Source of the DNA: a virus
Direction: 5' to 3' (one strand)
IMG/VR virus record: IMGVR_UViG_3300025128_000038
Location: 1 to 57,541 of that record
Length of the DNA: 57,541 bases
The notes under the pieces are model-generated. The model made no database searches, was not told the origin of the DNA, and saw nothing but the letters and a program-made list of their open reading frames with translations. Each line of letters opens with the position of its first letter. The first letter of the stretch is position 1. Both the position numbers and the translations under genes were made by a program. Below, in pieces: positions 1-57,541 of this stretch.

Positions 1-54
1 TAGTTAAGATCGAACATAGTTTTTTTCCTTCCTTTTTTTGTTAAAAAATAATTG

Positions 55-84
55 TTATTATTGATGAGAAATAATCAATAATAA
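55..84. repeat. 11-bp perfect inverted repeat in AT-rich left edge
   Basis: TTATTATTGAT (55-65) and ATCAATAATAA (74-84) are perfect inverted copies around an 8-nt loop. The repeat lies just past the 3' end of the minus-strand operon that stops at 168, so it could end or stabilise that transcript. No T-run follows it, which argues against a classic terminator. The rest of 1-167 is AT-rich and shows no gene. Confidence 0.5.
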
Positions 85-167
85 ATATTGTTAAAATAAT
101 TATGGGTAATGTGTAATCACTCTCGTAAATTCTTATAATCATTTTTTCAAGATTGTCAAGAACATTT

Positions 168-422
168 TTAATTTGGTGTGAAATCATAGACAAACTCCCA
201 TTTATTTAATTTATTAGCTTTGATTTTTACATTTGGGTCTTTGATTAAATCAGCTACAAATTCCTTTAATTGATTGCTTAGAAATTCTGGAGTAGCAAAA
301 TTTGTTTCAAAAAACTTGATCCATAATGAGCCATGATCTTTTAAAATTTCTTCATCTAGGTCTTTGATTAATAGTTGCCTGTTCCAGTGTAAATTTCTTA
401 AAGTTTCAAAATGTTTAATCAT
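168..422 (-). CDS. hypothetical protein, 84 aa
   Basis: I do not recognise this protein. It is an 84-residue soluble, charged protein without membrane segments. It begins with MIKHFETLRN and ends in an aromatic, acidic stretch (WEFVYDFTPN). It is the last of four minus-strand genes packed without gaps (1020 to 168) and starts one base after the stop of the preceding gene, so it is probably translated by coupling. The operon sits next to the non-coding region before terS, where phages often keep early host-takeover genes; that role is inference only. Confidence 0.6.
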   Translation of the reverse strand: MIKHFETLRNLHWNRQLLIKDLDEEILKDHGSLWIKFFETNFATPEFLSNQLKEFVADLIKDPNVKIKANKLNKWEFVYDFTPN

Positions 423-423
423 A

Positions 424-609
424 TTATTTTACCCCCAATTCATTCCAGAAATTATCCAGCGGATTTTCATTATCTCGCTGAGATATTGGAACATATTTTT
501 TCATATCAGACGTACTCATATTTTGAGCAATGGGTCTGATAATATTTCTTGATAGCCTTGAACAGTTAGAAATTGCTTGTTCAATAAGTTGATCTCTTAT
601 GCTTTGCAT
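424..609 (-). CDS. hypothetical protein, 61 aa
   Basis: This is an unrecognised 61-residue protein with an amphipathic N-terminal half (MQSIRDQLIEQAISNCSR) and a polar C-terminal half. Its ATG overlaps the stop of the upstream 42-residue ORF in a TAATG arrangement, a sign of translational coupling. The next gene begins one base after its stop. Function unknown. Confidence 0.6.
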   Translation of the reverse strand: MQSIRDQLIEQAISNCSRLSRNIIRPIAQNMSTSDMKKYVPISQRDNENPLDNFWNELGVK

Positions 610-737
610 TAGTCCTCGCTTTCATCTTGGTTGGTTAAGTGCGAATTGTTGTAGTTAGTATCAGATAGCAATTCATCGCAATCATAACTATCGAATTCAT
701 CAGTAATAAGAAGCTGAAGCATTTTCATATTTTCCAT
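609..737 (-). CDS. small acidic protein, 42 aa
   Basis: This is a very acidic 42-residue ORF (MENMKMLQLLITDEFDSYDC at the start, ending NQDESED). A GGAG ribosome-binding site lies about 9 nt before the ATG, and the stop overlaps the next ATG as TAATG. Its exact fit into the gap between two longer genes argues that it is real. Small acidic phage proteins sometimes mimic DNA or bind host factors, but nothing here proves that. Confidence 0.5.
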   Translation of the reverse strand: MENMKMLQLLITDEFDSYDCDELLSDTNYNNSHLTNQDESED

Positions 738-738
738 A

Positions 739-1020
739 TTAAATCTCCATTCCATATTTTTTCAGCTCGGTTGCTAACATTTTACGATTTTTGCCCCTCG
801 CTTTTTCGTAGGCTTTGATTAACCCCCGTTGATAGTTGGTGGCATATTCCCAGCCCTTGTACATATCTTTTTGGCTTCTCCAATGGCTTTTAGCTTTGTC
901 TGTTGGTAGCTTGATCCACTCACCAGATTCTTCATCAAAATGGTTTGGAAGCCCTTTGATATCTCCTGCATCTTTGAACACTTGGACTGTGTTCCATACT
1001 CGGCTTGATCTCATTGTCAT
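739..1020 (-). CDS. hypothetical protein, 93 aa, first gene of left operon
   Basis: This is a basic protein with several tryptophans (WNTVQVFKDAG, HWRSQKDMYKGWEYA) and a lysine-rich C-terminus; the family is not recognised. I place the start at the ATG at 1018-1020 because GAGAGAGGG lies 7 nt upstream. The frame is open to a TTG at 1036-1038, but that TTG would fall inside the ribosome-binding site. It is the promoter-proximal gene of the left minus-strand operon, with a Fur-box-like palindrome in its leader. Confidence 0.65.
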   Translation of the reverse strand: MTMRSSRVWNTVQVFKDAGDIKGLPNHFDEESGEWIKLPTDKAKSHWRSQKDMYKGWEYATNYQRGLIKAYEKARGKNRKMLATELKKYGMEI

Positions 1021-1046
1021 AGTTTGACCCTCTCTCAAAATTCTAA

Positions 1047-1063
1047 TTGAGAATCATTCTCAA
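1047..1063. promoter_or_regulatory. 17-bp perfect palindrome resembling a Fur box
   Basis: TTGAGAATCATTCTCAA is perfectly palindromic about C1055. Its central 15 bases match the 7-1-7 Fur consensus TGATAATNATTATCA at every defined position except two. It lies between the promoter at 1089-1118 and the start codon at 1020, roughly +20 to +40 of the predicted transcript, where a bound repressor would block elongation. The palindrome is seen directly; binding by Fur or a phage repressor is inferred. Confidence 0.6.
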
Positions 1064-1088
1064 CTAGGTATCGCTTGGATATGGGTGG

Positions 1089-1118
1089 AGTATAGGCTCA
1101 TTCGAAAAAAATGTCCAA
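1089..1118 (-). promoter_or_regulatory. sigma-70-like promoter for left minus-strand operon
   Basis: On the minus strand, -35 TTGGAC (complement of 1113-1118) and -10 TATACT (complement of 1089-1094) are separated by 18 bp. The predicted start is near 1082, giving a leader of about 60 nt that contains the Fur-like palindrome and a GAGAGAGGG ribosome-binding site. Confidence 0.55.
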
Positions 1119-1215
1119 TCAAGAAATATTACAAAATATTACAAGGCTTTGCCTTAATTCGTTCACCCTTTGTTCCATAAGGTTTTCAAGGGGTTGCGAG
1201 GGGGGAGATGCCCTC

Positions 1216-1235
1216 ACATACTAGCACATACTAGC
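1216..1235. repeat. tandem 10-bp direct repeat
   Basis: ACATACTAGC occurs twice head to tail (1216-1225 and 1226-1235) and is followed by a partial third unit. It lies in the non-coding region upstream of terS and could be a protein-binding site, for example for terminase. Confidence 0.5.
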
Positions 1236-1263
1236 ATATAATCTCAGTAGTCATAGGGCTTCT

Positions 1264-1285
1264 GGTGGGGGTGGTTTGGGGTGGG
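1264..1285 (+). other. potential G-quadruplex tract
   Basis: Five G runs of 2, 5, 2, 4 and 3 bases are separated by loops of only one to three T residues. This arrangement can fold as at least a two-layer quadruplex on the plus strand. It is unusual in such an AT-rich genome. A role in packaging or replication is inference. Confidence 0.35.
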
Positions 1286-1545
1286 TGACCTAGTGGGCAT
1301 ATAGGTAAGAACTACTGACCTATTCCCTGGCTGTTTTTCTGCGGGGGAGGGGTATGATCGGCAACCCCCCACCCCAAAAATTCAGGCTGGTACTCTCTAT
1401 ACTATACCACCTCAAAAAATTTTAGCAAAATTTGAACTTTTTTTTAAAAATGATGGGCGTGCCCCCTTTCTAGTGGGGGAGGAAGCACTGTGAGAGAGTG
1501 TGAGTGTGTGATCGTGCTTGTATAATCCTCCCCCGTACAGGAGAC

Positions 1546-1564
1546 GTATCACATTGCGTGATAC
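1546..1564. repeat. 7-bp inverted repeat upstream of terS promoter
   Basis: GTATCAC (1546-1552) and GTGATAC (1558-1564) flank a 5-nt loop, about 25 bp before the -35 box of the terS promoter. The placement suits an operator. Confidence 0.4.
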
Positions 1565-1588
1565 AATCATATTATAAAGCAACAACAC

Positions 1589-1617
1589 TTGCATTGCAAC
1601 CTTTAATATTGTATAAT
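1589..1617 (+). promoter_or_regulatory. sigma-70 promoter for terminase/virion module, possibly leaderless
   Basis: -35 TTGCAT (1589-1594), 17-bp spacer, -10 TATAAT (1612-1617). The ATG of terS begins 7 bases after the -10 box, where transcription would start, and no Shine-Dalgarno sequence precedes it, so the mRNA may be leaderless. The promoter at 24261-24289 has the same -35, spacer, -10 and ATG distance. Confidence 0.65.
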
Positions 1618-1623
1618 TAACAT

Positions 1624-2088
1624 ATGGCTGATAAGAAATCAGATACTAATAAACCGCTAACTGGCAAACAAGAACTTTTCTGTCAAGAATTCATTAAAGA
1701 TCTCAATGCTGTACAAGCGGCAGTTCGTGCAGGCTATCTACCTCAACATGCAAAAAAGAATGCTTATACTTTTTTGAGGCATGCAGGCATAGCGGCCCGA
1801 ATTTCTGAACTTAAAGCCGACTCAATGAAGCGTACGAAAATTGAGGCGGATGATATTCTGCGCAGACTTATACGTATTGCTGAAAGAACAGAACAAGAAG
1901 GCGATTATAATGCTGCCATCCGTTCCCTTGAGCTCCTTGGTAAACACCAGGCTTTATGGACAGATAAGAACATCACGGAAATTACAAATGCATTTGCTAC
2001 TGGAAACAGTGACGAGGATATCTTACGTGATGTTGAGCGTTTAAAAAAAATAGCAGCGCCTAAATTAAAATTAGTAAAAGGAAAATAA
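1624..2088 (+). CDS. terS: terminase small subunit
   Basis: This protein recognises the phage DNA end or pac site and hands the DNA to the large terminase subunit during packaging. The N-terminal motif LTGKQELFCQEFIKDLNAVQ followed by an AAVRAGY helix is the DNA-binding region of the Terminase_2/XtmA family. The middle and C-terminus are helical and charged (ILRRLIRIAERTEQEGDYNA). A length of 154 residues is normal for the family. It opens the plus-strand virion module, with the large subunit 1.4 kb downstream. Confidence 0.9.
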   Translation: MADKKSDTNKPLTGKQELFCQEFIKDLNAVQAAVRAGYLPQHAKKNAYTFLRHAGIAARISELKADSMKRTKIEADDILRRLIRIAERTEQEGDYNAAIRSLELLGKHQALWTDKNITEITNAFATGNSDEDILRDVERLKKIAAPKLKLVKGK

Positions 2089-2092
2089 TATT

Positions 2093-2314
2093 ATGGCAAC
2101 ACCAGGCCCAAAACAAAACAAAAAAAGAACAATTAGTTCACCATTTAGAGGTGAAGCAGGACAGAAACTTTTCAAAGTTCCTGGAGTAAATGTTTTAACA
2201 GAATCTAAAAAAGAAGCAAAAGCAATGTATGGCAATAAGTCTTTGATGAAAACTTTAAGAGAAAAAAATAAGAAGTTGCCCAAAGATGCATATATGCGAA
2301 TGTCTTATAAATAA
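2093..2314 (+). CDS. hypothetical basic protein, 73 aa
   Basis: This is a lysine-rich 73-residue protein (MATPGPKQNKKRTISSPFRG at the start), starting 4 bases after terS. It has no recognisable domain. It is the first of seven tiny genes inserted between the two terminase subunits. Confidence 0.6.
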   Translation: MATPGPKQNKKRTISSPFRGEAGQKLFKVPGVNVLTESKKEAKAMYGNKSLMKTLREKNKKLPKDAYMRMSYK

Positions 2315-2336
2315 TTAATATTTAAAGGAGAAAACT

Positions 2337-2483
2337 ATGCCACTAGTAGTAGTAGACGAACCAAAAAAGAAAAAATCAAAGAGCCCACATAAAGACCCTA
2401 GTTCTAAAATTGGTGAAAGTAGATCACATATGCCAAAGGAACAAGACGGCAAAACTCAACAACAAAAGAAGATAGGGATATAA
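2337..2483 (+). CDS. hypothetical basic protein, 48 aa
   Basis: The ORF opens with MPLVVVDEPKKKKSKSP and ends KKIGI. It has a strong ribosome-binding site (AAAGGAG, 7 nt before the ATG) and ends 2 bases before the next gene. It is lysine-rich, probably disordered, and of unknown function. Confidence 0.6.
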   Translation: MPLVVVDEPKKKKSKSPHKDPSSKIGESRSHMPKEQDGKTQQQKKIGI

Positions 2484-2485
2484 TT

Positions 2486-2800
2486 ATGCCAGAAGGTAAA
2501 GGCACATACGGATCTAAAATTGGAAGACCGAAAAAAAATCCAGGCGATGTTCAAAGAGAATCCGCTAGTAAAAGGAAACAAGAAGAATTAAAAAATAAAT
2601 CTAAATGGAAATCTACTCCTAATCGACCTAAAACAAAACCGCCGTCTAATTGGATGGAAAGAAGAAGAGGAGATCCAAAAGACTATTTTTTAAATAAGAT
2701 TATACCCGCAGGTGGAATCGCTGGCGGAGCAAAGAAGCTTGTTGATTTACTAAAAAAATCTGGTGCTGGTTATTCTGGTTCAGGTGATTATAAAGAATAA
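2486..2800 (+). CDS. hypothetical basic protein, 104 aa
   Basis: This is a highly basic protein of low sequence complexity (KIGRPKKNPGDVQRESASKR, KTKPPSNWMERRRG). Its C-terminal tail, KKSGAGYSGSGDYKE, resembles the tail of the gene at 2901 (KRSGANYSGD), suggesting a shared sorting or binding motif. Possible DNA-binding or minor virion protein; not assigned. Confidence 0.6.
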   Translation: MPEGKGTYGSKIGRPKKNPGDVQRESASKRKQEELKNKSKWKSTPNRPKTKPPSNWMERRRGDPKDYFLNKIIPAGGIAGGAKKLVDLLKKSGAGYSGSGDYKE

Positions 2801-2907
2801 TGAAGAAAAAACAATTTTTAAAAAATAGACAAAAATGGAAATTACAAACAGTATTTGATATTGTTGTAATTGTTGCCATTATATTAATAGGAGTAAAAAT
2901 ATGGTAG
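2800..2907 (+). CDS. small single-span membrane protein, 35 aa
   Basis: A basic N-terminus (MKKKQFLKNRQKWKLQ) is followed by one hydrophobic helix (FDIVVIVAIILIGVKIW) at the C-terminus. The ATG overlaps the previous stop (TAATG), and the stop overlaps the next gene by 7 bases. The topology would fit a small holin accessory, but no family is recognised. Confidence 0.5.
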   Translation: MKKKQFLKNRQKWKLQTVFDIVVIVAIILIGVKIW

Positions 2908-3218
2908 ACTCAGCAGCAAGTAAAGTGCGAAAAGGAAAAGAGCCTATACCAGTAGAGGTACGCAAATTAAAAAGAAAAAGACAAATAAATACACCCAAAG
3001 ATACAAAGTTTGTCAAAGGAGCAAAAGGGGTCGTAAAGAGTTTTAAAAAGGCATATAAAGAAGGCAATGTGCCAACAACTGTACCTTGGGCTATAAAAAA
3101 AATGGGATATGATATTAAAAAAACAAGACAAAAATCTGGGCCAAAAGGTAGACCAGGTTCACAAATACACAAAGCAACAAGTGTAAAAAGATCTGGTGCT
3201 AATTACTCTGGCGATTAA
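2901..3218 (+). CDS. hypothetical basic protein, 105 aa
   Basis: This is a strongly basic protein (VRKLKRKRQINTPKDTKFVK). It has the C-terminal tail KRSGANYSGD shared in part with the protein at 2486-2800, so the two may be related small proteins. The ribosome-binding site AATAGGAG lies before the ATG. Function unknown. Confidence 0.6.
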   Translation: MVDSAASKVRKGKEPIPVEVRKLKRKRQINTPKDTKFVKGAKGVVKSFKKAYKEGNVPTTVPWAIKKMGYDIKKTRQKSGPKGRPGSQIHKATSVKRSGANYSGD

Positions 3219-3231
3219 TAATTAATTTTAT

Positions 3232-3360
3232 TTGAAAAAACAAAAACCCCCTCCCCCTAAAAATAAAGAACCCAATCCTCTTGATGAGTTTTGGAAAACC
3301 TTGGGCTGTGACCCCAAGACAGGAAAGCCTGTTAAAAAAAGGAGAGATTATGAAAGGTAA
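3232..3360 (+). CDS. small protein with TTG start, 42 aa
   Basis: The frame starts at a TTG and encodes a proline- and lysine-rich start (KKQKPPPPKNKEP), then DEFWKTLGCDPKTGKPVKKR. The coherent composition and overlap with the next ATG (3350) suggest a real gene, but the rare start codon and the lack of a clear ribosome-binding site make it uncertain. Confidence 0.4.
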   Translation: MKKQKPPPPKNKEPNPLDEFWKTLGCDPKTGKPVKKRRDYER

Positions 3361-3469
3361 ATTACTACAACCAGATTTGGATTTATACGATCCATCAAAA
3401 CCGATAGAGGATTTGTGGAAGTATTTAGCTTTATGGGGGCACCATGCATATATTGTCCAAAGAGGATAG
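3350..3469 (+). CDS. small hypothetical protein, 39 aa
   Basis: This 39-residue ORF (starting MKGKLLQPDLDLYDPSKPIE) is acidic in the middle. AAAAAAAGGAGAG lies just before the ATG at 3350, which decides the start; an earlier in-frame start at 3281 lacks such a site. Its 3' end overlaps terL by 26 bases, suggesting coupled translation. Confidence 0.55.
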   Translation: MKGKLLQPDLDLYDPSKPIEDLWKYLALWGHHAYIVQRG

Positions 3470-5000
3470 AGATGCGGCCACTCGTTTAGCTGTAATAACA
3501 GCACGTGATGACTTGCTTGCATTTATTATGTTAATGAATCCAAGCTTTAGTGTAGGCCCACATCATAGATTACTCTGTGATGAATTGATGAAATTAGAAA
3601 AAAATGAAATAGATCGTCTTATGGTATTTATTTCACCACGTTCTTCTAAATCTTTAATTACTTCTACATACTTTCCTGCATGGGCTTTAGGGCGTAACCC
3701 ATATTGGCAAGAGATTGCTGTATCACATAGTGATGATTTAGCAACTAGATTTGGTAGATCAATTAGAGATATAATTAATTCTCCTGCTTATCAAACTATA
3801 TTCCCTAAAATAAATATTCGTAAAGATAATCGCTCGGCAAATAGTTGGGCACTAGAACATAACAAGAATCAAGCTGGCTCATTTCTCGCAGCAGGTTCTG
3901 GATCAGGTATCGCTGGTTTTGGTGCTCACTTAGCAATCATTGATGACCCTATATCTGAGCAAGATGCTTATTCAAAGACTCGAAGAGAACATTTGAATAA
4001 CTGGTACGCTTCAGGATTACGTACAAGGCTTATGCCTGGTGGTAAAATTGTACTAGTTATGACTAGATGGCATGAAAATGACTTAGCAGGTCATCTTTTA
4101 AGCGCCGAAGATAGTGGAGTTATGGCAGATAAGTGGTCTGTTGTCAGGATTCCTGCCCTAAATACTACAGAATCTACTGCTAAATTAAAGAAAGCTAGGG
4201 AAGATCTAATAAAACAGGGGTATTTAACTGAAGAATACCCAAAATTAGAGCTAGGACAGTCTTTTTGGCCTGCATCTGATCGAGTTGAAGGGTTTTGTTG
4301 GACTACTGAAGAGCTTATTCGTACTAAAAACAACACACCTGCATTTAAATTTGATGCATTGTACAATCAAGCTCCTACAAGTGAAGAAGGGGGTATCATT
4401 AAAGAGAAATGGTGGCAAGATTGGAACAATACTACCCCACCAGAGTGCGAATATATTATACAATCGTGGGATACTGCGTTTTCTACACGTACTACCGCAG
4501 ATTATTCTGCAGTAACTACATGGGGTATCTTTAATTCAGGTTTAGATATGCCTAATTTAGTACTATTAGGAGCTGAAAGAGGACGATGGGACTTTCCTAC
4601 CTTAAGAGAAAAGGTAGTTGAAAAATTTAATGATCATAATCCAGATACTATTCTAATCGAGAAGAAAGCATCAGGTCAATCTTTAATACAAGACTTGCGT
4701 ATGACTGGTATTCCTATAGTTGACTACCAACCTGATCGAGATAAAGTGGCTAGAGCATATGCTATCACTTCATTATTTCATAACGGCAGAATCTATGCCC
4801 CCTTTAAGAAAGAATGGGCACGAGAAGTTATGGAAGAAGCTCGTACTTTTCCCGCAGGGGCACATGATGACTATATAGATACTCTAACTCAAGCTTTATT
4901 ATGGGTTCGTAATGGTGGATACATTACTCATGGGGATGATACTTGGCTTGACAAAGCCACAGAAAGTATTTATAATAGAGAAAAAAGATCGTACTATTAA
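3444..5000 (+). CDS. terL: terminase large subunit
   Basis: This is the ATP-driven DNA packaging motor with a C-terminal nuclease that cuts concatemers. The N-terminal ATPase has a Walker A variant SPRSSKS (about residues 64-70) and Walker B LAIIDDP (163-169), followed by the coupling motif MTRWHENDLAG. The RNase H-like nuclease has its first acidic residue in QSWDTAF (D343), a later IEKKASGQS segment, and HDD at 474-476. A length of 518 residues is usual. The Walker A has Arg-Ser-Ser instead of the common Gly-rich loop, as in some phage terminases. The start overlaps the preceding small gene. Confidence 0.95.
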   Translation: MHILSKEDRDAATRLAVITARDDLLAFIMLMNPSFSVGPHHRLLCDELMKLEKNEIDRLMVFISPRSSKSLITSTYFPAWALGRNPYWQEIAVSHSDDLATRFGRSIRDIINSPAYQTIFPKINIRKDNRSANSWALEHNKNQAGSFLAAGSGSGIAGFGAHLAIIDDPISEQDAYSKTRREHLNNWYASGLRTRLMPGGKIVLVMTRWHENDLAGHLLSAEDSGVMADKWSVVRIPALNTTESTAKLKKAREDLIKQGYLTEEYPKLELGQSFWPASDRVEGFCWTTEELIRTKNNTPAFKFDALYNQAPTSEEGGIIKEKWWQDWNNTTPPECEYIIQSWDTAFSTRTTADYSAVTTWGIFNSGLDMPNLVLLGAERGRWDFPTLREKVVEKFNDHNPDTILIEKKASGQSLIQDLRMTGIPIVDYQPDRDKVARAYAITSLFHNGRIYAPFKKEWAREVMEEARTFPAGAHDDYIDTLTQALLWVRNGGYITHGDDTWLDKATESIYNREKRSYY

Positions 5001-5021
5001 TAGGAGACAATAAGGAAAGAT

Positions 5022-7574
5022 ATGGCTATTGAAAAAGTTATTACTCCAGATTTGGAGACACCTTCAATCACAATACCAACTGATGAAGATATAAAATTAG
5101 ATGAAGCAGGTAATGCAGAAATAACACTACAAGACGATCAAGTATTAGCTGAAGCAGAAGCTATGGGTTTAATGGATGAACCTATGCAAATGTCATCAGA
5201 TCATGATGCTAATTTAGTTGAGTTGATGGAAGAACAAGATATTTCTGAAGTTGCAAATGACTTGTATGCAGGCTATCAAATTGATAAAGAATCCAGAGGA
5301 GACTATGATGATATTGCAGAAGATGGTGTAAATTTATTAGGATTATCTTATGATGAAGGTAATCAACCTTTTCCTGGAGCATGTGGTTCAACACATCCTA
5401 TCCTTGCACAATCAGTTGTAAAATTTCAAGCTAAAGCATTTAAAGAATTATTTCCAACCGAAGGGCCTGTACGTACTCGTATTATGGGAGTACAAACAGA
5501 ACAAAAATTAGCACAAGCTAATCGTGTTAGAGATTTTATGAATTGGCAAACTCAAACTCAAATGCCAGAGTATGGGCCTGAATTAGATCGTTTGTTATTT
5601 CATGTAGCATTATATGGTTCTTCATTTAAAAAAACATATTGGGATGCACCTTTAAATAGACCTCGTACTGAATATATTAAAGCTCAAGATTTTTATATAG
5701 ATTATTATGCTTCTAACTTAGAAACAGCAGAACGCTATACACATCGTTATACTTTATCACAAAATCAAATTAGAAAATTACAACTTGCAGGATTATTTGC
5801 AGAAGTTGATTATATTGAAGACACTAATGTTTCCGACTCAGCTGCACAAGATGCAGAAAATGAAGTTGTTGGTTTAAGTAAACCATCTAACACAGATCGA
5901 GTAGAAATTTTAGAAATGCATGTTGATGCAGATATTCCAGGATTTGAAGATCCTGATGGAGTTAAACTTCCTTATATTGTTTACATGACAGCGGATCAAA
6001 AAGTTTTATCTATTAGAAGAAACTGGGATATAGACGATCCATTTAAAAAGAAAAAATTATATTTTACACATTACACTATGATACCTGGTTTAGGTTTTTA
6101 TGGTTATGGTTATTTACATTTGATAGGTGGTCTAACAAAGACTGCCACTTCTTCAATGCGCCAGCTTATAGATGCTGGAACATTTGCTAACTTACCAGGT
6201 GGCTTTAAAGCACACGGATTACGTGTCTTAGCACCCGATGAGCCTATTGCTCCTGGTGAATGGCGTGAAGTAAATAGTCCAGCTGGTGATCTTGGAAAGT
6301 CTTTACAGCCTTTACCGTTTAAAGAACCATCAAGTACATTAATGAATCTAATGCAATATGTAACTAATGCCGCACGAGAATTTGCTGATGCTACAGATAA
6401 TGTAGTTGAATCAGGAAGTAACTACGGGCCAGTTGGTACAACTATGGCACTACTAGAACAATCTAGTAAACTATTTGCAGCAGTTCATAAAAGAATGCAC
6501 GAATCACAAACAAAAGATTTAAGAATATTAGCAAGATTAGACCAAGAATATTTACCATCTGTTTATCCTTATCAAGTATCAGGCGGCGCTCAACAAGTAT
6601 TTAGTCAAGATTTTAATTTAAAAAATATTGATGTTATTCCTGTATCAGATCCTAATATGCCTACTGAAGCACATAGGATTGCTAAGATAAATGCAATAAT
6701 GTCTATTGCACAACAAAATCCTCAACAATATAATATGGCATTAATTAGTCAAGAGTTATTCCAAGCAATGGGAGTTGAAGATCCTAAAAGATATTTAGCT
6801 CAATCACGTCCACCATTTACTGGTGATCCGATTACTGAAAATATGGCAGCTATGAAAGGGGCACCTTTAAAAGCTAGCATTGAACAAAATCATGATGCTC
6901 ATATAATTGTACATGGAACCATGTTACAAAATCCTGCATATGCAGAAAATAGACAAATGCAACAAATTTTAATGGCACATATACAAGAACATTTATCTAT
7001 GAAGTATAGACAAGAAATGGCACAAATGGTTGGTGATCCACAATTGCAACAAATAATTATGTCCAATCCACCACAGCCTCAACCAGGACAACCTAAACCA
7101 CCAAACCCACCACAGCTTCCACCTGAATTAGAAAATAGAATTGCTATGGCTGCTGCTAATGCTTCAGATAAAGTATTACAACTTGATGAAGAGAAAGCTA
7201 AAATTATGGCTGGTGAAAAGAAAGATCCTCAAATTGAATTGCAAGAAAAAGATTTAGCATTACGTGCACAAAAAATGATGAATGATATAAAAATACATCA
7301 AGATAAAATGGCACTACAAGAAGCTCAAACTATTATCAAAGATGAAAATGCTGATGAAGATAGAAAAATAAGAGAAGCACAAGTAGTAGTTAATGCTATA
7401 AATGATGATAAAGAAATGGAATTAGAAAAATATGATAGATATCTTGAAACTGCTAAAACTATTTCTGATCATACAAATAAAGAAGAAGATAGGAAACAAG
7501 AACTAGTAGAGAAAGCTATGGATGTAGCTGCTAAAACTGGAGCTAGTATGGTTAAAGTTACTGGAGATATTTAA
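5022..7574 (+). CDS. portal protein, P22-like, 850 aa
   Basis: The portal forms the dodecameric ring at the capsid vertex through which DNA is packaged and ejected. Evidence is its position directly after terL, its size (850 residues, typical of P22-type podovirus portals with a long C-terminal barrel), and conserved-looking stretches such as PFPGACGSTHPILAQSVVKF and GFYGYGYLHLIGGLTKTATS. The first 70 residues are acidic. A proline/glutamine-rich linker (about residues 685-705) precedes a long charged helical C-terminal region that fits the portal barrel. Assignment to a P22-type family is by length, context and overall pattern. Confidence 0.85.
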   Translation: MAIEKVITPDLETPSITIPTDEDIKLDEAGNAEITLQDDQVLAEAEAMGLMDEPMQMSSDHDANLVELMEEQDISEVANDLYAGYQIDKESRGDYDDIAEDGVNLLGLSYDEGNQPFPGACGSTHPILAQSVVKFQAKAFKELFPTEGPVRTRIMGVQTEQKLAQANRVRDFMNWQTQTQMPEYGPELDRLLFHVALYGSSFKKTYWDAPLNRPRTEYIKAQDFYIDYYASNLETAERYTHRYTLSQNQIRKLQLAGLFAEVDYIEDTNVSDSAAQDAENEVVGLSKPSNTDRVEILEMHVDADIPGFEDPDGVKLPYIVYMTADQKVLSIRRNWDIDDPFKKKKLYFTHYTMIPGLGFYGYGYLHLIGGLTKTATSSMRQLIDAGTFANLPGGFKAHGLRVLAPDEPIAPGEWREVNSPAGDLGKSLQPLPFKEPSSTLMNLMQYVTNAAREFADATDNVVESGSNYGPVGTTMALLEQSSKLFAAVHKRMHESQTKDLRILARLDQEYLPSVYPYQVSGGAQQVFSQDFNLKNIDVIPVSDPNMPTEAHRIAKINAIMSIAQQNPQQYNMALISQELFQAMGVEDPKRYLAQSRPPFTGDPITENMAAMKGAPLKASIEQNHDAHIIVHGTMLQNPAYAENRQMQQILMAHIQEHLSMKYRQEMAQMVGDPQLQQIIMSNPPQPQPGQPKPPNPPQLPPELENRIAMAAANASDKVLQLDEEKAKIMAGEKKDPQIELQEKDLALRAQKMMNDIKIHQDKMALQEAQTIIKDENADEDRKIREAQVVVNAINDDKEMELEKYDRYLETAKTISDHTNKEEDRKQELVEKAMDVAAKTGASMVKVTGDI

Positions 7575-7579
7575 AAGTA

Positions 7580-7972
7580 ATGAAATTATCGGAAGCCACA
7601 AATATCAGTATGCCTGCCAAGAACCTTTTGGCAATTCTCGCAGCCGTTGCCATAGGAACTATGAGCTACTTCGGCGTAATTGAAAGACTTAACAAAATCG
7701 AAACAAATCAACAGCTAATGGCACAAGACATGGAAGCTGCTAATGATTTTATTGAGGGTGTCCCCAAAGGCACCATGGTCAGTCCACAAGTAAACGAGCT
7801 CTACATGCTCGTGGAATGGCTGTCAAAAACACAAGAAGAACTTCGTACACATGTTAACGCAGAGATTCCTGAAATTTCAAAATTAAATATGCAAATACAA
7901 TTCATTGAAGAACGTATGATAGATGTTGAAATGCTACTTGATAAAATTAGAGCGAATGGGTTATCACACTAA
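7580..7972 (+). CDS. membrane-anchored coiled-coil protein, 130 aa
   Basis: An N-terminal hydrophobic helix (NLLAILAAVAIGTMSYFGVI) is followed by a predicted coiled coil (RLNKIETNQQLMAQDMEAAN) and a second helical region. It lies 6 bases after the portal and its stop overlaps the next ATG (TAATG). The architecture is that of a membrane-anchored periplasmic rod, as in i-spanins or holin accessories. The family is not recognised. Confidence 0.65.
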   Translation: MKLSEATNISMPAKNLLAILAAVAIGTMSYFGVIERLNKIETNQQLMAQDMEAANDFIEGVPKGTMVSPQVNELYMLVEWLSKTQEELRTHVNAEIPEISKLNMQIQFIEERMIDVEMLLDKIRANGLSH

Positions 7973-8205
7973 TGATTGAAACACTATTCGCAGTACTACT
8001 TATAACTAACGGTTCGATAATTGAGACAGTGCCAACTGAGGGAATGGCTGATTGTCTTAAAACCAAACGTGTAGCTATGCAAAACATTGGCCCCGATCAA
8101 GAGGGAATATTCATGCAGTGTGTGCAAGTGGAGGCTGAGGTTGAGATAGACATGGGGAGAAAGAGAATCATTAAGATCTTAACGGAGAATCCTACTGGAA
8201 ATTAA
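7972..8205 (+). CDS. small exported protein, 77 aa
   Basis: A short hydrophobic N-terminus (MIETLFAVLLITNGS) looks like a signal sequence or anchor. The rest holds two cysteines (ADCLKTK and FMQCVQVE) that could form a disulfide in the periplasm. The gene overlaps both neighbours by TAATG. The protein at 37261-37491 has a similar layout (hydrophobic start, ADC motif, later Cys), perhaps an analogous lysis or envelope protein. Confidence 0.6.
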   Translation: MIETLFAVLLITNGSIIETVPTEGMADCLKTKRVAMQNIGPDQEGIFMQCVQVEAEVEIDMGRKRIIKILTENPTGN

Positions 8206-8342
8206 TGATAAAAACATTAAAAGATAATCCAGTAGCTAAAGCATTGAGAAGGCCTAAATATAAATCTCAAGTTATTAATAATAAAAAAAAATATTTAGAA
8301 GATACAAAAAAAATAATTGATCAAAAATTAAAAGATTATTAA
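8205..8342 (+). CDS. small basic protein, 45 aa
   Basis: This lysine-rich 45-residue ORF (MIKTLKDNPVAKALRRPKYK at the start, helical KKYLEDTKKIIDQKL near the end) has an ATG that overlaps the previous stop and a stop that directly abuts the next ATG. The tight packing supports it; no function can be given. Confidence 0.55.
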   Translation: MIKTLKDNPVAKALRRPKYKSQVINNKKKYLEDTKKIIDQKLKDY

Positions 8343-8606
8343 ATGAACGAAAAAATTATTAGTATGTTAATTGGAATTTTAATTATGTTAGGTGGTTGGA
8401 GTCTTGCAAAAACTTTTACACTATCTACAACACAAGCTGTCTTAGATGATAAGGTTGATAAATTAGAAAGACATGTTGAAAAACTTCAAACTCAAATGGA
8501 TAATATGATAAATATGGATGAAGAAATTATGGAACAACATGAAAATTTATTTAGACAATTAGAAAATAATCAATCATCTTCAGGATATAACTATGGTTAT
8601 AACTAG
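8343..8606 (+). CDS. membrane-anchored coiled-coil protein, 87 aa
   Basis: A transmembrane helix at the N-terminus (ISMLIGILIMLGGWSLA) is followed by a coiled coil (LDDKVDKLERHVEKLQTQMD) and a short polar tail with SGYNYGYN. This resembles small phage membrane proteins near lysis functions, but no family is identified. It follows directly on the 45-residue ORF. Confidence 0.6.
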   Translation: MNEKIISMLIGILIMLGGWSLAKTFTLSTTQAVLDDKVDKLERHVEKLQTQMDNMINMDEEIMEQHENLFRQLENNQSSSGYNYGYN

Positions 8607-8646
8607 AGCACAAACAGAACAAACAGTAAAACAAGGAATAAAAAAA

Positions 8647-8790
8647 ATGCCTTTTAAATCTGAGAAGCAAAGAAAATATTTACATGCCAATGAACCCAAA
8701 CTTGCTAAAGAATGGGAGAAAAAATATGGCAAGAAAAAGAAGAAAAAAAAGAAGAAGAAAATAAGCAGTAGTTTAAAAAGAAATAAATAA
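8647..8790 (+). CDS. small lysine-rich protein (MPFKSEKQRKYLHA type), 47 aa
   Basis: The protein opens MPFKSEKQRKYLHANEPKLA and ends in a long polylysine tract. The opening resembles a short conserved ORF common in marine phage genomes, usually left as unknown. I chose the ATG at 8647 because AAGGAA lies 7 nt upstream and because the motif normally starts with MPFKS. The frame is open from 8593, so an 18-residue extension overlapping the previous gene is possible. Confidence 0.6.
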   Translation: MPFKSEKQRKYLHANEPKLAKEWEKKYGKKKKKKKKKKISSSLKRNK

Positions 8791-8796
8791 AATTAC

Positions 8797-9441
8797 ATGG
8801 CCTATTTAAACCATAATATCCCACCATTTGGTGCCCAAATAAGAAATGAATACATGTATAATCATGAAAAGGGGCACGGAGAATTTACAGAGTGTGAAGT
8901 TCATTCTATAACTAGTATGCGAAGAAGAGCTGTTTTATTTGAAGCTATTCTAGATAATGGAGTTAACTGGACTAGAAGACCTATAACTGCGTTTTGTTGG
9001 AAAGAAGACGCACCCGTTAGACCAATTCATGAACACATGTATTGGGATTGTTTTTCACATTACCCAGATGTACAAGTTCGAGAACGATTAAAATTTATGA
9101 GAGCTGATTTATTAACAGTTGAAAGAGAATTATTAAGAGGAACATATATGTTTACTATCGACTGGGGACATGAAAATGCTGCAATGTTAGATACCGATTA
9201 TTCAGAAGATCCAGAACATAAATGTGCTCATATGTTTAAAATGGATGAAGGAAATTTCTTTGCATATCCTAACAATAGAATAGTCTGGGAAGATGATGCT
9301 TTTATTGGAGATCGATTAAAAATAAATCCAGGATATAAAATTGATCAAACTGTTTATACCATAGAAGATAAAAGAGAACATACAGAGACTGATGATTCTT
9401 ATCTTACTGAATTTATTAAAACAAGTATACAAAACCATTAG
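8797..9441 (+). CDS. conserved phage protein of unknown function, 214 aa
   Basis: This is a soluble 214-residue protein rich in aromatic residues, His and acidic residues (IPPFGAQIRNEYMYNHEKGH, CWKEDAPVRPIHEHMYWDCF, TIDWGHENAAMLDTDY). I see no known catalytic motif with confidence, although the clustered His/Asp/Glu residues could bind metal. The N-terminal IPPFGA..R.EYMY pattern looks like proteins seen in other marine phages. It is the last gene before a perfect promoter. Confidence 0.65.
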   Translation: MAYLNHNIPPFGAQIRNEYMYNHEKGHGEFTECEVHSITSMRRRAVLFEAILDNGVNWTRRPITAFCWKEDAPVRPIHEHMYWDCFSHYPDVQVRERLKFMRADLLTVERELLRGTYMFTIDWGHENAAMLDTDYSEDPEHKCAHMFKMDEGNFFAYPNNRIVWEDDAFIGDRLKINPGYKIDQTVYTIEDKREHTETDDSYLTEFIKTSIQNH

Positions 9442-9447
9442 CATTAG

Positions 9448-9476
9448 TTGACAAAGTAATTCAATAACATTATAAT
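9448..9476 (+). promoter_or_regulatory. perfect consensus sigma-70 promoter
   Basis: TTGACA (9448-9453), 17-bp spacer, TATAAT (9471-9476): an exact match to the bacterial housekeeping consensus. Transcription would start near 9483, with a GGAG ribosome-binding site before the ATG at 9501. Confidence 0.8.
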
Positions 9477-9500
9477 ACTTAAAAATCTTGGAGAATTACA

Positions 9501-9848
9501 ATGAATTTAGATGATATCAAAAGGTATTTTATTTATATACCTGTAGTAGCAGCATTACTATCTTCTATGTATTATGCTATTACAACTTTTAACCAAATGA
9601 CAAATGCTATAGAAAGTGCAGCTCGTGAGATTGAGATGATAAGAAAAGATCTCAGCTATTGGGATAACGAGATGACTCGAACCAAAGAAGACTTTACTAG
9701 AGAGATGACTAGAATAGCTACCGAACTTGCCGAAGGTACTGCATACATACAAGCTGCTAGAGAAAATGGTTATAAAATCGAAGACACCATTAGGCAAAAC
9801 ACATATGACATTAAGGAACTTACTAGACAATTAAACGGAGGCTGGTAA
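9501..9848 (+). CDS. membrane-anchored coiled-coil protein, possible i-spanin, 115 aa
   Basis: One N-terminal transmembrane segment (YIPVVAALLSSMYYAITTF, about residues 13-31) is followed by about 80 residues of heptad-rich helix (EIEMIRKDLSYWDNEMTRTK). This inner-membrane-anchor plus periplasmic coiled-coil layout is that of i-spanins (lambda Rz type). The next gene encodes an exported protein and starts in overlap with this stop (TAATG), the usual arrangement of a spanin pair. No sequence motif proves the role, and it could instead be another envelope-spanning accessory protein. Confidence 0.6.
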   Translation: MNLDDIKRYFIYIPVVAALLSSMYYAITTFNQMTNAIESAAREIEMIRKDLSYWDNEMTRTKEDFTREMTRIATELAEGTAYIQAARENGYKIEDTIRQNTYDIKELTRQLNGGW

Positions 9849-10321
9849 TGAAAGAAATTAAATTTTATTTAATTCTACTAGCTTTGGCTTTAGGCTATAT
9901 CTGGTCTAGTTCTACAACAGCAAAAGCTGCTAATGAATATTTAAATGATTATCCTACTCATTGTAGTAGGGGAAGTATTGAACCTTATGTAGATTATAGC
10001 TTAAGTAATTCTGAAAGCGGAAGCTACTATACAACTAATGATAGCTTAAATACTTTCATATATCCACAAGGAGAAAGAGACGAATACAGAGTGGGTTTAA
10101 GATTGAGGTGGGAATTAGGCTCTACTTGTAATGATACATTCAAAAGAACAATGAAAGACAATATGAAACTTAAACAAGAATTAGAACTTCTTAAGTTATG
10201 TGGTCGTTATAAAAATTTAGAATTAGGCCCAGAGTTTGCAACCGTTCGAGAGAAATGTAAAGATATTCAACCTAAACCTTCAGATATAGACATCAATACT
10301 CCACTTGACAATTCTGAATAA
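9848..10321 (+). CDS. exported protein, possible spanin partner, 157 aa
   Basis: A clear signal peptide (basic start, hydrophobic FYLILLALALGYIW, cleavage after AKA near residue 27) precedes a polar, aromatic domain with beta-strand character (RVGLRLRWELGSTC) and a helical C-terminal part with paired cysteines. There is no lipobox, so it is not a typical o-spanin lipoprotein. It is coupled to the membrane coiled-coil gene upstream. Possible partner in host lysis or an envelope protein; not certain. Confidence 0.6.
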   Translation: MKEIKFYLILLALALGYIWSSSTTAKAANEYLNDYPTHCSRGSIEPYVDYSLSNSESGSYYTTNDSLNTFIYPQGERDEYRVGLRLRWELGSTCNDTFKRTMKDNMKLKQELELLKLCGRYKNLELGPEFATVREKCKDIQPKPSDIDINTPLDNSE

Positions 10322-10333
10322 TTTCTATATAAT
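10305..10333 (+). promoter_or_regulatory. perfect consensus sigma-70 promoter for chaperone genes
   Basis: TTGACA (10305-10310) lies inside the end of the preceding gene. A 17-bp spacer and TATAAT (10328-10333) follow. The leader of about 50 nt ends in AAAGGAGGAAATT before the hsp20 ATG. This is the second exact consensus promoter within 900 bp. Confidence 0.8.
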
Positions 10334-10388
10334 TAAGCTATAGCCGCCGAAAGGGGTTAGATTTAATTTTGCTTAAAAGGAGGAAATT

Positions 10389-10802
10389 ATGATTAGATCA
10401 CTAATAGACTGGGAACCATATAGACCATTTACAGTTGGCTTTGATTCCCTGATGGACAGACTCACAACCATACAAATGGATGCACCGAGTTATCCACCAT
10501 ACAATATCAGAAAGATAGATGATTTTAAATATTCAATTGAAGTAGCATTAGCTGGCTTTGATAAAAAGAGTATTGATATAAGCTATGCTGATAATACACT
10601 TAAAATAAAATCCAAAAAACAAGATCAAGAAGAAAAAGATATAATGCATAAAGGTATCTCACAAAGAGCCTTTACAAGATCTTTTTGTCTTGCTGAAGAT
10701 GTAATTGTTAATGGAGCAGAATTTACTAATGGTATGCTATCTATTGAATTAGAGAAAATAGTACCAGAGGAAAAGAAACCTAAAACAATTAAAATTAAAT
10801 AA
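10389..10802 (+). CDS. small heat-shock protein, Hsp20/IbpA family
   Basis: This is an ATP-independent holdase chaperone that binds unfolded proteins. The alpha-crystallin domain runs from about residue 35 to 125 with YNIRKIDDFKYSIEVALAGF, then DISYADNTLKIKSKK, then RAFTRSFCLAEDV and NGMLSIELEKIVP, the typical strand order ending in the G-x-L motif. A length of 137 residues is normal. It has its own perfect promoter and an excellent ribosome-binding site. Position before groES, scaffold and capsid suggests help in folding virion proteins or protecting the infected host. Confidence 0.9.
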   Translation: MIRSLIDWEPYRPFTVGFDSLMDRLTTIQMDAPSYPPYNIRKIDDFKYSIEVALAGFDKKSIDISYADNTLKIKSKKQDQEEKDIMHKGISQRAFTRSFCLAEDVIVNGAEFTNGMLSIELEKIVPEEKKPKTIKIK

Positions 10803-10836
10803 TAACAATCGTGCCCCCTCTTACAGGAGAAACACA

Positions 10837-11043
10837 ATGTCAGATGTAAATTCATATAAAGAAAAAATAGATAAAATACTTAATGATGCAATAGAAACTA
10901 ATAAGGAACAAATTATAGGCGGCGCAGCAGATGATTTTCCTACTTATAAATATTTGGTTGGAGTTGGTCAAACTTTAGCAGATATGAAATCAAGGTTTCA
11001 TGATGAGTATATTAAATTATTTAAAACAGGAGAAGGAGAATGA
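10837..11043 (+). CDS. hypothetical protein, 68 aa
   Basis: This is a small acidic helical protein (start MSDVNSYKEKIDKILNDAIE) with the segment FPTYKYLVGVGQTLADMKSR, a pattern I associate with short ORFs in other marine phages. TACAGGAG lies before the ATG. A GTGCCCCC word lies just upstream (10811-10818). The stop overlaps the groES start. Confidence 0.6.
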   Translation: MSDVNSYKEKIDKILNDAIETNKEQIIGGAADDFPTYKYLVGVGQTLADMKSRFHDEYIKLFKTGEGE

Positions 11044-11375
11044 TCATGCAATATGATGAAAATTTACCAATTCCCGCAGGTTTTAGAATATTATTAAAGC
11101 CTAGGGAAATACAAGAAAAAACAACAGGAGGTATTATACTTGCTGATACTACTAAAGAATGGCAGAAACATGCCACAAATATATCTAAAGTAGTATCTAT
11201 GGGGCCTGAATGTTACGAAGAAAAAGGAAAAAACTGGTGTAAAGTAGGTGACTGGGTGCTTACTGGAAAATATGTTGGTAGTAAATTTAAGTATGATAAT
11301 GAAGATTATACTATTATCAATGACGATGAAGTTATTGCAATAGTGCAAAAGCCTGAAAAAATATCATTAAAGTAA
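11040..11375 (+). CDS. groES: co-chaperonin, GroES/Cpn10-like
   Basis: This is the lid of the GroEL chaperonin. Phage versions (T4 gp31 and marine phages) help fold the capsid protein with host GroEL. Seen: PIPAGFRILLKPREIQEKTT (strand entering the mobile loop), GGIILADTTKEW, then KVVSMGPECYEEKGK and VKVGDWVLTG-like segments, and a final VIAIVQKPE. At 111 residues it is slightly longer than bacterial GroES. Two AGGAG sites precede two possible ATGs (11040 and 11046), each at good spacing. It sits two genes before the capsid gene. Confidence 0.88.
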   Translation: MIMQYDENLPIPAGFRILLKPREIQEKTTGGIILADTTKEWQKHATNISKVVSMGPECYEEKGKNWCKVGDWVLTGKYVGSKFKYDNEDYTIINDDEVIAIVQKPEKISLK

Positions 11376-11383
11376 GAAATACA

Positions 11384-11413
11384 CTTGTATTGTTGTTAAA
11401 TATACTGTACAAT
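11384..11413 (+). promoter_or_regulatory. probable sigma-70-like promoter before scaffold gene
   Basis: TTGTAT (11384-11389), 18-bp spacer, TACAAT (11408-11413), in the gap between groES and the scaffold gene. It is weaker than the consensus promoters upstream. Confidence 0.4.
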
Positions 11414-11420
11414 TGTAACA

Positions 11421-11435
11421 AAGCCATAATGGCTT
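11421..11435. repeat. 15-bp palindrome in scaffold leader
   Basis: AAGCCATAATGGCTT is a perfect palindrome with one central base. It lies just after the candidate -10 box at 11408, so it may be an operator or an mRNA 5' hairpin protecting the capsid transcript. Confidence 0.45.
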
Positions 11436-11475
11436 AACAGCGTTAAACGTGGGTCGCACCCAATGGAGGTCTGAT

Positions 11476-12492
11476 ATGATAGACGAAGGAATAAAAGATG
11501 AAGTCGAATCTACTGAAGAAATAGAAATAGACTTATCTGAAAATGAAGGAGATACTCCTGAAGAGCAGAAGGATACAACTGCTCCAGTCACGGAAGTAGA
11601 TTCTACTGAAGAAGAAGAAAAAGAATCAGCGGAACTTGAATCGGAAGAGTCAATTGAAACTGAATCTGAATCAGAAATTGAAGAAGATGATACTGAGGAT
11701 TCAAAGAAAGTATTCGGCAAGCGTGCTGAAAAACGGATAAAGCGCCTTGTTGCACAAAAGAAGGAACTTGAAGAAAAGTTACGAGCTGCAGAGCAAGATA
11801 AAGCTGGTTGGTTATCTCAAGCGCAAGAACTTGATGCTAAAAATAGAAGCAATGAGTTAAGTGCAATCAATAATTATATTGATAAATTAAGTAGCCAAGA
11901 AAAACAAGCCCTATCTGCTTTGAAGATTGCTAAAGAAAACGGTAACATTGATGATGAGATAAAAGCACAAGATGAGTTAGCTTCAGTGAAGGCTGAAACA
12001 TTAGTGGCTCAACAATATAAAGTTACGGCTGAGTCTCAAATAGAAAAACCAAAAGAACAATCTTCAAATAATTCTAAAGAAAAACCTAAGTCCACAAATC
12101 CTATAAATCCTTATGCGCCAACACCTGATAGAAAGGCTGTTGAATGGCAAAAGAGAAATAGATGGTTTGGGGGCAATGATACTTCTGATAGAATTATGAC
12201 TCAAGCAGCATTAGTTATTCATAAAGAGTTAACTGACGATGGTATTATTCCATCTAATGATTCCAATGAATATTATAATGAACTTGATGCTAGAATACGT
12301 ACAGAATTTCCTGAACGATTTAAGCAGAAGAATGTTAATAAGGTTCCGACAGTCGTAGGGGGATCACGTGCAAACCCTGGTAGTTCCAAGATTAAGCTAA
12401 GTAAAACGGAAGTTGAGATGGCTAATAGACTTGGAGTAGACCTAAAAGAATATGCACGCCAAAAACAACGCCAGTTAAAGGCGGGAGGATAA
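11476..12492 (+). CDS. putative capsid scaffolding protein, 338 aa
   Basis: This probable internal scaffold guides procapsid assembly and then leaves. The first 85 residues are extremely acidic, then comes a basic helical segment (GKRAEKRIKRLVAQKKELEE) with coiled-coil character, a disordered middle, and a C-terminus with basic residues (RLGVDLKEYARQKQRQLKAG) as expected for capsid binding. Location just before the capsid gene supports the role. I start at ATG 11476 with GGAGGT upstream; the frame is open from 11449 (GTG), but that overlaps the ribosome-binding site. Confidence 0.7.
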   Translation: MIDEGIKDEVESTEEIEIDLSENEGDTPEEQKDTTAPVTEVDSTEEEEKESAELESEESIETESESEIEEDDTEDSKKVFGKRAEKRIKRLVAQKKELEEKLRAAEQDKAGWLSQAQELDAKNRSNELSAINNYIDKLSSQEKQALSALKIAKENGNIDDEIKAQDELASVKAETLVAQQYKVTAESQIEKPKEQSSNNSKEKPKSTNPINPYAPTPDRKAVEWQKRNRWFGGNDTSDRIMTQAALVIHKELTDDGIIPSNDSNEYYNELDARIRTEFPERFKQKNVNKVPTVVGGSRANPGSSKIKLSKTEVEMANRLGVDLKEYARQKQRQLKAGG

Positions 12493-12493
12493 T

Positions 12494-12961
12494 ATGACAA
12501 AAGCAACTCAAAGCAGTCGAAAAACACGGGCATCGACAACTCGTAAAAAAACTTGGACACCTCCTCAGAAGCTACAAACTCAAGAAGCTCCTGAAGGAAT
12601 GCATTATAGGTGGGTTAGACATGAATTGTTAAATCAACCTGATGATGCAAATGTTAACAGTAGAATCCGACAAGGATACGAACTTGTTAGACCAGAAGAA
12701 CTAGGGGACGGAGAAGTTCCTGATATTTTGGATACAGGTAAACACGCAGGTACAGTCCGCTCTGGGGATTTAATATTAATGAAAGTCCCACAAGAAATCG
12801 TAGATCAAAGAGCTACCTATTACAAAGAACAAAATCGAGTAATGGGACAAGCTTATTCTAATGAATTCAAACAGGCAGGACAAGGTGACATGCGAAGCGT
12901 AGACGAGTCATCAACTACAGTTAGCTCTGGTGGTGCAAGAGAAACTAAATTTGAAGACTAA
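12494..12961 (+). CDS. conserved head-module protein, 155 aa
   Basis: It follows the scaffold gene by one base. It has a basic, disordered N-terminus (about 35 residues) and a conserved-looking core: GMHYRWVRHELLNQPDDANV, then RIRQGYELVRPEELGDGEVP and SGDLILMKVPQEIVDQRATY. The core pattern resembles short proteins found next to capsid genes in other marine phages. It could be a minor head or assembly protein. No enzyme motif is seen. Confidence 0.65.
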   Translation: MTKATQSSRKTRASTTRKKTWTPPQKLQTQEAPEGMHYRWVRHELLNQPDDANVNSRIRQGYELVRPEELGDGEVPDILDTGKHAGTVRSGDLILMKVPQEIVDQRATYYKEQNRVMGQAYSNEFKQAGQGDMRSVDESSTTVSSGGARETKFED

Positions 12962-13034
12962 ATAATTAGACATATCTAGTTATCTAGTTTTCTTTTAATA
13001 ATAAACAATTTAATTTTCTAAAGGAGGAAATTAT

Positions 13035-13640
13035 ATGGCTGGATACGGTCTATCACCAATGCATCACGCAGCTGGCGGACAGAATCGAGTAAACAACTAC
13101 ACAGACATGAATGGTTACAGAATTGCTGCAACTGCTCCAAGTGCTTATTTCGAAGGCGACTTGGTTACTTACAGTTCAGGACTTCTTGTAACAGACATTG
13201 GCGCTGCATCTCCAGGTGCGGTTGTCGGAGTCTTCTGGGGAGCTGAATACGCGGATAATTCCACAGGTGATGTAAAGTTCGTTCGTAGTATCGCAAATGG
13301 TACTGTGGCGAGCGCACAATACAAGGCATATGTTTATGACGATCCGTTTACAATTTTTAAAATTCAATCGGATCAAGCAGGAACAGGCTTAACGGCAGCA
13401 AATTCAACTGGAAAGCTAGTACAAATCGTAGCTTCTCCAAGTGGTAATGCTTATACACATAAATCAGGAATGGTAGCTGATGCTTCTACAGTAGCAACTA
13501 CTAACACTTTCCCACTATCAGTTTATGGTAGTGCAGAAACTGATGGAAGTTATACTGCAACTGGTACTGTTATGGACATACTTGTTAAAATTAACTCACA
13601 CCAACACCTAAATGGCGCTACTGGCGTTACAGGTATATAA
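13035..13640 (+). CDS. putative head decoration/minor capsid protein, 201 aa
   Basis: This 201-residue protein is rich in Gly, Ala, Ser and Thr with alternating beta strands (YRIAATAPSAYFEGDLVTYS, GAVVGVFWGAEYADNSTG). That composition is typical of virion surface proteins. A very strong ribosome-binding site (AAAGGAGGAAAT) and position directly before the capsid gene imply high expression. A decoration or capsid-stabilising role is inferred from context. Confidence 0.6.
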   Translation: MAGYGLSPMHHAAGGQNRVNNYTDMNGYRIAATAPSAYFEGDLVTYSSGLLVTDIGAASPGAVVGVFWGAEYADNSTGDVKFVRSIANGTVASAQYKAYVYDDPFTIFKIQSDQAGTGLTAANSTGKLVQIVASPSGNAYTHKSGMVADASTVATTNTFPLSVYGSAETDGSYTATGTVMDILVKINSHQHLNGATGVTGI

Positions 13641-13660
13641 TATCTAGGAGGATATAAAAA

Positions 13661-14569
13661 ATGGCAATTACTAGAGGTCAAATCCTTAAAGAATTAGTAC
13701 CTGGCTTGAATGCAATTTTCGGAACTGAGTATGCTCGTTACGAAAATGAACATGCGGTACTGTTCGATGAGGAATCATCAAATAGAGCCTTTGAAGAAGA
13801 AGTTCTTTTCCCAGGATTCGGAGAAGCTTCAACTAAATTTGAAGGCCAAGCAGTAAACTACGGTAATACTGGTGAAGGGTATGTTTCTCGTTATACTAAT
13901 GAAACTGTCGCTATGGCATTCTCAATTACTGAGGAAGCTATGGAAGACAATTTGTATGACAAGTTATCTACTCGATTAACAAAAGCATTAGCACGTTCAA
14001 TGGCTTCTGCTAAACAAACTAAAGCTTCAAATGTATATAATAACGCATTTGATACAGACTACACAGGCGGCGATGGTCAACCATTAATCTCAAGCTCGCA
14101 CCCGCAAGCTTCTGGAACTAATGGATCTAACAGACCATCTTCTTATGCTGACTTGTCAGAAACATCTTTGGAAACTGGTTTGATTGATATCGCTGGTTTA
14201 ACTGACGATAAAGGTGTTCCAATCGCAGCTCAAGGTCGTACACTACATGTGCCAAGACAATTGGTTTTTGTAGCGGAAAGACTATTAGCATCTCCATATA
14301 GACCAGGATCATCAGACAATGATGTGAATGCAGTTAAATCAACTGGAATGCTACCAGGCGGATATTATGTGAATCATAGATTTACAGATGATGATGCTTG
14401 GTTCATTAGAACTGACGTTCCTAATGGTACAAAGATGTTCAACAGAGCATCTATTGCTACTAATATGGAAGGCGACTTTGAAACTGGAAACGTAAGATAC
14501 AAATCTAGAGAAAGATACAGCTTCGGCTGGTCTGACTGGAGAGGCGTATACGGTTCTGAAGGCGTATAA
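13661..14569 (+). CDS. major capsid protein
   Basis: This is the shell protein of the head, probably with the HK97 fold. At 302 residues it starts MAITRGQILKELVPGLNAIF, then ATKFEGQ-like strand segments, the helical LTKALARSMASAKQTKASNV, and a C-terminus ending in SRERYSFGWSDWRGVYGSEG. The arrangement (N-arm, EEDFEEEV-like acidic segment, long helix, strand-rich C-terminus) is like capsid proteins of marine podoviruses. It follows scaffold and a probable decoration gene and is followed by a terminator-like hairpin, as expected for the most expressed gene. Confidence 0.85.
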   Translation: MAITRGQILKELVPGLNAIFGTEYARYENEHAVLFDEESSNRAFEEEVLFPGFGEASTKFEGQAVNYGNTGEGYVSRYTNETVAMAFSITEEAMEDNLYDKLSTRLTKALARSMASAKQTKASNVYNNAFDTDYTGGDGQPLISSSHPQASGTNGSNRPSSYADLSETSLETGLIDIAGLTDDKGVPIAAQGRTLHVPRQLVFVAERLLASPYRPGSSDNDVNAVKSTGMLPGGYYVNHRFTDDDAWFIRTDVPNGTKMFNRASIATNMEGDFETGNVRYKSRERYSFGWSDWRGVYGSEGV

Positions 14570-14580
14570 TTAATTTAAGT

Positions 14581-14614
14581 AAGGGGGGCAGAAATGTCCC
14601 TCTTGCTTTTATTA
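14581..14614 (+). terminator. probable terminator after capsid gene
   Basis: AAGGGG pairs with CCCTCTT (one bulged T) around a loop of about 10 nt. A T-rich stretch GCTTTTATTAT follows. The stem is imperfect, so efficiency is uncertain. Confidence 0.4.
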
Positions 14615-14681
14615 TATCTTGGACTTAACAAATCTTATTGACTGACCAAGCAGACGTTATAGAGACAATAAGAAAATAACT

Positions 14682-14697
14682 TGGGACTATATTCCCA
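14682..14697 (+). repeat. hairpin just before virion gene at 14711
   Basis: TGGGA and TCCCA pair around the loop CTATAT, immediately before AGAAGGATTAACG and the ATG. It could shield the 5' end of the mRNA or tune translation. The rest of the 141-nt gap holds the capsid terminator and no gene. Confidence 0.35.
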
Positions 14698-14710
14698 GAA
14701 GGATTAACGA

Positions 14711-15295
14711 ATGGCAAATTCAACTTTTAACGGCCCAGTCAGATCTGAAGGTGGTTTTGAACAAATCAGCAAAGCGTCTGGAACTGGTACCGTAACAACT
14801 AACTTTGATATCGATTCAAGTGGTAACGTATCAGGTACTGGTACTATGAAAATGACTGGTGCTACCAATCTTCTAAAAGCTTATACTTCAATTACTGATG
14901 CTACATATACTGTAACAACAGCAATGTCAGGAACAACTTTTGGTTTTAACAGAGCAGCAGGAATCGTAGCAACTTTACCTACACCAGCAGCTGGTCTTAC
15001 TTATACTTTTCTTGTAGAAACTACTTTCACAGGAGCAGGACAAATTAAAACTGCTACAACTGATGGAACTGATGGTTTCTTAGGAACAGCTTTCTTGTTT
15101 GATACAGGACAGATTGGTGAAACTGATAACTTTCATCCAACATCATCTAACGATGTTATCGATTTAGGTGCGGTTGAACAAGGTTGGTTAACTGGTGGTT
15201 TCATTAGACTTACAGGAGTGAATACAACAACATGGTTTGTTGAAGCATTCTTGATGGGTGATGGAACACTAGCAACACCTTTTACTGATTCATAA
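14711..15295 (+). CDS. putative virion surface protein, 194 aa
   Basis: This Thr/Gly/Ser-rich protein has repeated short beta strands (GTGTVTTNFDIDSSGNVSGT, then GATNLLKAYTSITDATYTVT). It begins MANSTFNGPVRSEGGFEQIS, a type of start seen in phage decoration or fibre-associated proteins. It stands alone between two terminators. A structural role is inferred from composition and position. Confidence 0.6.
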   Translation: MANSTFNGPVRSEGGFEQISKASGTGTVTTNFDIDSSGNVSGTGTMKMTGATNLLKAYTSITDATYTVTTAMSGTTFGFNRAAGIVATLPTPAAGLTYTFLVETTFTGAGQIKTATTDGTDGFLGTAFLFDTGQIGETDNFHPTSSNDVIDLGAVEQGWLTGGFIRLTGVNTTTWFVEAFLMGDGTLATPFTDS

Positions 15296-15315
15296 GAATC
15301 ATAATAACAATTAAT

Positions 15316-15333
15316 GGGGGCCTTCGGGCCCTC
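15316..15333 (+). terminator. GC-rich hairpin with TTCG tetraloop
   Basis: GGGGGCC and GGCCCTC form a 7-bp stem (one G-U pair) closed by the very stable TTCG loop. ATATTTCTT follows. It lies 20 bases after the stop of the 194-residue virion protein and is the cleanest terminator-like hairpin in the virion module. Confidence 0.65.
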
Positions 15334-15363
15334 ATATTTCTTAATTAAGAAGGGGAAAACAAT

Positions 15364-15783
15364 ATGGCAGATACAGTAACAGGGCCAACTATATTACAAG
15401 AAAATGAAAAACGAGTTACTATTAAACTAGTAGTACAATCTGATGGTTCAGGAAGTACTACAGTATTTGGTGATCGATCAGCAAGGCCGTCATTACCAAA
15501 TGGAAAAACTTGTAAAACTTTAAGTATACAAAGAGTATGGTTTGCAACTGACAACTCTTCACCTGCATATGCTCGTTTAGATTATGAAGATGATGATGGA
15601 GATATTCCTATTCTCGGATTAGTTGGTACAGGCTATTGGGACTTTAGAGAATTTGGCGGACTTCCCGCAAACCAAACAGCAAATGATAACGAAGATGATA
15701 TTAATCTTGTAGTACCTAGCACAGCCGTTAATGGTAGTATGTTTACAGTTGTGATGGAATGCACTAAAACTTATACAGAATAA
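15364..15783 (+). CDS. putative structural protein, 139 aa
   Basis: This small beta-rich protein (ITKLVVQSDGSGSTT-type strands, RVWFATDNSSPAYARLDYED) shows an acidic middle and no known motif. It lies between the capsid and connector genes and is probably a minor virion protein. Two bases separate it from the next gene. Confidence 0.55.
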   Translation: MADTVTGPTILQENEKRVTIKLVVQSDGSGSTTVFGDRSARPSLPNGKTCKTLSIQRVWFATDNSSPAYARLDYEDDDGDIPILGLVGTGYWDFREFGGLPANQTANDNEDDINLVVPSTAVNGSMFTVVMECTKTYTE

Positions 15784-15784
15784 T

Positions 15785-15985
15785 ATGGGCGAACAAACAA
15801 ATAAGGAAGCAATTATTGAGATCAAAGGTGAACTTAAGTTAGTACATGAAAAAATTGATACAATAAAAGACAACCACTTGGCCCATATGCAAATAGATAT
15901 AGATAAACTTTCTAAATTTATTTGGGTTATTGGTGGCACAGTTTTTGCTCAAATGTGTTATTTGATTGTTCGTACCTTAATATAG
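15785..15985 (+). CDS. XhlA-like small membrane protein, 66 aa
   Basis: The N-terminal 45 residues form an amphipathic coiled coil (IIEIKGELKLVHEKIDTIKD). One C-terminal transmembrane helix (FIWVIGGTVFAQMCYLIV) follows. This order matches the XhlA/haemolysin family that works with holins in cell lysis. The family match is by architecture only. Confidence 0.6.
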   Translation: MGEQTNKEAIIEIKGELKLVHEKIDTIKDNHLAHMQIDIDKLSKFIWVIGGTVFAQMCYLIVRTLI

Positions 15986-15997
15986 GAAGGACAAAAC

Positions 15998-16759
15998 ATG
16001 GCCACATCAGGCACTAATACATTCAATCTAACGATTGATACTGTAATACAAGAAGCTTACGAAAGATTAGGAGTAAGCTCAAAGGGTGGCTATGACCTAA
16101 TTACAGCTAGACGTTCTTTGAATTTATTAATGGTAGAATGGATCAATGAAGGTGTAAATTTATTTACGCTTGATTTGATTGAACATACCATGACTAAGGA
16201 TCAAAACTATATTACATTTAGTTCTAATACATATTCAGATATTATGGATGCGGTTATATTAGATACTAATGCTGATCCAGATTCTGATACTCAAATAGAA
16301 CGTGTTAGTCTAGCAGACTATTTACAAATTCCAACAAAAACAACAAGCGGCAAACCTTCTCAATTTTCTGTTGAGCGTAATGCTCAATACACAAGTTCAG
16401 GAGTGGGCACACATAAAGTTTATTTATGGCCTGTTCCAGATCAAACATATTACAAATTAAAAGCATGGATGATTAAATATCCAGAAGATGTAGCATGGGC
16501 AGCTGCAGCTAGTGGCGATACAGCAGGTCAAGTTACTTCTCCATATATTAATTATAATCAACAAGTACAAATTCCGAAACGCATGTTACCTGCAATGATT
16601 AGTGGATTAACTTTAAAGTTAGCTCATAAACATCCAGGTACAGTAGATATTAACAGACGAAATGAATTAGCACAAGTTTATGCAGCTGATTGGGAAAAAG
16701 CTAAAGAAGAAGATAGAGAACGTGTAAGTTTCTTTGTACAACCAGCGGTATATTACTAA
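15998..16759 (+). CDS. head-tail connector/tail adaptor, P22 gp4-like, 253 aa
   Basis: This is a probable connector ring protein that binds under the portal. Seen: a helical start (VIQEAYERLGVSSKGGYDLI), the segment LLMVEWINEGVNLFTL, a central VSLADYLQIPTK turn and LYLWPVPD-like strand (HKVYLWPVPDQTYYKLK), then a C-terminal helical bundle (ALTLKLAHKHPG-like). The pattern fits head-completion proteins of short-tailed phages. It overlaps the next gene by one base. Confidence 0.65.
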   Translation: MATSGTNTFNLTIDTVIQEAYERLGVSSKGGYDLITARRSLNLLMVEWINEGVNLFTLDLIEHTMTKDQNYITFSSNTYSDIMDAVILDTNADPDSDTQIERVSLADYLQIPTKTTSGKPSQFSVERNAQYTSSGVGTHKVYLWPVPDQTYYKLKAWMIKYPEDVAWAAAASGDTAGQVTSPYINYNQQVQIPKRMLPAMISGLTLKLAHKHPGTVDINRRNELAQVYAADWEKAKEEDRERVSFFVQPAVYY

Positions 16760-17448
16760 TGGCACGATACACTAGAGGAAAATATGCAGTAGCAATTGAT
16801 GACCGTTCTGGTTTTAAGGTTAAACATAAAGATCTTAGAAAAGAATGGAATGGTTACATGGTTCACAAAAATGATTGGGAATCAAAACAACCTCAATTAG
16901 ATCCATCTAAATATTTTAAAAAGACATTAAGTGATGTTGTACAAAATCCTCGTCCTGATAATTCTGATGATGAAACAATAGTAAGATTAGGTTCATTATA
17001 TCAAGGTTACTCTGGAGTAATGGCTGCCTATAATGGCACATTACACACAGGGCCAGACGGAACTATTGATGTTGTTGAAGTACCTCCAGGACAATCTGCA
17101 GGCACGTCTCTTGGCTCATTGGCATTTAGTTCTGCAGAAAATGTTGCAGGTATTGCAGCAGGTACTAGTTTAGGTACATTAGAACAAAACTTAGCAGATC
17201 AACCAGCAGGTATTGCTGCAGGAACAGCTCAAGGTTCATCTGGATTATTCTTTGGAGCAACAGAATTACCACCAGGTATAGCAACTGCAACTGCTTTAGG
17301 TACAGTAATTGTTAATGCTGCTGCATTACCAACTGGAATAGCGGCTGGTTCAGCTCAAGGTTCGGTAACTCCAGTAGTTAGTGGATGGTCTCAAGGTACT
17401 TGGGGTCAAGGAGCTTATGGTTATGGACAACAAGGAGGAGCATTATAA
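16759..17448 (+). CDS. virion protein with Gly/Ala repeats, 229 aa
   Basis: The N-terminal 90 residues are a charged domain (GFKVKHKDLRKEWNGYMVHK). From about residue 110 on, a degenerate repeat of the form GIAAGTSLGT recurs roughly every 20-25 residues, ending in a Gly/Tyr-rich tail (GQGAYGYGQQGG). Overlap with both neighbours places it in the connector set. A structural or fibre-like role is likely, but no family is recognised. Confidence 0.6.
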   Translation: MARYTRGKYAVAIDDRSGFKVKHKDLRKEWNGYMVHKNDWESKQPQLDPSKYFKKTLSDVVQNPRPDNSDDETIVRLGSLYQGYSGVMAAYNGTLHTGPDGTIDVVEVPPGQSAGTSLGSLAFSSAENVAGIAAGTSLGTLEQNLADQPAGIAAGTAQGSSGLFFGATELPPGIATATALGTVIVNAAALPTGIAAGSAQGSVTPVVSGWSQGTWGQGAYGYGQQGGAL

Positions 17449-18149
17449 TGTTTACATATACAACTTTAGTACAAGCTATCCAAGATTGGATGGAAAACGA
17501 TGCGGCAGAATTTACTGCAGCGACAGGATCTGGTATAGCTCCTATTAATTTATGCATAGAATTAGCTGAACAGCGAATGTATAAGGAAATTGACTTTACT
17601 TCAGCTCAAAAAACAACTACAATGACATTAACAGCAAATACTAATATAGTAGCTGTACCACAGGATTTAGTCGTAGTTCGTTGGATGCAGGTACAAAAGG
17701 GTGATTGGATTTATGAAAAAGATGAATCTTTTATAAAAGAATATTGGAGAGGTGGGACATCTGCTACTCAAACTGACCAACCTTATTATTGGTCATTTAC
17801 TCATGATGGATCAGCTTATACTTCTTCTGATAGGCAAACAAATTTTATCTTTGCCCCCACTTCATCGGTTGACAAAACCATTGAAATTAGTTATAATATA
17901 AGACCAGCAGGGTTGTCTTCATCTAATGCAAATACGTATTTAGGTGATTATTGTGGAGATACGCTGTTATATGCTTGTTTAGTAGAAGCTGCTACATTTA
18001 TGAAAGCAGATCAAGAACTAGCCAAGTATCAACAATTATATCAGAGGTCAGCACAAGTACTAGCCACTGAGGAACAAGTAAGAATGAGAAATTCTACACT
18101 ACTACAAGGTGAACTTAACGAATTATCAAGAACAAGGGAAAATAGATAA
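17448..18149 (+). CDS. tail adaptor/connector protein, 233 aa
   Basis: The start is the ATG at 17448, overlapping the previous stop (TAATG) with AAGGAGGAG upstream; the frame is open further upstream, but those residues lie within the preceding gene. The protein starts MFTYTTLVQAIQDWMENDAA, has LCIELAEQRMYKEIDF, and a strand-rich middle with YNIRPAGLSS before a helical C-terminus (EAATFMKADQELAKYQQLYQ). This layout is that of phage adaptor proteins placed between portal and nozzle. Confidence 0.7.
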   Translation: MFTYTTLVQAIQDWMENDAAEFTAATGSGIAPINLCIELAEQRMYKEIDFTSAQKTTTMTLTANTNIVAVPQDLVVVRWMQVQKGDWIYEKDESFIKEYWRGGTSATQTDQPYYWSFTHDGSAYTSSDRQTNFIFAPTSSVDKTIEISYNIRPAGLSSSNANTYLGDYCGDTLLYACLVEAATFMKADQELAKYQQLYQRSAQVLATEEQVRMRNSTLLQGELNELSRTRENR

Positions 18150-18616
18150 TGGGAATTACATCAGCAATATGCTCAACATTTAAAAAAGAGCTCATGACTG
18201 CTACGCATAACTTTACTGCTACAAGTGGAAATACAATGAAAGTTGCTTTAATTAAAGCACAAGCTTCACAAACTGGTACATACAGCGCAGCAACTACTTC
18301 ATATACAACAATAACAGGCAACTCGGATGAGTTAGCAAATGGAAATGGATATACTACTGGGGGTAATACATTAACAAATGTTACACCAACAAATGGTACT
18401 AGTACAACCACAACTGCGCTTACTGATTTTGCAGATTCTTCATGGACAAGTGCTACGTTTACTACTAGAGGTTGTGTCATTTATAATGATTCAGCATCTG
18501 GTGATCCAGCTGTAATGGTTATTGATTTTGGTGCAGATTATTCTGTAGCAGGCGGAACATTTACAATTCAATTTCCAACTGCAGATGAGTCTAACGCAAT
18601 TTTGAGAATAACATAA
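18149..18616 (+). CDS. putative tail/virion protein, 155 aa
   Basis: This Thr-rich beta protein has NTMKVALIKAQASQTGTYSA and SSWTSATFTTRGCVIYNDSA followed by VMVIDFGADYSV. I recognise the general pattern from small phage tail-associated proteins. It overlaps the adaptor by one base and precedes the fibre gene. Exact role unknown. Confidence 0.6.
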   Translation: MGITSAICSTFKKELMTATHNFTATSGNTMKVALIKAQASQTGTYSAATTSYTTITGNSDELANGNGYTTGGNTLTNVTPTNGTSTTTTALTDFADSSWTSATFTTRGCVIYNDSASGDPAVMVIDFGADYSVAGGTFTIQFPTADESNAILRIT

Positions 18617-18646
18617 TTAATATTTAATATTTAAAGGAAACATAAT

Positions 18647-21397
18647 ATGGCATCAACATGGTCAAATCTTGGTTTGAGATTAATGACAACAGGCGAAAAT
18701 TCAAACGCTTGGGGTGATCAAACTAATTACAACTGGAACAGAATGGAAGATGCATCCGATGGTTATGCAACTTTAGCAGTAACTGGTAATCATGCATTAG
18801 ATTTTACAGTAAATCCTACTGGATATTCTGATGAAAATGGGCGTAATAAAGTTATTGTATTTACAGGATCCGCAGGGGGCACTCGTGTTATTACATTTCC
18901 CGATATTGAAAAAACTTACTTTCTTTTAAACGATTCAGATTCTACTCTTACTTTAACATCAGGTACTGGAGCGACAACTGCTTCATTAGCTGCGGGAAAA
19001 GACATGGCTATTTATGTAGATGGTTCTGACGAAGTTCATAATGCATTAGCAAATTTAGCTGCAACAACTGTAACAACATCAGGAGCTGTGACACTTGGAG
19101 CTCAAGGCACGACTGGAATTACCCTTGGTGGTATTCCGTTTTTCTATGGTGACACAGGGTCAATTTATACACATGATGTATCTGGAACAGATAGTACAGC
19201 AACTTACAACTCAGCTTATGGTTTAACGGCTTTAGATGCAATTACAACTGGAGATAACAATACAGTAATTGGTTATGGTGCGGCTGGAGCTTCTACAACA
19301 CTTCAAGGTAATGTAGTTATTGGAACTAATGCTGTTAGTACTGGAACATTTGTTGGTAACAATAATGTAGTTATTGGTAAACTTGCTGGTAATGATTTAA
19401 CATCTGCAGATTCAAATGTAATTATTGGTGAAGATGCTGGAGCAAATCAAACAGACGCAGACAACAATATTTTAATTGGTCAAGCAGCTGGAGAAGCACT
19501 TACGACTGGTGGGGATAATATATTTATAGGAACTGCTGCTGGTGATGGTCACGACGCTGAAACTAATAATATTGGAATAGGTAAAAATGCATTAGGTGGC
19601 GCAATAGATGGCGGAGAATATAACATAGCCATTGGAAATGCTTCTTTAGATGCTTTGACTACTGGTGATAAAAATGTCTGTATTGGTTATGACGCTGGTG
19701 GTGCATTAACAACAGGAAGTGAAAACACGATAATTGGAGAGAATGCTGGTTCTAATGCTGCTATTACTGGCGATGCCAATGTTATTATTGGTAAAATTGC
19801 TGGTTATGCTTTAACTTCAGGACATAGTAATAATATAATAGGTAGACACGCTGGTAGTGCTTTAACAACAGGTACCCATAATACTCTTATAGGACATTCT
19901 GCTGGTGATAACTGGGATGCTGAATCTCACAATTTAGCAATAGGAACATCAGCTTTGTCTGGTTCAGTTAATGGAGGAGAGTATAATATAGCTATTGGTA
20001 ACTATGCTTTAGATGCTTTAACAAGTGCTGATTATTGTGTTGCTGTTGGTTATAATGCTTTATCTGCAGTTAGTTCAGGCGGAAGTAATGTAGGTATTGG
20101 CAGAGATGCTGGCTTATTAATTACAACAGGAATACATAATATAATGATAGGCGAACAAGCGGGTGACGGATACGATACTGAATCATATAATATAGGAATC
20201 GGAAGTGGTGCATTAGGCGGAGGTAGCCTTGCTGGTGGAGAATACAACGTAGCTATTGGTAGTTTTACTTTAGATGCTTTGACTTCTGCTGATAACAATG
20301 TTGCTATTGGACATAACGCTGGAACTGCCACTACTTCAGGTGGCAATAATGTTTTTATAGGTAAAAATGCTGGTACAGCACATACTACTTCTTCTCAAAA
20401 TGTGTTAATAGGTGCAGACGCTGGGGCTAGTATAACAACTGGTGGAGACAATATTATGATTGGTAGAGAAGCTGGGGATGGATATGATACTGAAAGTCAC
20501 AATGTAGGAGTCGGAACTGGTGTATTAGGAGGATCAATAGCTGGTGGAGAATATAATACAGCTTTTGGTACTTATGCTTTAACTGCTTTGACTTCTGGTG
20601 ATAGCAATAATGCACATGGTTATAATTGTGCACGTAGATTGACAACAGGTAATTTTAATAATTTCTATGGTGAGCAAGCAGGTGACCACGTAACAGGAGG
20701 AAACCATAACACTGGAATAGGTTATTCAGCTATGGGTGGAGAGGCTACTTGTACAGGAAGTGAAAACACTTCACTAGGAAACTATTCTGGTTGGGGGATT
20801 ACTACAGGTGCATCAAATACTACACTTGGTTATGATTGTGCTCATAATATAAGCACTGGTAGTAACAACATAATGATTGGTGTTGATGCTGGAGTTACAG
20901 GTAGTCCAGGTGGTAACATAACAACTGGTAGTAACAATATAGGTTTTGGAGATGAAAATATATCTTCTTGTAATATACAAACTGACTGGACAGTAGCTTC
21001 TGACCAAAGAGATAAAACAGATTTTACTGCTTTAGATGTAGGATTAGATTTTGTAAATGACCTTAAACCTTATACTTATAAATGGGATAAACGTGTTAAA
21101 TATGTATCAGATGAAGACAGAGACACTATTGATTTAGATACTATTACTCATGATGGTACACATAAAGAAGATTGGTTAGACATAGGATTTAAAGCACAAG
21201 ACGTAGAAGCTTTAGAAGATGCAGCTGGATATAAAATTGCAGAAAAAACAAATCTTACAACTTCTTTAACAGACGATGGTAAACAATATGGTATTAAATA
21301 TAGTAACTTTGTTCCTATCTTAGTAAAAGCCGTACAAGAGTTGTCGGCTACAGTTACAACTCTACAACAAGAAGTAAATACTCTAAAAGGAGAATAA
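18647..21397 (+). CDS. tail fibre with YadA-like repeats and S74 self-cleaving tip
   Basis: This is a receptor-binding fibre of 916 residues. Residues 1-150 are the probable virion anchor (TWSNLGLRLMTTGENSNAWG). About residues 190-770 consist of many degenerate repeats of roughly 16-25 residues with NNxxIGxxAG and ALTTG cores, like the left-handed trimeric coils of YadA-type heads. The C-terminus is a peptidase S74 intramolecular chaperone: SDQRDK at 785-790 holds the Ser/Lys dyad, followed by YKWDKRVKY, IGFKAQDVEAL and a terminal coiled coil (VQELSATVTTLQQEVNTLKG). The last 130 or so residues should be cut off after trimer folding. Confidence 0.88.
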   Translation: MASTWSNLGLRLMTTGENSNAWGDQTNYNWNRMEDASDGYATLAVTGNHALDFTVNPTGYSDENGRNKVIVFTGSAGGTRVITFPDIEKTYFLLNDSDSTLTLTSGTGATTASLAAGKDMAIYVDGSDEVHNALANLAATTVTTSGAVTLGAQGTTGITLGGIPFFYGDTGSIYTHDVSGTDSTATYNSAYGLTALDAITTGDNNTVIGYGAAGASTTLQGNVVIGTNAVSTGTFVGNNNVVIGKLAGNDLTSADSNVIIGEDAGANQTDADNNILIGQAAGEALTTGGDNIFIGTAAGDGHDAETNNIGIGKNALGGAIDGGEYNIAIGNASLDALTTGDKNVCIGYDAGGALTTGSENTIIGENAGSNAAITGDANVIIGKIAGYALTSGHSNNIIGRHAGSALTTGTHNTLIGHSAGDNWDAESHNLAIGTSALSGSVNGGEYNIAIGNYALDALTSADYCVAVGYNALSAVSSGGSNVGIGRDAGLLITTGIHNIMIGEQAGDGYDTESYNIGIGSGALGGGSLAGGEYNVAIGSFTLDALTSADNNVAIGHNAGTATTSGGNNVFIGKNAGTAHTTSSQNVLIGADAGASITTGGDNIMIGREAGDGYDTESHNVGVGTGVLGGSIAGGEYNTAFGTYALTALTSGDSNNAHGYNCARRLTTGNFNNFYGEQAGDHVTGGNHNTGIGYSAMGGEATCTGSENTSLGNYSGWGITTGASNTTLGYDCAHNISTGSNNIMIGVDAGVTGSPGGNITTGSNNIGFGDENISSCNIQTDWTVASDQRDKTDFTALDVGLDFVNDLKPYTYKWDKRVKYVSDEDRDTIDLDTITHDGTHKEDWLDIGFKAQDVEALEDAAGYKIAEKTNLTTSLTDDGKQYGIKYSNFVPILVKAVQELSATVTTLQQEVNTLKGE

Positions 21398-21398
21398 T

Positions 21399-21707
21399 AT
21401 GGCACACGCAGACGACGCAACAAAAACATGGGTATCAGCTATACCAAGAAATAATGCTGATGGTAATGTAATTGAATGGACAGTGAAATACAAATACACT
21501 TTAAATTCATTTGAACACACATTTAATAAAATTGAAAAGATTGAAACACCATCAAAAGCACCTGGTAGCTATACTAAAGCTGAACTATTAACTCTAATGG
21601 ATAAAGACCATTGGGATGATATGTTCAACAAAAAGTATACTGTCTCTGTAGCTACACCAGTAGTTGAAACTGTTGACAATTCATTTGATGTTAACTCATT
21701 AAGTTAA
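21399..21707 (+). CDS. hypothetical fibre-associated protein, 102 aa
   Basis: This small mixed protein (WVSAIPRNNADGNVIEWTVK, then TPSKAPGSYTKAELLTLMDK) starts 1 base after the fibre gene. It could be a fibre chaperone or cap, or a minor tail protein; no known domain is identified. Confidence 0.6.
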   Translation: MAHADDATKTWVSAIPRNNADGNVIEWTVKYKYTLNSFEHTFNKIEKIETPSKAPGSYTKAELLTLMDKDHWDDMFNKKYTVSVATPVVETVDNSFDVNSLS

Positions 21708-21724
21708 ACTAAATAGGAGCGAAT

Positions 21725-23710
21725 ATGGGCTCGTTAGTAAAGCTTACACCAACTGCAGGAATTGTTAGTGATATTACAGATTACCAAGCTCAACTTCGTT
21801 ACACGGATGCTGATCTTGTTCGCTTTCGTGCGGGCGCTCCAGAAAAAATAGGCGGTTGGGAAAAAAATGTTTCTCCTTTAGTTCAATATGATTATGTAGC
21901 TGATACAGAAACTACAACATCTACTACTACAGTACCTGGCATTTGTCGACAAATATTCCAACACAAAGATCTTCAAGGAAATAGATATTTATTTTATTTT
22001 ACAACCACTCACGTTTACACAGAGTTGGGTGGCTATAAATACGATATAACACCATTTAGAACAGATCCTGTAACATTGACAAACGGGATAACAACTGGAT
22101 CATCGGGCACATCTACTGTAATTATAACAGATGCAGGCAATGCCATAGCGCAAACTGATCCACAATCAAGAATATTAATTACTTCACTATCTGGAACTAA
22201 CAATGAACAAGTTGTTCTTGATGGCATCACATTAACTGTTGGCGAATATCTTTGTAAATATATAAGCTCATCTACATATTCATTAACTGCTGTATCTGGA
22301 ACAGGGGCATCTATTTCAGGAACTGCATCTACTGGTTCACAAACAGGTGGCGGTGCAATGACTATTAGATATATTGTAAGTAATGGGGCAGTAGATGGTT
22401 CAACTGCTTTTGGTTGGGGTTCTGGTTTATGGGGACAATCTACTTGGGGTACAGCAAGAACATCTGGTATAGCAGGAACTCAAATATCTCCTAGAGTATG
22501 GAGTGTGGATTCTTGGGGTGAAGATATTATTTGTGCTCCTGCAGAAGGAACTGACACAGCTTATTATATTGACACTAGCGCATTTGAAGATAACAAGACA
22601 ACTTATCGTGGGACGACTTTAAAATATTTTATTGATAACACTCTAAGTGGAGATGGTTCTCAAGTTCCTGTTGTTTGTGGAAAACTTATGGTATCAACAC
22701 CTGACAGACACTTAACATTCTTTGGGTCTAATGCAGTAGGTACTACTTCTTTTGATCCTTTATTAGTTAGATTTTCTAATCAAGAAGATTTAGCAACTTG
22801 GTTACCAGCAATTGAAAATACGGCAGGTGATCAACGTTTAGGTACTGGAACAAAAATACAAGCAGTTAGTAAAGGCAGAGGACAAATGATGATCTTTACA
22901 GATGTAGATGTTTATTCAATGCAATTTGTTGGGCCTCCTTTTACATTTACATTTCAACAAACATCTGATACAGCTGGTGCAATTTCTGAAAATTGTGTAG
23001 CTATGGTAGAAGGTGCCGCTTATTGGATGACCAACAATGCTTTCTATGCTTTTGACGGAACAGTCCAAACATTAGAATGTACAGTAATGGATAAAGTATT
23101 TAATGATTTAGATAAAAACCAAATAGAAAAAGTTATAGCTGCTACTAACTCAAAGTTCAATGAAATTTGGTGGTTCTATCCTTCAAACACTTCTTCAAGT
23201 TCTACATCAGAGATTGATAAATATGTTATATATAATTATCTAGAAAGAACTTGGTCAATTGGTTCTTCTTTAAAAAGAACAGGATGGTCAGATTATAATA
23301 TATTTAATAAACCAATTGCCGCTGGCGTTAACACTACTACAGATACTATATCTGATATCTTTGAACAAGAAACTGGTTACAATGCTGAATCATCTGCAAT
23401 GACTGCTTACGTTGAAACAGGATTTTTTAATGGAGATGAAACAGGACAAAATTTATATTTTATGGATAAAATTATACCTGATACAACTTTTGCTTCAGGT
23501 GATACAATTAAATTTCAAATGAAAAGTAAAAGATATCCTAATGGAACAGAAACAACTAAAGGCCCTTACTCTTTAACATCAAGTACTAACAAATTAAATC
23601 TACGTGCAAGAGGTAGATCTTTTCAAGTTAAATATTATAGTGACGCAGTAGATACTCAATGGCGTTTAGGAACATGGCGTGCTAGTGGCCAACCAGATGG
23701 AACAAGATAA
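21725..23710 (+). CDS. tail nozzle/tubular protein B-like, 661 aa
   Basis: This is a probable P22 gp10 / T7 gp12-type nozzle forming the distal tube of the short tail. The start (SLVKLTPTAGIVSDITDYQA, RYTDADLVRFRAGAPEKIGG) is the usual beginning of this family, in which an N-terminal strand crosses the ring. Residues 240-560 are beta-propeller-like (PRVWSVDSWGEDIICAPAEG, GRGQMMIFTDVDVYSMQF). The length fits, and the position after adaptor and fibre genes supports it. Confidence 0.75.
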   Translation: MGSLVKLTPTAGIVSDITDYQAQLRYTDADLVRFRAGAPEKIGGWEKNVSPLVQYDYVADTETTTSTTTVPGICRQIFQHKDLQGNRYLFYFTTTHVYTELGGYKYDITPFRTDPVTLTNGITTGSSGTSTVIITDAGNAIAQTDPQSRILITSLSGTNNEQVVLDGITLTVGEYLCKYISSSTYSLTAVSGTGASISGTASTGSQTGGGAMTIRYIVSNGAVDGSTAFGWGSGLWGQSTWGTARTSGIAGTQISPRVWSVDSWGEDIICAPAEGTDTAYYIDTSAFEDNKTTYRGTTLKYFIDNTLSGDGSQVPVVCGKLMVSTPDRHLTFFGSNAVGTTSFDPLLVRFSNQEDLATWLPAIENTAGDQRLGTGTKIQAVSKGRGQMMIFTDVDVYSMQFVGPPFTFTFQQTSDTAGAISENCVAMVEGAAYWMTNNAFYAFDGTVQTLECTVMDKVFNDLDKNQIEKVIAATNSKFNEIWWFYPSNTSSSSTSEIDKYVIYNYLERTWSIGSSLKRTGWSDYNIFNKPIAAGVNTTTDTISDIFEQETGYNAESSAMTAYVETGFFNGDETGQNLYFMDKIIPDTTFASGDTIKFQMKSKRYPNGTETTKGPYSLTSSTNKLNLRARGRSFQVKYYSDAVDTQWRLGTWRASGQPDGTR

Positions 23711-23898
23711 TGAGTTTATATAAAAGAATAATATATCCAGCACTATCATATGGTGAAAGACAATTAGGATTAGTAAATACAAAAACATATAACAACTTAC
23801 TTATATCTTTAATGTTGAGAGATCAATCTATAGGTAAAGTTCCAACACGTATAGCGAGTGAAGATGAGCAACGTTCAATGAATTGGTTTATGGGATAA
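23710..23898 (+). CDS. hypothetical protein, 62 aa
   Basis: This 62-residue basic protein (SLYKRIIYPALSYGERQLGL) overlaps the nozzle stop and the next ATG by TAATG joints. Coupled position between virion genes suggests a minor tail or assembly protein. No family is seen. Confidence 0.55.
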   Translation: MSLYKRIIYPALSYGERQLGLVNTKTYNNLLISLMLRDQSIGKVPTRIASEDEQRSMNWFMG

Positions 23899-24248
23899 TG
23901 TCGGTAAAATACACAAACGCAAAAGTAGATTTAACTACTACAAATTTAACAACTTTGTATCAGCCAGCTTCTTCACCATCAACTACAGGTGTTGTAAAAT
24001 CTTTAATTATATCTGAAGATGCAGGAGCTACTCCTACTATTACTATTACCATTGTAGATACAGCTGATACGCCAGCAACATTTAATCTATTTAAAACAAA
24101 AGCTCTTACAGCAAACGGCACAACAGAGTTATTATCTCAACCCTTAGTTCTCACAGCGGGTGAATTACTTAAAGTACAAGCATCCGCCACTAATCAGATT
24201 CATGTGGTAGCAAGTATAATGGAGGTCGTAGATGACATTATTAACTAA
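23898..24248 (+). CDS. small virion-like beta protein, 116 aa
   Basis: This Thr-rich beta-sandwich-like protein (MSVKYTNAKVDLTTTNLTTL, then GATPTITITIVDTADTPATF) is typical of phage surface or tail-tip proteins. The start is the ATG at 23898 overlapping the upstream stop. Possible virion protein. Confidence 0.55.
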   Translation: MSVKYTNAKVDLTTTNLTTLYQPASSPSTTGVVKSLIISEDAGATPTITITIVDTADTPATFNLFKTKALTANGTTELLSQPLVLTAGELLKVQASATNQIHVVASIMEVVDDIIN

Positions 24249-24260
24249 TCATGTGCCCCC

Positions 24261-24289
24261 TTGCATAAGGGCAGTAATTAAGGTATAAT
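24261..24289 (+). promoter_or_regulatory. sigma-70 promoter for internal virion proteins, possibly leaderless
   Basis: TTGCAT (24261-24266), 17-bp spacer, TATAAT (24284-24289), with the ATG 6 bases later at 24295. No Shine-Dalgarno sequence precedes the ATG. It is the twin of the promoter at 1589. GTGCCCCC abuts the -35 box (24253-24260), and CCCTTGCATAAGGG overlaps it as a small palindrome. Confidence 0.65.
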
Positions 24290-24294
24290 ATATC

Positions 24295-25950
24295 ATGGCT
24301 GTATCTCCGAATAATCAAATGAATGTAGCAGGCCCAATCAGGGAAAATGACATAGTATTACGTGCATCTGAAATAGGTGAAACTATTCCAGGTATCGCAT
24401 CTCTTGCTATGAAACAGGCTAGAAAAGGGGCACAGCGAGGTATTCAAGGTATGTATCAAATACCTGAAAGAGAAGCACCTACTCCAGAATATATGAATAT
24501 ATCTCAACAAAATTTAAATAATCAGAATCGTACAATGGTTAATGACTTAAATGCAATAGCTCCTATGGGAGAACGTTTAGCATATATCAATGATGATGAG
24601 GCAAGTATTTTAAGATTACTTGGAGGTTCTGGTGAAATGACTCCTGCGGGAATCCCTTCTTTTCAACCACAAGGCAATCCTATGGGTGCAGGAACGGATG
24701 GTTCTTCTAGTTCTAATGGAGGTGGTGGAAACAATGATGGAGATGATTCGAATGGAGATGATCCGAATAGAGGATTTTTAGGTAATACGCCAGGATTGGG
24801 ATTTGATCCCTCAGTGGGCAGTATTGGAACAGATCCAGACGGAGTAGAAGGAGGTTTCCAAGGCCCAGATGCAGAAACTCTGGAAGCTGATGCTCAAGTT
24901 ACCTATTCAGGTGGTTTGGTAACAGGTGGAGGTGGTCTAGTCGCAGCAGGTGGAGCATTATCTGCTCATAGAGACAAGATGGCCTTAGAAGCAGCTCAAG
25001 AAGATGCCATTAGATCTATGATTCAAGCAGAAGAAGCGAAAGAAGTTAATCCAACAGCATCATCAGTTGCAGCATTTTCACAAAATATGCAAGATCGTCT
25101 AGGTACTTTAAAAGATAAAGCGGAGGATAATGATATATCAGTAGCTGAATTAGACGAGATGGGGCAATTGAATTCTTTCTTTGGAGAAAGTCCAGCTACA
25201 GGTATGGGGATTATGCAAAATTTAACTTATAATTTTACAAGCACAGATTTCAAATCTGATCTTGCAGATTTAGGCAACATTTTAGGTACAGTTATGGGTA
25301 TTGCTGGATTGATATATGGAGGCCCTTTGGCTAAGCTTTCCTCTGCTATGAAATTATCTAAAAAATTTAGCAAACCTAAACCAATGTCTATATCAGATTT
25401 ACCAGACGTTGGTGAAGATGCTGCAGAAGGAGAAGGAGAGGACGAATCATCTATGCCTGGTGTAGTTTCAGCAATAGGGAGTGCTTTAGCAGGTTTAAGA
25501 TCTTATGGTCAAATTTCAAGTGGCCATCCTGTGGGTATAGTATCAGGTGTGCTTGGGCTTAATCAAATAGCACAAGATGTGAGTGAAGGAGAATATGGTT
25601 ATAATATTGGTGAAGCAATATCTCCAAGTGCAATTGCAGGATATTTAGGCATAGGTGATGATCCAACTTCAGAATCTGCTGCTACCATGTATTCTGGTTT
25701 ACCAAGTAATTACTCAGGACTAGGCGTGGCCAATCAAGGTAGAGGTAGAGAGCGAGACAGTCGGATTATTCCAGAGGAATTAATAGACGCAATAGAAGAA
25801 GAAGAAGATGCTGCAGAAGTTGATAGATTTGAAAGAAGAGCATTTGCGAATAGATATTATACTGGGCCAGTAACATTAGGAGAAATAAGAAAATATGCTA
25901 CACAAGGAGGATACTCACAACTTTCTCCTTATGGAGTGGCAAACGCATAA
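24295..25950 (+). CDS. putative internal virion protein, 551 aa
   Basis: The N-terminal 150 residues are helical and polar (ENDIVLRASEIGETIPGIAS). A Gly/Asn/Asp-rich linker around residues 140-165 is followed by Gly-rich hydrophobic stretches (GGLVTGGGGLVAAGGALSAH, GTVMGIAGLIYGGPLAKLSS) that could insert into a membrane. Location after the nozzle and before the giant virion protein is the place of DNA-ejection proteins in short-tailed phages. No enzyme motif. Role inferred. Confidence 0.6.
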   Translation: MAVSPNNQMNVAGPIRENDIVLRASEIGETIPGIASLAMKQARKGAQRGIQGMYQIPEREAPTPEYMNISQQNLNNQNRTMVNDLNAIAPMGERLAYINDDEASILRLLGGSGEMTPAGIPSFQPQGNPMGAGTDGSSSSNGGGGNNDGDDSNGDDPNRGFLGNTPGLGFDPSVGSIGTDPDGVEGGFQGPDAETLEADAQVTYSGGLVTGGGGLVAAGGALSAHRDKMALEAAQEDAIRSMIQAEEAKEVNPTASSVAAFSQNMQDRLGTLKDKAEDNDISVAELDEMGQLNSFFGESPATGMGIMQNLTYNFTSTDFKSDLADLGNILGTVMGIAGLIYGGPLAKLSSAMKLSKKFSKPKPMSISDLPDVGEDAAEGEGEDESSMPGVVSAIGSALAGLRSYGQISSGHPVGIVSGVLGLNQIAQDVSEGEYGYNIGEAISPSAIAGYLGIGDDPTSESAATMYSGLPSNYSGLGVANQGRGRERDSRIIPEELIDAIEEEEDAAEVDRFERRAFANRYYTGPVTLGEIRKYATQGGYSQLSPYGVANA

Positions 25951-25960
25951 AGGATAAATT

Positions 25961-27235
25961 ATGGCAACATTATACGATTATTTAGTATCACAAGCAGGCG
26001 CAGGTCAATATGGTTCTATAGGACAAACACAAACCGCTGAGTCTCCATTACCAGAATATATAAGAGATGCATCAGCTAGAGCAATTGAAGCAGCTAAAGC
26101 AGTTGCTGCTGAACCATACATAGCTTATGGCGGCCCAAGAGTTTCAGGATTAAATGCAGAACAACAACGAGCAATTCAACAACAATATGGTATGGCTGGT
26201 GAAGGTGTTGCAGGAGCTGATATAGGTATTGGAACATTAGGAACATCTAGAGGTTTAGGAGATACAGCAACTGGTTACATTGCAGGAGGAGCAGGCACAG
26301 CAGCGGGGGCACTGGGAACTTTAGGTACATCATTTGATGCTGCCGATCAAGCACGTGCAATGGCTGCGGCTGGTTTCGGATCAACTGCTGGTACTCAAGG
26401 AATGGCAGGAGGAGCTTACGGTTTAGCAGGACTTGGAGCACAAGGAGTTACTGGCGCAGATATTCAAGGATTTATGAATCCTTATACTCAACAAGTTACA
26501 GATGTTGCAGCACGTAAATTTTTAGAGCAAGGTCAAACAGAAAGACAACAGTTAGCAAGTCAAGCAGCAATGGCTGGTGGCTTCGGTGGAAGTAGAGCTG
26601 CTGTTTTACAAGGCATGCAAATGGCTAAAGAACAAGAAGGTATCGGAGATTTATATACTAAAGGATTATCTACTGCTTACGAGTCTGCATTAGCTGCAGC
26701 ACAAGAAGGACGTAAGCGTCAAATAACAGGAGCACAAGCACAAACTCAAGCAGGTCAATTAGCCAATCAAGCAACTCTTGCACAACTACAAGCAGCAGGA
26801 CAAACTACTCAAGCTGGACAATTAGCAAGAGGGGCAACTGGTGAAATGAGACAACTTGGTGCATTACAAAATCAATTAGCTGGACAACAACTTAAAGCTG
26901 CAGGAGAAAGACGTGCTCTTGGAATGGATCAAATTAAAGCAGCAGAAGCTAGACAAAGAATTGGAACAACTGATGTTGCAGGTCAATTAGGCGTGGCAGG
27001 ATTACAACAGGCACTAGATCAAAAATCTATGGATGTAGCTTATGCTGATTTCTTAAGAGAGCAACAATATCCTAAAACTCAATTAGATTGGTTAACAGGA
27101 GTAGTTAAAGGATATCCTGTGATTGCGCCTGGTCAAGCACCAGAACGATATGATGATCCAAGTACATTTGATAAAATAATGGGGGTTGGTATGCAAATTG
27201 GCGACTGGTATGGTCAATCTCAGGATTGGTGGTAA
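25961..27235 (+). CDS. Ala/Gln-rich internal virion protein, 424 aa
   Basis: This protein is unusually rich in Ala, Gln and Gly, with long helices (GQLANQATLAQLQAAGQTTQ) and a core LASQAAMAGGFGGSRAAVLQ that I associate with internal virion proteins of marine podoviruses. There is no signal peptide or enzyme motif. It is probably an ejected core protein lining the path of the DNA. It shares an operon with 24295 and 27239. Confidence 0.6.
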   Translation: MATLYDYLVSQAGAGQYGSIGQTQTAESPLPEYIRDASARAIEAAKAVAAEPYIAYGGPRVSGLNAEQQRAIQQQYGMAGEGVAGADIGIGTLGTSRGLGDTATGYIAGGAGTAAGALGTLGTSFDAADQARAMAAAGFGSTAGTQGMAGGAYGLAGLGAQGVTGADIQGFMNPYTQQVTDVAARKFLEQGQTERQQLASQAAMAGGFGGSRAAVLQGMQMAKEQEGIGDLYTKGLSTAYESALAAAQEGRKRQITGAQAQTQAGQLANQATLAQLQAAGQTTQAGQLARGATGEMRQLGALQNQLAGQQLKAAGERRALGMDQIKAAEARQRIGTTDVAGQLGVAGLQQALDQKSMDVAYADFLREQQYPKTQLDWLTGVVKGYPVIAPGQAPERYDDPSTFDKIMGVGMQIGDWYGQSQDWW

Positions 27236-27238
27236 GAT

Positions 27239-28300
27239 ATGGCTTTAGATAAAGATTATATGGAAGATTTAGAAGATACTGTTAAAGAGAAAGATACTTG
27301 GGAGGAATATTTTGGAGGTGGCCGAATTCCAGAAAAGTTAATTTTTAATGAAGAACTATTGAAAAAATATGCAGATCCTAACTACGAACCAAAATCTATA
27401 TTAGAACAATATGCAGATCCTAACTACAAACCTGTAAATATTTTAGAGCAAGCTGTCCAACAAAAAATGCCAGGACAAGAATTAATGTTAGGGAATCTTG
27501 AATTACAAAATATAGAATCTGGTAAAAAATTAGAAGTAGGCCAAAACCTACTAAAGGCTATTTCTGATCAGAAAAAGAAAAAACAAGAAGAAGAAGATGC
27601 AATGATGAAAAACGTTCCAGCAAAGAAACCATTTGTACCAAAAGAAAAATTCTTAGAAAGAATATTTGATAAGAGAACTAAGCCTGGTGAAGAATTATCT
27701 AACAGAGAAAAGACTCGTTTATATTTAAAAGAAATAAGTAAGAACTTATTAGAGCGTCGCAAGATTGGTGGCAAAGAAGGTACTGATACTTTCTCTAGAA
27801 TATTTGGTGGAGTTCTGGAAGGTGAAGAAGCTGTAACTGCTAAAGAAGAAGACATAGTTGCAAAACGACAAGACGCAGTTGATAAATGGTATAAAGAACG
27901 AAAAGAATCAGCAGATATTAATAAAGTAATAGCAGAGACTGTAAAGATACAAGCGGAAGCATTGAAACAAGACTTCCCAGAAGAATGGCAAATGGCCTCA
28001 CTTGAAGCTGCAGCTTATGGTTTGAAACCAAACACTCAAGCATACAATGATTACATTGTTAAAGTTTTACAACAACAAAGAGTAATTGGAAACCTTGGTG
28101 AGATAGGAACTTTCTACACAAAAATAGCTGATTTAAAACAACAACTATTAACTACAACAGATGCAAATGAAATAGCAAAAATTAATAAACAAATTGCTGA
28201 ATTAGAAAATTACGCAGGAATAACATCCTCTCTTGAAACTGAAGACAACCAATCAACACAATCACAAGCTGAGTTGATGGAAGGCAAAGAAAAAGAATAA
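27239..28300 (+). CDS. charged helical internal virion protein, 353 aa
   Basis: This highly charged, mostly helical protein carries a tandem duplication near the start: YADPNYEPKSILEQ and then YADPNYKPVNILEQ (about residues 43-70). The C-terminal part is coiled-coil-like (KIADLKQQLLTTTDANEIAK). No known domain. Location suggests an internal virion protein or assembly factor. Confidence 0.55.
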   Translation: MALDKDYMEDLEDTVKEKDTWEEYFGGGRIPEKLIFNEELLKKYADPNYEPKSILEQYADPNYKPVNILEQAVQQKMPGQELMLGNLELQNIESGKKLEVGQNLLKAISDQKKKKQEEEDAMMKNVPAKKPFVPKEKFLERIFDKRTKPGEELSNREKTRLYLKEISKNLLERRKIGGKEGTDTFSRIFGGVLEGEEAVTAKEEDIVAKRQDAVDKWYKERKESADINKVIAETVKIQAEALKQDFPEEWQMASLEAAAYGLKPNTQAYNDYIVKVLQQQRVIGNLGEIGTFYTKIADLKQQLLTTTDANEIAKINKQIAELENYAGITSSLETEDNQSTQSQAELMEGKEKE

Positions 28301-28311
28301 CAAATAACCTA

Positions 28312-28327
28312 AGAGAGTCCGCTCTCT
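28312..28327 (+). repeat. hairpin AGAGAG-TCCG-CTCTCT upstream of giant gene
   Basis: A perfect 6-bp stem with the tetraloop TCCG lies 12 bases after the stop of the gene at 27239 and 24 bases before the next ATG. No T-run follows, so it is more likely an mRNA processing or protective hairpin than a terminator. Confidence 0.45.
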
Positions 28328-28350
28328 GAATACTATACGTAAGGAAACAA

Positions 28351-31300
28351 ATGGCAGACAAGAAGCCGATGAAACGGCCAACAGATATTCGTACAATGTT
28401 AGGAGCAATATATAATGCTCGTGACCTTTCCAACTTAGATAAATTCATAAAAGATGTAGCACAAGTAGAAAGCTCTGGCGGTAAAAATACTGTCAGTAAG
28501 GAAAGTTCTGCACGTGGTATATATCAATTCTTAACTGAAGGAGAAGGTAACGCATTTCAAACAGGATTAAATCGTACCGCAGCTATGTATGGAAAAATGG
28601 GCTCTATTCCTGAGTGGGTAATAAAAGCCAAAGAACATAACGATCCAAATAAATTATCAAAAAAGCAACAAGAAGATGTAATGTTAGCTAACTTGTATCA
28701 ACAAGTTGGAACAGATGAATACTTTACAGGAGTTTTAGAAGGAGATTCTAAAGCTGCTTCCCAATTGTATGAACAATTTCATCATACTACAAAAGGTATT
28801 ACAGAAGATGAAAGAATAGCCGACATATTTGGTATTGTAAAAAGACAACAAGGTGGCCCAGTAGAAGCGGGGCAACCTTATTTAGTAGGAGAACAAGGGC
28901 CAGAACTTATTGTACCTAATCAAAGTGGCACGGTACTTCCAAATCAAGATCCAAAAGTTCAACAAAGAATTGAGGCTATAGATGCAAGCGTGCAAGCCCC
29001 ACTTCCCATACCTAAAGGTTATTATTCTGGAGCAGATGCAGTATACATTGGCCCAAGAGAAGAAGAATCAATTAAACCAACAAGAAAAGTAAAATATATA
29101 ACCTTTGATAATCCAGATGTAAGAATTCCTGTACCAGCAGAATTTGATGACGCTCAAACAAGAGAATACTTGAAGAGTGGCGAAGCTGAAAACTACATGA
29201 TGAGCCAAGGTTATCTTTGGAGATATGGATTAGAGCCTACTCAATTAGATGACCCAACAAATTTAGATGATTGGGATGTAACGGCTGGTATGAAAACTGG
29301 TTACGATAATCTTAAAGCTATAGGTGCGGGAGCATTATATACTTTTTGGGATGTATTTGACAACGAAGAAAAAAAGAAAGACCTTGCAAAATTAATTGAT
29401 CAATACAATCAAGACGCTTTTGCTCACTTAGTTAAACCTGGTGAAGACGGCGGTTTAAAAATACGTGAAGGTGAATCAGTACCAGCAGATTTACGTATTA
29501 CTCAATTCAGTGATTTATTTAATGAAGCTAAATTAGGCCGCTTTATAGATTGGGCGCAATTTAATTTTGCGTCTGGTGCAACCACTATGGTTCCAATGAT
29601 CTTAGCCTCTTTAGCAGGTGCTGCTGCTGGTGTTGCTGCCGCTCCCTTTACAGGAGGAACTAGTCTAGCTGCAACAGGTGCTTTAATTGCAGGTACAGGT
29701 GCAGCATATGTAATGGGTGTTGGTGAAATAACAGGGGCACAACTAGATCGTTACGGTGATTCTAATGCCGCACTATCTTTAGGAGGTGCTGTTCCTTATG
29801 CTGTAGCTGAAAGATATTTAGGTGCAGGTAATATAATTGGTCGTACACTTCTTGAAAAATATGGGAAAGAAAGTATTAAAAAAGTAATTGCAGGCACCAC
29901 TATTAAAAAAACATTTGAAACAAAATTAAATAACAGTTTAATAAAAGAAGTTGCTAAAGGTTTTGGTTCAAACTTTGTTGGTGAGGGAGCAACGGAGGCA
30001 ATTCAAGAAGTTATATCTAGTACTGCGGCCGAATTGGGAGCAGGCGCAAGTCTTGGTGATTTATATAAATCAAAAGATTTTTGGGTACAAATAGGAAATG
30101 CCGCTGCAGCTGGGGCTGTTGCAGGTGGTGGTATAGGTATGGCTATTGGTGGCCCAATGAATTACATAGGAAAAATAGGATTAAAAAATATCGATGCCAC
30201 TATAACTACTGCTGAAAGAATTAATCGTAGTAATGTTGAAGCTGTAAAATCAACTGGTGCTGCCATAGATGATATAGTAACCATAACTGGAGAGCTTGGG
30301 GATAAAGAATATAAATTATTAGGTACACAAATATTATCAGACGGTGAAGAACATTTCATACTTCAAAGTTTAGATGGCACAGGTAATGTATCTACACCAA
30401 TTAAGAATGCTAGCAAACTTAGAAAGAGTAGATTAACTGAAGCAGACAAAGCAACACTCGAAGATGGTGCAACATACATGCCAGAAGATACCACACCTAT
30501 TCCTAAAGCAAAAGAAGCAAACCAAGCTGTTAGAGATTTAAAAGCAAGGGGCATAATAAATTCAGAACAAACTGTAGAAGATCTAATAGGAATAGCTCCT
30601 GACACTGCTAGTTTCATTGAAGAAGAATGGGAAGAATACCAAGCAGAATTAAAAAATAGAGAAGAGTTAATACTGGCAGGAGAAATACCAGCCCCATTAC
30701 CTGCTAAATATAAAAAATATTTTGGACTTGAAGGCGAAGCTTTTGCTAAAGCTGCAGCTGAACAATATCAAAGAGAAAAGAAACAAGGTATTGTTGATTT
30801 CACAAATACAACATTAGCCAACGAAAATCAATTAACTGATGAAGAAAAATTAGCTTTACAAAAACTTGGGTATTACAAAGGCCCAAGAGGAATGGAATTT
30901 ATAAACAGATTATTAAGTGATACATATGTAAAAGATAAAGCTAAAGAAACAAATGGATTAAGAAAGATAAGAGAGATCATAGCTAATCAAACAGCGTATG
31001 TTCCTCAATCATTAGAAACTAATAGAGTGGTATCAAGAACCCAAGTGCCCCCTTTACTTCCTAATGAGCTTACAGGTTATCAACCGACACCAGAACAAGA
31101 AGCTGAAGGTGAAGCTCTTACACAAGCAAAGAAATTATACGATTGGAATATAGCTAAAGCAGATGAACAGATAGTTCAATTACAAAGTGAGTTAGCAGAT
31201 TTATCGGCATTGCCTCAGAGTCCTTTAAGGAATCAAGAGATAATACAAAAGACTAATGAGATTGCTAATTTAGAAACACGAAAACATGAGATTGCTAAAA

Positions 31301-34300
31301 CTTTATCTGATCCTGTAAGTCGAATAATTGCTATAAGAGATATTGTTAATAACATGGACAACTCTGGTTTCAAAGTTAACATGATTCAATATTATAGACA
31401 AGCCTTAAAAGAAGCTCGTAAAGCAAAAGATGAAGTGTTAATTCAATATTATCAAAATGAAATAAAAAATTACGTACCAACCAAGCAACATGTCTTTACC
31501 TTTAATGGAAAATTAGTATACACATTAACTTCAAAAGCTAAACAACAATTAGAAGCTGACGTAAGAGCTCTTGAAGAAGTGATGAAAGAATTGTTACCTG
31601 GAGGATTTACTATAGCAGGTTATAGAACACTAACTGAGAAACAAAGATTACGTTATAGACAAGTAAATAGAACTGTACAACAAAGAAGAAACGCAATTAA
31701 AAATATAGATAATAAGCGTGATGAACTTAATGCTTTATTAGAAAGTTTTGACATAGAACCTATTGTCAAATGGGATTCATTTTCTAACAAACCCAGAATA
31801 CCTGAATTAAATAAAATAAAGAAAAAGCTGTTTGGTTATGAAGAAATTAAAAGAGAAAAAGTAATTGAACAATATTGGAGTTTGAAAGAAAACCCAGATT
31901 CAAACGATCGTCCTGCTTTAACTGAAGAAACAATCAACAAATTACCTATGTTACTTGAAAGTTTAAACGCTGAACTTAGTCGTATGGGCTTAGATAATTT
32001 AAGTGTACGTATAATAAGTGATCTCGTAAATGCAAAGGGGGCACAGGTAAATGGTAGATTCTTAGGCGGTATGAATCTAATCGAAGTTGCTCTTAACGCT
32101 GTACAAAATGCAAGCGGCAATAAATTAAATCCATCTGATTCTCGTATGTTTACATTACATCATGAATCTATGCACTATGTATTTAGAAATTTACTAACTG
32201 AAAGAGAACAAAAAGTTTTAATGGATGCAGCACGTAAGGCGTATCTAAAAAAATACAATATTAAAAAAAGATATGAGGGGTATGGTTTAAGTGAACAACA
32301 ATTATTAGAAGAAGCTATCTCAGATGCCTTTGCTGATTATATGGCTACAACAGCTAATGGTTCTGTTTATAGTCCGAAAGGAATGATTGCTAGAATATTT
32401 GATAGAATTAGAAACTATATAATTGCATTAGGTAATGTATTAACAGGGGCGCAACTGAGACAAACAGCTCAAATATTTAACAATATAGATATGGGTGTAA
32501 TGAAAGCTCGTCAAGAGATTATGGACAAAATTGACATTAGTCAAACTGAAATGCTTAATTTGGCTTCCATAGCTGGAATATCTGAATCAGAAGCATATAA
32601 TTTCTTTTACCAAAGAGGACGTAGTGTGGTTACAGTTGGTGGAGAAAAGGTTGGTTCATCAATATCCAATGCAGATATGTATCGCTCTTGGGTAATGCAG
32701 GTTGTACCTAAAATAATATACATTCAAGAAAATCATATTTCAGAAAAGGTAACAAGAAGTGTCCTAGAAAACATTAGTAACTTAATTCAAAATTTAACAA
32801 CTGAATCTGGTGTACCTAATTTAGAGCAAGCTAATTTTTATTTACAAAGATTAAATGGTTTAAGTGAAAGAGACTTGAACACAATGGCTGCTTTTTTACA
32901 AAGCAATATAGGCGCTAGACTAAACCTAAAACTTATAGGAGATTTAAAAGCATCAATGCCATCTAGGGTGACAGAACATGCGGTTAGATTATTGGAACTG
33001 TTGGATAATCCTGCATTTTTTGCAGCAAGATTAAATACTTTAAATAAAAATATGCCAACAGAAACAGACATAAGAATAGCAGGCTCTCCTCATATTGTAT
33101 TCCATGGTACAGATCCAAAGATAGCTAAGGATATAACAAAGAAAGGATTTAAAATAGCACCTGGAATTGGAGATGATTCACTGGGAGTGCATTTTGGTAC
33201 CATGTCTCAAGCTTCTATTATATCTATGAAAAAATATGGCAATGTTGAAATGCTACCTGCTATATTACACATTGTAGATCCTGTTAGGATGAAAGATATG
33301 GGAGCTAATTGGGGTGCTAACAGAGCATTAAATGCATTGACCATGGAAATAAAAGACACTAATCTTGAGTATGGTCTTGATGTAGATATGGGAAGACCAA
33401 CGACACCAGGACTGATAATAGATAAAATATTTACACAAGAAGAAGCTCGTATTATAAGAGACAAATTCCAAGACATAGTGGCAAAAGCATTTCGTAAATA
33501 TACACCGACAGAAGTTCAGAAGCTAGAAAGAAATCAAGAAGTACGTTATGAACAACAAAAAATATTAATAGATGCGATTAAAGATAAAGGATATGACGGA
33601 ATAGTTTATCGTAACGTATATGAAGTTACTGAAGAACCTGGCATTGAAACTAAAGATTCTTTTATTGCATTTGATTCAAATCAAATAATGCTTGTAGATA
33701 ATAATTCTAATTTAGATATGTCTGATATTAGTTATAGTGCGGCTACAACTGTAGAACCAGACCCATCAGACGATAGTTTAAGTGAGCCTGTAGAGGCAAC
33801 TAGACATGAACTTAGACTAGATGAAAAAGGCATTGAGGAAAGTGGTAAAGCGGCAGATAAGGTAACCGATTTAAAAGATGGAGAAACAATTAATTTAAAA
33901 GATTTAGGCAGAGCAGAAAAAATGATGATGCACTTTAGAGGAATTGCATTACGTTATCCTTTCTTAAGTAAACTTTGGAGACTTGTTACTGGCATGGAAC
34001 AAAAAGCCAGAGGAATACAAATGCAATTTGCTGCACAAATGAGACGTTATTATGATATCATTAACAGAGTTGAAGGAGCCAAAGAAGCATTAGCTAAAGC
34101 TCATATTATATCACAACAAGAAGGGGCACAGGCTAAATATACAAAAGATGAACAAGGTAGGATTATATTTGTATCTCCAAAAAGTTTAATTTCAGGTGGT
34201 AATAATCCTATAACAATTAATCAAGGTGAAGTTGTTGTATTGGAAGGTGCTGTAGCGGATGTTTACATGGAAGCACAAGCTGCTATAGAGACAGTGTTAA

Positions 34301-37014
34301 AAGAACATATGAAAGGTACGATAGCTAGTTCCTTTATTCCACAATTAAAAAGTGCTATTCGTATATTGACTGAATATAATCCAGAAATATTAGTCAGTGC
34401 AGGAATTGATCCCGCAACTGTTACTGATAATGATATTGAGAATTTTGAATTTAATGAAGTGAATGCTATTGTACAAGGTTTAATAGCAACTCCTCAAATT
34501 ATAAGAAATAAAGCAATGGATGCATCTTTAATGAACAGCGTTAATCTTAGTAATTTAGCATTAAGTGTTGGAGAAATTACAAATTCTATTGGTGTCTTAT
34601 TAGGTGGAACGGAAACTAATCTTAACACATTATTGAAACAAACAGAACAATTTGAACAATTCAAAAAGTTTGATTATGTTCCATTACAAAGATATGGAAC
34701 ACATGCAATAACTGTAACAGATAAAGAAGGTAAAGTACTTAGGTATGAACATATAGAAAAAACATTAGTAGAGGAGAAAGCTAGAGGATTTACTAATGCT
34801 CGTAAGTTTGCAGATGTAAGAAGTCGTTTAATAAGAGAGTACCCACCTTCTGAAGGTTATACGGTATCTGAAGTAGAGGAAATAAACAATGAAGTTAGGA
34901 ACAGATTACCTAAAGATTTATCTATGTTGGACAATATGGCTCAACGTTTGTCTGATAGAAATGCAGAAGGATATAGGCAAGCTAGAGAAGAATTAGATTC
35001 AATAATTGGAAAAGGAAATTTAATAGGATTTGATCAGTTCTTAAGAGGAAGAAAAGAGATTGGTGGTGTGCCAGGATTTGATGGAGATATACTAAGAAGC
35101 ATATCACAGTTTGGTATGGTAGGTTCTGAATATGCGGCAAGAAATAGATTTTTAAAAGATATAAAAAATAGCTACACAGAAGCAATTAATTATGCGGATA
35201 AAAATAATTTAGTACGTTTGAAAGATACTATTACAAAGATGAAAGAATATGGTGTAGACAATTCTCATAATCATGAATGGGCTACAATGAGAAGAATGGG
35301 TTTCTGGTGGTTCTTAGGTGGTAATATATCTTCTGGTATCTTACAAACAATGAGTATCGTACAATTCACTGGGCCAATGTTAGCAGAGTTCAGCAACAGT
35401 GCAGCCGCTGCTACAGAATTATCAAGAGCTTTTGCGGATGTATCTAGATTAGGTTCTTGGAGCGATAACGAATACAATGATGTTTGGTTAAAATTAGATA
35501 GAAATAGTTTAATGAAAGTGTTTAAAGATAAACAATTAGTTGAAGCTATTATAGAAGATGTAGGAAATGGTATCATTAAACAAGGACAAGCATTGTTTGA
35601 ATCTGGTCAAGCTCCTGGGTATCAAATAATACCAACTGATAAGACAACCCAACAAGCTAGAGCAAGATTAAAGATAATGGAACAACAAATAATGGGCGGA
35701 ACTTTCAACACTATGGAAACATTCTCTCGTTTAGTTGCTTATGTTGCCGCATACAGGACAGTATCTAACCCGACTTCAGGAACAATTTCTAATCCTGCAA
35801 AAAATATGCAAAGAGCAGATGATTGGTATTCTGGTTCTAATCTTATTTGGGGTGAGATGAAAAAACAAAGAGGTGGAATAGCCACTGCTCAAGATCTTGC
35901 CCGTATATTAATTGATGATACTTTCGGAGATTACTCTAAAGCCAACCGTCCTAGAATGATGAGAAATTTTGGATCAGTGGTATTTTTATTTCAAACATAC
36001 ATCAGTCAAATGTTTGGTTTACTTAGAAGACTATTAGTAGGACAAGGCAACGCACAACAACGGGCAATGGGAAGAAGAATATTCGCAAGAATAATACTTC
36101 AATTATTTTTGACTGCTGGATTATTTGGATTACCAGGATTTGACGATTTAGATTTCTTATATAGAATGATTATGAAAATGGGAGGAGTCAATGATGATCT
36201 ACGTACACAAATGAGAGAAGTGTTAACAGACGTTGGAGTTGGTGCAAAAATGACAGAGGCTATAATGAATGGGGGCATAGAATCTTTTGGTAATATAAGT
36301 GTACAAAGAAGATTATCTTTAGGAGAAGTACCTGGGTCAGCACAGATGCGAGCAATGTTATCCATGTTGGGCGTACCAACAGGAGCTAAAGCTGAACAGT
36401 TTTTAGGTGCACCTGGTGCAATTATGTTTGGTATTCCTAGTGAATTAAACAGAATGATACAACAACAAGGGGGAAAAGCATTTAGTGATATGGATTTCTA
36501 TATGGCTACCATGCCTTCGTTTGTTAAAAATCTATATCGTGCGGCATATAAATATCCAGCAGAAGGATATGTTGAAACACGAAATGGGACATTGTTAACT
36601 ACAGATGTCAAAGCACACGAGTTAATGTTGCAGGGAATAGGGTTTACCCCAACTGAAATATCTAAAGCTAGGGAAATACTATGGTATGAAAAACAAATAG
36701 ATACTAAGTATCAGGGAAGAACAAAAAGATTTAATGCTCAAATTAAAAAAGCTTATAGAGATTTATATATGGCAATCAATTTAATAAATGATCCAGCACT
36801 TGGTATAGAAGCTCAACAAAGATTGCAAGAAGCAATGAGAGAAATAATAGAATTTAATAATACAGTTGACTCACCATATACTTATGTCCCAGATCTTAAT
36901 AGATTAAGAGATGAAGGTATACAACAAGCCAACTCTGAATATAGAGCTTTTAAATCTGATAAAGCTACTTACTTAAAAAAGCAAGACATGTATAAACAAA
37001 TGGGTGTTAATTAG
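28351..37014 (+). CDS. giant polyvalent virion protein with lysozyme-like, zincin and ART-like domains, 2,887 aa
   Basis: This is probably ejected into the cell with the DNA. Seen in order: (1) residues about 30-155, a lytic-transglycosylase-like domain with VAQVESSGG (Glu40) and SSARGIYQF (52-60), for opening peptidoglycan; (2) a GGPVEAGQPYLVGEQGPE segment common in tape-measure and virion proteins; (3) Ala/Gly-rich hydrophobic segments at about 411-458; (4) a zinc-peptidase motif HESMH at 1271-1275 with EE at 1320-1321; (5) an ADP-ribosyltransferase-like domain with VFHGTD (about 1583-1588), GYDGIVYRN (about 1747) and DSFIAFDSNQI (about 1769-1779); (6) a long helical C-terminus with an apparent membrane segment near 2577-2595. 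Such multi-domain ejected proteins are known as polyvalent proteins; domain limits are by eye. Confidence 0.8.
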   Translation: MADKKPMKRPTDIRTMLGAIYNARDLSNLDKFIKDVAQVESSGGKNTVSKESSARGIYQFLTEGEGNAFQTGLNRTAAMYGKMGSIPEWVIKAKEHNDPNKLSKKQQEDVMLANLYQQVGTDEYFTGVLEGDSKAASQLYEQFHHTTKGITEDERIADIFGIVKRQQGGPVEAGQPYLVGEQGPELIVPNQSGTVLPNQDPKVQQRIEAIDASVQAPLPIPKGYYSGADAVYIGPREEESIKPTRKVKYITFDNPDVRIPVPAEFDDAQTREYLKSGEAENYMMSQGYLWRYGLEPTQLDDPTNLDDWDVTAGMKTGYDNLKAIGAGALYTFWDVFDNEEKKKDLAKLIDQYNQDAFAHLVKPGEDGGLKIREGESVPADLRITQFSDLFNEAKLGRFIDWAQFNFASGATTMVPMILASLAGAAAGVAAAPFTGGTSLAATGALIAGTGAAYVMGVGEITGAQLDRYGDSNAALSLGGAVPYAVAERYLGAGNIIGRTLLEKYGKESIKKVIAGTTIKKTFETKLNNSLIKEVAKGFGSNFVGEGATEAIQEVISSTAAELGAGASLGDLYKSKDFWVQIGNAAAAGAVAGGGIGMAIGGPMNYIGKIGLKNIDATITTAERINRSNVEAVKSTGAAIDDIVTITGELGDKEYKLLGTQILSDGEEHFILQSLDGTGNVSTPIKNASKLRKSRLTEADKATLEDGATYMPEDTTPIPKAKEANQAVRDLKARGIINSEQTVEDLIGIAPDTASFIEEEWEEYQAELKNREELILAGEIPAPLPAKYKKYFGLEGEAFAKAAAEQYQREKKQGIVDFTNTTLANENQLTDEEKLALQKLGYYKGPRGMEFINRLLSDTYVKDKAKETNGLRKIREIIANQTAYVPQSLETNRVVSRTQVPPLLPNELTGYQPTPEQEAEGEALTQAKKLYDWNIAKADEQIVQLQSELADLSALPQSPLRNQEIIQKTNEIANLETRKHEIAKTLSDPVSRIIAIRDIVNNMDNSGFKVNMIQYYRQALKEARKAKDEVLIQYYQNEIKNYVPTKQHVFTFNGKLVYTLTSKAKQQLEADVRALEEVMKELLPGGFTIAGYRTLTEKQRLRYRQVNRTVQQRRNAIKNIDNKRDELNALLESFDIEPIVKWDSFSNKPRIPELNKIKKKLFGYEEIKREKVIEQYWSLKENPDSNDRPALTEETINKLPMLLESLNAELSRMGLDNLSVRIISDLVNAKGAQVNGRFLGGMNLIEVALNAVQNASGNKLNPSDSRMFTLHHESMHYVFRNLLTEREQKVLMDAARKAYLKKYNIKKRYEGYGLSEQQLLEEAISDAFADYMATTANGSVYSPKGMIARIFDRIRNYIIALGNVLTGAQLRQTAQIFNNIDMGVMKARQEIMDKIDISQTEMLNLASIAGISESEAYNFFYQRGRSVVTVGGEKVGSSISNADMYRSWVMQVVPKIIYIQENHISEKVTRSVLENISNLIQNLTTESGVPNLEQANFYLQRLNGLSERDLNTMAAFLQSNIGARLNLKLIGDLKASMPSRVTEHAVRLLELLDNPAFFAARLNTLNKNMPTETDIRIAGSPHIVFHGTDPKIAKDITKKGFKIAPGIGDDSLGVHFGTMSQASIISMKKYGNVEMLPAILHIVDPVRMKDMGANWGANRALNALTMEIKDTNLEYGLDVDMGRPTTPGLIIDKIFTQEEARIIRDKFQDIVAKAFRKYTPTEVQKLERNQEVRYEQQKILIDAIKDKGYDGIVYRNVYEVTEEPGIETKDSFIAFDSNQIMLVDNNSNLDMSDISYSAATTVEPDPSDDSLSEPVEATRHELRLDEKGIEESGKAADKVTDLKDGETINLKDLGRAEKMMMHFRGIALRYPFLSKLWRLVTGMEQKARGIQMQFAAQMRRYYDIINRVEGAKEALAKAHIISQQEGAQAKYTKDEQGRIIFVSPKSLISGGNNPITINQGEVVVLEGAVADVYMEAQAAIETVLKEHMKGTIASSFIPQLKSAIRILTEYNPEILVSAGIDPATVTDNDIENFEFNEVNAIVQGLIATPQIIRNKAMDASLMNSVNLSNLALSVGEITNSIGVLLGGTETNLNTLLKQTEQFEQFKKFDYVPLQRYGTHAITVTDKEGKVLRYEHIEKTLVEEKARGFTNARKFADVRSRLIREYPPSEGYTVSEVEEINNEVRNRLPKDLSMLDNMAQRLSDRNAEGYRQAREELDSIIGKGNLIGFDQFLRGRKEIGGVPGFDGDILRSISQFGMVGSEYAARNRFLKDIKNSYTEAINYADKNNLVRLKDTITKMKEYGVDNSHNHEWATMRRMGFWWFLGGNISSGILQTMSIVQFTGPMLAEFSNSAAAATELSRAFADVSRLGSWSDNEYNDVWLKLDRNSLMKVFKDKQLVEAIIEDVGNGIIKQGQALFESGQAPGYQIIPTDKTTQQARARLKIMEQQIMGGTFNTMETFSRLVAYVAAYRTVSNPTSGTISNPAKNMQRADDWYSGSNLIWGEMKKQRGGIATAQDLARILIDDTFGDYSKANRPRMMRNFGSVVFLFQTYISQMFGLLRRLLVGQGNAQQRAMGRRIFARIILQLFLTAGLFGLPGFDDLDFLYRMIMKMGGVNDDLRTQMREVLTDVGVGAKMTEAIMNGGIESFGNISVQRRLSLGEVPGSAQMRAMLSMLGVPTGAKAEQFLGAPGAIMFGIPSELNRMIQQQGGKAFSDMDFYMATMPSFVKNLYRAAYKYPAEGYVETRNGTLLTTDVKAHELMLQGIGFTPTEISKAREILWYEKQIDTKYQGRTKRFNAQIKKAYRDLYMAINLINDPALGIEAQQRLQEAMREIIEFNNTVDSPYTYVPDLNRLRDEGIQQANSEYRAFKSDKATYLKKQDMYKQMGVN

Positions 37015-37240
37015 ATTTGTCTTCAGCTTTATCTTCGGCTTTATCTAAATCAGTATTAATTGTCAACTTTTCTGGAATTATACCATCGCCAGATTTTTTC
37101 TCTTGAGCTTCTGCTATTTGAACTTTAAGTTGTGTAATCGTTACTCTCAAATTAATTATAATTGCTTCTTTCTCCTGTAATTGATTTACAAGATCTTGAA
37201 CAATTACCTGTTCATTTGTTAGTTTTTTTTCTTCTGACAT
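37007..37240 (-). CDS. coiled-coil protein, 77 aa
   Basis: A helical heptad region (VQDLVNQLQEKEAIIINLRV) is followed by an acidic/lysine-rich tail (DLDKAEDKAEDKSN). It is the last gene of the minus-strand lysis operon and overlaps the end of the giant virion gene by 8 bases in convergent orientation. AAAGGAG precedes the ATG. Function unknown. Confidence 0.6.
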   Translation of the reverse strand: MSEEKKLTNEQVIVQDLVNQLQEKEAIIINLRVTITQLKVQIAEAQEKKSGDGIIPEKLTINTDLDKAEDKAEDKSN

Positions 37241-37260
37241 TTTTGTCTCCTTTTTTTTAA

Positions 37261-37491
37261 TTAAACTTCTGGGCCTGTTACTATATTCTCACAGAAAAAT
37301 TCAAAATTTTCTAAAAGATTTCCTTCATGGTTTCTAAATTGTTCCAATATACTGTCAACAATTTTAACCTTATTTACTGCTATATACTCATGACAATCTG
37401 CTCGTGTTTCAAAACTAGCATGTTGCCAAACTTGCGTAATCGGTTGCGGTACATCAACGAATACCATCCACACCGACAATACCCAAATCAT
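37261..37491 (-). CDS. small exported protein, 76 aa
   Basis: A short hydrophobic start (MIWVLSVWMVFVDV) acts as signal or anchor, followed by RADCHEYIA and a second Cys in FEFFCENI, allowing a disulfide. The start overlaps the holin-like stop (ATGA). The layout resembles the 77-residue protein at 7972. Position beside a holin-like gene suggests an envelope or lysis accessory. Confidence 0.6.
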   Translation of the reverse strand: MIWVLSVWMVFVDVPQPITQVWQHASFETRADCHEYIAVNKVKIVDSILEQFRNHEGNLLENFEFFCENIVTGPEV

Positions 37492-37919
37492 TTTTTAACT
37501 AATGAACCACCAAAATATAAACCAATAATAGCTGATACTAAATTAGTATCTAATGGAGTAATAACAATTCCTTTGTGTGCCATAGGAACCCACTTCATTA
37601 TATCTTTACCCTCAATGAATAAGAATCCAGGTTTAAATTCTGTATATCCAACAATAACATGAGCATCAGGAGTCACCAATGGTAAAATTTTTGGTAAGAC
37701 TACAATAGCGAATACAGCAGTCAATGCTATGATTCTTCTTGTCCATTGGAATCCAGGGTTCTCGTATTCCCTTGCTTCTTTAAATATTTCAGCTTGTTTG
37801 TTAGCACGAGCCAACAACATCTTTTGCTCAGATTGTTTTGCTTTTATATTCTGTGACCATATACTCATAAGCCCACCCAAGACGGTAGAACCGAGCATGG
37901 TAATCATCTCAAATGGCAT
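37488..37919 (-). CDS. holin-like membrane protein, 143 aa
   Basis: Segments: an N-terminal hydrophobic helix (MITMLGSTVLGGLMSIWS), a charged helix (AREYENPGFQWTRR), a strong transmembrane helix (IIALTAVFAIVVLPKILPLV), and a C-terminal hydrophobic helix (LVSAIIGLYFGGSLVKK). This three-helix layout, with ARxYxNPGFQWTRR before the second span, resembles the GTA_holin_3TM group. It would form membrane lesions at lysis. Located in an operon of tiny genes at the end of the virion module. Family assignment moderate. Confidence 0.6.
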   Translation of the reverse strand: MPFEMITMLGSTVLGGLMSIWSQNIKAKQSEQKMLLARANKQAEIFKEAREYENPGFQWTRRIIALTAVFAIVVLPKILPLVTPDAHVIVGYTEFKPGFLFIEGKDIMKWVPMAHKGIVITPLDTNLVSAIIGLYFGGSLVKK

Positions 37920-37920
37920 A

Positions 37921-37989
37921 TTAACAGCCTAATTTTTCTTTTATCTTATCAAATAACTCAACGAGTTTTTCTTTTATTTTTTCTAACAT
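37921..37989 (-). CDS. 22-residue amphipathic peptide directly upstream of holin
   Basis: MLEKIKEKLVELFDKIKEKL followed by GC: a near-ideal amphipathic helix with Leu/Ile/Val/Phe on one face, Lys/Glu on the other and a C-terminal Cys. AAGGAGAA lies 4-5 nt before the ATG. The stop is one base before the holin ATG, and the frame lies inside the end of the 45-residue ORF. It could be a membrane-active lysis regulator or simply a leader peptide for coupled holin translation. Confidence 0.45.
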   Translation of the reverse strand: MLEKIKEKLVELFDKIKEKLGC

Positions 37990-38095
37990 TAGTTCTCCTT
38001 TTCTTCATTTTTTTAATCTCGTTTTTATCAAACGATTTCTTATTAAGTAAATCAGCTAAAGCTTTAAACATACCGCCCATGCTATTCATCAGCAT
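37958..38095 (-). CDS. small basic protein, 45 aa
   Basis: A hydrophobic helical N-terminus (MLMNSMGGMFKALADLLNKK) precedes a strongly basic tail (KKMKKRRTNVRKNKRKTR). GAGGATAATA precedes the ATG. It overlaps the Cys-rich gene upstream by 14 bases and contains the start of the 22-residue ORF in another frame. A possible antiholin-like regulator; no family. Confidence 0.45.
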   Translation of the reverse strand: MLMNSMGGMFKALADLLNKKSFDKNEIKKMKKRRTNVRKNKRKTR

Positions 38096-38204
38096 TATTA
38101 TCCTCTACAACTTCATGCTCACAATTTAAACATTGACATGGTGTAGTTCTGCAAGAACTGCCATTACTACAATGACATTCATGTCCACACCTAGCACAAG
38201 TCAT
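38082..38204 (-). CDS. Cys-rich metal-binding (metallothionein-like) protein, 40 aa
   Basis: Eight cysteines lie within 28 residues: MTCARCGHECHC, then SSC, then PCQCLNC, with three histidines. The spacing CxxC...CxC...CxCxxC resembles bacterial metallothioneins or a compact zinc-binding fold. The acidic tail is EVVEDNNADE. The ATG overlaps the previous stop (ATGA) and the 3' end overlaps the next gene. It could buffer zinc or copper, or be a small zinc-finger regulator. Confidence 0.55.
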   Translation of the reverse strand: MTCARCGHECHCSNGSSCRTTPCQCLNCEHEVVEDNNADE

Positions 38205-38365
38205 TCAGTTTTATCTCCTTCATTGACAATAGTTATTGAAGGGTTTACCTCAGTTCCTGGAACCTTAATCGCATCACCTTTTATTATAACTTTAGGCACG
38301 ATACCAAATTCTGGGTAAGGTATTTGAAATCCTTTTATGATTTCTTTTTGACTGTCTTCGCTCAT
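38201..38365 (-). CDS. hypothetical protein, first gene of lysis operon, 54 aa
   Basis: I start at the ATG at 38363-38365 (MSEDSQKEIIKGFQIPYPEF) because GAGAAAGGAA lies upstream and the promoter at 38382-38410 would leave no room for the longer frame. The rest, PKVIIKGDAIKVPGTEVNPS, looks like a beta strand with turns. No family recognised. Confidence 0.55.
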   Translation of the reverse strand: MSEDSQKEIIKGFQIPYPEFGIVPKVIIKGDAIKVPGTEVNPSITIVNEGDKTE

Positions 38366-38381
38366 AGTATTTCCTTTCTCT

Positions 38382-38410
38382 ATTATACCAAATAAAGGGG
38401 GCACTTGCAA
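38382..38410 (-). promoter_or_regulatory. promoter for the lysis operon with GTGCCCCC in its spacer
   Basis: On the minus strand: TTGCAA (38405-38410), 17-bp spacer beginning GTGCCCCC, TATAAT (complement of 38382-38387). Start near 38376, a short leader with GAGAAAGGAA, then the 54-residue gene. Confidence 0.65.
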
Positions 38411-38414
38411 GGTC

Positions 38415-39644
38415 TTATGCCCATTGTACCCACTCCGATTTTGGCTTTTTTGCTGGGTTATATTCTGAAATAACAGGCACTTGAAAAGTTATGCCATGTT
38501 TTGGGTGAGTAAACCAAAGCGCTTGCCTAGGTTCTTCATATGAAAACCTATTACTCATAGCATACTCGTCATATCCTTTAAGAGAACCATTAACAATGAT
38601 ACCTTTTAACGACAGGTATTGATGCCAATGTCCCATAACTACATAATCAATTGGTTTCTTTTGTGTAGCATACTCGGTCTTTACTTTGGCAACTCCTCTA
38701 GCGATTGGGCCTAACATACCAACCACTCCACTGCCCCCTTTAACACCAAGCCTATCTCCATGTGTCAGTAAATAATTAACACTATAGACTTTATAGTAAG
38801 CATCAAAACCAAATGGTATTTGAAATTGTACTCTAGTATCTTTTGCATTAGTATAATGTTTTTCAAGCATTGTATATAGCATCCAGTCAAAGCTAGTTGC
38901 CGCCGCTTGTTTGTGTCTGTATTGTTTAAACATTCTGCCATGATTACCAAATGCACAAGGTACAAATACTTTACCAAATACATCAGCTAATGAATCAATA
39001 GCCCACGTTAAATGATCAAACAGTTCAAGCACATGTTCAATATTAGTACCATCATTTGTCTCTGCAAGTTCTTCATGTATGTGTCCAGATATCATGTCAC
39101 CACCTAGAGCTACAACAATGCCTGGATATTTTGGATTAACCATATGGTTTGTACACAAATCAATTGTAGATTCTATAGTGCTCTTCAATCTTCTCTTAGC
39201 AATATCTCTATCAAAAGAGTTTAGATAATTTACTTCAGCAGGATTAACAACTTCTCCCCAATGTAAATCAGATAAGAACAAAGTAGGAACACCAGGTGCC
39301 CCTTTAGAAGGACTAGATTTAACCAACCATTTAGGTGGCTTAGCCTCTCTGTTTTTTAATTCAAATACTGTTTTGCGTATTTGTTCTGCGGTTATATTAT
39401 CTAAAGCTAATTCTTTTACTTGTCTTTTTAATTCAGAAATCTGTAAATCATAAGACATCTTTTGTTCAACCAATGCTGCTGATGTATCGGGGGCATTAAC
39501 ACTAGGTGCAATACCTTCCCTCTCAGCGGTATCCAATCTACCTAATAAGGTAGTTCGTGGAATGCCTAAAGTTTTTGCCGCTTCAGCTTTATTACCGTTG
39601 GCAAGTACTACTGCATTTACTGCTTCTTGTATTTTCTCTATCAT
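38415..39644 (-). CDS. Fis-type HTH fused to calcineurin-like metallophosphoesterase, 409 aa
   Basis: Residues 1-45 form a Fis/HTH_8-type helix-turn-helix (GNKAEAAKTLGIPRTTLLGR). Residues 60-100 are a helical linker. From 120 on is a metallophosphoesterase with all metal motifs: DLH (126-128), GGD (181-183), GNH (233-235), a later H295 in THGD, and GHWH (338-341). The enzyme family hydrolyses phosphodiesters or phosphomonoesters, with DNA nucleases such as SbcD/Mre11 among its members. Fusion to a DNA-binding head suggests action on DNA or a regulatory nuclease. Substrate unknown. Confidence 0.82.
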   Translation of the reverse strand: MIEKIQEAVNAVVLANGNKAEAAKTLGIPRTTLLGRLDTAEREGIAPSVNAPDTSAALVEQKMSYDLQISELKRQVKELALDNITAEQIRKTVFELKNREAKPPKWLVKSSPSKGAPGVPTLFLSDLHWGEVVNPAEVNYLNSFDRDIAKRRLKSTIESTIDLCTNHMVNPKYPGIVVALGGDMISGHIHEELAETNDGTNIEHVLELFDHLTWAIDSLADVFGKVFVPCAFGNHGRMFKQYRHKQAAATSFDWMLYTMLEKHYTNAKDTRVQFQIPFGFDAYYKVYSVNYLLTHGDRLGVKGGSGVVGMLGPIARGVAKVKTEYATQKKPIDYVVMGHWHQYLSLKGIIVNGSLKGYDEYAMSNRFSYEEPRQALWFTHPKHGITFQVPVISEYNPAKKPKSEWVQWA

Positions 39645-39659
39645 ATGTTATCTCCTGTA

Positions 39660-40040
39660 TCATTTTTTAACATCCGAATCGTTTACAATTCGACCGAAGC
39701 TATCAACAAGTGCTCCCTTTGGTGCCCCCTTTAAAGAACCATCATCGTTATATGCTTCGGCTACTACTCTATAGTAAATTTCTTTTGAAGGATTAGTGGG
39801 TATGTTTCCATGCCACTCTCCAGTTCTCTCATACTTTCTTATATCAGCTAAGTCACTCTTAGCATCTAAATAATTTCTATAATGTTCTGCGTGATCTTTG
39901 TCTCTCTTGCCTAGTTTTCTAGATAATTTATAAGAAGAAGACATAGCTTCTTGCTTTTCTTTTTTTAATTTATCTAATTGTTTCTGGGTAAATTTCTCTA
40001 TTGGCTTAGTAGCCAATGGGTAGTCAGGGTGATATTTCAT
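39660..40040 (-). CDS. hypothetical charged protein, 126 aa
   Basis: The N-terminal half is a lysine-rich helix (FTQKQLDKLKKEKQEAMSSS). The C-terminal half is more folded (KYERTGEWHGNIPTNPSKEI, AEAYNDDGSLKGAPKGALVD). No known family. TAGGAG precedes the ATG, and a promoter plus hairpin leader lie upstream. Confidence 0.6.
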   Translation of the reverse strand: MKYHPDYPLATKPIEKFTQKQLDKLKKEKQEAMSSSYKLSRKLGKRDKDHAEHYRNYLDAKSDLADIRKYERTGEWHGNIPTNPSKEIYYRVVAEAYNDDGSLKGAPKGALVDSFGRIVNDSDVKK

Positions 40041-40051
40041 ATTTGTCTCCT

Positions 40052-40093
40052 ATAAAAAGCTAGGGGCAAACTAACCGAAATTAATTCGCCCCT
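40052..40093 (-). terminator. hairpin with T-run between RNR and next gene (terminator or attenuator)
   Basis: On the minus strand AGGGGCGAA pairs with TTTGCCCCT (8 of 9 pairs; complements of 40085-40093 and 40062-40070), followed by AGCTTTTTAT. It can terminate the ribonucleotide-reductase transcript. Because the promoter at 40113-40142 lies upstream of it, it may also act as an attenuator for the gene at 40040. Confidence 0.55.
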
Positions 40094-40112
40094 TGTGCCC
40101 CCCTTAATTCGT

Positions 40113-40142
40113 ATTATACCACGACAAGGGGGTTTAAGTCAA
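40113..40142 (-). promoter_or_regulatory. sigma-70-like promoter
   Basis: Minus strand TTGACT (complement of 40137-40142), 18-bp spacer, TATAAT (complement of 40113-40118). The initial transcribed region holds GAATTAAGGGGGGCAC, shared almost exactly with 55460-55474. Confidence 0.6.
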
Positions 40143-40145
40143 GGG

Positions 40146-42068
40146 TTATTTCGTCGATATGTCAACTATTTCACACACTCCAGAACTACAAGCCAACTCC
40201 TGTGATCCTGTTGTGTTGTCCTCTTCCTCATAATTACTTAATTCTCTCCAATCAATATGCTGTGGCATGTCTTTTATGGCCTCTAAATATTGATTCTTAT
40301 CTATATCTTGATAGGGTGCTTGTTGATATACATGATCAGAGTATGGTAAAAAACTTATACCAGATATCTCATCAAAGTATTTGTATACCCATGCTCCCAC
40401 ATCCAACCACTCATGCTCTCTTACTGATACAGTACATGAAGGTTTGTGTTCACACCAATACCGTTGATATATTAGCCATGTTTCTAATTGATCTATTGCT
40501 GTTAAATCATTTCTAGTTATACAATCATTTGGTGCTTGCATTGGAAATGAAAAGACTACAACTGAATCGGGTTTAGTAATGTCTGGTTCGTATGGTATTC
40601 CTTTATCAATCATCAAGGCTGTTAAAGGATCTTTCTTATCTCCTCTAACTGTTCTTATATAATATTGGTTGTGTCTACTGTGTATACCAGATGCACTATC
40701 AACAAGTTGACTGACAGTACCACTAGGTTTAACACAAGTAATAGCTGTTGATTGTGGTATTCCTAATTTTTTAGAAAACTCTTTGTTAGTATCAACGGCT
40801 TCTTTTCTCAGCTTCATAAGTAATTCTTTTTTAGGATTGCTAGTAAGTCTATTGTCCATGATACCTGTTAAAGATACACCAAGTAATCTTTCTTCTTCAG
40901 TATTTTGTTTCCATATTTTACGAAGGTATTTAAAGTCAGTAAAAGTAGATTGAAAAGTTCCAAGTATAGTGGCCGCTCTCACTTTAGCTAAGAGATCTTT
41001 CTCACTATCAGTAGCACGAATAACTACTTCGGTTAAATTACAAAACTGATAAGGTCTTAAGATAATTTCAGAGCAAGGGTTAGTACCAAAGTCCCATTCA
41101 ATATCTCTTCTATTATTTTCAGATGCTTTATTTTTGGCGGCTTGCCTATTAAAAATGCCACGTTCTCCAGATTTAGAATCATATAAACTTTTCCATTCTT
41201 TAATAAATACAGACATATCGGGTTTACTTGTATATGTTGCTGAGTTATTAGAGAGGGCACGTTGGCCTTCTTCTAACCACCATTGTCCTGTCTTAGCACT
41301 ACGCATCCTATCATCTTGTAAGTTACTAAGAGATATTAAAGCAGATCTTCTTACTCCTCCAACAACAACTATCTCACCAACTTTACAAACAACATCATGA
41401 CATTCTAAAGAATTAAGTTGTCTGCCTGCCGCATTTTTAAAAGTCTTAATAGTAAAATCAAATAAACTAATTAAAGGTTGAGGGCCACTTGCCCTTCCTC
41501 CAAAAGTTTTTAAACGTGAACCAGCAGGGCGCACTCTAGTTACATCTATTTTTGGAACTTGTCCAGAATATAACATGGCAATCAATTCTCTAAATGCTCT
41601 TGCCCAACCTGCTTTACTGTCTTGAACTGCAATTATTGTATCACTATCTTCAAACTCTTCTGCAACTATAGGTAACTTTTCAGTGTTGCTTCTTTCAACA
41701 GAAAATCCTACACCTGTTCCACATAAAAGAATATACATAACTTCATCAAAAGATCTTATATGATCTATCGGTATGTAGCTACAATTATATCCTGCTGTAT
41801 TGTCTCTTTCCAATGCAGGCCCTGCCGTCATAAGAGCTCTCATTGATGGCATAACTTTTAAAGATAATATAGCATCTAACAATTCTTCTTTTATTTTATT
41901 ATTTAATTTATATTTAAAATTAGTTTCAATATGATTAACAACAAAACCAACGTACCTGCTTACAGTTTCTCCCCACGTTTCTCTTCTTTTTTCTTCATCT
42001 ATAAATCTAGCATATCTAGATGTGTGTATAAATTGTTGGTATTGCGTAGGCAGATGGTTATTGGTCAT
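40146..42068 (-). CDS. nrdJ: adenosylcobalamin-dependent (class II) ribonucleotide reductase
   Basis: This enzyme reduces ribonucleoside triphosphates to deoxy forms using coenzyme B12, supplying dNTPs for phage replication. It is monomeric RTPR type, 640 residues versus about 740 in the Lactobacillus enzyme. Seen: C96 in AGYNCSYIPID (redox partner), C332 in GTNPCSEIIL (thiyl-radical Cys), C343 in QFCNLTEVV exactly 11 residues later (redox partner, same spacing as the classical enzyme), VKPSGTVSQLVDSASGIHSR, and the C-terminal shuttle pair C627/C632 (CSSGVC). It has its own promoter at 42116-42144. Confidence 0.93.
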   Translation of the reverse strand: MTNNHLPTQYQQFIHTSRYARFIDEEKRRETWGETVSRYVGFVVNHIETNFKYKLNNKIKEELLDAILSLKVMPSMRALMTAGPALERDNTAGYNCSYIPIDHIRSFDEVMYILLCGTGVGFSVERSNTEKLPIVAEEFEDSDTIIAVQDSKAGWARAFRELIAMLYSGQVPKIDVTRVRPAGSRLKTFGGRASGPQPLISLFDFTIKTFKNAAGRQLNSLECHDVVCKVGEIVVVGGVRRSALISLSNLQDDRMRSAKTGQWWLEEGQRALSNNSATYTSKPDMSVFIKEWKSLYDSKSGERGIFNRQAAKNKASENNRRDIEWDFGTNPCSEIILRPYQFCNLTEVVIRATDSEKDLLAKVRAATILGTFQSTFTDFKYLRKIWKQNTEEERLLGVSLTGIMDNRLTSNPKKELLMKLRKEAVDTNKEFSKKLGIPQSTAITCVKPSGTVSQLVDSASGIHSRHNQYYIRTVRGDKKDPLTALMIDKGIPYEPDITKPDSVVVFSFPMQAPNDCITRNDLTAIDQLETWLIYQRYWCEHKPSCTVSVREHEWLDVGAWVYKYFDEISGISFLPYSDHVYQQAPYQDIDKNQYLEAIKDMPQHIDWRELSNYEEEDNTTGSQELACSSGVCEIVDISTK

Positions 42069-42115
42069 AGAATTCCTCTAGTTTAAAAGTTATATTATAG
42101 ATGTGACGAAAGTAT

Positions 42116-42144
42116 ATTATATCATATTGGTAAAGATCTGTCCA
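42116..42144 (-). promoter_or_regulatory. promoter for ribonucleotide reductase
   Basis: Minus strand TGGACA (complement of 42139-42144), 17-bp spacer, TATAAT (complement of 42116-42121). The leader of about 40 nt ends in AGAGGAATTCT before the ATG. Confidence 0.65.
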
Positions 42145-42149
42145 CAACA

Positions 42150-42632
42150 TTATACAAAAGTCCTCAAATATAATGTAGATAAATCTTGTTTATACAAGTC
42201 ATTGGTATCATCTATGATAACTCCTTTGATTTCCTTGTTTAAAAACTTACAAACTTGTACCATTATAATGGGACTGTCTGGGTATAGGTGTTGTATAATT
42301 GGTCTATATAAATACCTTAATTGAATTTGGGCTATTTTCCTAGACTTAAGCTTACACTCCATTATTATTATTTCTTTATTATCTCCGTGTGGTAAAATAA
42401 CTATATCAGATTGGCAATAACCTACGCCTCTTCTATCCTTATAATTATACCATTGACCATGCAAAACATTATCTTCTCCATAGATAGCTTTCATATATTC
42501 GGCCACTCTTTTTTCATACAAGACTCCAGCTCTCTTCACACCTGTCAACCTTGGAGAGGGTATAAATGACGGGCGTTCATCAAGAGCCTTTGCCCATTGC
42601 AATTTACTGATTACTAAACGTCTTTTCGACAT
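42150..42632 (-). CDS. PD-(D/E)XK-type endonuclease, 160 aa
   Basis: The basic N-terminus is followed by GVLYEKRVAEYMKAIYGEDN (Glu40), then CQSDIVILP (D76) and EIIIMECKLK (E92, K94), the classic E...D...ExK layout of restriction-like nucleases and phage Holliday-junction resolvases. The length is usual for a resolvase. It overlaps the DUF3987-like gene by 19 bases in the replication operon, so a role in DNA branch resolution or debranching before packaging is likely. Confidence 0.75.
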   Translation of the reverse strand: MSKRRLVISKLQWAKALDERPSFIPSPRLTGVKRAGVLYEKRVAEYMKAIYGEDNVLHGQWYNYKDRRGVGYCQSDIVILPHGDNKEIIIMECKLKSRKIAQIQLRYLYRPIIQHLYPDSPIIMVQVCKFLNKEIKGVIIDDTNDLYKQDLSTLYLRTFV

Positions 42633-43879
42633 GGAAAAACCACATTCCCTTCTAGTTTTATGTAACCAGAATCTTCCATAGCCTTGATGGTTTGTTCTAA
42701 CTCACCAGGATTTGGAATCTTTCTCAGCAATTCTCGTTTAAATAATTTCAAAAGCATATGACTTCTTCCATTATTAAATAGTGTACCATGCAACCACGTT
42801 ACCATGTCATGTGCAATACGACCTGTGCGACCCATACCAAAACCTTCTAAAGCTTTAGGCATTTGTTCTTCAGCCGCAAACATTAATTCTTTTGTAAATT
42901 CCCAATCTTCTAACATTATCTTACGGGTGCCCCTCCTTGAAGCAGAGACAGCAATAGCAACTTTAATAAAGTGAGACACTCTACGTTGCACATATTCAGA
43001 TAAATGATTATCAGTAGGCTCTGGTGGTATGCCAGCTTTTATATCTTCATCTACAATTTCAAAACAATCTTCATCAAAAGTCATTGGCCCATACATCTTA
43101 GATATATCAGCTAAGTCTTCTCTTAAATTATCTATAGTATTTCCACTAACTTTTTTTTGAATTAATGATTGAGGTATCCTTTCTCCGTCATAATAAATAG
43201 GAAGCATACGAGATAATAATCCTTGAGATCTTGCATCTTCTGGTAAATTATCTACAAATTGTTCTGGTGTAGCACAAGCTAACCAATTAAGACATGGGCC
43301 TTTTATAATATATTCCCCAGATGTTTTAGTCTTGTGACTATATTCTTCTTTAGAATCCCACATATCTGTCATAAACATTTGAAGATATCTCTCATGCCTA
43401 CCCATAAACGTACCAAATTCTGATGTAACTAATGTCATTGATGAATCATAAAATTCATCCAACGCAGGTGTTGATAATCTTAAATCTAATCTAGTAATCT
43501 TAGTCATATCTACTGCTAATTTTTCTGGAGTAATTCTATCTTGTATCACATACAGTGGATAATTACGTAAGCCATACTGATCTAATCCAGAATTAAAATT
43601 TTGATCATCTTCAGTAGTGCCCACAGGTGTGGTTAATTTACTAAATATTTTTGTGAATGGTAGTATTAAACTTACTGATTTGTTTCGTCCTGGAGGGGCA
43701 ATTAATACTACAAATAAGTTGGATCTAATATCATAGTTAGCCATTGGATACCACACACGTCTACCCATAGCCCCAGCTACTGCACTTAATGCGCTCCATT
43801 GTGCAAATGGTTTTGGTATTGGGCTATCTGCTACTGCATCTACTGATGCCTTTATAAAATCTGTATAGTTTCTACTCAT
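42614..43879 (-). CDS. DUF3987-like P-loop ATPase/helicase, 421 aa
   Basis: Walker A APPGRNKSV lies at about 61-69 (K68), after a helical start (PKPFAQWSALSAVAGAMGRR) and before a Walker B region with LVTSEFGTFMGRHERYLQMF. The segment LNWLACATPEQFVDNLPEDA, followed by SQGLLSRMLPIYYD, fits the DUF3987/phage replicative helicase group, which unwinds DNA at the fork. The C-terminus looks like a winged helix (NPGELEQTIKAMEDSGYIKL). No primase domain is seen. Overlaps the polymerase gene by 8 bases. Confidence 0.75.
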   Translation of the reverse strand: MSRNYTDFIKASVDAVADSPIPKPFAQWSALSAVAGAMGRRVWYPMANYDIRSNLFVVLIAPPGRNKSVSLILPFTKIFSKLTTPVGTTEDDQNFNSGLDQYGLRNYPLYVIQDRITPEKLAVDMTKITRLDLRLSTPALDEFYDSSMTLVTSEFGTFMGRHERYLQMFMTDMWDSKEEYSHKTKTSGEYIIKGPCLNWLACATPEQFVDNLPEDARSQGLLSRMLPIYYDGERIPQSLIQKKVSGNTIDNLREDLADISKMYGPMTFDEDCFEIVDEDIKAGIPPEPTDNHLSEYVQRRVSHFIKVAIAVSASRRGTRKIMLEDWEFTKELMFAAEEQMPKALEGFGMGRTGRIAHDMVTWLHGTLFNNGRSHMLLKLFKRELLRKIPNPGELEQTIKAMEDSGYIKLEGNVVFPCRKDV

Positions 43880-45419
43880 GTGGTTTCCATTTCTTCATGT
43901 TCTTCCAATCGAGACCTGTCTCACAATCAGAAGGAATAATCATTTCTTTTTCATTTACTTGTATAGGATTTTTCATACAAGCTAATATCTTAGGGATAAT
44001 TTCTTTTTCTTTTCCAATAGGAAACTGACCCAATATCGCATCATGTACTTGTCCTAATATTTCTACGCCTTCATTATTTAATTCATTCCATACACGATAC
44101 AATCCTAAGTTTAATAAATCTCCAATAGTTGATTGAGGAATATATGCAATTGCTTTACGTAATGTTGTTGCATCATCTAGTCTTCCCCAAAATTGTCTAC
44201 GTCTTCCTAGAGGAGTTGTTAAAGTACCTTCCAATTGTAATTGCTTGGCAGTATTATCATGCCACTTTCTAATGCCAGGAAATGCTCCTTGTATTTTGAC
44301 TAAGGAAGATGCACCAGTCCCTATAATCGTGCCCCCATCAATTAGTTCTTGGAAACCACCTTCCTTGTCTTGTTTGTGCCACCTCTCCAATGATGACAAC
44401 GCAACTACTCCACCATAGTAAAGTAATTGAAACCTCGTTGCATGTGAAATCTTAATCTTTAAATGTCTACCTAAAGATGTAGCAGATAAACCATAATTAG
44501 TTCCATGTCCTGCTCGTTTACACATATCTCTATAACTAAAATGTCCTATGTAAGGACGATCAGCTAATTCTCTATTTTGTGCTAAGTCAGAAGACCAACC
44601 CATATTGGGCCACACCATTTTAACTACTTGAGTATGTAAGTCTTCTCCTTCACACGCATTTACATATCCTTCATCACCTGCTACATATGCAGTAACTCTA
44701 GATTCTGCTTGTTCTAAGTCAGCATAAAATAAAATGTTACCTTCATCGGGTACAAATATTTCACGCATATCCTTTGTAATATTTTGTAAGTTAGTTCCTG
44801 TACTCCAAGGACTTTCTGAACTTGCCCATCTGCCTGTCTCAGTACCAGCTACTTTAAATGAAGTACGAAGTCTACCATCTTCATCTCTTTTACAATTAAG
44901 AATATTTAATTGTTTATCTATATCTCTCAAAGCTAAAATAGAATTACAAAAAGGACGAGCACGTGGGTATTCTTTTCTTAAATGTTCTAATGCTTCTTTA
45001 TCTGTAGATACTTTTTGTTTACCTTTAACATAAGAAATAACTGGAGGAAGCCCCAACCATTCATATAAAAAACTTTTTAATTGCGTAGGACTATTGTGGT
45101 TGAGATCCTTTTCCCATACAGCTTCAGCAAAAAGATTTAACATTCTCTCCACTAATACTCTGTTCTTGACAAGGGGGGCTCGGATTTCTCCAACCTTCTT
45201 CTCATCAACTTTAAGTCCACGCAACATCATATGCATTGCAGGTTTTAAACTCTGCAATTCAAACTCATATGTCTTTCTAGTTGTTTGGTCTAACTCATTG
45301 GATAGCTTACCCCATATCTCATGAGTAAGCGCACAGTCTAATCCACAATAAACCCATAAGGTTTGTTCTTTAGACAGTTCCTTCTGTGCTATCTCCGTGT
45401 TTCTTATTACTCTCATCAT
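43872..45419 (-). CDS. family A DNA polymerase, polymerase domain with exo motif III only
   Basis: This is the replicative polymerase core. Motif A: LFYADLEQAESRVTAYVAGD (D234). Motif B: RDMCKRAGHGTNYGLSATSL. Motif C: GQVHDAIL (D460). The first 30 residues hold VYCGLDCALT, which is the third motif (YxxxD) of the 3'-5' proofreading domain. Motifs I and II are missing here but present in the gene at 45965-47062. The start is fixed by AGGAGAGGG directly before ATGATG. The polymerase is therefore split within its exonuclease domain. Confidence 0.9.
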   Translation of the reverse strand: MMRVIRNTEIAQKELSKEQTLWVYCGLDCALTHEIWGKLSNELDQTTRKTYEFELQSLKPAMHMMLRGLKVDEKKVGEIRAPLVKNRVLVERMLNLFAEAVWEKDLNHNSPTQLKSFLYEWLGLPPVISYVKGKQKVSTDKEALEHLRKEYPRARPFCNSILALRDIDKQLNILNCKRDEDGRLRTSFKVAGTETGRWASSESPWSTGTNLQNITKDMREIFVPDEGNILFYADLEQAESRVTAYVAGDEGYVNACEGEDLHTQVVKMVWPNMGWSSDLAQNRELADRPYIGHFSYRDMCKRAGHGTNYGLSATSLGRHLKIKISHATRFQLLYYGGVVALSSLERWHKQDKEGGFQELIDGGTIIGTGASSLVKIQGAFPGIRKWHDNTAKQLQLEGTLTTPLGRRRQFWGRLDDATTLRKAIAYIPQSTIGDLLNLGLYRVWNELNNEGVEILGQVHDAILGQFPIGKEKEIIPKILACMKNPIQVNEKEMIIPSDCETGLDWKNMKKWKPHE

Positions 45420-45690
45420 CCCTCTCCTGTATGACTTCTATTAATTTATTAATAAACCATTTAGCTTTTTCTAAATCTTGTATTGGTTTCCCTTTGTGTT
45501 CATGTCTCCATAAATATTTAATAGCTGATGCTTGTAGGTAATATTTAAAGCCGTCTCCTTGACAAGATTTAATCGCATCAATACAACCAATACCACCTTT
45601 GTTATAGTGTGCTGGAAAATTTACTGGATCATTCTTTTCTTTTTCTTCAATCTTTTTTGATAATTCAATCATGTCTTTTACGCTTGTCAT
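45370..45690 (-). CDS. DUF3310-like protein (SaV type), 106 aa
   Basis: The segment NDPVNFPAHYNKGGIGCIDA, then KYYLQASAIKYLWRHEHKGK and DLEKAKWFINKLIE, is the signature of DUF3310, a short phage protein of unknown biochemical role often near nucleotide-metabolism genes. The last 50 bases overlap the polymerase gene. It is one of two genes that interrupt the split polymerase. Confidence 0.82.
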   Translation of the reverse strand: MTSVKDMIELSKKIEEKEKNDPVNFPAHYNKGGIGCIDAIKSCQGDGFKYYLQASAIKYLWRHEHKGKPIQDLEKAKWFINKLIEVIQERDDESNKKHGDSTEGTV

Positions 45691-45958
45691 TTGCTATCCT
45701 CACTATATAAAAAAATTCTTCTTTTGCTTTTTCTGGATCCAACATGGCGAAGTCACATATTAAATCAAAATCATCGCTATCATTAATCAACCAATGAATA
45801 GCATCTTCTCTAAACTTTATGTATTCTTTATCGTTTCCTAAATAAGATATGTCTTGCATAGCTTGATCCAATACAGAACGCCAAAGTAATATCTCATTCT
45901 CAACCGCATAGTGCTCCTCTTCTATCGGCTTGGCCGCAAAGTATTGGGGACGTTTCAT
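45665..45958 (-). CDS. hypothetical protein, 97 aa
   Basis: This acidic helical protein (EILLWRSVLDQAMQDISYLG, DDFDLICDFAMLDPEKAKEE) has a basic tail. No family is recognised. It lies between the UDG-exonuclease gene (6 bases away) and the DUF3310 gene (26-base overlap), inside the split polymerase region. Confidence 0.6.
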   Translation of the reverse strand: MKRPQYFAAKPIEEEHYAVENEILLWRSVLDQAMQDISYLGNDKEYIKFREDAIHWLINDSDDFDLICDFAMLDPEKAKEEFFYIVRIANDKRKRHD

Positions 45959-45964
45959 AAAGTT

Positions 45965-47062
45965 TTATTCCTCTGCTTTCGTACTCTTGGAAAAACTTGT
46001 TAGATTTTTCCATGCCCCCTCGTTAGTATAAATAGAACCTAAGTAACCCAAACTTTTTTCCATCTCTGGTTGGAGAGAATGTTGTGCATGCATTGTATCA
46101 TGCACAGTTCCTTTGACTTCTATTTTATATTTATGACGCAACCACGATATGTCATACGTTTGATTCTGTGCTACTTTCGTAACATTAGGGTTGCTTAGTG
46201 TTCGTTTAATTCTATCCCATACTAGTAATTCATTAGAATAATCCCAATAGTCTTTACTATCTTCTGTTTTAAATGGAACTACCATTGCTCTTTTTTTATT
46301 AGGCGCAAATCCTATACAAGTTATTTCACCAAATGCAGTTTCAATATCAAATGATAAAGGATTGTCTGCGTTGTTAAGTAGTTCACATTCAGTTAAGAAT
46401 TCATCTACTTCTTGTAGTGTTGGTTCAATTAATATTTCTCTTTCGGTATGTTCTATTTCAATATTATCTTTAGCACTAACTGCCTTCTTTAAATCTGCCG
46501 CTACGGTTGGCCTAAACGAATAGTTTTTTATTATAGATAGAGGACTGTAAGTAGGCATAATTTTATAAGGTCTTGTTGCCCACTCTGAATCTGCTTCAAG
46601 GAATGAACCTCTGTATGACCCGACTTTATCTAAACCATATAAAGACCATAGAGATATATTACCCATGGCTATAATAATTGTTGGATTATATTTATTTATT
46701 TCATCTTTTAATCTTTTTATATCTTGTTCATACTCTTCTTTTAAATATCCATATTGGGTGGGCACAAACTGTGACCTCCACTCTGTTTCTTTTTTTAATT
46801 TTTTGTATTCACTTCTTTTGTGAAAGAAATTCTGTGGGTTTTCTTGTGCAGGTTTTAATTGAATGGCATGAGTGAGCATAACAGTCTGTGCATTTATACC
46901 TGCGAATTTGCACATAGGATTCAGTACTTGCTGTATGCCTCCTGTATTTATTTTGTTAAGTCTAGATTCGGTAGTCGTAGGATATTCTAAAACTATGCAA
47001 ACAGAATCCCCAGAATCTGGAACCTGAGACTCAACCCGCTTATGTACTGCGTACTCACTCAT
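45965..47062 (-). CDS. UDG-like domain fused to N-terminal part of PolA 3'-5' exonuclease, 365 aa
   Basis: Residues about 15-195 resemble the uracil-DNA-glycosylase fold (VCIVLEYPTTTESR, NPTIIIAMGNISLWSLYGLD, MPTYSPLSII). The typical catalytic motifs are altered: the end motif has YSP where active enzymes have HP. Residues 236-365 are the start of a PolA proofreading domain: exo I FDIET (D239, E241) and exo II AQNQTYDISWL (D304). Exo III is on the separate polymerase gene. A UDG domain in front of PolA is known in SPO1-like phages; here the fusion is broken into two proteins that likely reassemble. Confidence 0.8.
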   Translation of the reverse strand: MSEYAVHKRVESQVPDSGDSVCIVLEYPTTTESRLNKINTGGIQQVLNPMCKFAGINAQTVMLTHAIQLKPAQENPQNFFHKRSEYKKLKKETEWRSQFVPTQYGYLKEEYEQDIKRLKDEINKYNPTIIIAMGNISLWSLYGLDKVGSYRGSFLEADSEWATRPYKIMPTYSPLSIIKNYSFRPTVAADLKKAVSAKDNIEIEHTEREILIEPTLQEVDEFLTECELLNNADNPLSFDIETAFGEITCIGFAPNKKRAMVVPFKTEDSKDYWDYSNELLVWDRIKRTLSNPNVTKVAQNQTYDISWLRHKYKIEVKGTVHDTMHAQHSLQPEMEKSLGYLGSIYTNEGAWKNLTSFSKSTKAEE

Positions 47063-47072
47063 GTATTACAAA

Positions 47073-47516
47073 TTACCTATTAATTATTTTCTTAATAGAC
47101 GCTTGTAATATATCTTTATTCTTACCAACCATCTCGTGCTTAACTACACCAGAAAAAGATTGGCCGATTGCTTGTTCAAGCAACTCACCAAAAGACGACT
47201 CTTGATCCATGCCTAGAGATCCTGTTAAGAAACTCTTTAAAGACATCGCTGGATTTTTTTGTTTCATAGCATTAGGTGTTGCCCAATACTCTAGTCTTGT
47301 TGGTTCTGCGTTAGCTATATCAGCTTGATCCAAGTCTGATTGAATCACTGCTGTAGCTTTCACATTTATCTTCACTAACGGAGTTTGGTTCTCACCAACT
47401 CTGTCGGAACGATAGCTAGTAATTACAAAATCGTAACTACCCTCTGGTAAAGTAACCGTTTGTGGTACTTCATTTGGTGACATACTTAAAAAGTCACTCA
47501 CGTCTGATCCTGTCAT
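47073..47516 (-). CDS. DUF669-like/ssDNA-binding accessory protein, 147 aa
   Basis: I place the start at the ATG at 47514-47516 (MTGSDVSDFLSMSPNEVPQT), with GGAGGG upstream; the open frame continues to 47603 inside the next gene. The core TLPEGSYDFVITSYRSDRVG then VKINVKATAVI looks like the beta sheet of DUF669 proteins, found beside Sak4-type ATPases and thought to bind single-stranded DNA. Spacing to its neighbours is about 10 bases on either side. Confidence 0.6.
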   Translation of the reverse strand: MTGSDVSDFLSMSPNEVPQTVTLPEGSYDFVITSYRSDRVGENQTPLVKINVKATAVIQSDLDQADIANAEPTRLEYWATPNAMKQKNPAMSLKSFLTGSLGMDQESSFGELLEQAIGQSFSGVVKHEMVGKNKDILQASIKKIINR

Positions 47517-47529
47517 GGTATATACCCTC

Positions 47530-48324
47530 CTATTTTGACATTGATTTTGACAACTTCTTCTTTGCGTTACCTTGAATTGCATCAAACAATTTTGCAAGAT
47601 CAAGTTCTGTATTAGGTTCTAATATATCTAATGCAGGAACTTTAAGATCCATTCTATGATCTGATACAGTTCTCAGTGATCGCTCTGTGCCTTTGCTAGA
47701 ACTCTTAGTGTCCACTCTACAAACACAGTTAAAGTATCGACCCAATTTTGTAGATAGCTTTGAGCCAACACTAGTTGGATATGATTTACTCACACCCAAA
47801 TCTCCTTCCATGTATTGCATGTGTGTTGTCACCACAACATTACACGGAACTTCCGAACCAGTTATATATTGAATGAGGTGTTGCACATCTCGTGCCGCCG
47901 TTCCCCATTCTGGTTGAGAAGGTTGGTCTGTTGGTTTCTTGTTATTAAAAACTAATGCACTACGTAATGCAGACTCTCCCATAAGGGTGAGACTGTCTAT
48001 CACAAGCACATCATCTTTAGTCCAAGTCTTAACAGAACCAAAATCTTCAGTACCGTCTTTCCAATTAGCAATTAAATTTGCCCCCTTTCTAAAAGCTTGG
48101 GCTTGTCCAATTGGATCTTTAAGTGTCACATAAGACACACGACTTACTGCTTCTGGTGTTAGTAAGTCTGGTAATATAGATAGACCATCGTCATAATCTA
48201 ATATGCGAAGGTTCTTTCCTGCGTTAGCTAATGAAGCTAGTGCCGCAGTTTTACCAGATCCGCTGTCGCCTACCAGTAATAGTTTAGTTACATCTGTTGA
48301 TGCATGTTGTTTAATGTTTGCCAT
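47530..48324 (-). CDS. RecA-like ATPase, Sak4 family
   Basis: Phage recombination ATPase. Walker A GDSGSGKT (19-26), a following NLRILDYDDGLSIL segment, and Walker B DDVLVIDSLTL (about 103-113). The order and length (264) match Sak4/AAA_24 proteins that promote strand annealing with phage SSB. The neighbouring DUF669-like gene supports this. Likely role: homologous recombination and replication restart. Confidence 0.85.
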   Translation of the reverse strand: MANIKQHASTDVTKLLLVGDSGSGKTAALASLANAGKNLRILDYDDGLSILPDLLTPEAVSRVSYVTLKDPIGQAQAFRKGANLIANWKDGTEDFGSVKTWTKDDVLVIDSLTLMGESALRSALVFNNKKPTDQPSQPEWGTAARDVQHLIQYITGSEVPCNVVVTTHMQYMEGDLGVSKSYPTSVGSKLSTKLGRYFNCVCRVDTKSSSKGTERSLRTVSDHRMDLKVPALDILEPNTELDLAKLFDAIQGNAKKKLSKSMSK

Positions 48325-48774
48325 TTATAGTATCCTCCTACTTAAATATCTTTGCATGGTGTAAGGATCACTTATCTCATAAGGATCATAATCTGTTGGA
48401 ACATTATCTGCTTTACCTTCTTCTTCAAACATCTTTTCAACTTGTCCGTCTTGAAGTACGGCAGAATATCTCCATGATCTTTTACCAAATCCTTTGTTAC
48501 TTTTATCTACTAACATATTTAACTTGTTAGTTAATTCACCATTGCCATCTGGTAATGTTTTAATTTTTTCAATCTTTAAATTATTTGCCCATGCATCCAT
48601 AACAAACTTATCGTTAACAGAAATACAATAGATATCATCTACGTATTGTAACAATTCATCTGCCATTACTTCGTACTCTGGTAAATGTTTAGATGAACAA
48701 GTTGGAGTAAAAGCACCAGGCAATCCAAAGATTACCACTCGTTTATCTTTAAATAATAAATCAAAATTTCCCAT
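48325..48774 (-). CDS. peroxiredoxin, Prx5 type
   Basis: Reduces hydrogen peroxide and organic peroxides using a peroxidatic cysteine. Seen: VVIFGLPGAFTPTCSSKHLP with Cys26, the Prx5 signature, and DDIYCISVND with a second Cys (50) before the KFVMDAWA helix. The length (149) is complete. Starts from its own promoter (48795-48823). Likely protects host and nucleotide reduction from oxidative stress during infection. Confidence 0.88.
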   Translation of the reverse strand: MGNFDLLFKDKRVVIFGLPGAFTPTCSSKHLPEYEVMADELLQYVDDIYCISVNDKFVMDAWANNLKIEKIKTLPDGNGELTNKLNMLVDKSNKGFGKRSWRYSAVLQDGQVEKMFEEEGKADNVPTDYDPYEISDPYTMQRYLSRRIL

Positions 48775-48794
48775 AATTTTTCTCCTGTATTTGT

Positions 48795-48823
48795 ATTATA
48801 TCAAAATTTTTTAAATCCGTCAA
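48795..48823 (-). promoter_or_regulatory. promoter for peroxiredoxin-Sak4 genes
   Basis: Minus strand TTGACG (complement of 48818-48823), 17-bp spacer, TATAAT (complement of 48795-48800). CAGGAGAAAAATT precedes the ATG at 48774. Confidence 0.7.
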
Positions 48824-48828
48824 CACAT

Positions 48829-49221
48829 TTATTTTCCACGTATAGATTTAATTGCTTCCATTTGACTAACCATACTCCCATATACAGGAGAAGATAATCT
48901 TCCCCCCAAATATACAAGGTATCTATGTCGAATATTTCTGTCTTTATTTAGTTTACAGAATTCTTTGTATTCCATTTGATGAGCCTCAAGTTCTTGTTTA
49001 AATCTAAAATTATCATCTGCTAAATATTTTTCCCACCATCCTTCAATGTCATCGCCTTGTTGTTTTTTGTGTACCTCTTCATGAGCGACAAGTTCTGGGC
49101 CAAGTTCTCCACCACCAGGATTATAAATAATATCTCCCCATGCAAATATTTCTCTGCCCGATAAGGTAAACTTTTCTTTTATCTTATCATAGATGGGTGG
49201 AAACTCTTTAACTATTTTCAT
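48829..49221 (-). CDS. HExxH metallopeptidase-like protein, 130 aa
   Basis: ELVAHEEVHKKQQGDDIEGW contains HEEVH (47-51), the zinc-binding motif of gluzincins or metzincins; the later FKQELEAHQMEY offers a third ligand. The length is that of a compact phage peptidase. The start overlaps the upstream gene as ATGA. Substrate unknown: a host regulator or a structural protein are possible. It is the second of three HExxH proteins in the window. Confidence 0.65.
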   Translation of the reverse strand: MKIVKEFPPIYDKIKEKFTLSGREIFAWGDIIYNPGGGELGPELVAHEEVHKKQQGDDIEGWWEKYLADDNFRFKQELEAHQMEYKEFCKLNKDRNIRHRYLVYLGGRLSSPVYGSMVSQMEAIKSIRGK

Positions 49222-49412
49222 TTTATTCTTTTAAAAAGTAATCTCCACATCCAAGATCTGAATATAGAAACACAAGTAAATACCATAGCAATTCCTGCAC
49301 TATCAGTTAAGGTAGGATACAAACCAAACAAAGGAAGCACAAGTAATTGTAAAAAAGTAGCCAATAAAAATCCACTACCAACATCTATAAAACTTTCTAT
49401 TAAACTTCTCAT
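49218..49412 (-). CDS. small membrane protein, 64 aa
   Basis: Two hydrophobic helices (GSGFLLATFLQLLVLPLFGL and SAGIAMVFTCVSIFRSWMWR) precede a basic tail. It overlaps both neighbours by 4 bases (ATGA), a sign of coupled translation. It resembles the short DUF7220-type phage membrane proteins. Function unknown. Confidence 0.65.
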   Translation of the reverse strand: MRSLIESFIDVGSGFLLATFLQLLVLPLFGLYPTLTDSAGIAMVFTCVSIFRSWMWRLLFKRIK

Positions 49413-49666
49413 GTGTCCTCATCTATTTTTTTATGGATTGATGCGAATACTTTCCGCCCCTCTTCTTTAGTATATTCTTTCATCTTATAAATTCTATGTT
49501 CTCTATTTGTCCAACGCAACCACTTATCAAAGTTCTGTTCGTAACTAACATCATCATTATAAATAAATTTTTCGTCTTGTCCTATATGAAATGTCATTGG
49601 TTTTTTTCTTTTTAAAAATTTACAAGAAAAATTATACCACTCCCAACGTAATAAAAAATTATTCAT
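49409..49666 (-). CDS. hypothetical protein, 85 aa
   Basis: The start is the ATG at 49664-49666 (MNNFLLRWEWYNFSCKFLKR), with AGGA 8 nt upstream; the upstream extension is covered by the 29-residue membrane ORF. The C-terminus is charged (MKEYTKEEGRKVFASIHKKI). No family. Confidence 0.55.
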   Translation of the reverse strand: MNNFLLRWEWYNFSCKFLKRKKPMTFHIGQDEKFIYNDDVSYEQNFDKWLRWTNREHRIYKMKEYTKEEGRKVFASIHKKIDEDT

Positions 49667-49752
49667 ATCAACAATCCTACTATAAATATAGCTATAAAAC
49701 AAAACAAGTAAATTGCTATGTTAACTATTATACTTTCTATTTTTCTATTCAT
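49663..49752 (-). CDS. single-span membrane peptide, 29 aa
   Basis: MNRKIESIIVNIAIYLFCFI followed by AIFIVGLLI: basic start and one transmembrane helix. GGAGAATG lies just before the ATG, and both ends overlap neighbours (8 bases and ATGA). The tight coupling argues it is translated. Confidence 0.45.
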   Translation of the reverse strand: MNRKIESIIVNIAIYLFCFIAIFIVGLLI

Positions 49753-50743
49753 TCTCCAACTCCACTTCTACTTCCATATCTTTTGGAAATTCAATTACAT
49801 TATCTTCTTTAATTTTAAGATCTTTATGTATGTCTGTTTCAAATTCTGAATCAATAATCATTGGCCTACGTGAAGGTGCTTCAGTACACACATCTCTATA
49901 TTTACAACCACCATAATTCCCACAAGCAGTAAAATCTGCAGGATAGTATTGTGTTTTAGCATACTCATTTGCTAAATGCATTTTATGTAAAGCATCTAGA
50001 TACCATTCATCAAGCACTTCATCATTAACTTTGAAGACTGCTCTATCAAATCTAGAAAAATTTACACCAGTTTGCACTGCATCTACAATGAATCCTGCAA
50101 TAGGTAATTTTAATACCCTACGTGCCGCCCATATATATGCATACACTTGATTGTTTGGCATGAAGTTTGCAAAATAATAAGAAGTTAATCCTGCTTTAGT
50201 TGTCTTGGTATCTACAACATATAACTCATCTTCTAATTCAACAACCTTATCTATACGTCCAGAAAATCTTTCTTCAGAATCTAAACCAAACGGCACTTCA
50301 AATCTTTGTTCTAATGCAGGCTCACCATTGGGCATTGTTGCTACTTTTATTACATCATCCCAATATTCTTCTGCTCTCCATACAATTGCACGGAGAGTTG
50401 CTTCCAAACCTCTGGCTTTATCTTCTGATTTTAAAAGCTCTTCCCCAAATTCTAACAAAACTATTTTAATAGCTTCTTGTATAGACTCGTCTTTTGTTTT
50501 ACCATAAAATTTTCCACGATCCAATACTTCAAATCCAACATGAACCGCTGAACCAAAACCTGTAGCTGAAGAATAAATTTTAGATTTATAACCTAAAATA
50601 TTTTGGTAGTTATAATAACGGGGGCACGATGAGAATGCAGATAAGCTTGAAGTATCCCATACCATTTGCTTTGCTTTCCCATTACCTAACCACACATACT
50701 TAGGAAAGTGCGGTGTTTCTATATACCCTATTCCGTCATCCAT
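49745..50743 (-). CDS. Cas4-like PD-(D/E)XK exonuclease with Fe-S cluster, 332 aa
   Basis: A 5'-3' or bidirectional DNA exonuclease of the RecB/Cas4 family. Seen: SSLSAFSSCPRYYNYQNILG (Cys40, first cluster ligand, as in Cas4/AddB), H68, GRIDKVVELEDELYVVDTKTT-type metal site (D...DxK), and a C-terminal CGNYGGCKYRDVC cluster triad. No adjacent CRISPR. It ends 8 bases into the 29-residue ORF. Likely role: end resection for Sak4-mediated recombination. Confidence 0.82.
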   Translation of the reverse strand: MDDGIGYIETPHFPKYVWLGNGKAKQMVWDTSSLSAFSSCPRYYNYQNILGYKSKIYSSATGFGSAVHVGFEVLDRGKFYGKTKDESIQEAIKIVLLEFGEELLKSEDKARGLEATLRAIVWRAEEYWDDVIKVATMPNGEPALEQRFEVPFGLDSEERFSGRIDKVVELEDELYVVDTKTTKAGLTSYYFANFMPNNQVYAYIWAARRVLKLPIAGFIVDAVQTGVNFSRFDRAVFKVNDEVLDEWYLDALHKMHLANEYAKTQYYPADFTACGNYGGCKYRDVCTEAPSRRPMIIDSEFETDIHKDLKIKEDNVIEFPKDMEVEVELENE

Positions 50744-50744
50744 A

Positions 50745-51515
50745 TTATTTATTTTCCTCTACAGAATCTTTATTTTGTTTAATAGTTTTATTCACTAGTA
50801 GTTCTTCTTCTTCTTTTTCTACATGCCATGCATTCATATTCAAAGCAATTGTTCTTCTCTCACCTTCTCCTCTAAAAGGAAAGACTGTGTGTTGTAACCA
50901 CACTGGAAAGAAATACACTCTTCCTACTTTAGGTTGTAAGGTAAGCGAGTGAGGTGGTCGCAGTCGTGAAGCATCCATTGATGATGTGTTGCCGTAGTTA
51001 AACATTATATAACCGTCGCTACAGCCAGAAGAATCAAATAAAGTGTACCCTGCTTCATTAGGATCGGGTTGTTTTGTTATTTGTTCTGGTACTTTAGTCC
51101 AAGTAGTTGCCGCTAGTCCTGTTAAAGTTTTACAACTATGGTCATGTAGTGGATTATAATCTCCTTCATAACTGTGTACTGACCACATTGCATCTACTGA
51201 CACACTCATTGCTTCTGGATAAAGTTTATTGGTTCCTGTTCTTTCCTTGAAGTAATGTATATATTTATGTCCAAGTTGGCACATCAAATGAGAAAACTTT
51301 TTAACTCTATCATCTCTATGATCCATTGTTAATTGTTGTCCTCCTTGTATTTGCCCAACTAAAGTAGGAGCATGTGAAATCCGCCCCTCTTTTTCTACAA
51401 GATTATCTAGGTAATGATTTAAATCTGATACCATAAACGCAGGAAGCTCTGCTTCCATTAACCAAAACGAAGGAAGAGTGTGCATTTTAAGGTCTACTTT
51501 AATTCCATCACTCAT
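50745..51515 (-). CDS. 2-oxoglutarate/Fe(II) oxygenase-like, 256 aa
   Basis: The cupin-type enzyme core has NPLHDHS (H124-D-H126), a second iron ligand H209 in PVWLQHTVFP, and RRTIALN (R221) for 2-oxoglutarate binding. This layout is that of putative 2OG-FeII_Oxy_5 enzymes, common in marine phages and thought to hydroxylate proteins or DNA bases. The C-terminus is acidic. Overlaps the upstream basic gene by ATGA. Substrate unknown. Confidence 0.78.
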   Translation of the reverse strand: MSDGIKVDLKMHTLPSFWLMEAELPAFMVSDLNHYLDNLVEKEGRISHAPTLVGQIQGGQQLTMDHRDDRVKKFSHLMCQLGHKYIHYFKERTGTNKLYPEAMSVSVDAMWSVHSYEGDYNPLHDHSCKTLTGLAATTWTKVPEQITKQPDPNEAGYTLFDSSGCSDGYIMFNYGNTSSMDASRLRPPHSLTLQPKVGRVYFFPVWLQHTVFPFRGEGERRTIALNMNAWHVEKEEEELLVNKTIKQNKDSVEENK

Positions 51516-51658
51516 CTTCGTTTACCCTGTCCTCTGTATTTTTTAAAGCTTCTACGCTTGTGTTTATTTTTAGGACGACTTCTTAAGCTGTGTCCTATGC
51601 TTGTTCTTTTCTTCGGGCCTGGCTCATGTGAACTGTATGCCCTATATTTTCTCGCCAT
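51512..51658 (-). CDS. small basic protein, 48 aa
   Basis: This strongly basic ORF (start ARKYRAYSSHEPGPKKRTSI, then RPKNKHKRRSFKKYRGQGKR) follows GGAGGAATAAACT. The stop overlaps the oxygenase ATG (ATGA). It may bind nucleic acid; no family. Confidence 0.6.
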   Translation of the reverse strand: MARKYRAYSSHEPGPKKRTSIGHSLRSRPKNKHKRRSFKKYRGQGKRR

Positions 51659-51661
51659 AGT

Positions 51662-51757
51662 TTATTCCTCCATTTGTAAAATTAAAAAACATATTATTAA
51701 TATCAGTATAGCCTTATCTATTTTGTGTGGCGATGGGTTTAGATTCCACCCCATCAT
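51662..51757 (-). CDS. small single-span membrane protein, 31 aa
   Basis: MMGWNLNPSPHKIDKAILIL then IICFLILQMEE: a short polar start and one transmembrane helix. The start overlaps the stop of the previous gene (ATGA), and the end carries the ribosome-binding site of the next. Probable but unproven gene. Confidence 0.45.
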   Translation of the reverse strand: MMGWNLNPSPHKIDKAILILIICFLILQMEE

Positions 51758-51993
51758 ACATCTTTCAGAATCATAGAGAGCGGGTCTTGATCAAACTGTT
51801 TTGGTTTTGTTCTCGCCGCTTTTGCTGTTATTCTTTTACCAGATTTTTCCGCCGCTCGGATATTCTCTCTGGTATTTTTTAAGTATTCTATAACTGTGTT
51901 GATACCCTTTTCATTTTCCGCAAGTTCAAGGGGATCCATTTCTAAATATTCAGTAGGAATAATTAGTTCTTCTGTATCATTTGATTGGCTCAT
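51754..51993 (-). CDS. hypothetical acidic protein, 79 aa
   Basis: An acidic N-terminus (TEELIIPTEYLEMDPLELAE) is followed by a basic helical C-terminal part (NIRAAEKSGKRITAKAARTK). No family recognised. It overlaps the upstream gene by 17 bases and the next by ATGA. Confidence 0.6.
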   Translation of the reverse strand: MSQSNDTEELIIPTEYLEMDPLELAENEKGINTVIEYLKNTRENIRAAEKSGKRITAKAARTKPKQFDQDPLSMILKDV

Positions 51994-52249
51994 TAGTTGT
52001 TCCTCTCTCTGGTTCTAGTCTTGAGTCTGGTGCTTCAACAGACATCACCACTACATCTGGCAACGTACGTAATGTACATTCGTAATCATCAGAGTAGTAT
52101 GTATTAGTAGGCTTGTCATACCTCATACTTTTAATTAGTTTTTTTATTTCTAATTCGGCATCTACTTTATCCTCTGCCATGACAGCCCAGTGTGTAGTGT
52201 GCATGTGACTAGTCACAATGTTAAATTTTTTCTTTGGTAAATCAACCAT
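51977..52249 (-). CDS. hypothetical protein, 90 aa
   Basis: A mixed alpha/beta protein (FNIVTSHMHTTHWAVMAEDK then TLRTLPDVVVMSVEAPDSRL) with histidines near the start. No family is recognised. AAGGAG lies before the ATG. Part of the overlapping small-gene cluster. Confidence 0.6.
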   Translation of the reverse strand: MVDLPKKKFNIVTSHMHTTHWAVMAEDKVDAELEIKKLIKSMRYDKPTNTYYSDDYECTLRTLPDVVVMSVEAPDSRLEPERGTTNEPIK

Positions 52250-52259
52250 ATTTATCTCC

Positions 52260-52373
52260 TTATATTAATTTATCGAACGCTACTTCAACCCAGAATTCCA
52301 TGTATGCTATATCAAATAGCAGTTCAAAAGGTTCTAGTATTTTTATTATATCATTTATTAAAGTTATGTCCAT
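52260..52373 (-). CDS. small acidic amphipathic protein, 37 aa
   Basis: MDITLINDIIKILEPFELLF followed by DIAYMEFWVEVAFDKLI: a hydrophobic-acidic helix pair. AAGGAGAAAAAACT precedes the ATG. It fills the gap between two longer genes exactly. Function unknown. Confidence 0.45.
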   Translation of the reverse strand: MDITLINDIIKILEPFELLFDIAYMEFWVEVAFDKLI

Positions 52374-52385
52374 AGTTTTTTCTCC

Positions 52386-52703
52386 TTAGTGTATTGTTTC
52401 ATCAGGGTCTGGTACAATCTTAACTCCTGTAATTTGTGTAAAGTCAAGAGGGTCAACACCCTTTCCAGCTCTTATCATTTCATCTACTAACGGGCCGATA
52501 GTAGATATGTTAGCTACTGAACCTGCAAATATTCTCAAGGCTCCAGATGAACCCATAGATAACATTAGCATACGAAGACTAACTTCTAACATTGCCCCCA
52601 TTAAAACCCCAGTCTTATATTCCTTTGATAATTCTAAGACCGCAGGTTTTATTTCCTTTACACACTCTTCAAATAGTTTTAAAAATTCTTTATCTTGGAT
52701 CAT
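52386..52703 (-). CDS. hypothetical protein, 105 aa
   Basis: This helical protein has a hydrophobic middle (YKTGVLMGAMLEVSLRMLML) and a turn-rich C-terminus ending VKIVPDPDETIH. It could be peripheral to the membrane. Overlaps the upstream gene by 14 bases. No family. Confidence 0.6.
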   Translation of the reverse strand: MIQDKEFLKLFEECVKEIKPAVLELSKEYKTGVLMGAMLEVSLRMLMLSMGSSGALRIFAGSVANISTIGPLVDEMIRAGKGVDPLDFTQITGVKIVPDPDETIH

Positions 52704-52878
52704 CTCTACTCTCCACTATTTCAAAATTAACAGAAGAAGGTTTCTCTTTAGTTTTCTTTATGAAATCTTTGTCAATTTTATTTAATAAATTTCTGGCTCG
52801 TCTTAGATCTTCTAGCTTAGTAGCTGATACAATTATGTTTCTATTTCTGTCACTAATTAAATGGTAAGCTTTTGTCAT
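52690..52878 (-). CDS. hypothetical protein, 62 aa
   Basis: Short basic protein (TKAYHLISDRNRNIIVSATK then KIDKDFIKKTKEKPSSVNFE). It overlaps both neighbours, upstream by ATGA. Function unknown. Confidence 0.6.
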   Translation of the reverse strand: MTKAYHLISDRNRNIIVSATKLEDLRRARNLLNKIDKDFIKKTKEKPSSVNFEIVESRDDPR

Positions 52879-53198
52879 ATAGGTTCTCCTGTAGATTCAT
52901 TTATAAGTTCTAGTTGTTCCGCCTCAAGTGAATGAGTAATGCGTACTCCCTCGTCATCATGTGATATCTTTAAAAGGTTATACTTATTTTCATCCACTTC
53001 AAGATTGTCTTTCATTTGTTCTTTAAAGGCTCTGATATATCTATTGAAACGCATAGCTAAAGCGAATGGTTTCTCATTCTTTATTAATAATGAGGCATTC
53101 TCTGTCTCGGTCTCATCTAAATATTTACTAGCCTTTTCCAAAGCGTTTGAGATATCTATCTGTTGGAATAGGTTGTAAGTTTTCGGGTTGTACGCCAT
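52875..53198 (-). CDS. hypothetical helical protein, 107 aa
   Basis: I start at the ATG at 53196-53198 (MAYNPKTYNLFQQIDISNAL) because AGGAGGAAGCAA precedes it; the frame is open to 53222. The body is helical and charged (FNRYIRAFKEQMKDNLEVDE). It overlaps the next upstream gene by about 70 bases in another frame. No family. Confidence 0.6.
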   Translation of the reverse strand: MAYNPKTYNLFQQIDISNALEKASKYLDETETENASLLIKNEKPFALAMRFNRYIRAFKEQMKDNLEVDENKYNLLKISHDDEGVRITHSLEAEQLELINESTGEPI

Positions 53199-53391
53199 TT
53201 GCTTCCTCCTGTTTGTATTCATAATCGTCTATATCATCATTGATACCACGAGCAGATGTATCATTATATGCATCTCCACTGTGATCATCAAATCCGTCCA
53301 GAATAAAGTCGCCATCTTCTGCTACCCATTCTGTTTTCTTTTTCTTCTTGTTGTACTTTGTACCTTTGTAGGTATAATTATTTTGAGGCAT
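53128..53391 (-). CDS. hypothetical acidic protein, 87 aa
   Basis: Lysine-rich start (YTYKGTKYNKKKKKTEWVAE), then an acidic region (DDHSGDAYNDTSARGINDDI) and a basic tail. It is likely disordered, and its end overlaps the next gene strongly. No family. Confidence 0.55.
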   Translation of the reverse strand: MPQNNYTYKGTKYNKKKKKTEWVAEDGDFILDGFDDHSGDAYNDTSARGINDDIDDYEYKQEEANGVQPENLQPIPTDRYLKRFGKG

Positions 53392-53400
53392 AGTTAACTC

Positions 53401-53556
53401 CTATTTTGCTGTGTAAGATGCCGTAAATCCTACGGTTAAAACTACTAGCCATATAATAGCTAGAGGGTTTGGCAATGACATCACGGCTGTCACTATCGTA
53501 TATAAAAAGAATCCTACAATGCCAAGTCCGTAGAATACTTTACCACATTCTTCCAT
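53401..53556 (-). CDS. small membrane protein, 51 aa
   Basis: MEECGKVFYGLGIVGFFLYT then two hydrophobic helices (IVTAVMSLPNPLAIIWLVVL). It overlaps the GGCT-like gene by 17 bases. Likely a two-span membrane protein of unknown role. Confidence 0.55.
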   Translation of the reverse strand: MEECGKVFYGLGIVGFFLYTIVTAVMSLPNPLAIIWLVVLTVGFTASYTAK

Positions 53557-53956
53557 GCTTCCACTCTTTCATATTGTCCTTAACAATGATGAAACTGTCA
53601 GACATTTCTAAATTAACCTCATCAGTATAGACATACATAGTTGCTTTAACGTGTAGTTCTTTACTATCTTTGTCATCTGGAATGAGAGATATCGTTACAG
53701 GTTTATACCCTGCTCCTATTTCAAGCCTATCTGTTAGACTCCAAGCGGTAGGGTCAACTTCATATAATTCGCCCTTTATTTTAAAACCTTTCTTCTTTAA
53801 AACAACAACAGGAAATATGCCCTCACCATAATCTAATATGTCAAAGTTGGGGGCAGTATGATACTCGCCTAGATATTTCTGTCCATTTAGGAAACCATGT
53901 AATCTATGCCCCCTCTTCAGTGTGCCATACACAAATAATTTTTGTTTGTCACCCAT
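53540..53956 (-). CDS. gamma-glutamylcyclotransferase/AIG2-like protein, 138 aa
   Basis: The fold is marked by KLFVYGTLKRGHRLHGFL (VYGTLKRG, residues 9-16), KGELYEVDP and LTDRLEIGAGY with Glu79, the catalytic acid of GGCT enzymes. These act on gamma-glutamyl amide bonds or amide-linked products. Comparative work on amidoligases reports AIG2-like partners of amidoligase and GATase genes; here the two partners lie about 2-3 kb upstream. Likely processes an amide or peptide tag. Confidence 0.78.
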   Translation of the reverse strand: MGDKQKLFVYGTLKRGHRLHGFLNGQKYLGEYHTAPNFDILDYGEGIFPVVVLKKKGFKIKGELYEVDPTAWSLTDRLEIGAGYKPVTISLIPDDKDSKELHVKATMYVYTDEVNLEMSDSFIIVKDNMKEWKHGRMW

Positions 53957-54123
53957 TAAGTTCGTATGTATTTTGCTATAAGTTGTTTTAATTTATCTTC
54001 CCATATATCTTTCATGTCTTGTGAATTTGAATTGTCTTTTGCGATACGTAAGTTTTTCATTCTTCTTTCCACAGTTACTATGCTTTTATTGTATGGGTGG
54101 TCTTCAGCTTTTTTGTAATGCAT
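53956..54123 (-). CDS. hypothetical small basic protein, 55 aa
   Basis: MHYKKAEDHPYNKSIVTVER then RMKNLRIAKDNSNSQDMKDI, ending KYIRT. CGGAGAAAGTAA precedes the ATG. It overlaps the peptidase gene by 20 bases and the GGCT start as TAATG. No family. Confidence 0.5.
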   Translation of the reverse strand: MHYKKAEDHPYNKSIVTVERRMKNLRIAKDNSNSQDMKDIWEDKLKQLIAKYIRT

Positions 54124-54481
54124 TTACTTTCTCCGTTATTATTTCTAAAACTTTAGGGTTATCTCTGAATACTGCCATTAACATATTTGTTAAAGTGTTT
54201 ACAACTTGTTCTTCATTATCTTCTTCTTTCAATGCTCCCCCGTCTGCGTTTAAAGAAGATATGTATACACATGCGTGCATGATTTCATGCAATAAAGTAT
54301 TGGCATAATCAATTCCGTCTACTTCTTTTTGTATCTCTATCTTATTCTCTCTTGAGATGTATTGACCCCAACAATCAGTATTAGATTTACGAAAAGAGGG
54401 ATCAACTCTTTCTATTTTAACATCAGCAAAGCCAACTTTTATTTGGTCTAACTCTTTGTTTTTATTGATTCTTTTTGACAT
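54104..54481 (-). CDS. HExxH metallopeptidase-like protein, 125 aa
   Basis: NTLLHEIMHACVYIS contains HEIMH (65-69), a zinc-binding site, and EEDNEEQVVNTLTNML after it supplies a third Glu (about 91), as in small phage zincins. Surroundings before it are basic (SKRINKNKELDQIKVGFADV). It sits in the small-gene cluster near the GGCT gene. The target is unknown; it is the third HExxH protein here. Confidence 0.7.
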   Translation of the reverse strand: MSKRINKNKELDQIKVGFADVKIERVDPSFRKSNTDCWGQYISRENKIEIQKEVDGIDYANTLLHEIMHACVYISSLNADGGALKEEDNEEQVVNTLTNMLMAVFRDNPKVLEIITEKVNALQKS

Positions 54482-54497
54482 AGTTATATATCTCTCC

Positions 54498-54908
54498 TTA
54501 AAAAACTAAATTCGTCATTGTGTCTAAAGGAGTATTATACTCTTTTTTTGGCGACGAGTCAATCTTTTTCTTTCTGTCGTCATAAAGTTCTTCGGATATT
54601 TTTCGAGGCATAACAAGAACTCTGCGTCTATACATACGAGCAACAACTCCAAATCTTTTAGCATAATTACTATTGATATATCTCTTATCCTCTAAAGCTT
54701 TGTTGATATGTCTACGAAAATAATACACAGGTTTGTTTCTTTCACTAGCCATTTTACATACGTCTGCTTTACGAGTATAGGTTTCATAGTTAGTTAAATC
54801 TCGGCGTTCTTCTCCGTCATCATCTTCCCAATAATCATAGTGACGAGGCTCAAAAGGTATTAAATCTGCAACAAGAAATGCTTTAGGTAGATTCATTTGT
54901 TTAGCCAT
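54498..54908 (-). CDS. hypothetical protein, 136 aa
   Basis: The start chosen is the ATG at 54906-54908 (MAKQMNLPKAFLVADLIPFE); it overlaps the previous gene by 8 bases. The middle is acidic (HYDYWEDDDGEERRDLTNYE), and the C-terminal half is basic with RRHINKALEDKRYINSNYAK. No known domain. Confidence 0.6.
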   Translation of the reverse strand: MAKQMNLPKAFLVADLIPFEPRHYDYWEDDDGEERRDLTNYETYTRKADVCKMASERNKPVYYFRRHINKALEDKRYINSNYAKRFGVVARMYRRRVLVMPRKISEELYDDRKKKIDSSPKKEYNTPLDTMTNLVF

Positions 54909-55080
54909 GATGTTCATCTTCTGCAATCATATCATTAAGCACAGTCACTTGGGCTTGTCCATACTTGTCAACGAATTGTTGTCGGGCTTCGTCTATTGTT
55001 ATTACGTCATCATCTATTTCATCAATTAAATGCCAAGAATATTCTTGCATTTCCATTAACCAATTTTTCATTTGTCCCAT
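54901..55080 (-). CDS. hypothetical acidic protein, 59 aa
   Basis: MGQMKNWLMEMQEYSWHLID then EIDDDVITIDEARQQFVDKY. AGAGGACAAATA precedes the ATG. This pattern (MxxMKNWLMEMQE) resembles a short conserved phage ORF of unknown role. Overlaps the next gene by 8 bases. Confidence 0.55.
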   Translation of the reverse strand: MGQMKNWLMEMQEYSWHLIDEIDDDVITIDEARQQFVDKYGQAQVTVLNDMIAEDEHHG

Positions 55081-55081
55081 A

Positions 55082-55303
55082 TTATTTGTCCTCTCTTTCT
55101 AGTTTGTATACCTCAACAGGTATTGTTTTTACAATGTTAACAATTTCTGGCATGTCTTTATGTACTAAGTTTGGGTGTGTTGTATTGTCTACATAGCTGT
55201 TATTAAAACTCATTAACGCAACCATGATAGCAACTATACCCCATGCCCAAACAATACCAAGTGCAAACCATACAATCATAAATTTTTTGAAGCCTACATT
55301 CAT
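55082..55303 (-). CDS. small membrane protein, 73 aa
   Basis: FMIVWFALGIVWAWGIVAIM forms one or two membrane spans, followed by a polar C-terminus (ATG overlap with the upstream gene). Probably inner-membrane. Function unknown. Confidence 0.6.
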   Translation of the reverse strand: MNVGFKKFMIVWFALGIVWAWGIVAIMVALMSFNNSYVDNTTHPNLVHKDMPEIVNIVKTIPVEVYKLEREDK

Positions 55304-55389
55304 AGTAAACCACCAAAATAAGATACAACATATAAGAGTACACCTATAACTATTATTAACATAGTCTTTGCTAGTATATCTTCATTCAT
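55300..55389 (-). CDS. single-span membrane peptide, 29 aa
   Basis: MNEDILAKTMLIIVIGVLLY followed by VVSYFGGLL. TAGGAGAAAAAT precedes the ATG, and the stop overlaps the next ATG (ATGA). Transmembrane; gene likely but short. Confidence 0.5.
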   Translation of the reverse strand: MNEDILAKTMLIIVIGVLLYVVSYFGGLL

Positions 55390-55459
55390 ATTTTTCTCCT
55401 ATAAAGTGTGGGAGTAGCAAACTGATTAACTAACACAGAATAGTGCTTGGTAATCTCGT

Positions 55460-55486
55460 TGCCCCCCTTAATTCAAACTAACCGAA
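55460..55486. repeat. block shared with the leader at 40067-40110, rearranged
   Basis: TGCCCCCCTTAATTC (55460-55474) is identical to 40096-40110. CAAACTAACCGAA (55474-55486) is identical to 40067-40079. The order of the two blocks is swapped between the copies. Both lie in leaders of minus-strand genes. Confidence 0.6.
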
Positions 55487-55504
55487 CTATTCGTAATTAG
55501 CTTA

Positions 55505-55524
55505 AGCATATTTTGAAATATGCT
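55505..55524. repeat. 9-bp perfect inverted repeat
   Basis: AGCATATTT and AAATATGCT around TG, just 3' of the tRNA on the minus strand. It could form a hairpin that ends tRNA processing or protects the transcript. No T-run follows. Confidence 0.45.
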
Positions 55525-55533
55525 AGGGTGTAT

Positions 55534-55607
55534 TGGAGAGGGTAGTAAGAATCGAACTTACTTACATAGAGTTGCAGTCTATTGCATAGCCAATCTGCCA
55601 TACCCTC
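55534..55607 (-). tRNA. tRNA-Cys (anticodon GCA)
   Basis: A complete 74-nt cloverleaf: acceptor GAGGGTA/TACCCTC, a 3-bp D stem with loop, anticodon stem ATAGA/TCTAT with loop CTGCAAC (GCA), variable GTAA, T arm GTAAG/CTTAC with TTCGATT, discriminator T, and CCA encoded. The D arm and layout resemble alphaproteobacterial tRNA-Cys. It is the only tRNA found. Confidence 0.9.
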
Positions 55608-55613
55608 TCAAGT

Positions 55614-55644
55614 GTGGCAAAATAAACACATAAACCTTTGCCAC
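55614..55644. repeat. 8-bp inverted repeat flanking tRNA leader
   Basis: GTGGCAAA (55614-55621) and TTTGCCAC (55637-55644) form a perfect stem with a 15-nt loop directly before the tRNA. Likely part of the structured leader or a processing hairpin. Confidence 0.5.
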
Positions 55645-55645
55645 T

Positions 55646-55771
55646 TCAGTTCTCTTTGGCTCTTATCTCCTGTACGATTGCGACTTTTTTCACTCGACCA
55701 AATGTGTTTACTGAATATTGTGAGAACGATTGAGTAGCCATACTCAATTTAAAACTACAATGTCTTACCAT
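55646..55771 (-). CDS. possible small ORF in tRNA leader, 41 aa
   Basis: MVRHCSFKLSMATQSFSQYS followed by VNTFGRVKKVAIVQEIRAKE and N. ATAGG precedes the ATG weakly. The composition is plausible, but the region also folds into hairpins (for example ATTGAGTA/TACTCAAT with loop TGGC), so it may be a non-coding leader instead. Confidence 0.3.
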   Translation of the reverse strand: MVRHCSFKLSMATQSFSQYSVNTFGRVKKVAIVQEIRAKEN

Positions 55772-55825
55772 TGATGTACCTATTGATAAGGTCAACGAAG
55801 GCTTGTACTGTCGTTCTCAATTCCT

Positions 55826-55853
55826 ATTATAACATAATAGAAAATATTTGCAA
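55826..55853 (-). promoter_or_regulatory. promoter for tRNA leader transcript
   Basis: Minus strand TTGCAA (complement of 55848-55853), 16-bp spacer, TATAAT (complement of 55826-55831), immediately before the origin-like repeat. The transcript would run about 220 nt to the tRNA. TCGTTCTCA (55811-55819) and TGAGAACGA (55720-55728) pair at long range inside it. Confidence 0.6.
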
Positions 55854-55872
55854 TAGTTTTTTTACACTACTG

Positions 55873-56074
55873 AACACCGCTGAAACACCGATAGAACACT
55901 AGACGTTACGATTTTGGGGTAAGCCACCCCTATATCCCTATAATATACGATCATTATTATATATATATTTACTATATATAGTATATATAAGTTAATATAA
56001 TATACAAGAGGGTTTGGACACCTAATATTTTTAAATCGTAGCATATCGTGTTCTTTCGGTGTTCTTTCGGTGTT
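55873..56074. repeat. 42-bp imperfect inverted repeat around AT-rich core, candidate replication origin
   Basis: 55873-55914 and the reverse complement of 56033-56074 match at 33 of 42 positions. Each arm holds about three copies of an AACACCG-type unit and ends in TACGATTT on the inner side. The 118-bp core is AT-rich with a run of TATA steps near 55950-55990 and a GGGGT/ACCCC hairpin (55916-55930). No gene fits here: the 60-residue frame over it is low-complexity. Iterons plus an AT-rich unwinding element is the classic layout of an origin. Confidence 0.65.
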
Positions 56075-57020
56075 ATGCTTTGACCATGCTATAAATCCAT
56101 TCAGCTATGCCGATTGGATTTTCTTCACACATCTCCATGATTTCTTCAGGCGTTGCACTTACTAAATCTTCGTCTTTGATTTCAGAATAAATACCAGATT
56201 CGTTATAGTATTTTGCATCAATCATTTCTTGAGAAAATGATTCTTGAGTTGTTGGTACTGCTAAATCACTTTGAGATTCTGCATAAGTCCTAGTATTTTT
56301 TGGCTTATCATTGTCATAATCCCAATCAACATAAGAGTTATCCCAATCAGTAGTCCACGAAGTTTTACCATAATGACTGCCATAATTTCCATAGTAATTT
56401 ATAGGTAGTTTCTTGCCTTTCTTGACATCATAATCGTAACCTACACCTCGTTTGATAGAATAGGTATTGGATAACCACCCAACACCAGATACATCTTCAC
56501 CATTTTGAGGATTGATAATTGTAAATTCTTTGGTGTCGCCATCTAAGAATAACATTTTATCTGAGCCAATGATATCGGATATTAACTCTTGCCAATCTTC
56601 ATTGTATAAAAGTTTAGGGTTGTTTATTAATTGAGGTTTCAGAAACCATTTAATAAATTGATGAGTGTCAGATTTACCTTTGTCAATCATAGCCGTAGGT
56701 AAACTTGCTCCGTTATGCATCACCCATAAATCTTTTCCATGTTCTTTTTTATTGAGAACTTGAAATGGGTGTGATAATGCTTTGGTGGTGTCGCCTTGTG
56801 TTGCAAACCTAAAATGAATACCCATAGGAATATTCAATTCTTGATAAGGCACAAATACTTTTTTAACATCATCGAATGTTTTAGGTAAGATTTTGTGTGT
56901 GTGTATTTTACCATTGTTGTAAAACATAACACCAAAACCATCGCTATTATTTTCGTAGGCACATTCCATTAAATCTAAATCAAGATTTTTTGGCTTGTCA
57001 GTTTGTATAATTAAACACAT
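56073..57020 (-). CDS. class II glutamine amidotransferase domain protein, 315 aa
   Basis: The N-terminal nucleophile Cys2 is present (MCLIIQTDK), followed by the Ntn-hydrolase motifs NSDGFGVMFYNNGK (about 30-43), GIHFRFATQGDTTKALSHPF and LWVMHNGASL. This domain releases ammonia from glutamine for an attached ligase. The neighbour upstream is an amidoligase, matching predicted phage peptide-synthesis pairs. The C-terminus (WTTDWDNSYVDWDYDNDKPK) is acidic and Tyr-rich. Confidence 0.82.
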   Translation of the reverse strand: MCLIIQTDKPKNLDLDLMECAYENNSDGFGVMFYNNGKIHTHKILPKTFDDVKKVFVPYQELNIPMGIHFRFATQGDTTKALSHPFQVLNKKEHGKDLWVMHNGASLPTAMIDKGKSDTHQFIKWFLKPQLINNPKLLYNEDWQELISDIIGSDKMLFLDGDTKEFTIINPQNGEDVSGVGWLSNTYSIKRGVGYDYDVKKGKKLPINYYGNYGSHYGKTSWTTDWDNSYVDWDYDNDKPKNTRTYAESQSDLAVPTTQESFSQEMIDAKYYNESGIYSEIKDEDLVSATPEEIMEMCEENPIGIAEWIYSMVKA

Positions 57021-57045
57021 AATTTTATCTCCTTTTCAGTTAAGA

Positions 57046-57541
57046 TTAACCATTAACGACATTGTCAATGGCTAGGTTTAGTTCATTGGTGACAATACGA
57101 TTTGTATTGCCCCCTTTGATGTAGTCTTTTCTCACTAACCATTCATTAAAGTATGGGTATTGAGATTTTATTCTTGGGTTGTTAAACCATTTCAAGAATT
57201 CTCTATAATGTAGCGAGGACATTTGTAAGCTACATTGTTTTACATATTCAGATAGAGCAAATGAAAATTCCAAACATCTTAATATTCCATGTTTGGTTAC
57301 GTTGCCTCTAAATATTCTCAATTCAATATGAGTTGAATGAGCAAGATTTACGGCTACATATTTATTATAATCTCGTTGCCCTCCGTCTGTCACTTTCTTA
57401 GGTGATCGTTTAGCATAACCCTCACTCGATCTTCCACTAATTTTAGTTATAAAATTATGATTCATTTCATCATTTATGAATACTAAAATTTTACCAACTT
57501 GGGCATCTGTAAATGATCTTCTGTTAAGGTTGATATGTAGT
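57046..57541 (-). CDS. amidoligase-like protein, 5'-truncated by window edge
   Basis: The frame is open to the edge (reading LHINLNRRSFTDAQVGKILV before the first internal Met at 57465), so about 165 residues of the C-terminus are visible. Motifs: HINLNRRSFTDAQVGK resembles the active-site strand of Amidoligase_2, and AHSTHIELRIFRGNVTKHGI the conserved ELRIFRG end motif. These enzymes use ATP to form amide bonds. Adjacent GATase supplies ammonia. The N-terminal part must lie beyond the window. Confidence 0.72.
   Translation of the reverse strand, partial: LHINLNRRSFTDAQVGKILVFINDEMNHNFITKISGRSSEGYAKRSPKKVTDGGQRDYNKYVAVNLAHSTHIELRIFRGNVTKHGILRCLEFSFALSEYVKQCSLQMSSLHYREFLKWFNNPRIKSQYPYFNEWLVRKDYIKGGNTNRIVTNELNLAIDNVVNG

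What the first reader, a model, noticed from the sequence alone, without database searches (positions are those of the whole stretch)
28351..37014. Giant ejected protein combining cell-wall, protease and ADP-ribosylation-like domains
One 2,887-residue virion gene has a transglycosylase-like start, a zinc-peptidase motif HESMH and an ART-like domain. If ejected, it would carry host-targeting enzymes into the cell, as proposed for polyvalent proteins.
Basis: partly seen in the sequence, partly recalled or inferred. Interest (0 to 1): 0.7.

Follow-up and report, generated by a model that had tools for sequence, protein, structure and literature searches.

The report
Modular phage entry protein with enzymes
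A marine virus of bacteria carries one giant protein with a cell-wall cutter, a metal-dependent protease and an ADP-ribosylating-type domain joined on a conserved frame; it belongs to a known class of proteins thought to be fired into the cell with the viral DNA, and its near-identical relatives have swapped the wall cutter and the domain after the protease like plug-in parts.

Summary
ORF 28351-37014 (+) encodes 2,887 residues and closes the late operon of a podovirus. All three called domains are supported by independent lines. (1) Residues 11-164 have a lysozyme-superfamily (GH23-like) fold. (2) Residues 1190-1392 are a zincin: HExxH in 43/43 family members, lethal-factor metalloprotease as best structural match. 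(3) Residues 1578-1787 are an ART-PolyVal-type domain with the PARP/diphtheria/Tpt1 fold. The C-terminus is a PLxRFG (tail-700) domain. This is a 'polyvalent protein' in the sense of Iyer 2017, so the class is known.

Relatives add the organisation: a conserved frame with two exchangeable positions. Genome pairs about 87-96% identical at DNA level differ by a clean replacement of the N-terminal wall hydrolase (GH23-like, GH24, pesticin-type, or an endolysin-like fourth), ending just before a tape-measure-like motif. The slot between zincin and C-terminal core holds an ART, a methyltransferase, an ART interrupted by a methyltransferase, unassigned sequence, or almost nothing.

The ART has His-His plus invariant Asn-x-x-Glu instead of His-Tyr-Asp, so its chemistry is open. 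Ejection, autocleavage and enzyme activity are inferred, not shown.

The parts
28351..37014 (+). Whole giant gene, 2,887 aa; last gene of the rightward late operon
28390..28830 (+). N-terminal peptidoglycan-hydrolase domain, residues 14-160, lysozyme superfamily (GH23-like); candidate catalytic Glu40
   Evidence: AF2 pLDDT mostly 70-92 over 52-142; VIA Z 6.0-6.7 to GH19/GH23 chitinases and phiKZ gp144; E40 invariant in 11/11; 45% identity to HTVC203P gp47 C-terminus
28828..28950 (+). Junction motif, residues 160-200 (GGPVEAGQPYLVGEQGPELIVP), like the C-terminal region of siphovirus tape-measure proteins; right edge of the N-terminal swaps
   Evidence: PHROG tape-measure families E about 1e-6; swap pairs resume identity here
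29083..30210 (+). Core 1, residues 245-620, Gly/Ala-rich with TM-like stretches 410-435 and 439-457; remote similarity to the N-terminal part of N4-type virion RNA polymerase
31918..32526 (+). Zincin metallopeptidase domain, residues 1190-1392
   Evidence: AF2 topology helix-three strands-HExxH helix-Glu helix; VIA Z 7.8 to lethal-factor metalloprotease domain
32161..32175 (+). HESMH zinc motif, residues 1271-1275
32308..32313 (+). Glu1320-Glu1321, candidate third zinc ligand; Glu1321 is the one kept where a relative has a single Glu
32527..33072 (+). Helical linker, residues 1393-1574, first part of the variable slot
   Evidence: AF2 secondary structure; absent in L022/L023/L065
33082..33711 (+). 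ART-PolyVal-type domain, residues 1578-1787, cargo in the variable slot
33103..33105 (+). His1585, ART strand-1 histidine
   Evidence: 24/26 sequences
33190..33192 (+). His1614, in place of the usual strand-2 tyrosine
   Evidence: 26/26 sequences
33613..33624 (+). Asn1755-x-x-Glu1758, invariant pair, candidate catalytic acid
   Evidence: 26/26 sequences
33898..34620 (+). Core 2, residues 1850-2090, present in all full-length family members found
34681..34698 (+). PLQRYG, the PLxRFG-type motif, residues 2111-2116
34888..36750 (+). Core 3 / tail-700 PLxRFG domain, residues 2180-2800
   Evidence: NCBIfam NF032893 E 3.4e-58, 197.7 bits against a cut-off of 100
25961..27235 (+). Upstream gene, weak match to a DNA-ejection-protein family; possible partner ejection protein
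   Evidence: phrog_4287 E 9e-4

Best explanation
A giant ejection protein of a marine podovirus, of the polyvalent type. Proposed working: copies sit inside the capsid and leave with or ahead of the DNA. The N-terminal lysozyme-like domain opens the peptidoglycan. The Gly/Ala-rich hydrophobic core 1 helps cross or line the inner membrane. The conserved zincin cuts the chain, at assembly or after entry, and so frees whatever lies in the next slot. The ART-fold cargo then uses NAD+ on a host molecule early in infection. Core 2/core 3 (PLxRFG) are the fixed frame. Wall hydrolase and cargo are exchangeable cassettes, exchanged by recombination between otherwise near-identical phages. Shown here by computation: domains, folds, conservation, modular exchange, purifying selection. 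Inferred: virion location, ejection, cleavage, all enzyme activities.
For: Late-operon position after terminase, portal, capsid and tail genes. Folds of the three domains. PLxRFG domain above cut-off. Zincin HExxH in 43/43 family members and in 81/81 of a wider set. N-terminal swaps at constant backbone: SLT-like to pesticin-type (L131/L136), to GH24 (L133/L135), to an endolysin-like domain (L140/L142), in genome pairs about 87-96% identical at DNA level. Slot contents over 30 clusters: ART 15, ART+MTase 1, MTase 1, occupied but unassigned 3, nearly empty 10. ART dN/dS about 0.27 for L131/L133, against about 0.07 for zincin and 0.11 for core 3: under selection but freer. Precedents: T7 gp16 has an N-terminal transglycosylase and is ejected (PMC8954989); the N4 virion RNAP and the P1 Dar proteins are ejected (PMC5512222; PMC12810830); an ART-like domain is seen in a protein of the cyanophage A4 pre-ejectosome, 9k3a_B.
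Against: No proteomics or infection data. VIA Z values are all below 8, and Foldseek against the PDB gave nothing significant. P0001 alone stays below the Pfam cut-offs for SLT and ART-PolyVal. The ART lacks the strand-2 tyrosine. The core-1 link to N4 RNAP is short and Ala/Gly-rich (hhalign E 0.0028, probability 11%). The A4 protein has no detectable sequence similarity.
Confidence: 0.75

Rival explanations
1. The enzymes are entry machinery only. The wall hydrolase and zincin act in the envelope or in assembly, and the ART fold is a structural or binding module without catalysis.
For: Strand-2 Tyr replaced by His in 26/26 and Asp1769 not conserved; one relative's slot (L150) holds an ART-like sequence that has lost both histidines; an ART-like domain occurs in a structural core protein of the A4 pre-ejectosome.
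Against: His1614, Asn1755 and Glu1758 are invariant in 26 diverse sequences, His1585 in 24, with dN/dS well below 1. The domain is dispensable in about a third of clusters, unlike a structural part. It also exists as a free-standing protein, in phage pT24.
Confidence: 0.2
2. The zincin is a host-directed protease effector rather than a processing enzyme.
For: Best structural match is the lethal-factor metalloprotease, an effector; Iyer 2017 lists this as one option.
Against: It is kept in all family members found, including those with a nearly empty cargo slot, and is among the slowest-evolving parts. P1 DdrB shows processing before packaging and carries an MPTase domain.
Confidence: 0.3
3. 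The protein is a tape-measure or tail-tip protein, not an internal ejection protein.
For: The junction motif matches siphovirus tape-measure families.
Against: The genome has a podovirus-type portal and no long-tail genes were recognised. The motif covers only about 40 residues, and the core matches PLxRFG and virion-RNAP families instead.
Confidence: 0.07

Closest known systems
Polyvalent proteins of phages (Iyer et al. 2017, PMC5512222)
   Same: Several unrelated enzyme domains (lysozyme, zincin, ART) in one late-gene giant; that paper already reports zincin fused to lysozyme and to ART
   Different: The paper describes a network of fusions. Here orthologous chains show two fixed positions with documented recent exchange, on a PLxRFG frame that a text search of the paper did not find named
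NCBIfam NF032893 tail-700, PLxRFG domain proteins (Pseudomonas F116/H66/8P relatives)
   Same: C-terminal frame, E 3.4e-58
   Different: Only about 22% identity to the cultured relatives by tblastn; motif reads PLQRYG
T7 gp16 ejection protein
   Same: N-terminal peptidoglycan hydrolase followed by membrane and cytoplasmic parts; ejected (PMC8954989)
   Different: No sequence similarity reported by any search here; gp16 homologs listed there are 609-1337 residues, with no zincin or ART mentioned
N4 virion RNA polymerase
   Same: Giant ejected protein with a zincin; possible short homology in core 1
   Different: No polymerase module was found in P0001
Tenacibaculum phage pT24 BPT24_156
   Same: Same ART domain type, also with His at strand 2 and the Asn-x-x-Glu pair
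   Different: A 205-aa single-domain protein beside a SprT-like gene, not part of a giant
Cyanophage A4 pre-ejectosome protein, 9k3a_B (A-4L ORF27)
   Same: ART-like fold at residues 1419-1603 in a solved capsid-internal protein
   Different: No sequence similarity; its motif reads HGT...GTYF, i.e. the Tyr form

Membership tests
Polyvalent protein (Iyer 2017) | Two or more catalytic domains of disparate kind in one chain | tested here: met
   lysozyme-like, zincin and ART folds
Polyvalent protein (Iyer 2017) | Encoded in a phage late/virion gene neighbourhood | tested here: met
Polyvalent protein (Iyer 2017) | Injected with the DNA | not testable with these tools
   analogy only
ART-PolyVal (PF18760) | Pfam gathering score | tested here: inconclusive
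   P0001 20.7 bits against 31.2; homologous domains L021 62.4, L099 59.0, L100 43.8 and pT24 73.6 bits pass
ART-PolyVal (PF18760) | ART fold | tested here: met
   VIA Z 7.9 to tankyrase 2, 7.7 to diphtheria toxin, 7.5 to Tpt1; BFVD hits annotated PolyVal ART
ART-PolyVal active site H-Y-D as described in 2017 | Strand-1 histidine | tested here: met
   His1585, 24/26
ART-PolyVal active site H-Y-D as described in 2017 | Strand-2 tyrosine | tested here: not met
   His1614, 26/26; pT24, which passes the Pfam cut-off, also has His
ART-PolyVal active site H-Y-D as described in 2017 | Strand-5 aspartate | tested here: inconclusive
   Asp1769 present but Glu, Tyr, Asn or Met in relatives; Ser1770 and Glu1758 are the conserved ones
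Zincin-like MPTase of polyvalent proteins | HExxH in a helix after a three-stranded sheet, Glu in the next helix | tested here: met
Zincin-like MPTase of polyvalent proteins | Zinc binding and proteolysis | not testable with these tools
   needs bench work
Transglycosylase SLT (PF01464) | Pfam gathering score | tested here: not met
   13.5 bits against 21.3; therefore named lysozyme-superfamily, GH23-like, not SLT
Lysozyme superfamily (GH23-like) | Fold and catalytic Glu | tested here: met
   18 best VIA rows all lysozyme-like, Z 3.1-6.7; Glu40 in 11/11. Moderate Z, supported by same-position swaps
PLxRFG tail-700 (NF032893) | Score above curated cut-off | tested here: met
   197.7 bits against 100
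N4-type virion RNA polymerase | RNA polymerase module | tested here: inconclusive
   Family scans list no polymerase module; phrog_2206 matches only core 1, in its positions 233-416

The most novel reading that the evidence does not exclude
A general ejection chassis with two plug positions. Recombination in the region encoding a short tape-measure-like junction motif exchanges the wall-cutting head, and a slot behind a processing protease exchanges the intracellular payload (ART, methyltransferase, others), so near-identical marine phages retool entry and payload independently. The ART payload is a His-His/Asn-x-x-Glu class whose chemistry differs from classical H-Y-E enzymes.
Probability: 0.4. 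Interest if true: 0.65.

Novelty: new member of a known kind. Interest (0 to 1): 0.45.

Why it matters
Polyvalent proteins are well catalogued but hardly tested. This family offers natural experiments: near-identical backbones differing only in the wall hydrolase, and orthologues with and without the ART. They allow direct tests of which part sets entry range, whether the zincin frees the payload, and what the phage ART modifies. The His-His/Asn-x-x-Glu pattern marks a clade of phage ARTs whose reaction is unknown.

Tried and rejected
Single-sequence search for the ART in viral contigs found no relative. Alignments mixing ART-only rows with two-domain rows misplaced strand 1 and were dropped; A7 replaced them. 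PDB sequence hits to TGA transcription factors and a DARPin are chance coil or repeat matches; phmmer of the whole chain found nothing. Last virion genes of HTVC023P, HTVC027P, DSL-LC04, CRP-902 and 023Pt_psg01 are shorter (676-1386 aa) and share at most the hydrophobic stretch. I suspected a ParB-like domain in the L164 slot (SHEGRHR), but Pfam, PHROGs and NCBIfam gave no support. Pfam did not name the fourth N-terminal type in L142, but PHROGs links it to endolysin and tail-injection transglycosylase families. Core 1 against N4 RNAP: kept only as a moderate lead, since hhalign E 0.0028 beats reversed and shuffled controls (best 0.044) but probability is 11%. One might read the ART as fast-evolving in L140/L142 (61% identity against 92-93% elsewhere), but its dS is also high, as in the zincin, so mosaic import is as likely. 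The cyanophage A4 paper itself is not in the library.

Full report
WHAT IS THERE. The window is a 57.5-kb virus record, 35% G+C. On the plus strand runs a late operon with terminase, portal, major head protein, tail and spike genes. Its last gene, 28351-37014, encodes 2,887 residues. Portal relatives at 37-38% identity are pelagiphages HTVC023P and HTVC027P, phage DSL-LC04 and Roseobacter phages CRP-901/902. Their last virion genes are shorter and not clearly homologous to this one.

DOMAINS BY SEQUENCE. Whole-protein scans gave NCBIfam tail-700/PLxRFG at E 3.4e-58, well above its cut-off. ART-PolyVal scored E 7.6e-4 and SLT E 0.054, both below cut-off. PHROGs matched residues 159-212 to tape-measure families. 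The weak calls firm up through relatives. The N-terminus is 45% identical to the C-terminal end of HTVC203P gp47, which lies next to genes annotated as internal virion proteins. The zincin region matches giants of Ruegeria phage 45A6, which also carries LPD38, helicase, methyltransferase and GNAT domains, and of crAss-like phage cr108_1. The ART region matches a free-standing 205-aa protein of phage pT24. The domains from L021, L099, L100 and pT24 pass the Pfam ART-PolyVal cut-off.

FOLDS. Residues 1-240 were modelled at mean pLDDT 66.6, with 52-142 mostly 70-92. Foldseek gave nothing significant. In the VIA second look, the best 18 rows are all lysozyme-superfamily: GH19 and GH23 chitinases, phiKZ gp144 lytic transglycosylase, Slt, Rpf, goose lysozyme, T4 lysozyme. 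Z is 6.7 at most, so I rely on consistency rather than height. Residues 1190-1800 were modelled at mean pLDDT 72.9, pTM 0.45, with both domain cores mostly 80-97. All 50 VIA rows fall on two places: 1190-1361 on the lethal-factor metalloprotease (Z up to 7.8), and 1578-1787 on PARPs, tankyrases, diphtheria toxin, Tpt1 and one capsid-internal protein of cyanophage A4 (Z up to 7.9). The zincin topology (helix, three strands, HExxH helix, Glu helix) is the one Iyer et al. give for polyvalent MPTases. Viral predicted structures returned annotated PolyVal ARTs.

ACTIVE SITES. HExxH is present in 43/43 family zincins and in 81/81 of a wider set. Glu1321 is the Glu kept where the pair is reduced to one. 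Glu40 is invariant in 11 N-terminal homologs. In 26 diverse ARTs, His1614, Pro1644, Gly1747, Asp1749, Tyr1753, Asn1755 and Glu1758 are invariant, His1585 in 24 and Ser1770 in 25. Asp1769 is not conserved. The 2017 description is His-Tyr-Asp, so this is a His variant. By my own recollection of the PARP1 motif NEYIVYD, Ser1770 would sit at the place of its catalytic Glu, which leaves Glu1758 as the best candidate acid; this is inference. His-His ARTs are otherwise typical of the RNA-repair/small-molecule H-H-h clade (PMC9503650), and L014's domain also scores weakly to Tpt1/KptA (E 0.0058). That is a hint, not a classification.

EXCHANGE OF THE FIRST PLUG. In 8 clusters the gene starts with about 160-190 residues of wall hydrolase followed by the junction motif GGPVxAGxPYLVGExGPE. 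The hydrolase is of four kinds: GH23-like (P0001, L131, L133, L140), GH24 phage lysozyme (L130 = L014, E 9.7e-14; L135, E 1.3e-12), pesticin-type lysozyme (L136, E 1.2e-50), and an endolysin-like domain (L142, PHROG E 1.7e-18). Pairs with different heads are otherwise close: L133/L135 95.7% over 15.3 kb, L131/L136 about 90%, L140/L142 about 84-87% over most of their length; identity stops at the gene start and resumes just before the junction motif. The backbone tolerates any hydrolase, which is strong evidence that the N-terminus of P0001 has that role. Domain swapping among ejection proteins is known in general (PMC8954989).

EXCHANGE OF THE SECOND PLUG. A scan with the C-terminal core gave 56 loci. 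In 45 records forming 30 clusters (98% identity in core 3), the stretch between zincin and core 2 holds an ART (15 clusters), an ART interrupted by a methyltransferase-like domain (1, L144 = L018), a methyltransferase-like domain (1, L185 = L027), 365-444 residues without confident assignment (3, one with an ART-like sequence that lost its histidines), or only 65-97 residues (10). Core 1, zincin, core 2 and core 3 are constant wherever the record is complete. For L131/L133, dN/dS is 0.07 for zincin, 0.11 for core 3 and 0.27 for ART: the ART is kept by selection but less tightly, as expected of a payload facing variable hosts.

MECHANISM. The order hydrolase, hydrophobic region, protease, payload, frame fits a protein that leaves the capsid, opens the wall, passes the membrane and frees a payload. 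The hydrolase-first order is that of T7 gp16. Core 1 may share a short element with the N-terminal part of N4 virion RNA polymerase: 10 of 23 members match phrog_2206, best E 1.5e-6, and hhalign E 0.0028 exceeds reversed and shuffled controls, but the segment is short and Ala/Gly-rich. Cyanophage A4 shows an ART-like fold inside a solved pre-ejectosome, though without sequence similarity. None of this proves ejection or activity for P0001.

NOVELTY. As a kind it is known: Iyer et al. report zincin fused to lysozyme and ART in late-gene giants. New here are this member, the two-position organisation seen in orthologues, the recent head swaps, the methyltransferase alternative, and the conserved His-His/Asn-x-x-Glu signature. 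I rate it a new member of a known kind, interest 0.45.

Noticed in passing
28828-28950: A tape-measure-type motif (GGPVEAGQPYLVGEQGPELIVP) sits in a podovirus ejection-type protein and marks the edge of hydrolase swaps; the same motif is widespread in siphovirus tape-measure proteins, where its role is unclear to me.
   Followed up: partly
L018 6520-7932: A methyltransferase-like domain (Methyltransf_23, E 1.4e-5) is inserted inside the ART domain of a relative; L027 carries the same domain alone in that slot.
   Followed up: partly
L150 4359-5729: ART-like sequence in the slot that has lost both histidines: a degenerate or non-catalytic ART.
   Followed up: partly
10389-10802 and 11040-11375: Phage-encoded small heat-shock protein (HSP20, E 9e-18) next to a GroES-type co-chaperonin (E 6e-16), both among the capsid genes.
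   Followed up: partly
48325-48774 (-): Phage-encoded peroxiredoxin (Redoxin, E 1e-21) beside the replication genes.
   Followed up: partly
45965-47062 (-) and 43872-45419 (-): Family-A DNA polymerase appears split: a uracil-DNA-glycosylase-like domain fused to the 3'-5' exonuclease in one gene (Pfam), the polymerase part in another (read by eye).
   Followed up: partly
53540-53956 (-), 56073-57020 (-), 57046-57465 (-): Gamma-glutamyl cyclotransferase (E 4e-17), weak class-II glutamine amidotransferase (E 0.0012) and, by eye only, an amidoligase-like fragment near the contig end: possibly a phage amidoligase cluster.
   Followed up: partly
18647-21397: Tail spike of short repeats ending in a Peptidase_S74 intramolecular chaperone (E 1e-9).
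   Followed up: partly
L186 20116-25269 (-): Cyanophage A-4L ORF27 (PDB 9k3a chain B) has an ART-like fold at 1419-1603 that Pfam does not detect.
   Followed up: partly

Follow-up and report, generated by a model that had tools for sequence, protein, structure and literature searches.

Enzymes encoded in two pieces are known from phages, including the split gp43A/gp43B of Aeromonas phage 25, which co-purify and are active, and the split NrdA of phage Aeh1, which is fully functional in trans (PMC2988022). A homing endonuclease is a frequent but non-obligatory neighbor of the break in such genes-in-pieces enzymes, and the window contains none. Among family A polymerases, a division into two ORFs with a small gene between them occurs in the OM43 phages MEP401/MEP402 and in Vibrio phage VS-ABTNL-3, and this resembles the locus described here. 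The undivided form is represented by the intact podovirus polymerases (Mel-JY34, ctMlz233, Polaromonas phage Tiera, EBPR podovirus 3, and PaP2, together with the solved phiLo enzyme, 9qhs), which have the same exonuclease and polymerase domains in one continuous gene with an unbroken exo III loop. The podovirus relatives also have neighbor genes similar to those of the window, and a UDG-like head is clear in the intact polymerases of ctMlz233 and the Microcystis phage Mel-JY34.

The window, that is, the whole 57.5-kb virus record analyzed, carries terminase, portal, and major head genes on the plus strand and a replication cluster on the minus strand. In transcription order, this cluster comprises a Sak4-like AAA ATPase (47530-48324, minus strand; PF13479, phrog_124), a 176-aa protein, the UDG-headed half of a polymerase (exo half), a 97-aa protein, a DUF3310 protein, the half with the polymerase domain (pol half), and, adjoining the latter downstream, a DUF3987 primase/helicase-like gene (42614-43879, minus strand; PF13148, phrog_14296). 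A DUF3987 gene also lies downstream of intact polA in relatives such as Mel-JY34. Unlike the single polypeptide of phage UDG-exo-PolA enzymes, the window therefore has two ORFs with two genes between them, and, as in genes-in-pieces enzymes, the two genes tile one ancestral protein (225 loci).

A breakpoint inside the proofreading exonuclease

An earlier note on this DNA had placed exo motifs I and II on a UDG-headed protein (45965-47062, minus strand) and exo III with the polymerase motifs on a second one (43872-45419, minus strand), and both the coordinates and the motif positions proved correct. On the phrog_17 (phage DNA polymerase) profile, the exo half covers positions 476-799 and the pol half continues at 803-1239; together they tile it with no missing piece. 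In alignments to Pol I of E. coli MG1655, the exo-half profile sets SFDIET (D239 and E241, codons within 46340-46348) on D355/E357 and QNQTYD (D304, codon 46151-46153) on D424, while the pol-half profile sets VYCGLD (Y24 and D28, codons within 45336-45350) on Y497/D501; all of these codons are on the minus strand. The exo II and exo III residues thus fit a single PolA exonuclease domain, as the proposal of a split enzyme supposes. The DEDDy exonuclease residues are all present, and they are spread over two proteins: the catalytic site is divided, with three acidic residues on the exo half and the tyrosine and fourth acidic residue on the pol half.

An HMM was built from intact UDG-exo-PolA proteins (exo I at 235/237, exo II at 301, exo III at 367/371, motif A at 585, and motif C at 752). 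In its coordinates, the exo halves of 225 loci end at 346-362 and the pol halves start at 354-366, which puts the cut in the loop between the 'YWK' conserved in intact enzymes and the exo III helix. The halves tile this HMM of intact one-gene relatives, and no conserved segment has been lost between them, in agreement with the alignment that the split reading had called for. The record holds a single PolA match and a single DNA_pol_A_exo1 match, which means that it has no intact gene of which either half could be a broken copy; a pseudogene or duplicate reading was discarded, each half being single-copy in the record. A search of the domain matches over the whole 57.5 kb found no second polymerase.

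Domain content of the two halves

The exo half (365 aa) joins a family-4-UDG-like head to exo I and II and matches PF01612 (DNA_pol_A_exo1; E=4.7e-11), phrog_17, and, more weakly, the UDG family PF03167 (E=2.4e-6). Neither the HMM nor the Pol I alignment detected an exo III segment in it. AF2 models were made for each chain singly, using alignments from environmental loci only with Kuura excluded. The exo half has a mean pLDDT of 86 and is predicted confidently up to about residue 320, after which values fall to 65-70 and then below 50 in the run-up to the missing exo III helix. Its best Foldseek match is 9qhs, the phiLo family A phage polymerase (E=2e-10), followed by family-4 UDG/UdgX and Klenow.

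The motifs of an active family-4 UDG (GExPGxxE, an HPS-type motif, and four Fe-S cysteines) are absent from the head. The window has VLEYPTTT and YSPLS at the UDG motifs and too few cysteines, and the motif residues drift across the split clade (55 representatives). Since the UDG fold is kept and the catalytic motifs are gone, the head more likely has a structural or DNA-contacting role than glycosylase activity. The C-terminus of the exo half bears a conserved K-x-[DE] tail, which was considered as a docking tail and dropped because its coding DNA frequently runs into the ribosome-binding site or the start of the following gene; its conservation may reflect the Shine-Dalgarno sequence of that gene rather than docking.

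The pol half (515 aa; PF00476, DNA_pol_A, E=3.9e-40; phrog_17) consists of the exo III helix and a complete family A polymerase domain. The motif A aspartate D234 (44718-44720, minus strand) and the motif C aspartate D460 (QVHDA; 44040-44042, minus strand) are each aspartate in 55/55 representatives. Modeled alone, the chain reaches a mean pLDDT of 90 and a pTM of 0.83, with the exo III helix at its N-terminus, and Foldseek retrieves KlenTaq, Bst, and Pol I. The new N-terminus created by the split, MMRVIRNTEI (45390-45419, minus strand), has similar short counterparts before exo III, and the motif M-x-I-x-x-[NT]-x-x-[LI] occurs in 53 of the 55 pol-half representatives compared with 7% of residue shuffles, a contrast inflated by kinship.

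Distribution, ancestry, and selection

The split is more widespread than was first seen, occurring in a cultured phage as well as in environmental DNA: IMG/VR, queried with each half, yielded hundreds of independent contigs that carry it, far more than chance or sequencing error would give. The identical cut was found in Caulobacter phage Kuura and in 225 environmental loci, several of which share a contig and which collapse to ~116 distinct pairs, 55 representatives at 95% identity, and ~26 independent lineages. Intact one-gene relatives are present in Mel-JY34, ctMlz233, Tiera, EBPR podovirus 3, PaP2, P5, LS06, and vir526 and also in environmental contigs, where the scan for intact polymerases used the Mel-JY34/ctMlz233 pair as query, making 55 near-full-length ORFs in all. 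A scan ranked by similarity to the Kuura exo half yielded solely split loci wherever both halves were visible, and a scan of cellular genome contigs found no relative.

In a maximum-likelihood tree of 62 sequences, obtained by a quick search with split and intact sets that came from different queries, the 26 split sequences form one side of one branch with a support of 100, requiring one change; long branches are confined to intact sequences. On this evidence, the split likely arose once. The split family is a large lineage of mostly marine phages.

Both halves are under purifying selection. The exo I D/E, exo II N/D, exo III Y/D, and polymerase D/K/D residues are identical in 55/55 split representatives, a count that overstates independence because the representatives share ancestry, and Y24 and D28 rank among the few invariant positions of the pol half. 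For the head, exo core, exo III region, and polymerase alike, dN/dS was ~0.03-0.25 in 10 of 11 close pairs, with dS saturated or near-saturated in the eleventh. The stable gene fission suggested earlier is well supported by a breakpoint common to 225 loci, a single branch, invariant catalytic residues, low dN/dS, and the lack of an intron, intein, or intact copy in the window.

The DNA between the halves

Two small genes separate the halves in the window, as had been noted, one a DUF3310 gene and the other without an assigned family. The latter (97 aa; 45665-45958, minus strand) has no Pfam or PHROG match; its relatives adjoin the 3' side of the exo half throughout the marine subclade at 35-100% identity, and none was detected in Kuura. 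The DUF3310 protein (106 aa; 45370-45690, minus strand; PF11753, E=1.6e-16) is encoded by a gene that extends, at its 3' end, 50 nt into the beginning of the pol half. This second gap gene is DUF3310 in the subclade of the window and DUF6378 in a sister subclade (locus L050).

Over the 225 loci, 351 to 2854 bp separate the stop codon of the exo half from the first conserved pol-half residue, and in record G001, the halves lie ~5.1 kb apart with two large tail-protein-like ORFs and others between them. Gaps elsewhere hold DUF1937/DUF4406/nucleoside-deoxyribosyltransferase-like, DNA ligase, and RNase H genes, and some contain MazG-like ORFs (assigned by eye). Given this range of sizes and contents, frameshifting or bypassing cannot bridge the halves, and the gap is best read as a site that has long taken in accessory genes, mainly of nucleotide metabolism.

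Probable assembly in trans and alternative explanations

The most probable reading of the locus, which we put at roughly 0.86, is that the gene underwent a single fission long ago and that its two products assemble in trans into one polymerase. Because the cut lies inside the proofreading site, the two proteins almost certainly must join to rebuild it, and assembly in trans is further suggested by the invariance of residues in both genes and by the single polymerase of the record. A single UDG-exo-PolA gene in the ancestor of this podovirus-like lineage would have come apart in one event, at the loop that precedes the exo III helix, and each part would have acquired its own stop or start and a ribosome-binding site. 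The two chains would then be made separately from one gene cluster and associate, most likely non-covalently, so that the exo III helix of the pol half (Y24/D28) completes the metal-binding proofreading site formed by D239/E241 and D304. Such a two-chain polymerase would synthesize and proofread normally, and the gap between the halves would later have come to serve accessory genes. From these data, we infer the physical assembly and the exonuclease activity and, for the original break, its direction and mechanism.

How the gene first broke may have involved a homing endonuclease gene that inserted into polA and was later lost or replaced, an account that concerns origin and is compatible with the fission and assembly proposed above. 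The earlier statement that no intein or homing endonuclease is visible holds for the window and not for all of its relatives, since an HNH_3 gene (E=7.9e-9) directly follows the exo half at locus L314, where an HNH gene would have been kept or regained. Among T4-like phages, insertions of mobE and seg genes split nrdA and are linked to the split gene 43 (PMC2988022). Against this, a scan of 76 intervening ORFs turned up a single HNH gene, which may have arrived late in a slot that was already open. With the gene in the gap of L314, we give such an ancient homing-endonuclease origin somewhat less than an even chance.

It is improbable that the exo half is an independent exonuclease or DNA-binding subunit beside a polymerase without proofreading, with the exo III residues purely structural. 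For some jumbo phages, stand-alone exonucleases have been proposed to act for polymerases that have no exonuclease domain (PMC7824862). In principle, the halves could also function separately, if another acidic residue took the third position in a lone exo half and the polymerase did without proofreading. However, Y24 and D28 are invariant in all 55 pol halves, and the exo half has no exo III segment of its own.

Covalent rejoining of the halves is less probable again. Phage polymerase genes can contain group I introns, and such introns have been suggested for the split PolA of MEP401/MEP402 (PMC10580990). The two ORFs might likewise be exons of a single polymerase, with the small genes removed as part of an intron or by trans-splicing. 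This is very unlikely here: (i) no Rfam intron match was obtained at a permissive threshold in 43000-48400 or at the gathering threshold over the whole window, the one Rfam match being an S15-leader at chance level, far under the gathering score; (ii) the exo and pol ORFs each have their own stop and start and a purine-rich, Shine-Dalgarno-like stretch upstream; and (iii) the intervening DNA, 351 bp to ~5.1 kb long, is unrelated between subclades and contains ordinary genes. More remote still is post-translational ligation by a split intein, an element known in replication proteins: the exo half ends ~14 residues past the conserved WK and the pol half begins ~20 residues before exo III, which leaves no room, and no intein family was matched in Pfam. 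An assembly or sequencing artefact that introduced frameshifts into an intact gene, a general possibility for metagenome contigs, can be dismissed: hundreds of contigs, drawn from many metagenomes, share one architecture, as does Kuura, which is cultured and restriction-verified.

If the two chains do assemble, the location of the exo III helix on the polymerase chain raises a further, rather doubtful idea, that proofreading is on only when the UDG-headed exo chain docks. The phage might then tune fidelity or strand displacement through subunit exchange or relative expression, with the gap genes co-regulated. The proposed two-chain enzyme would offer a natural, evolution-proven cut site in a family A polymerase, with proofreading completed only when two chains meet, so that reconstitution and control of exonuclease and polymerase activities in trans become directly testable and ready-made parts for split or switchable proofreading polymerases may be at hand. 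It would also account for 'hypothetical proteins' of the lineage (Kuura_029 is one) as the N-terminal halves that had been missing from the replicative polymerases, and it presents a break in a replication gene as a long-lived accessory-gene slot.

Comparison with known systems

The cultured counterpart of the window is Kuura (OQ067476), in which Kuura_029 and Kuura_026 have the same loop cut and the same order, with two small genes between them and a gene in the primase position directly downstream. Local matches to the window are ~29% (exo half) and ~37% (pol half) identical, whereas the intervening genes are unrelated, and the Kuura exo half is annotated 'hypothetical protein'. Like the window, Aeromonas phages 25 and 44RR encode a polymerase in two genes, gp43A/gp43B (PMC2988022); that enzyme is of family B, is not known to be cut through its exonuclease site, and belongs to particular phages rather than to a broad lineage. 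The Aeh1 NrdA is likewise one enzyme in two genes, but the enzyme is a different one and its endonuclease gene is still in the gap.

The split family A polymerases differ from the window in the position of the break. In VS-ABTNL-3, the break falls just before motif A, leaving the whole exonuclease on one chain; the HMM of intact relatives places the cut of this phage and of seven environmental loci within the polymerase domain. In MEP401, N- and C-terminal parts of PF00476 are split and the exonuclease is again whole on one chain (PMC10580990), while in ctLwi270 the split lies between domains, unlike the exo-internal cut of the window. A search of the open-access literature found no earlier description of a lineage with the exo-internal split. 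Two-piece phage enzymes are known, and a whole lineage cut across the proofreading active site appears not to have been reported before.

The exonuclease half and its neighbor

In the exonuclease half of the split family A DNA polymerase (45965-47062, minus strand), the glycosylase motifs are gone from the UDG-like head, where GExPG is replaced by VLEYP and HPS by YSP; parts of these motifs are retained in most intact relatives and in some distant split relatives. The UDG/exo half of the DNA polymerase of the cultured Caulobacter phage Kuura is Kuura_029 (6007-7116 of the Kuura locus, L001), which carries the database label "hypothetical protein." The conserved 97-aa protein encoded in the gap (45665-45958) may serve as a third subunit, or it may come from an early gene that is unrelated; it has weak relatives in the Pelagibacter phages HTVC023P, HTVC103P, and HTVC104P, and the relative in HTVC023P does not lie beside polA.

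Other genes of the window

Within the replication cluster, a phage-encoded peroxiredoxin-like protein (Redoxin, phrog_2281) was found at 48325-48774. The class II-like ribonucleotide reductase encoded at 40146-42068 is short, at 640 aa, with a phrog_367 match spanning almost its full length, and a 2OG-Fe(II) oxygenase gene (50745-51515) and a tRNA gene (55537-55607) are also present. The 2,887-aa protein at 28351-37014, which matches the ART-PolyVal domain below threshold, is probably a polyvalent ejected protein.

Other classes of split polA

In L145 (ctLwi270), a third split type separates the exonuclease domain from the polymerase domain (1727-4364), and an NrdR-like zinc-ribbon ORF (2878-3138) overlaps the gap between the parts. 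A second, distinct class, found at the loci L363, L385-L387, L357, L358, L390, and L004, is broken at model position ~558/561, immediately N-terminal of polymerase motif A. This class possibly corresponds to the split of the OM43 phage MEP401, and polA of Vibrio phage VS-ABTNL-3 is likewise broken just before motif A.
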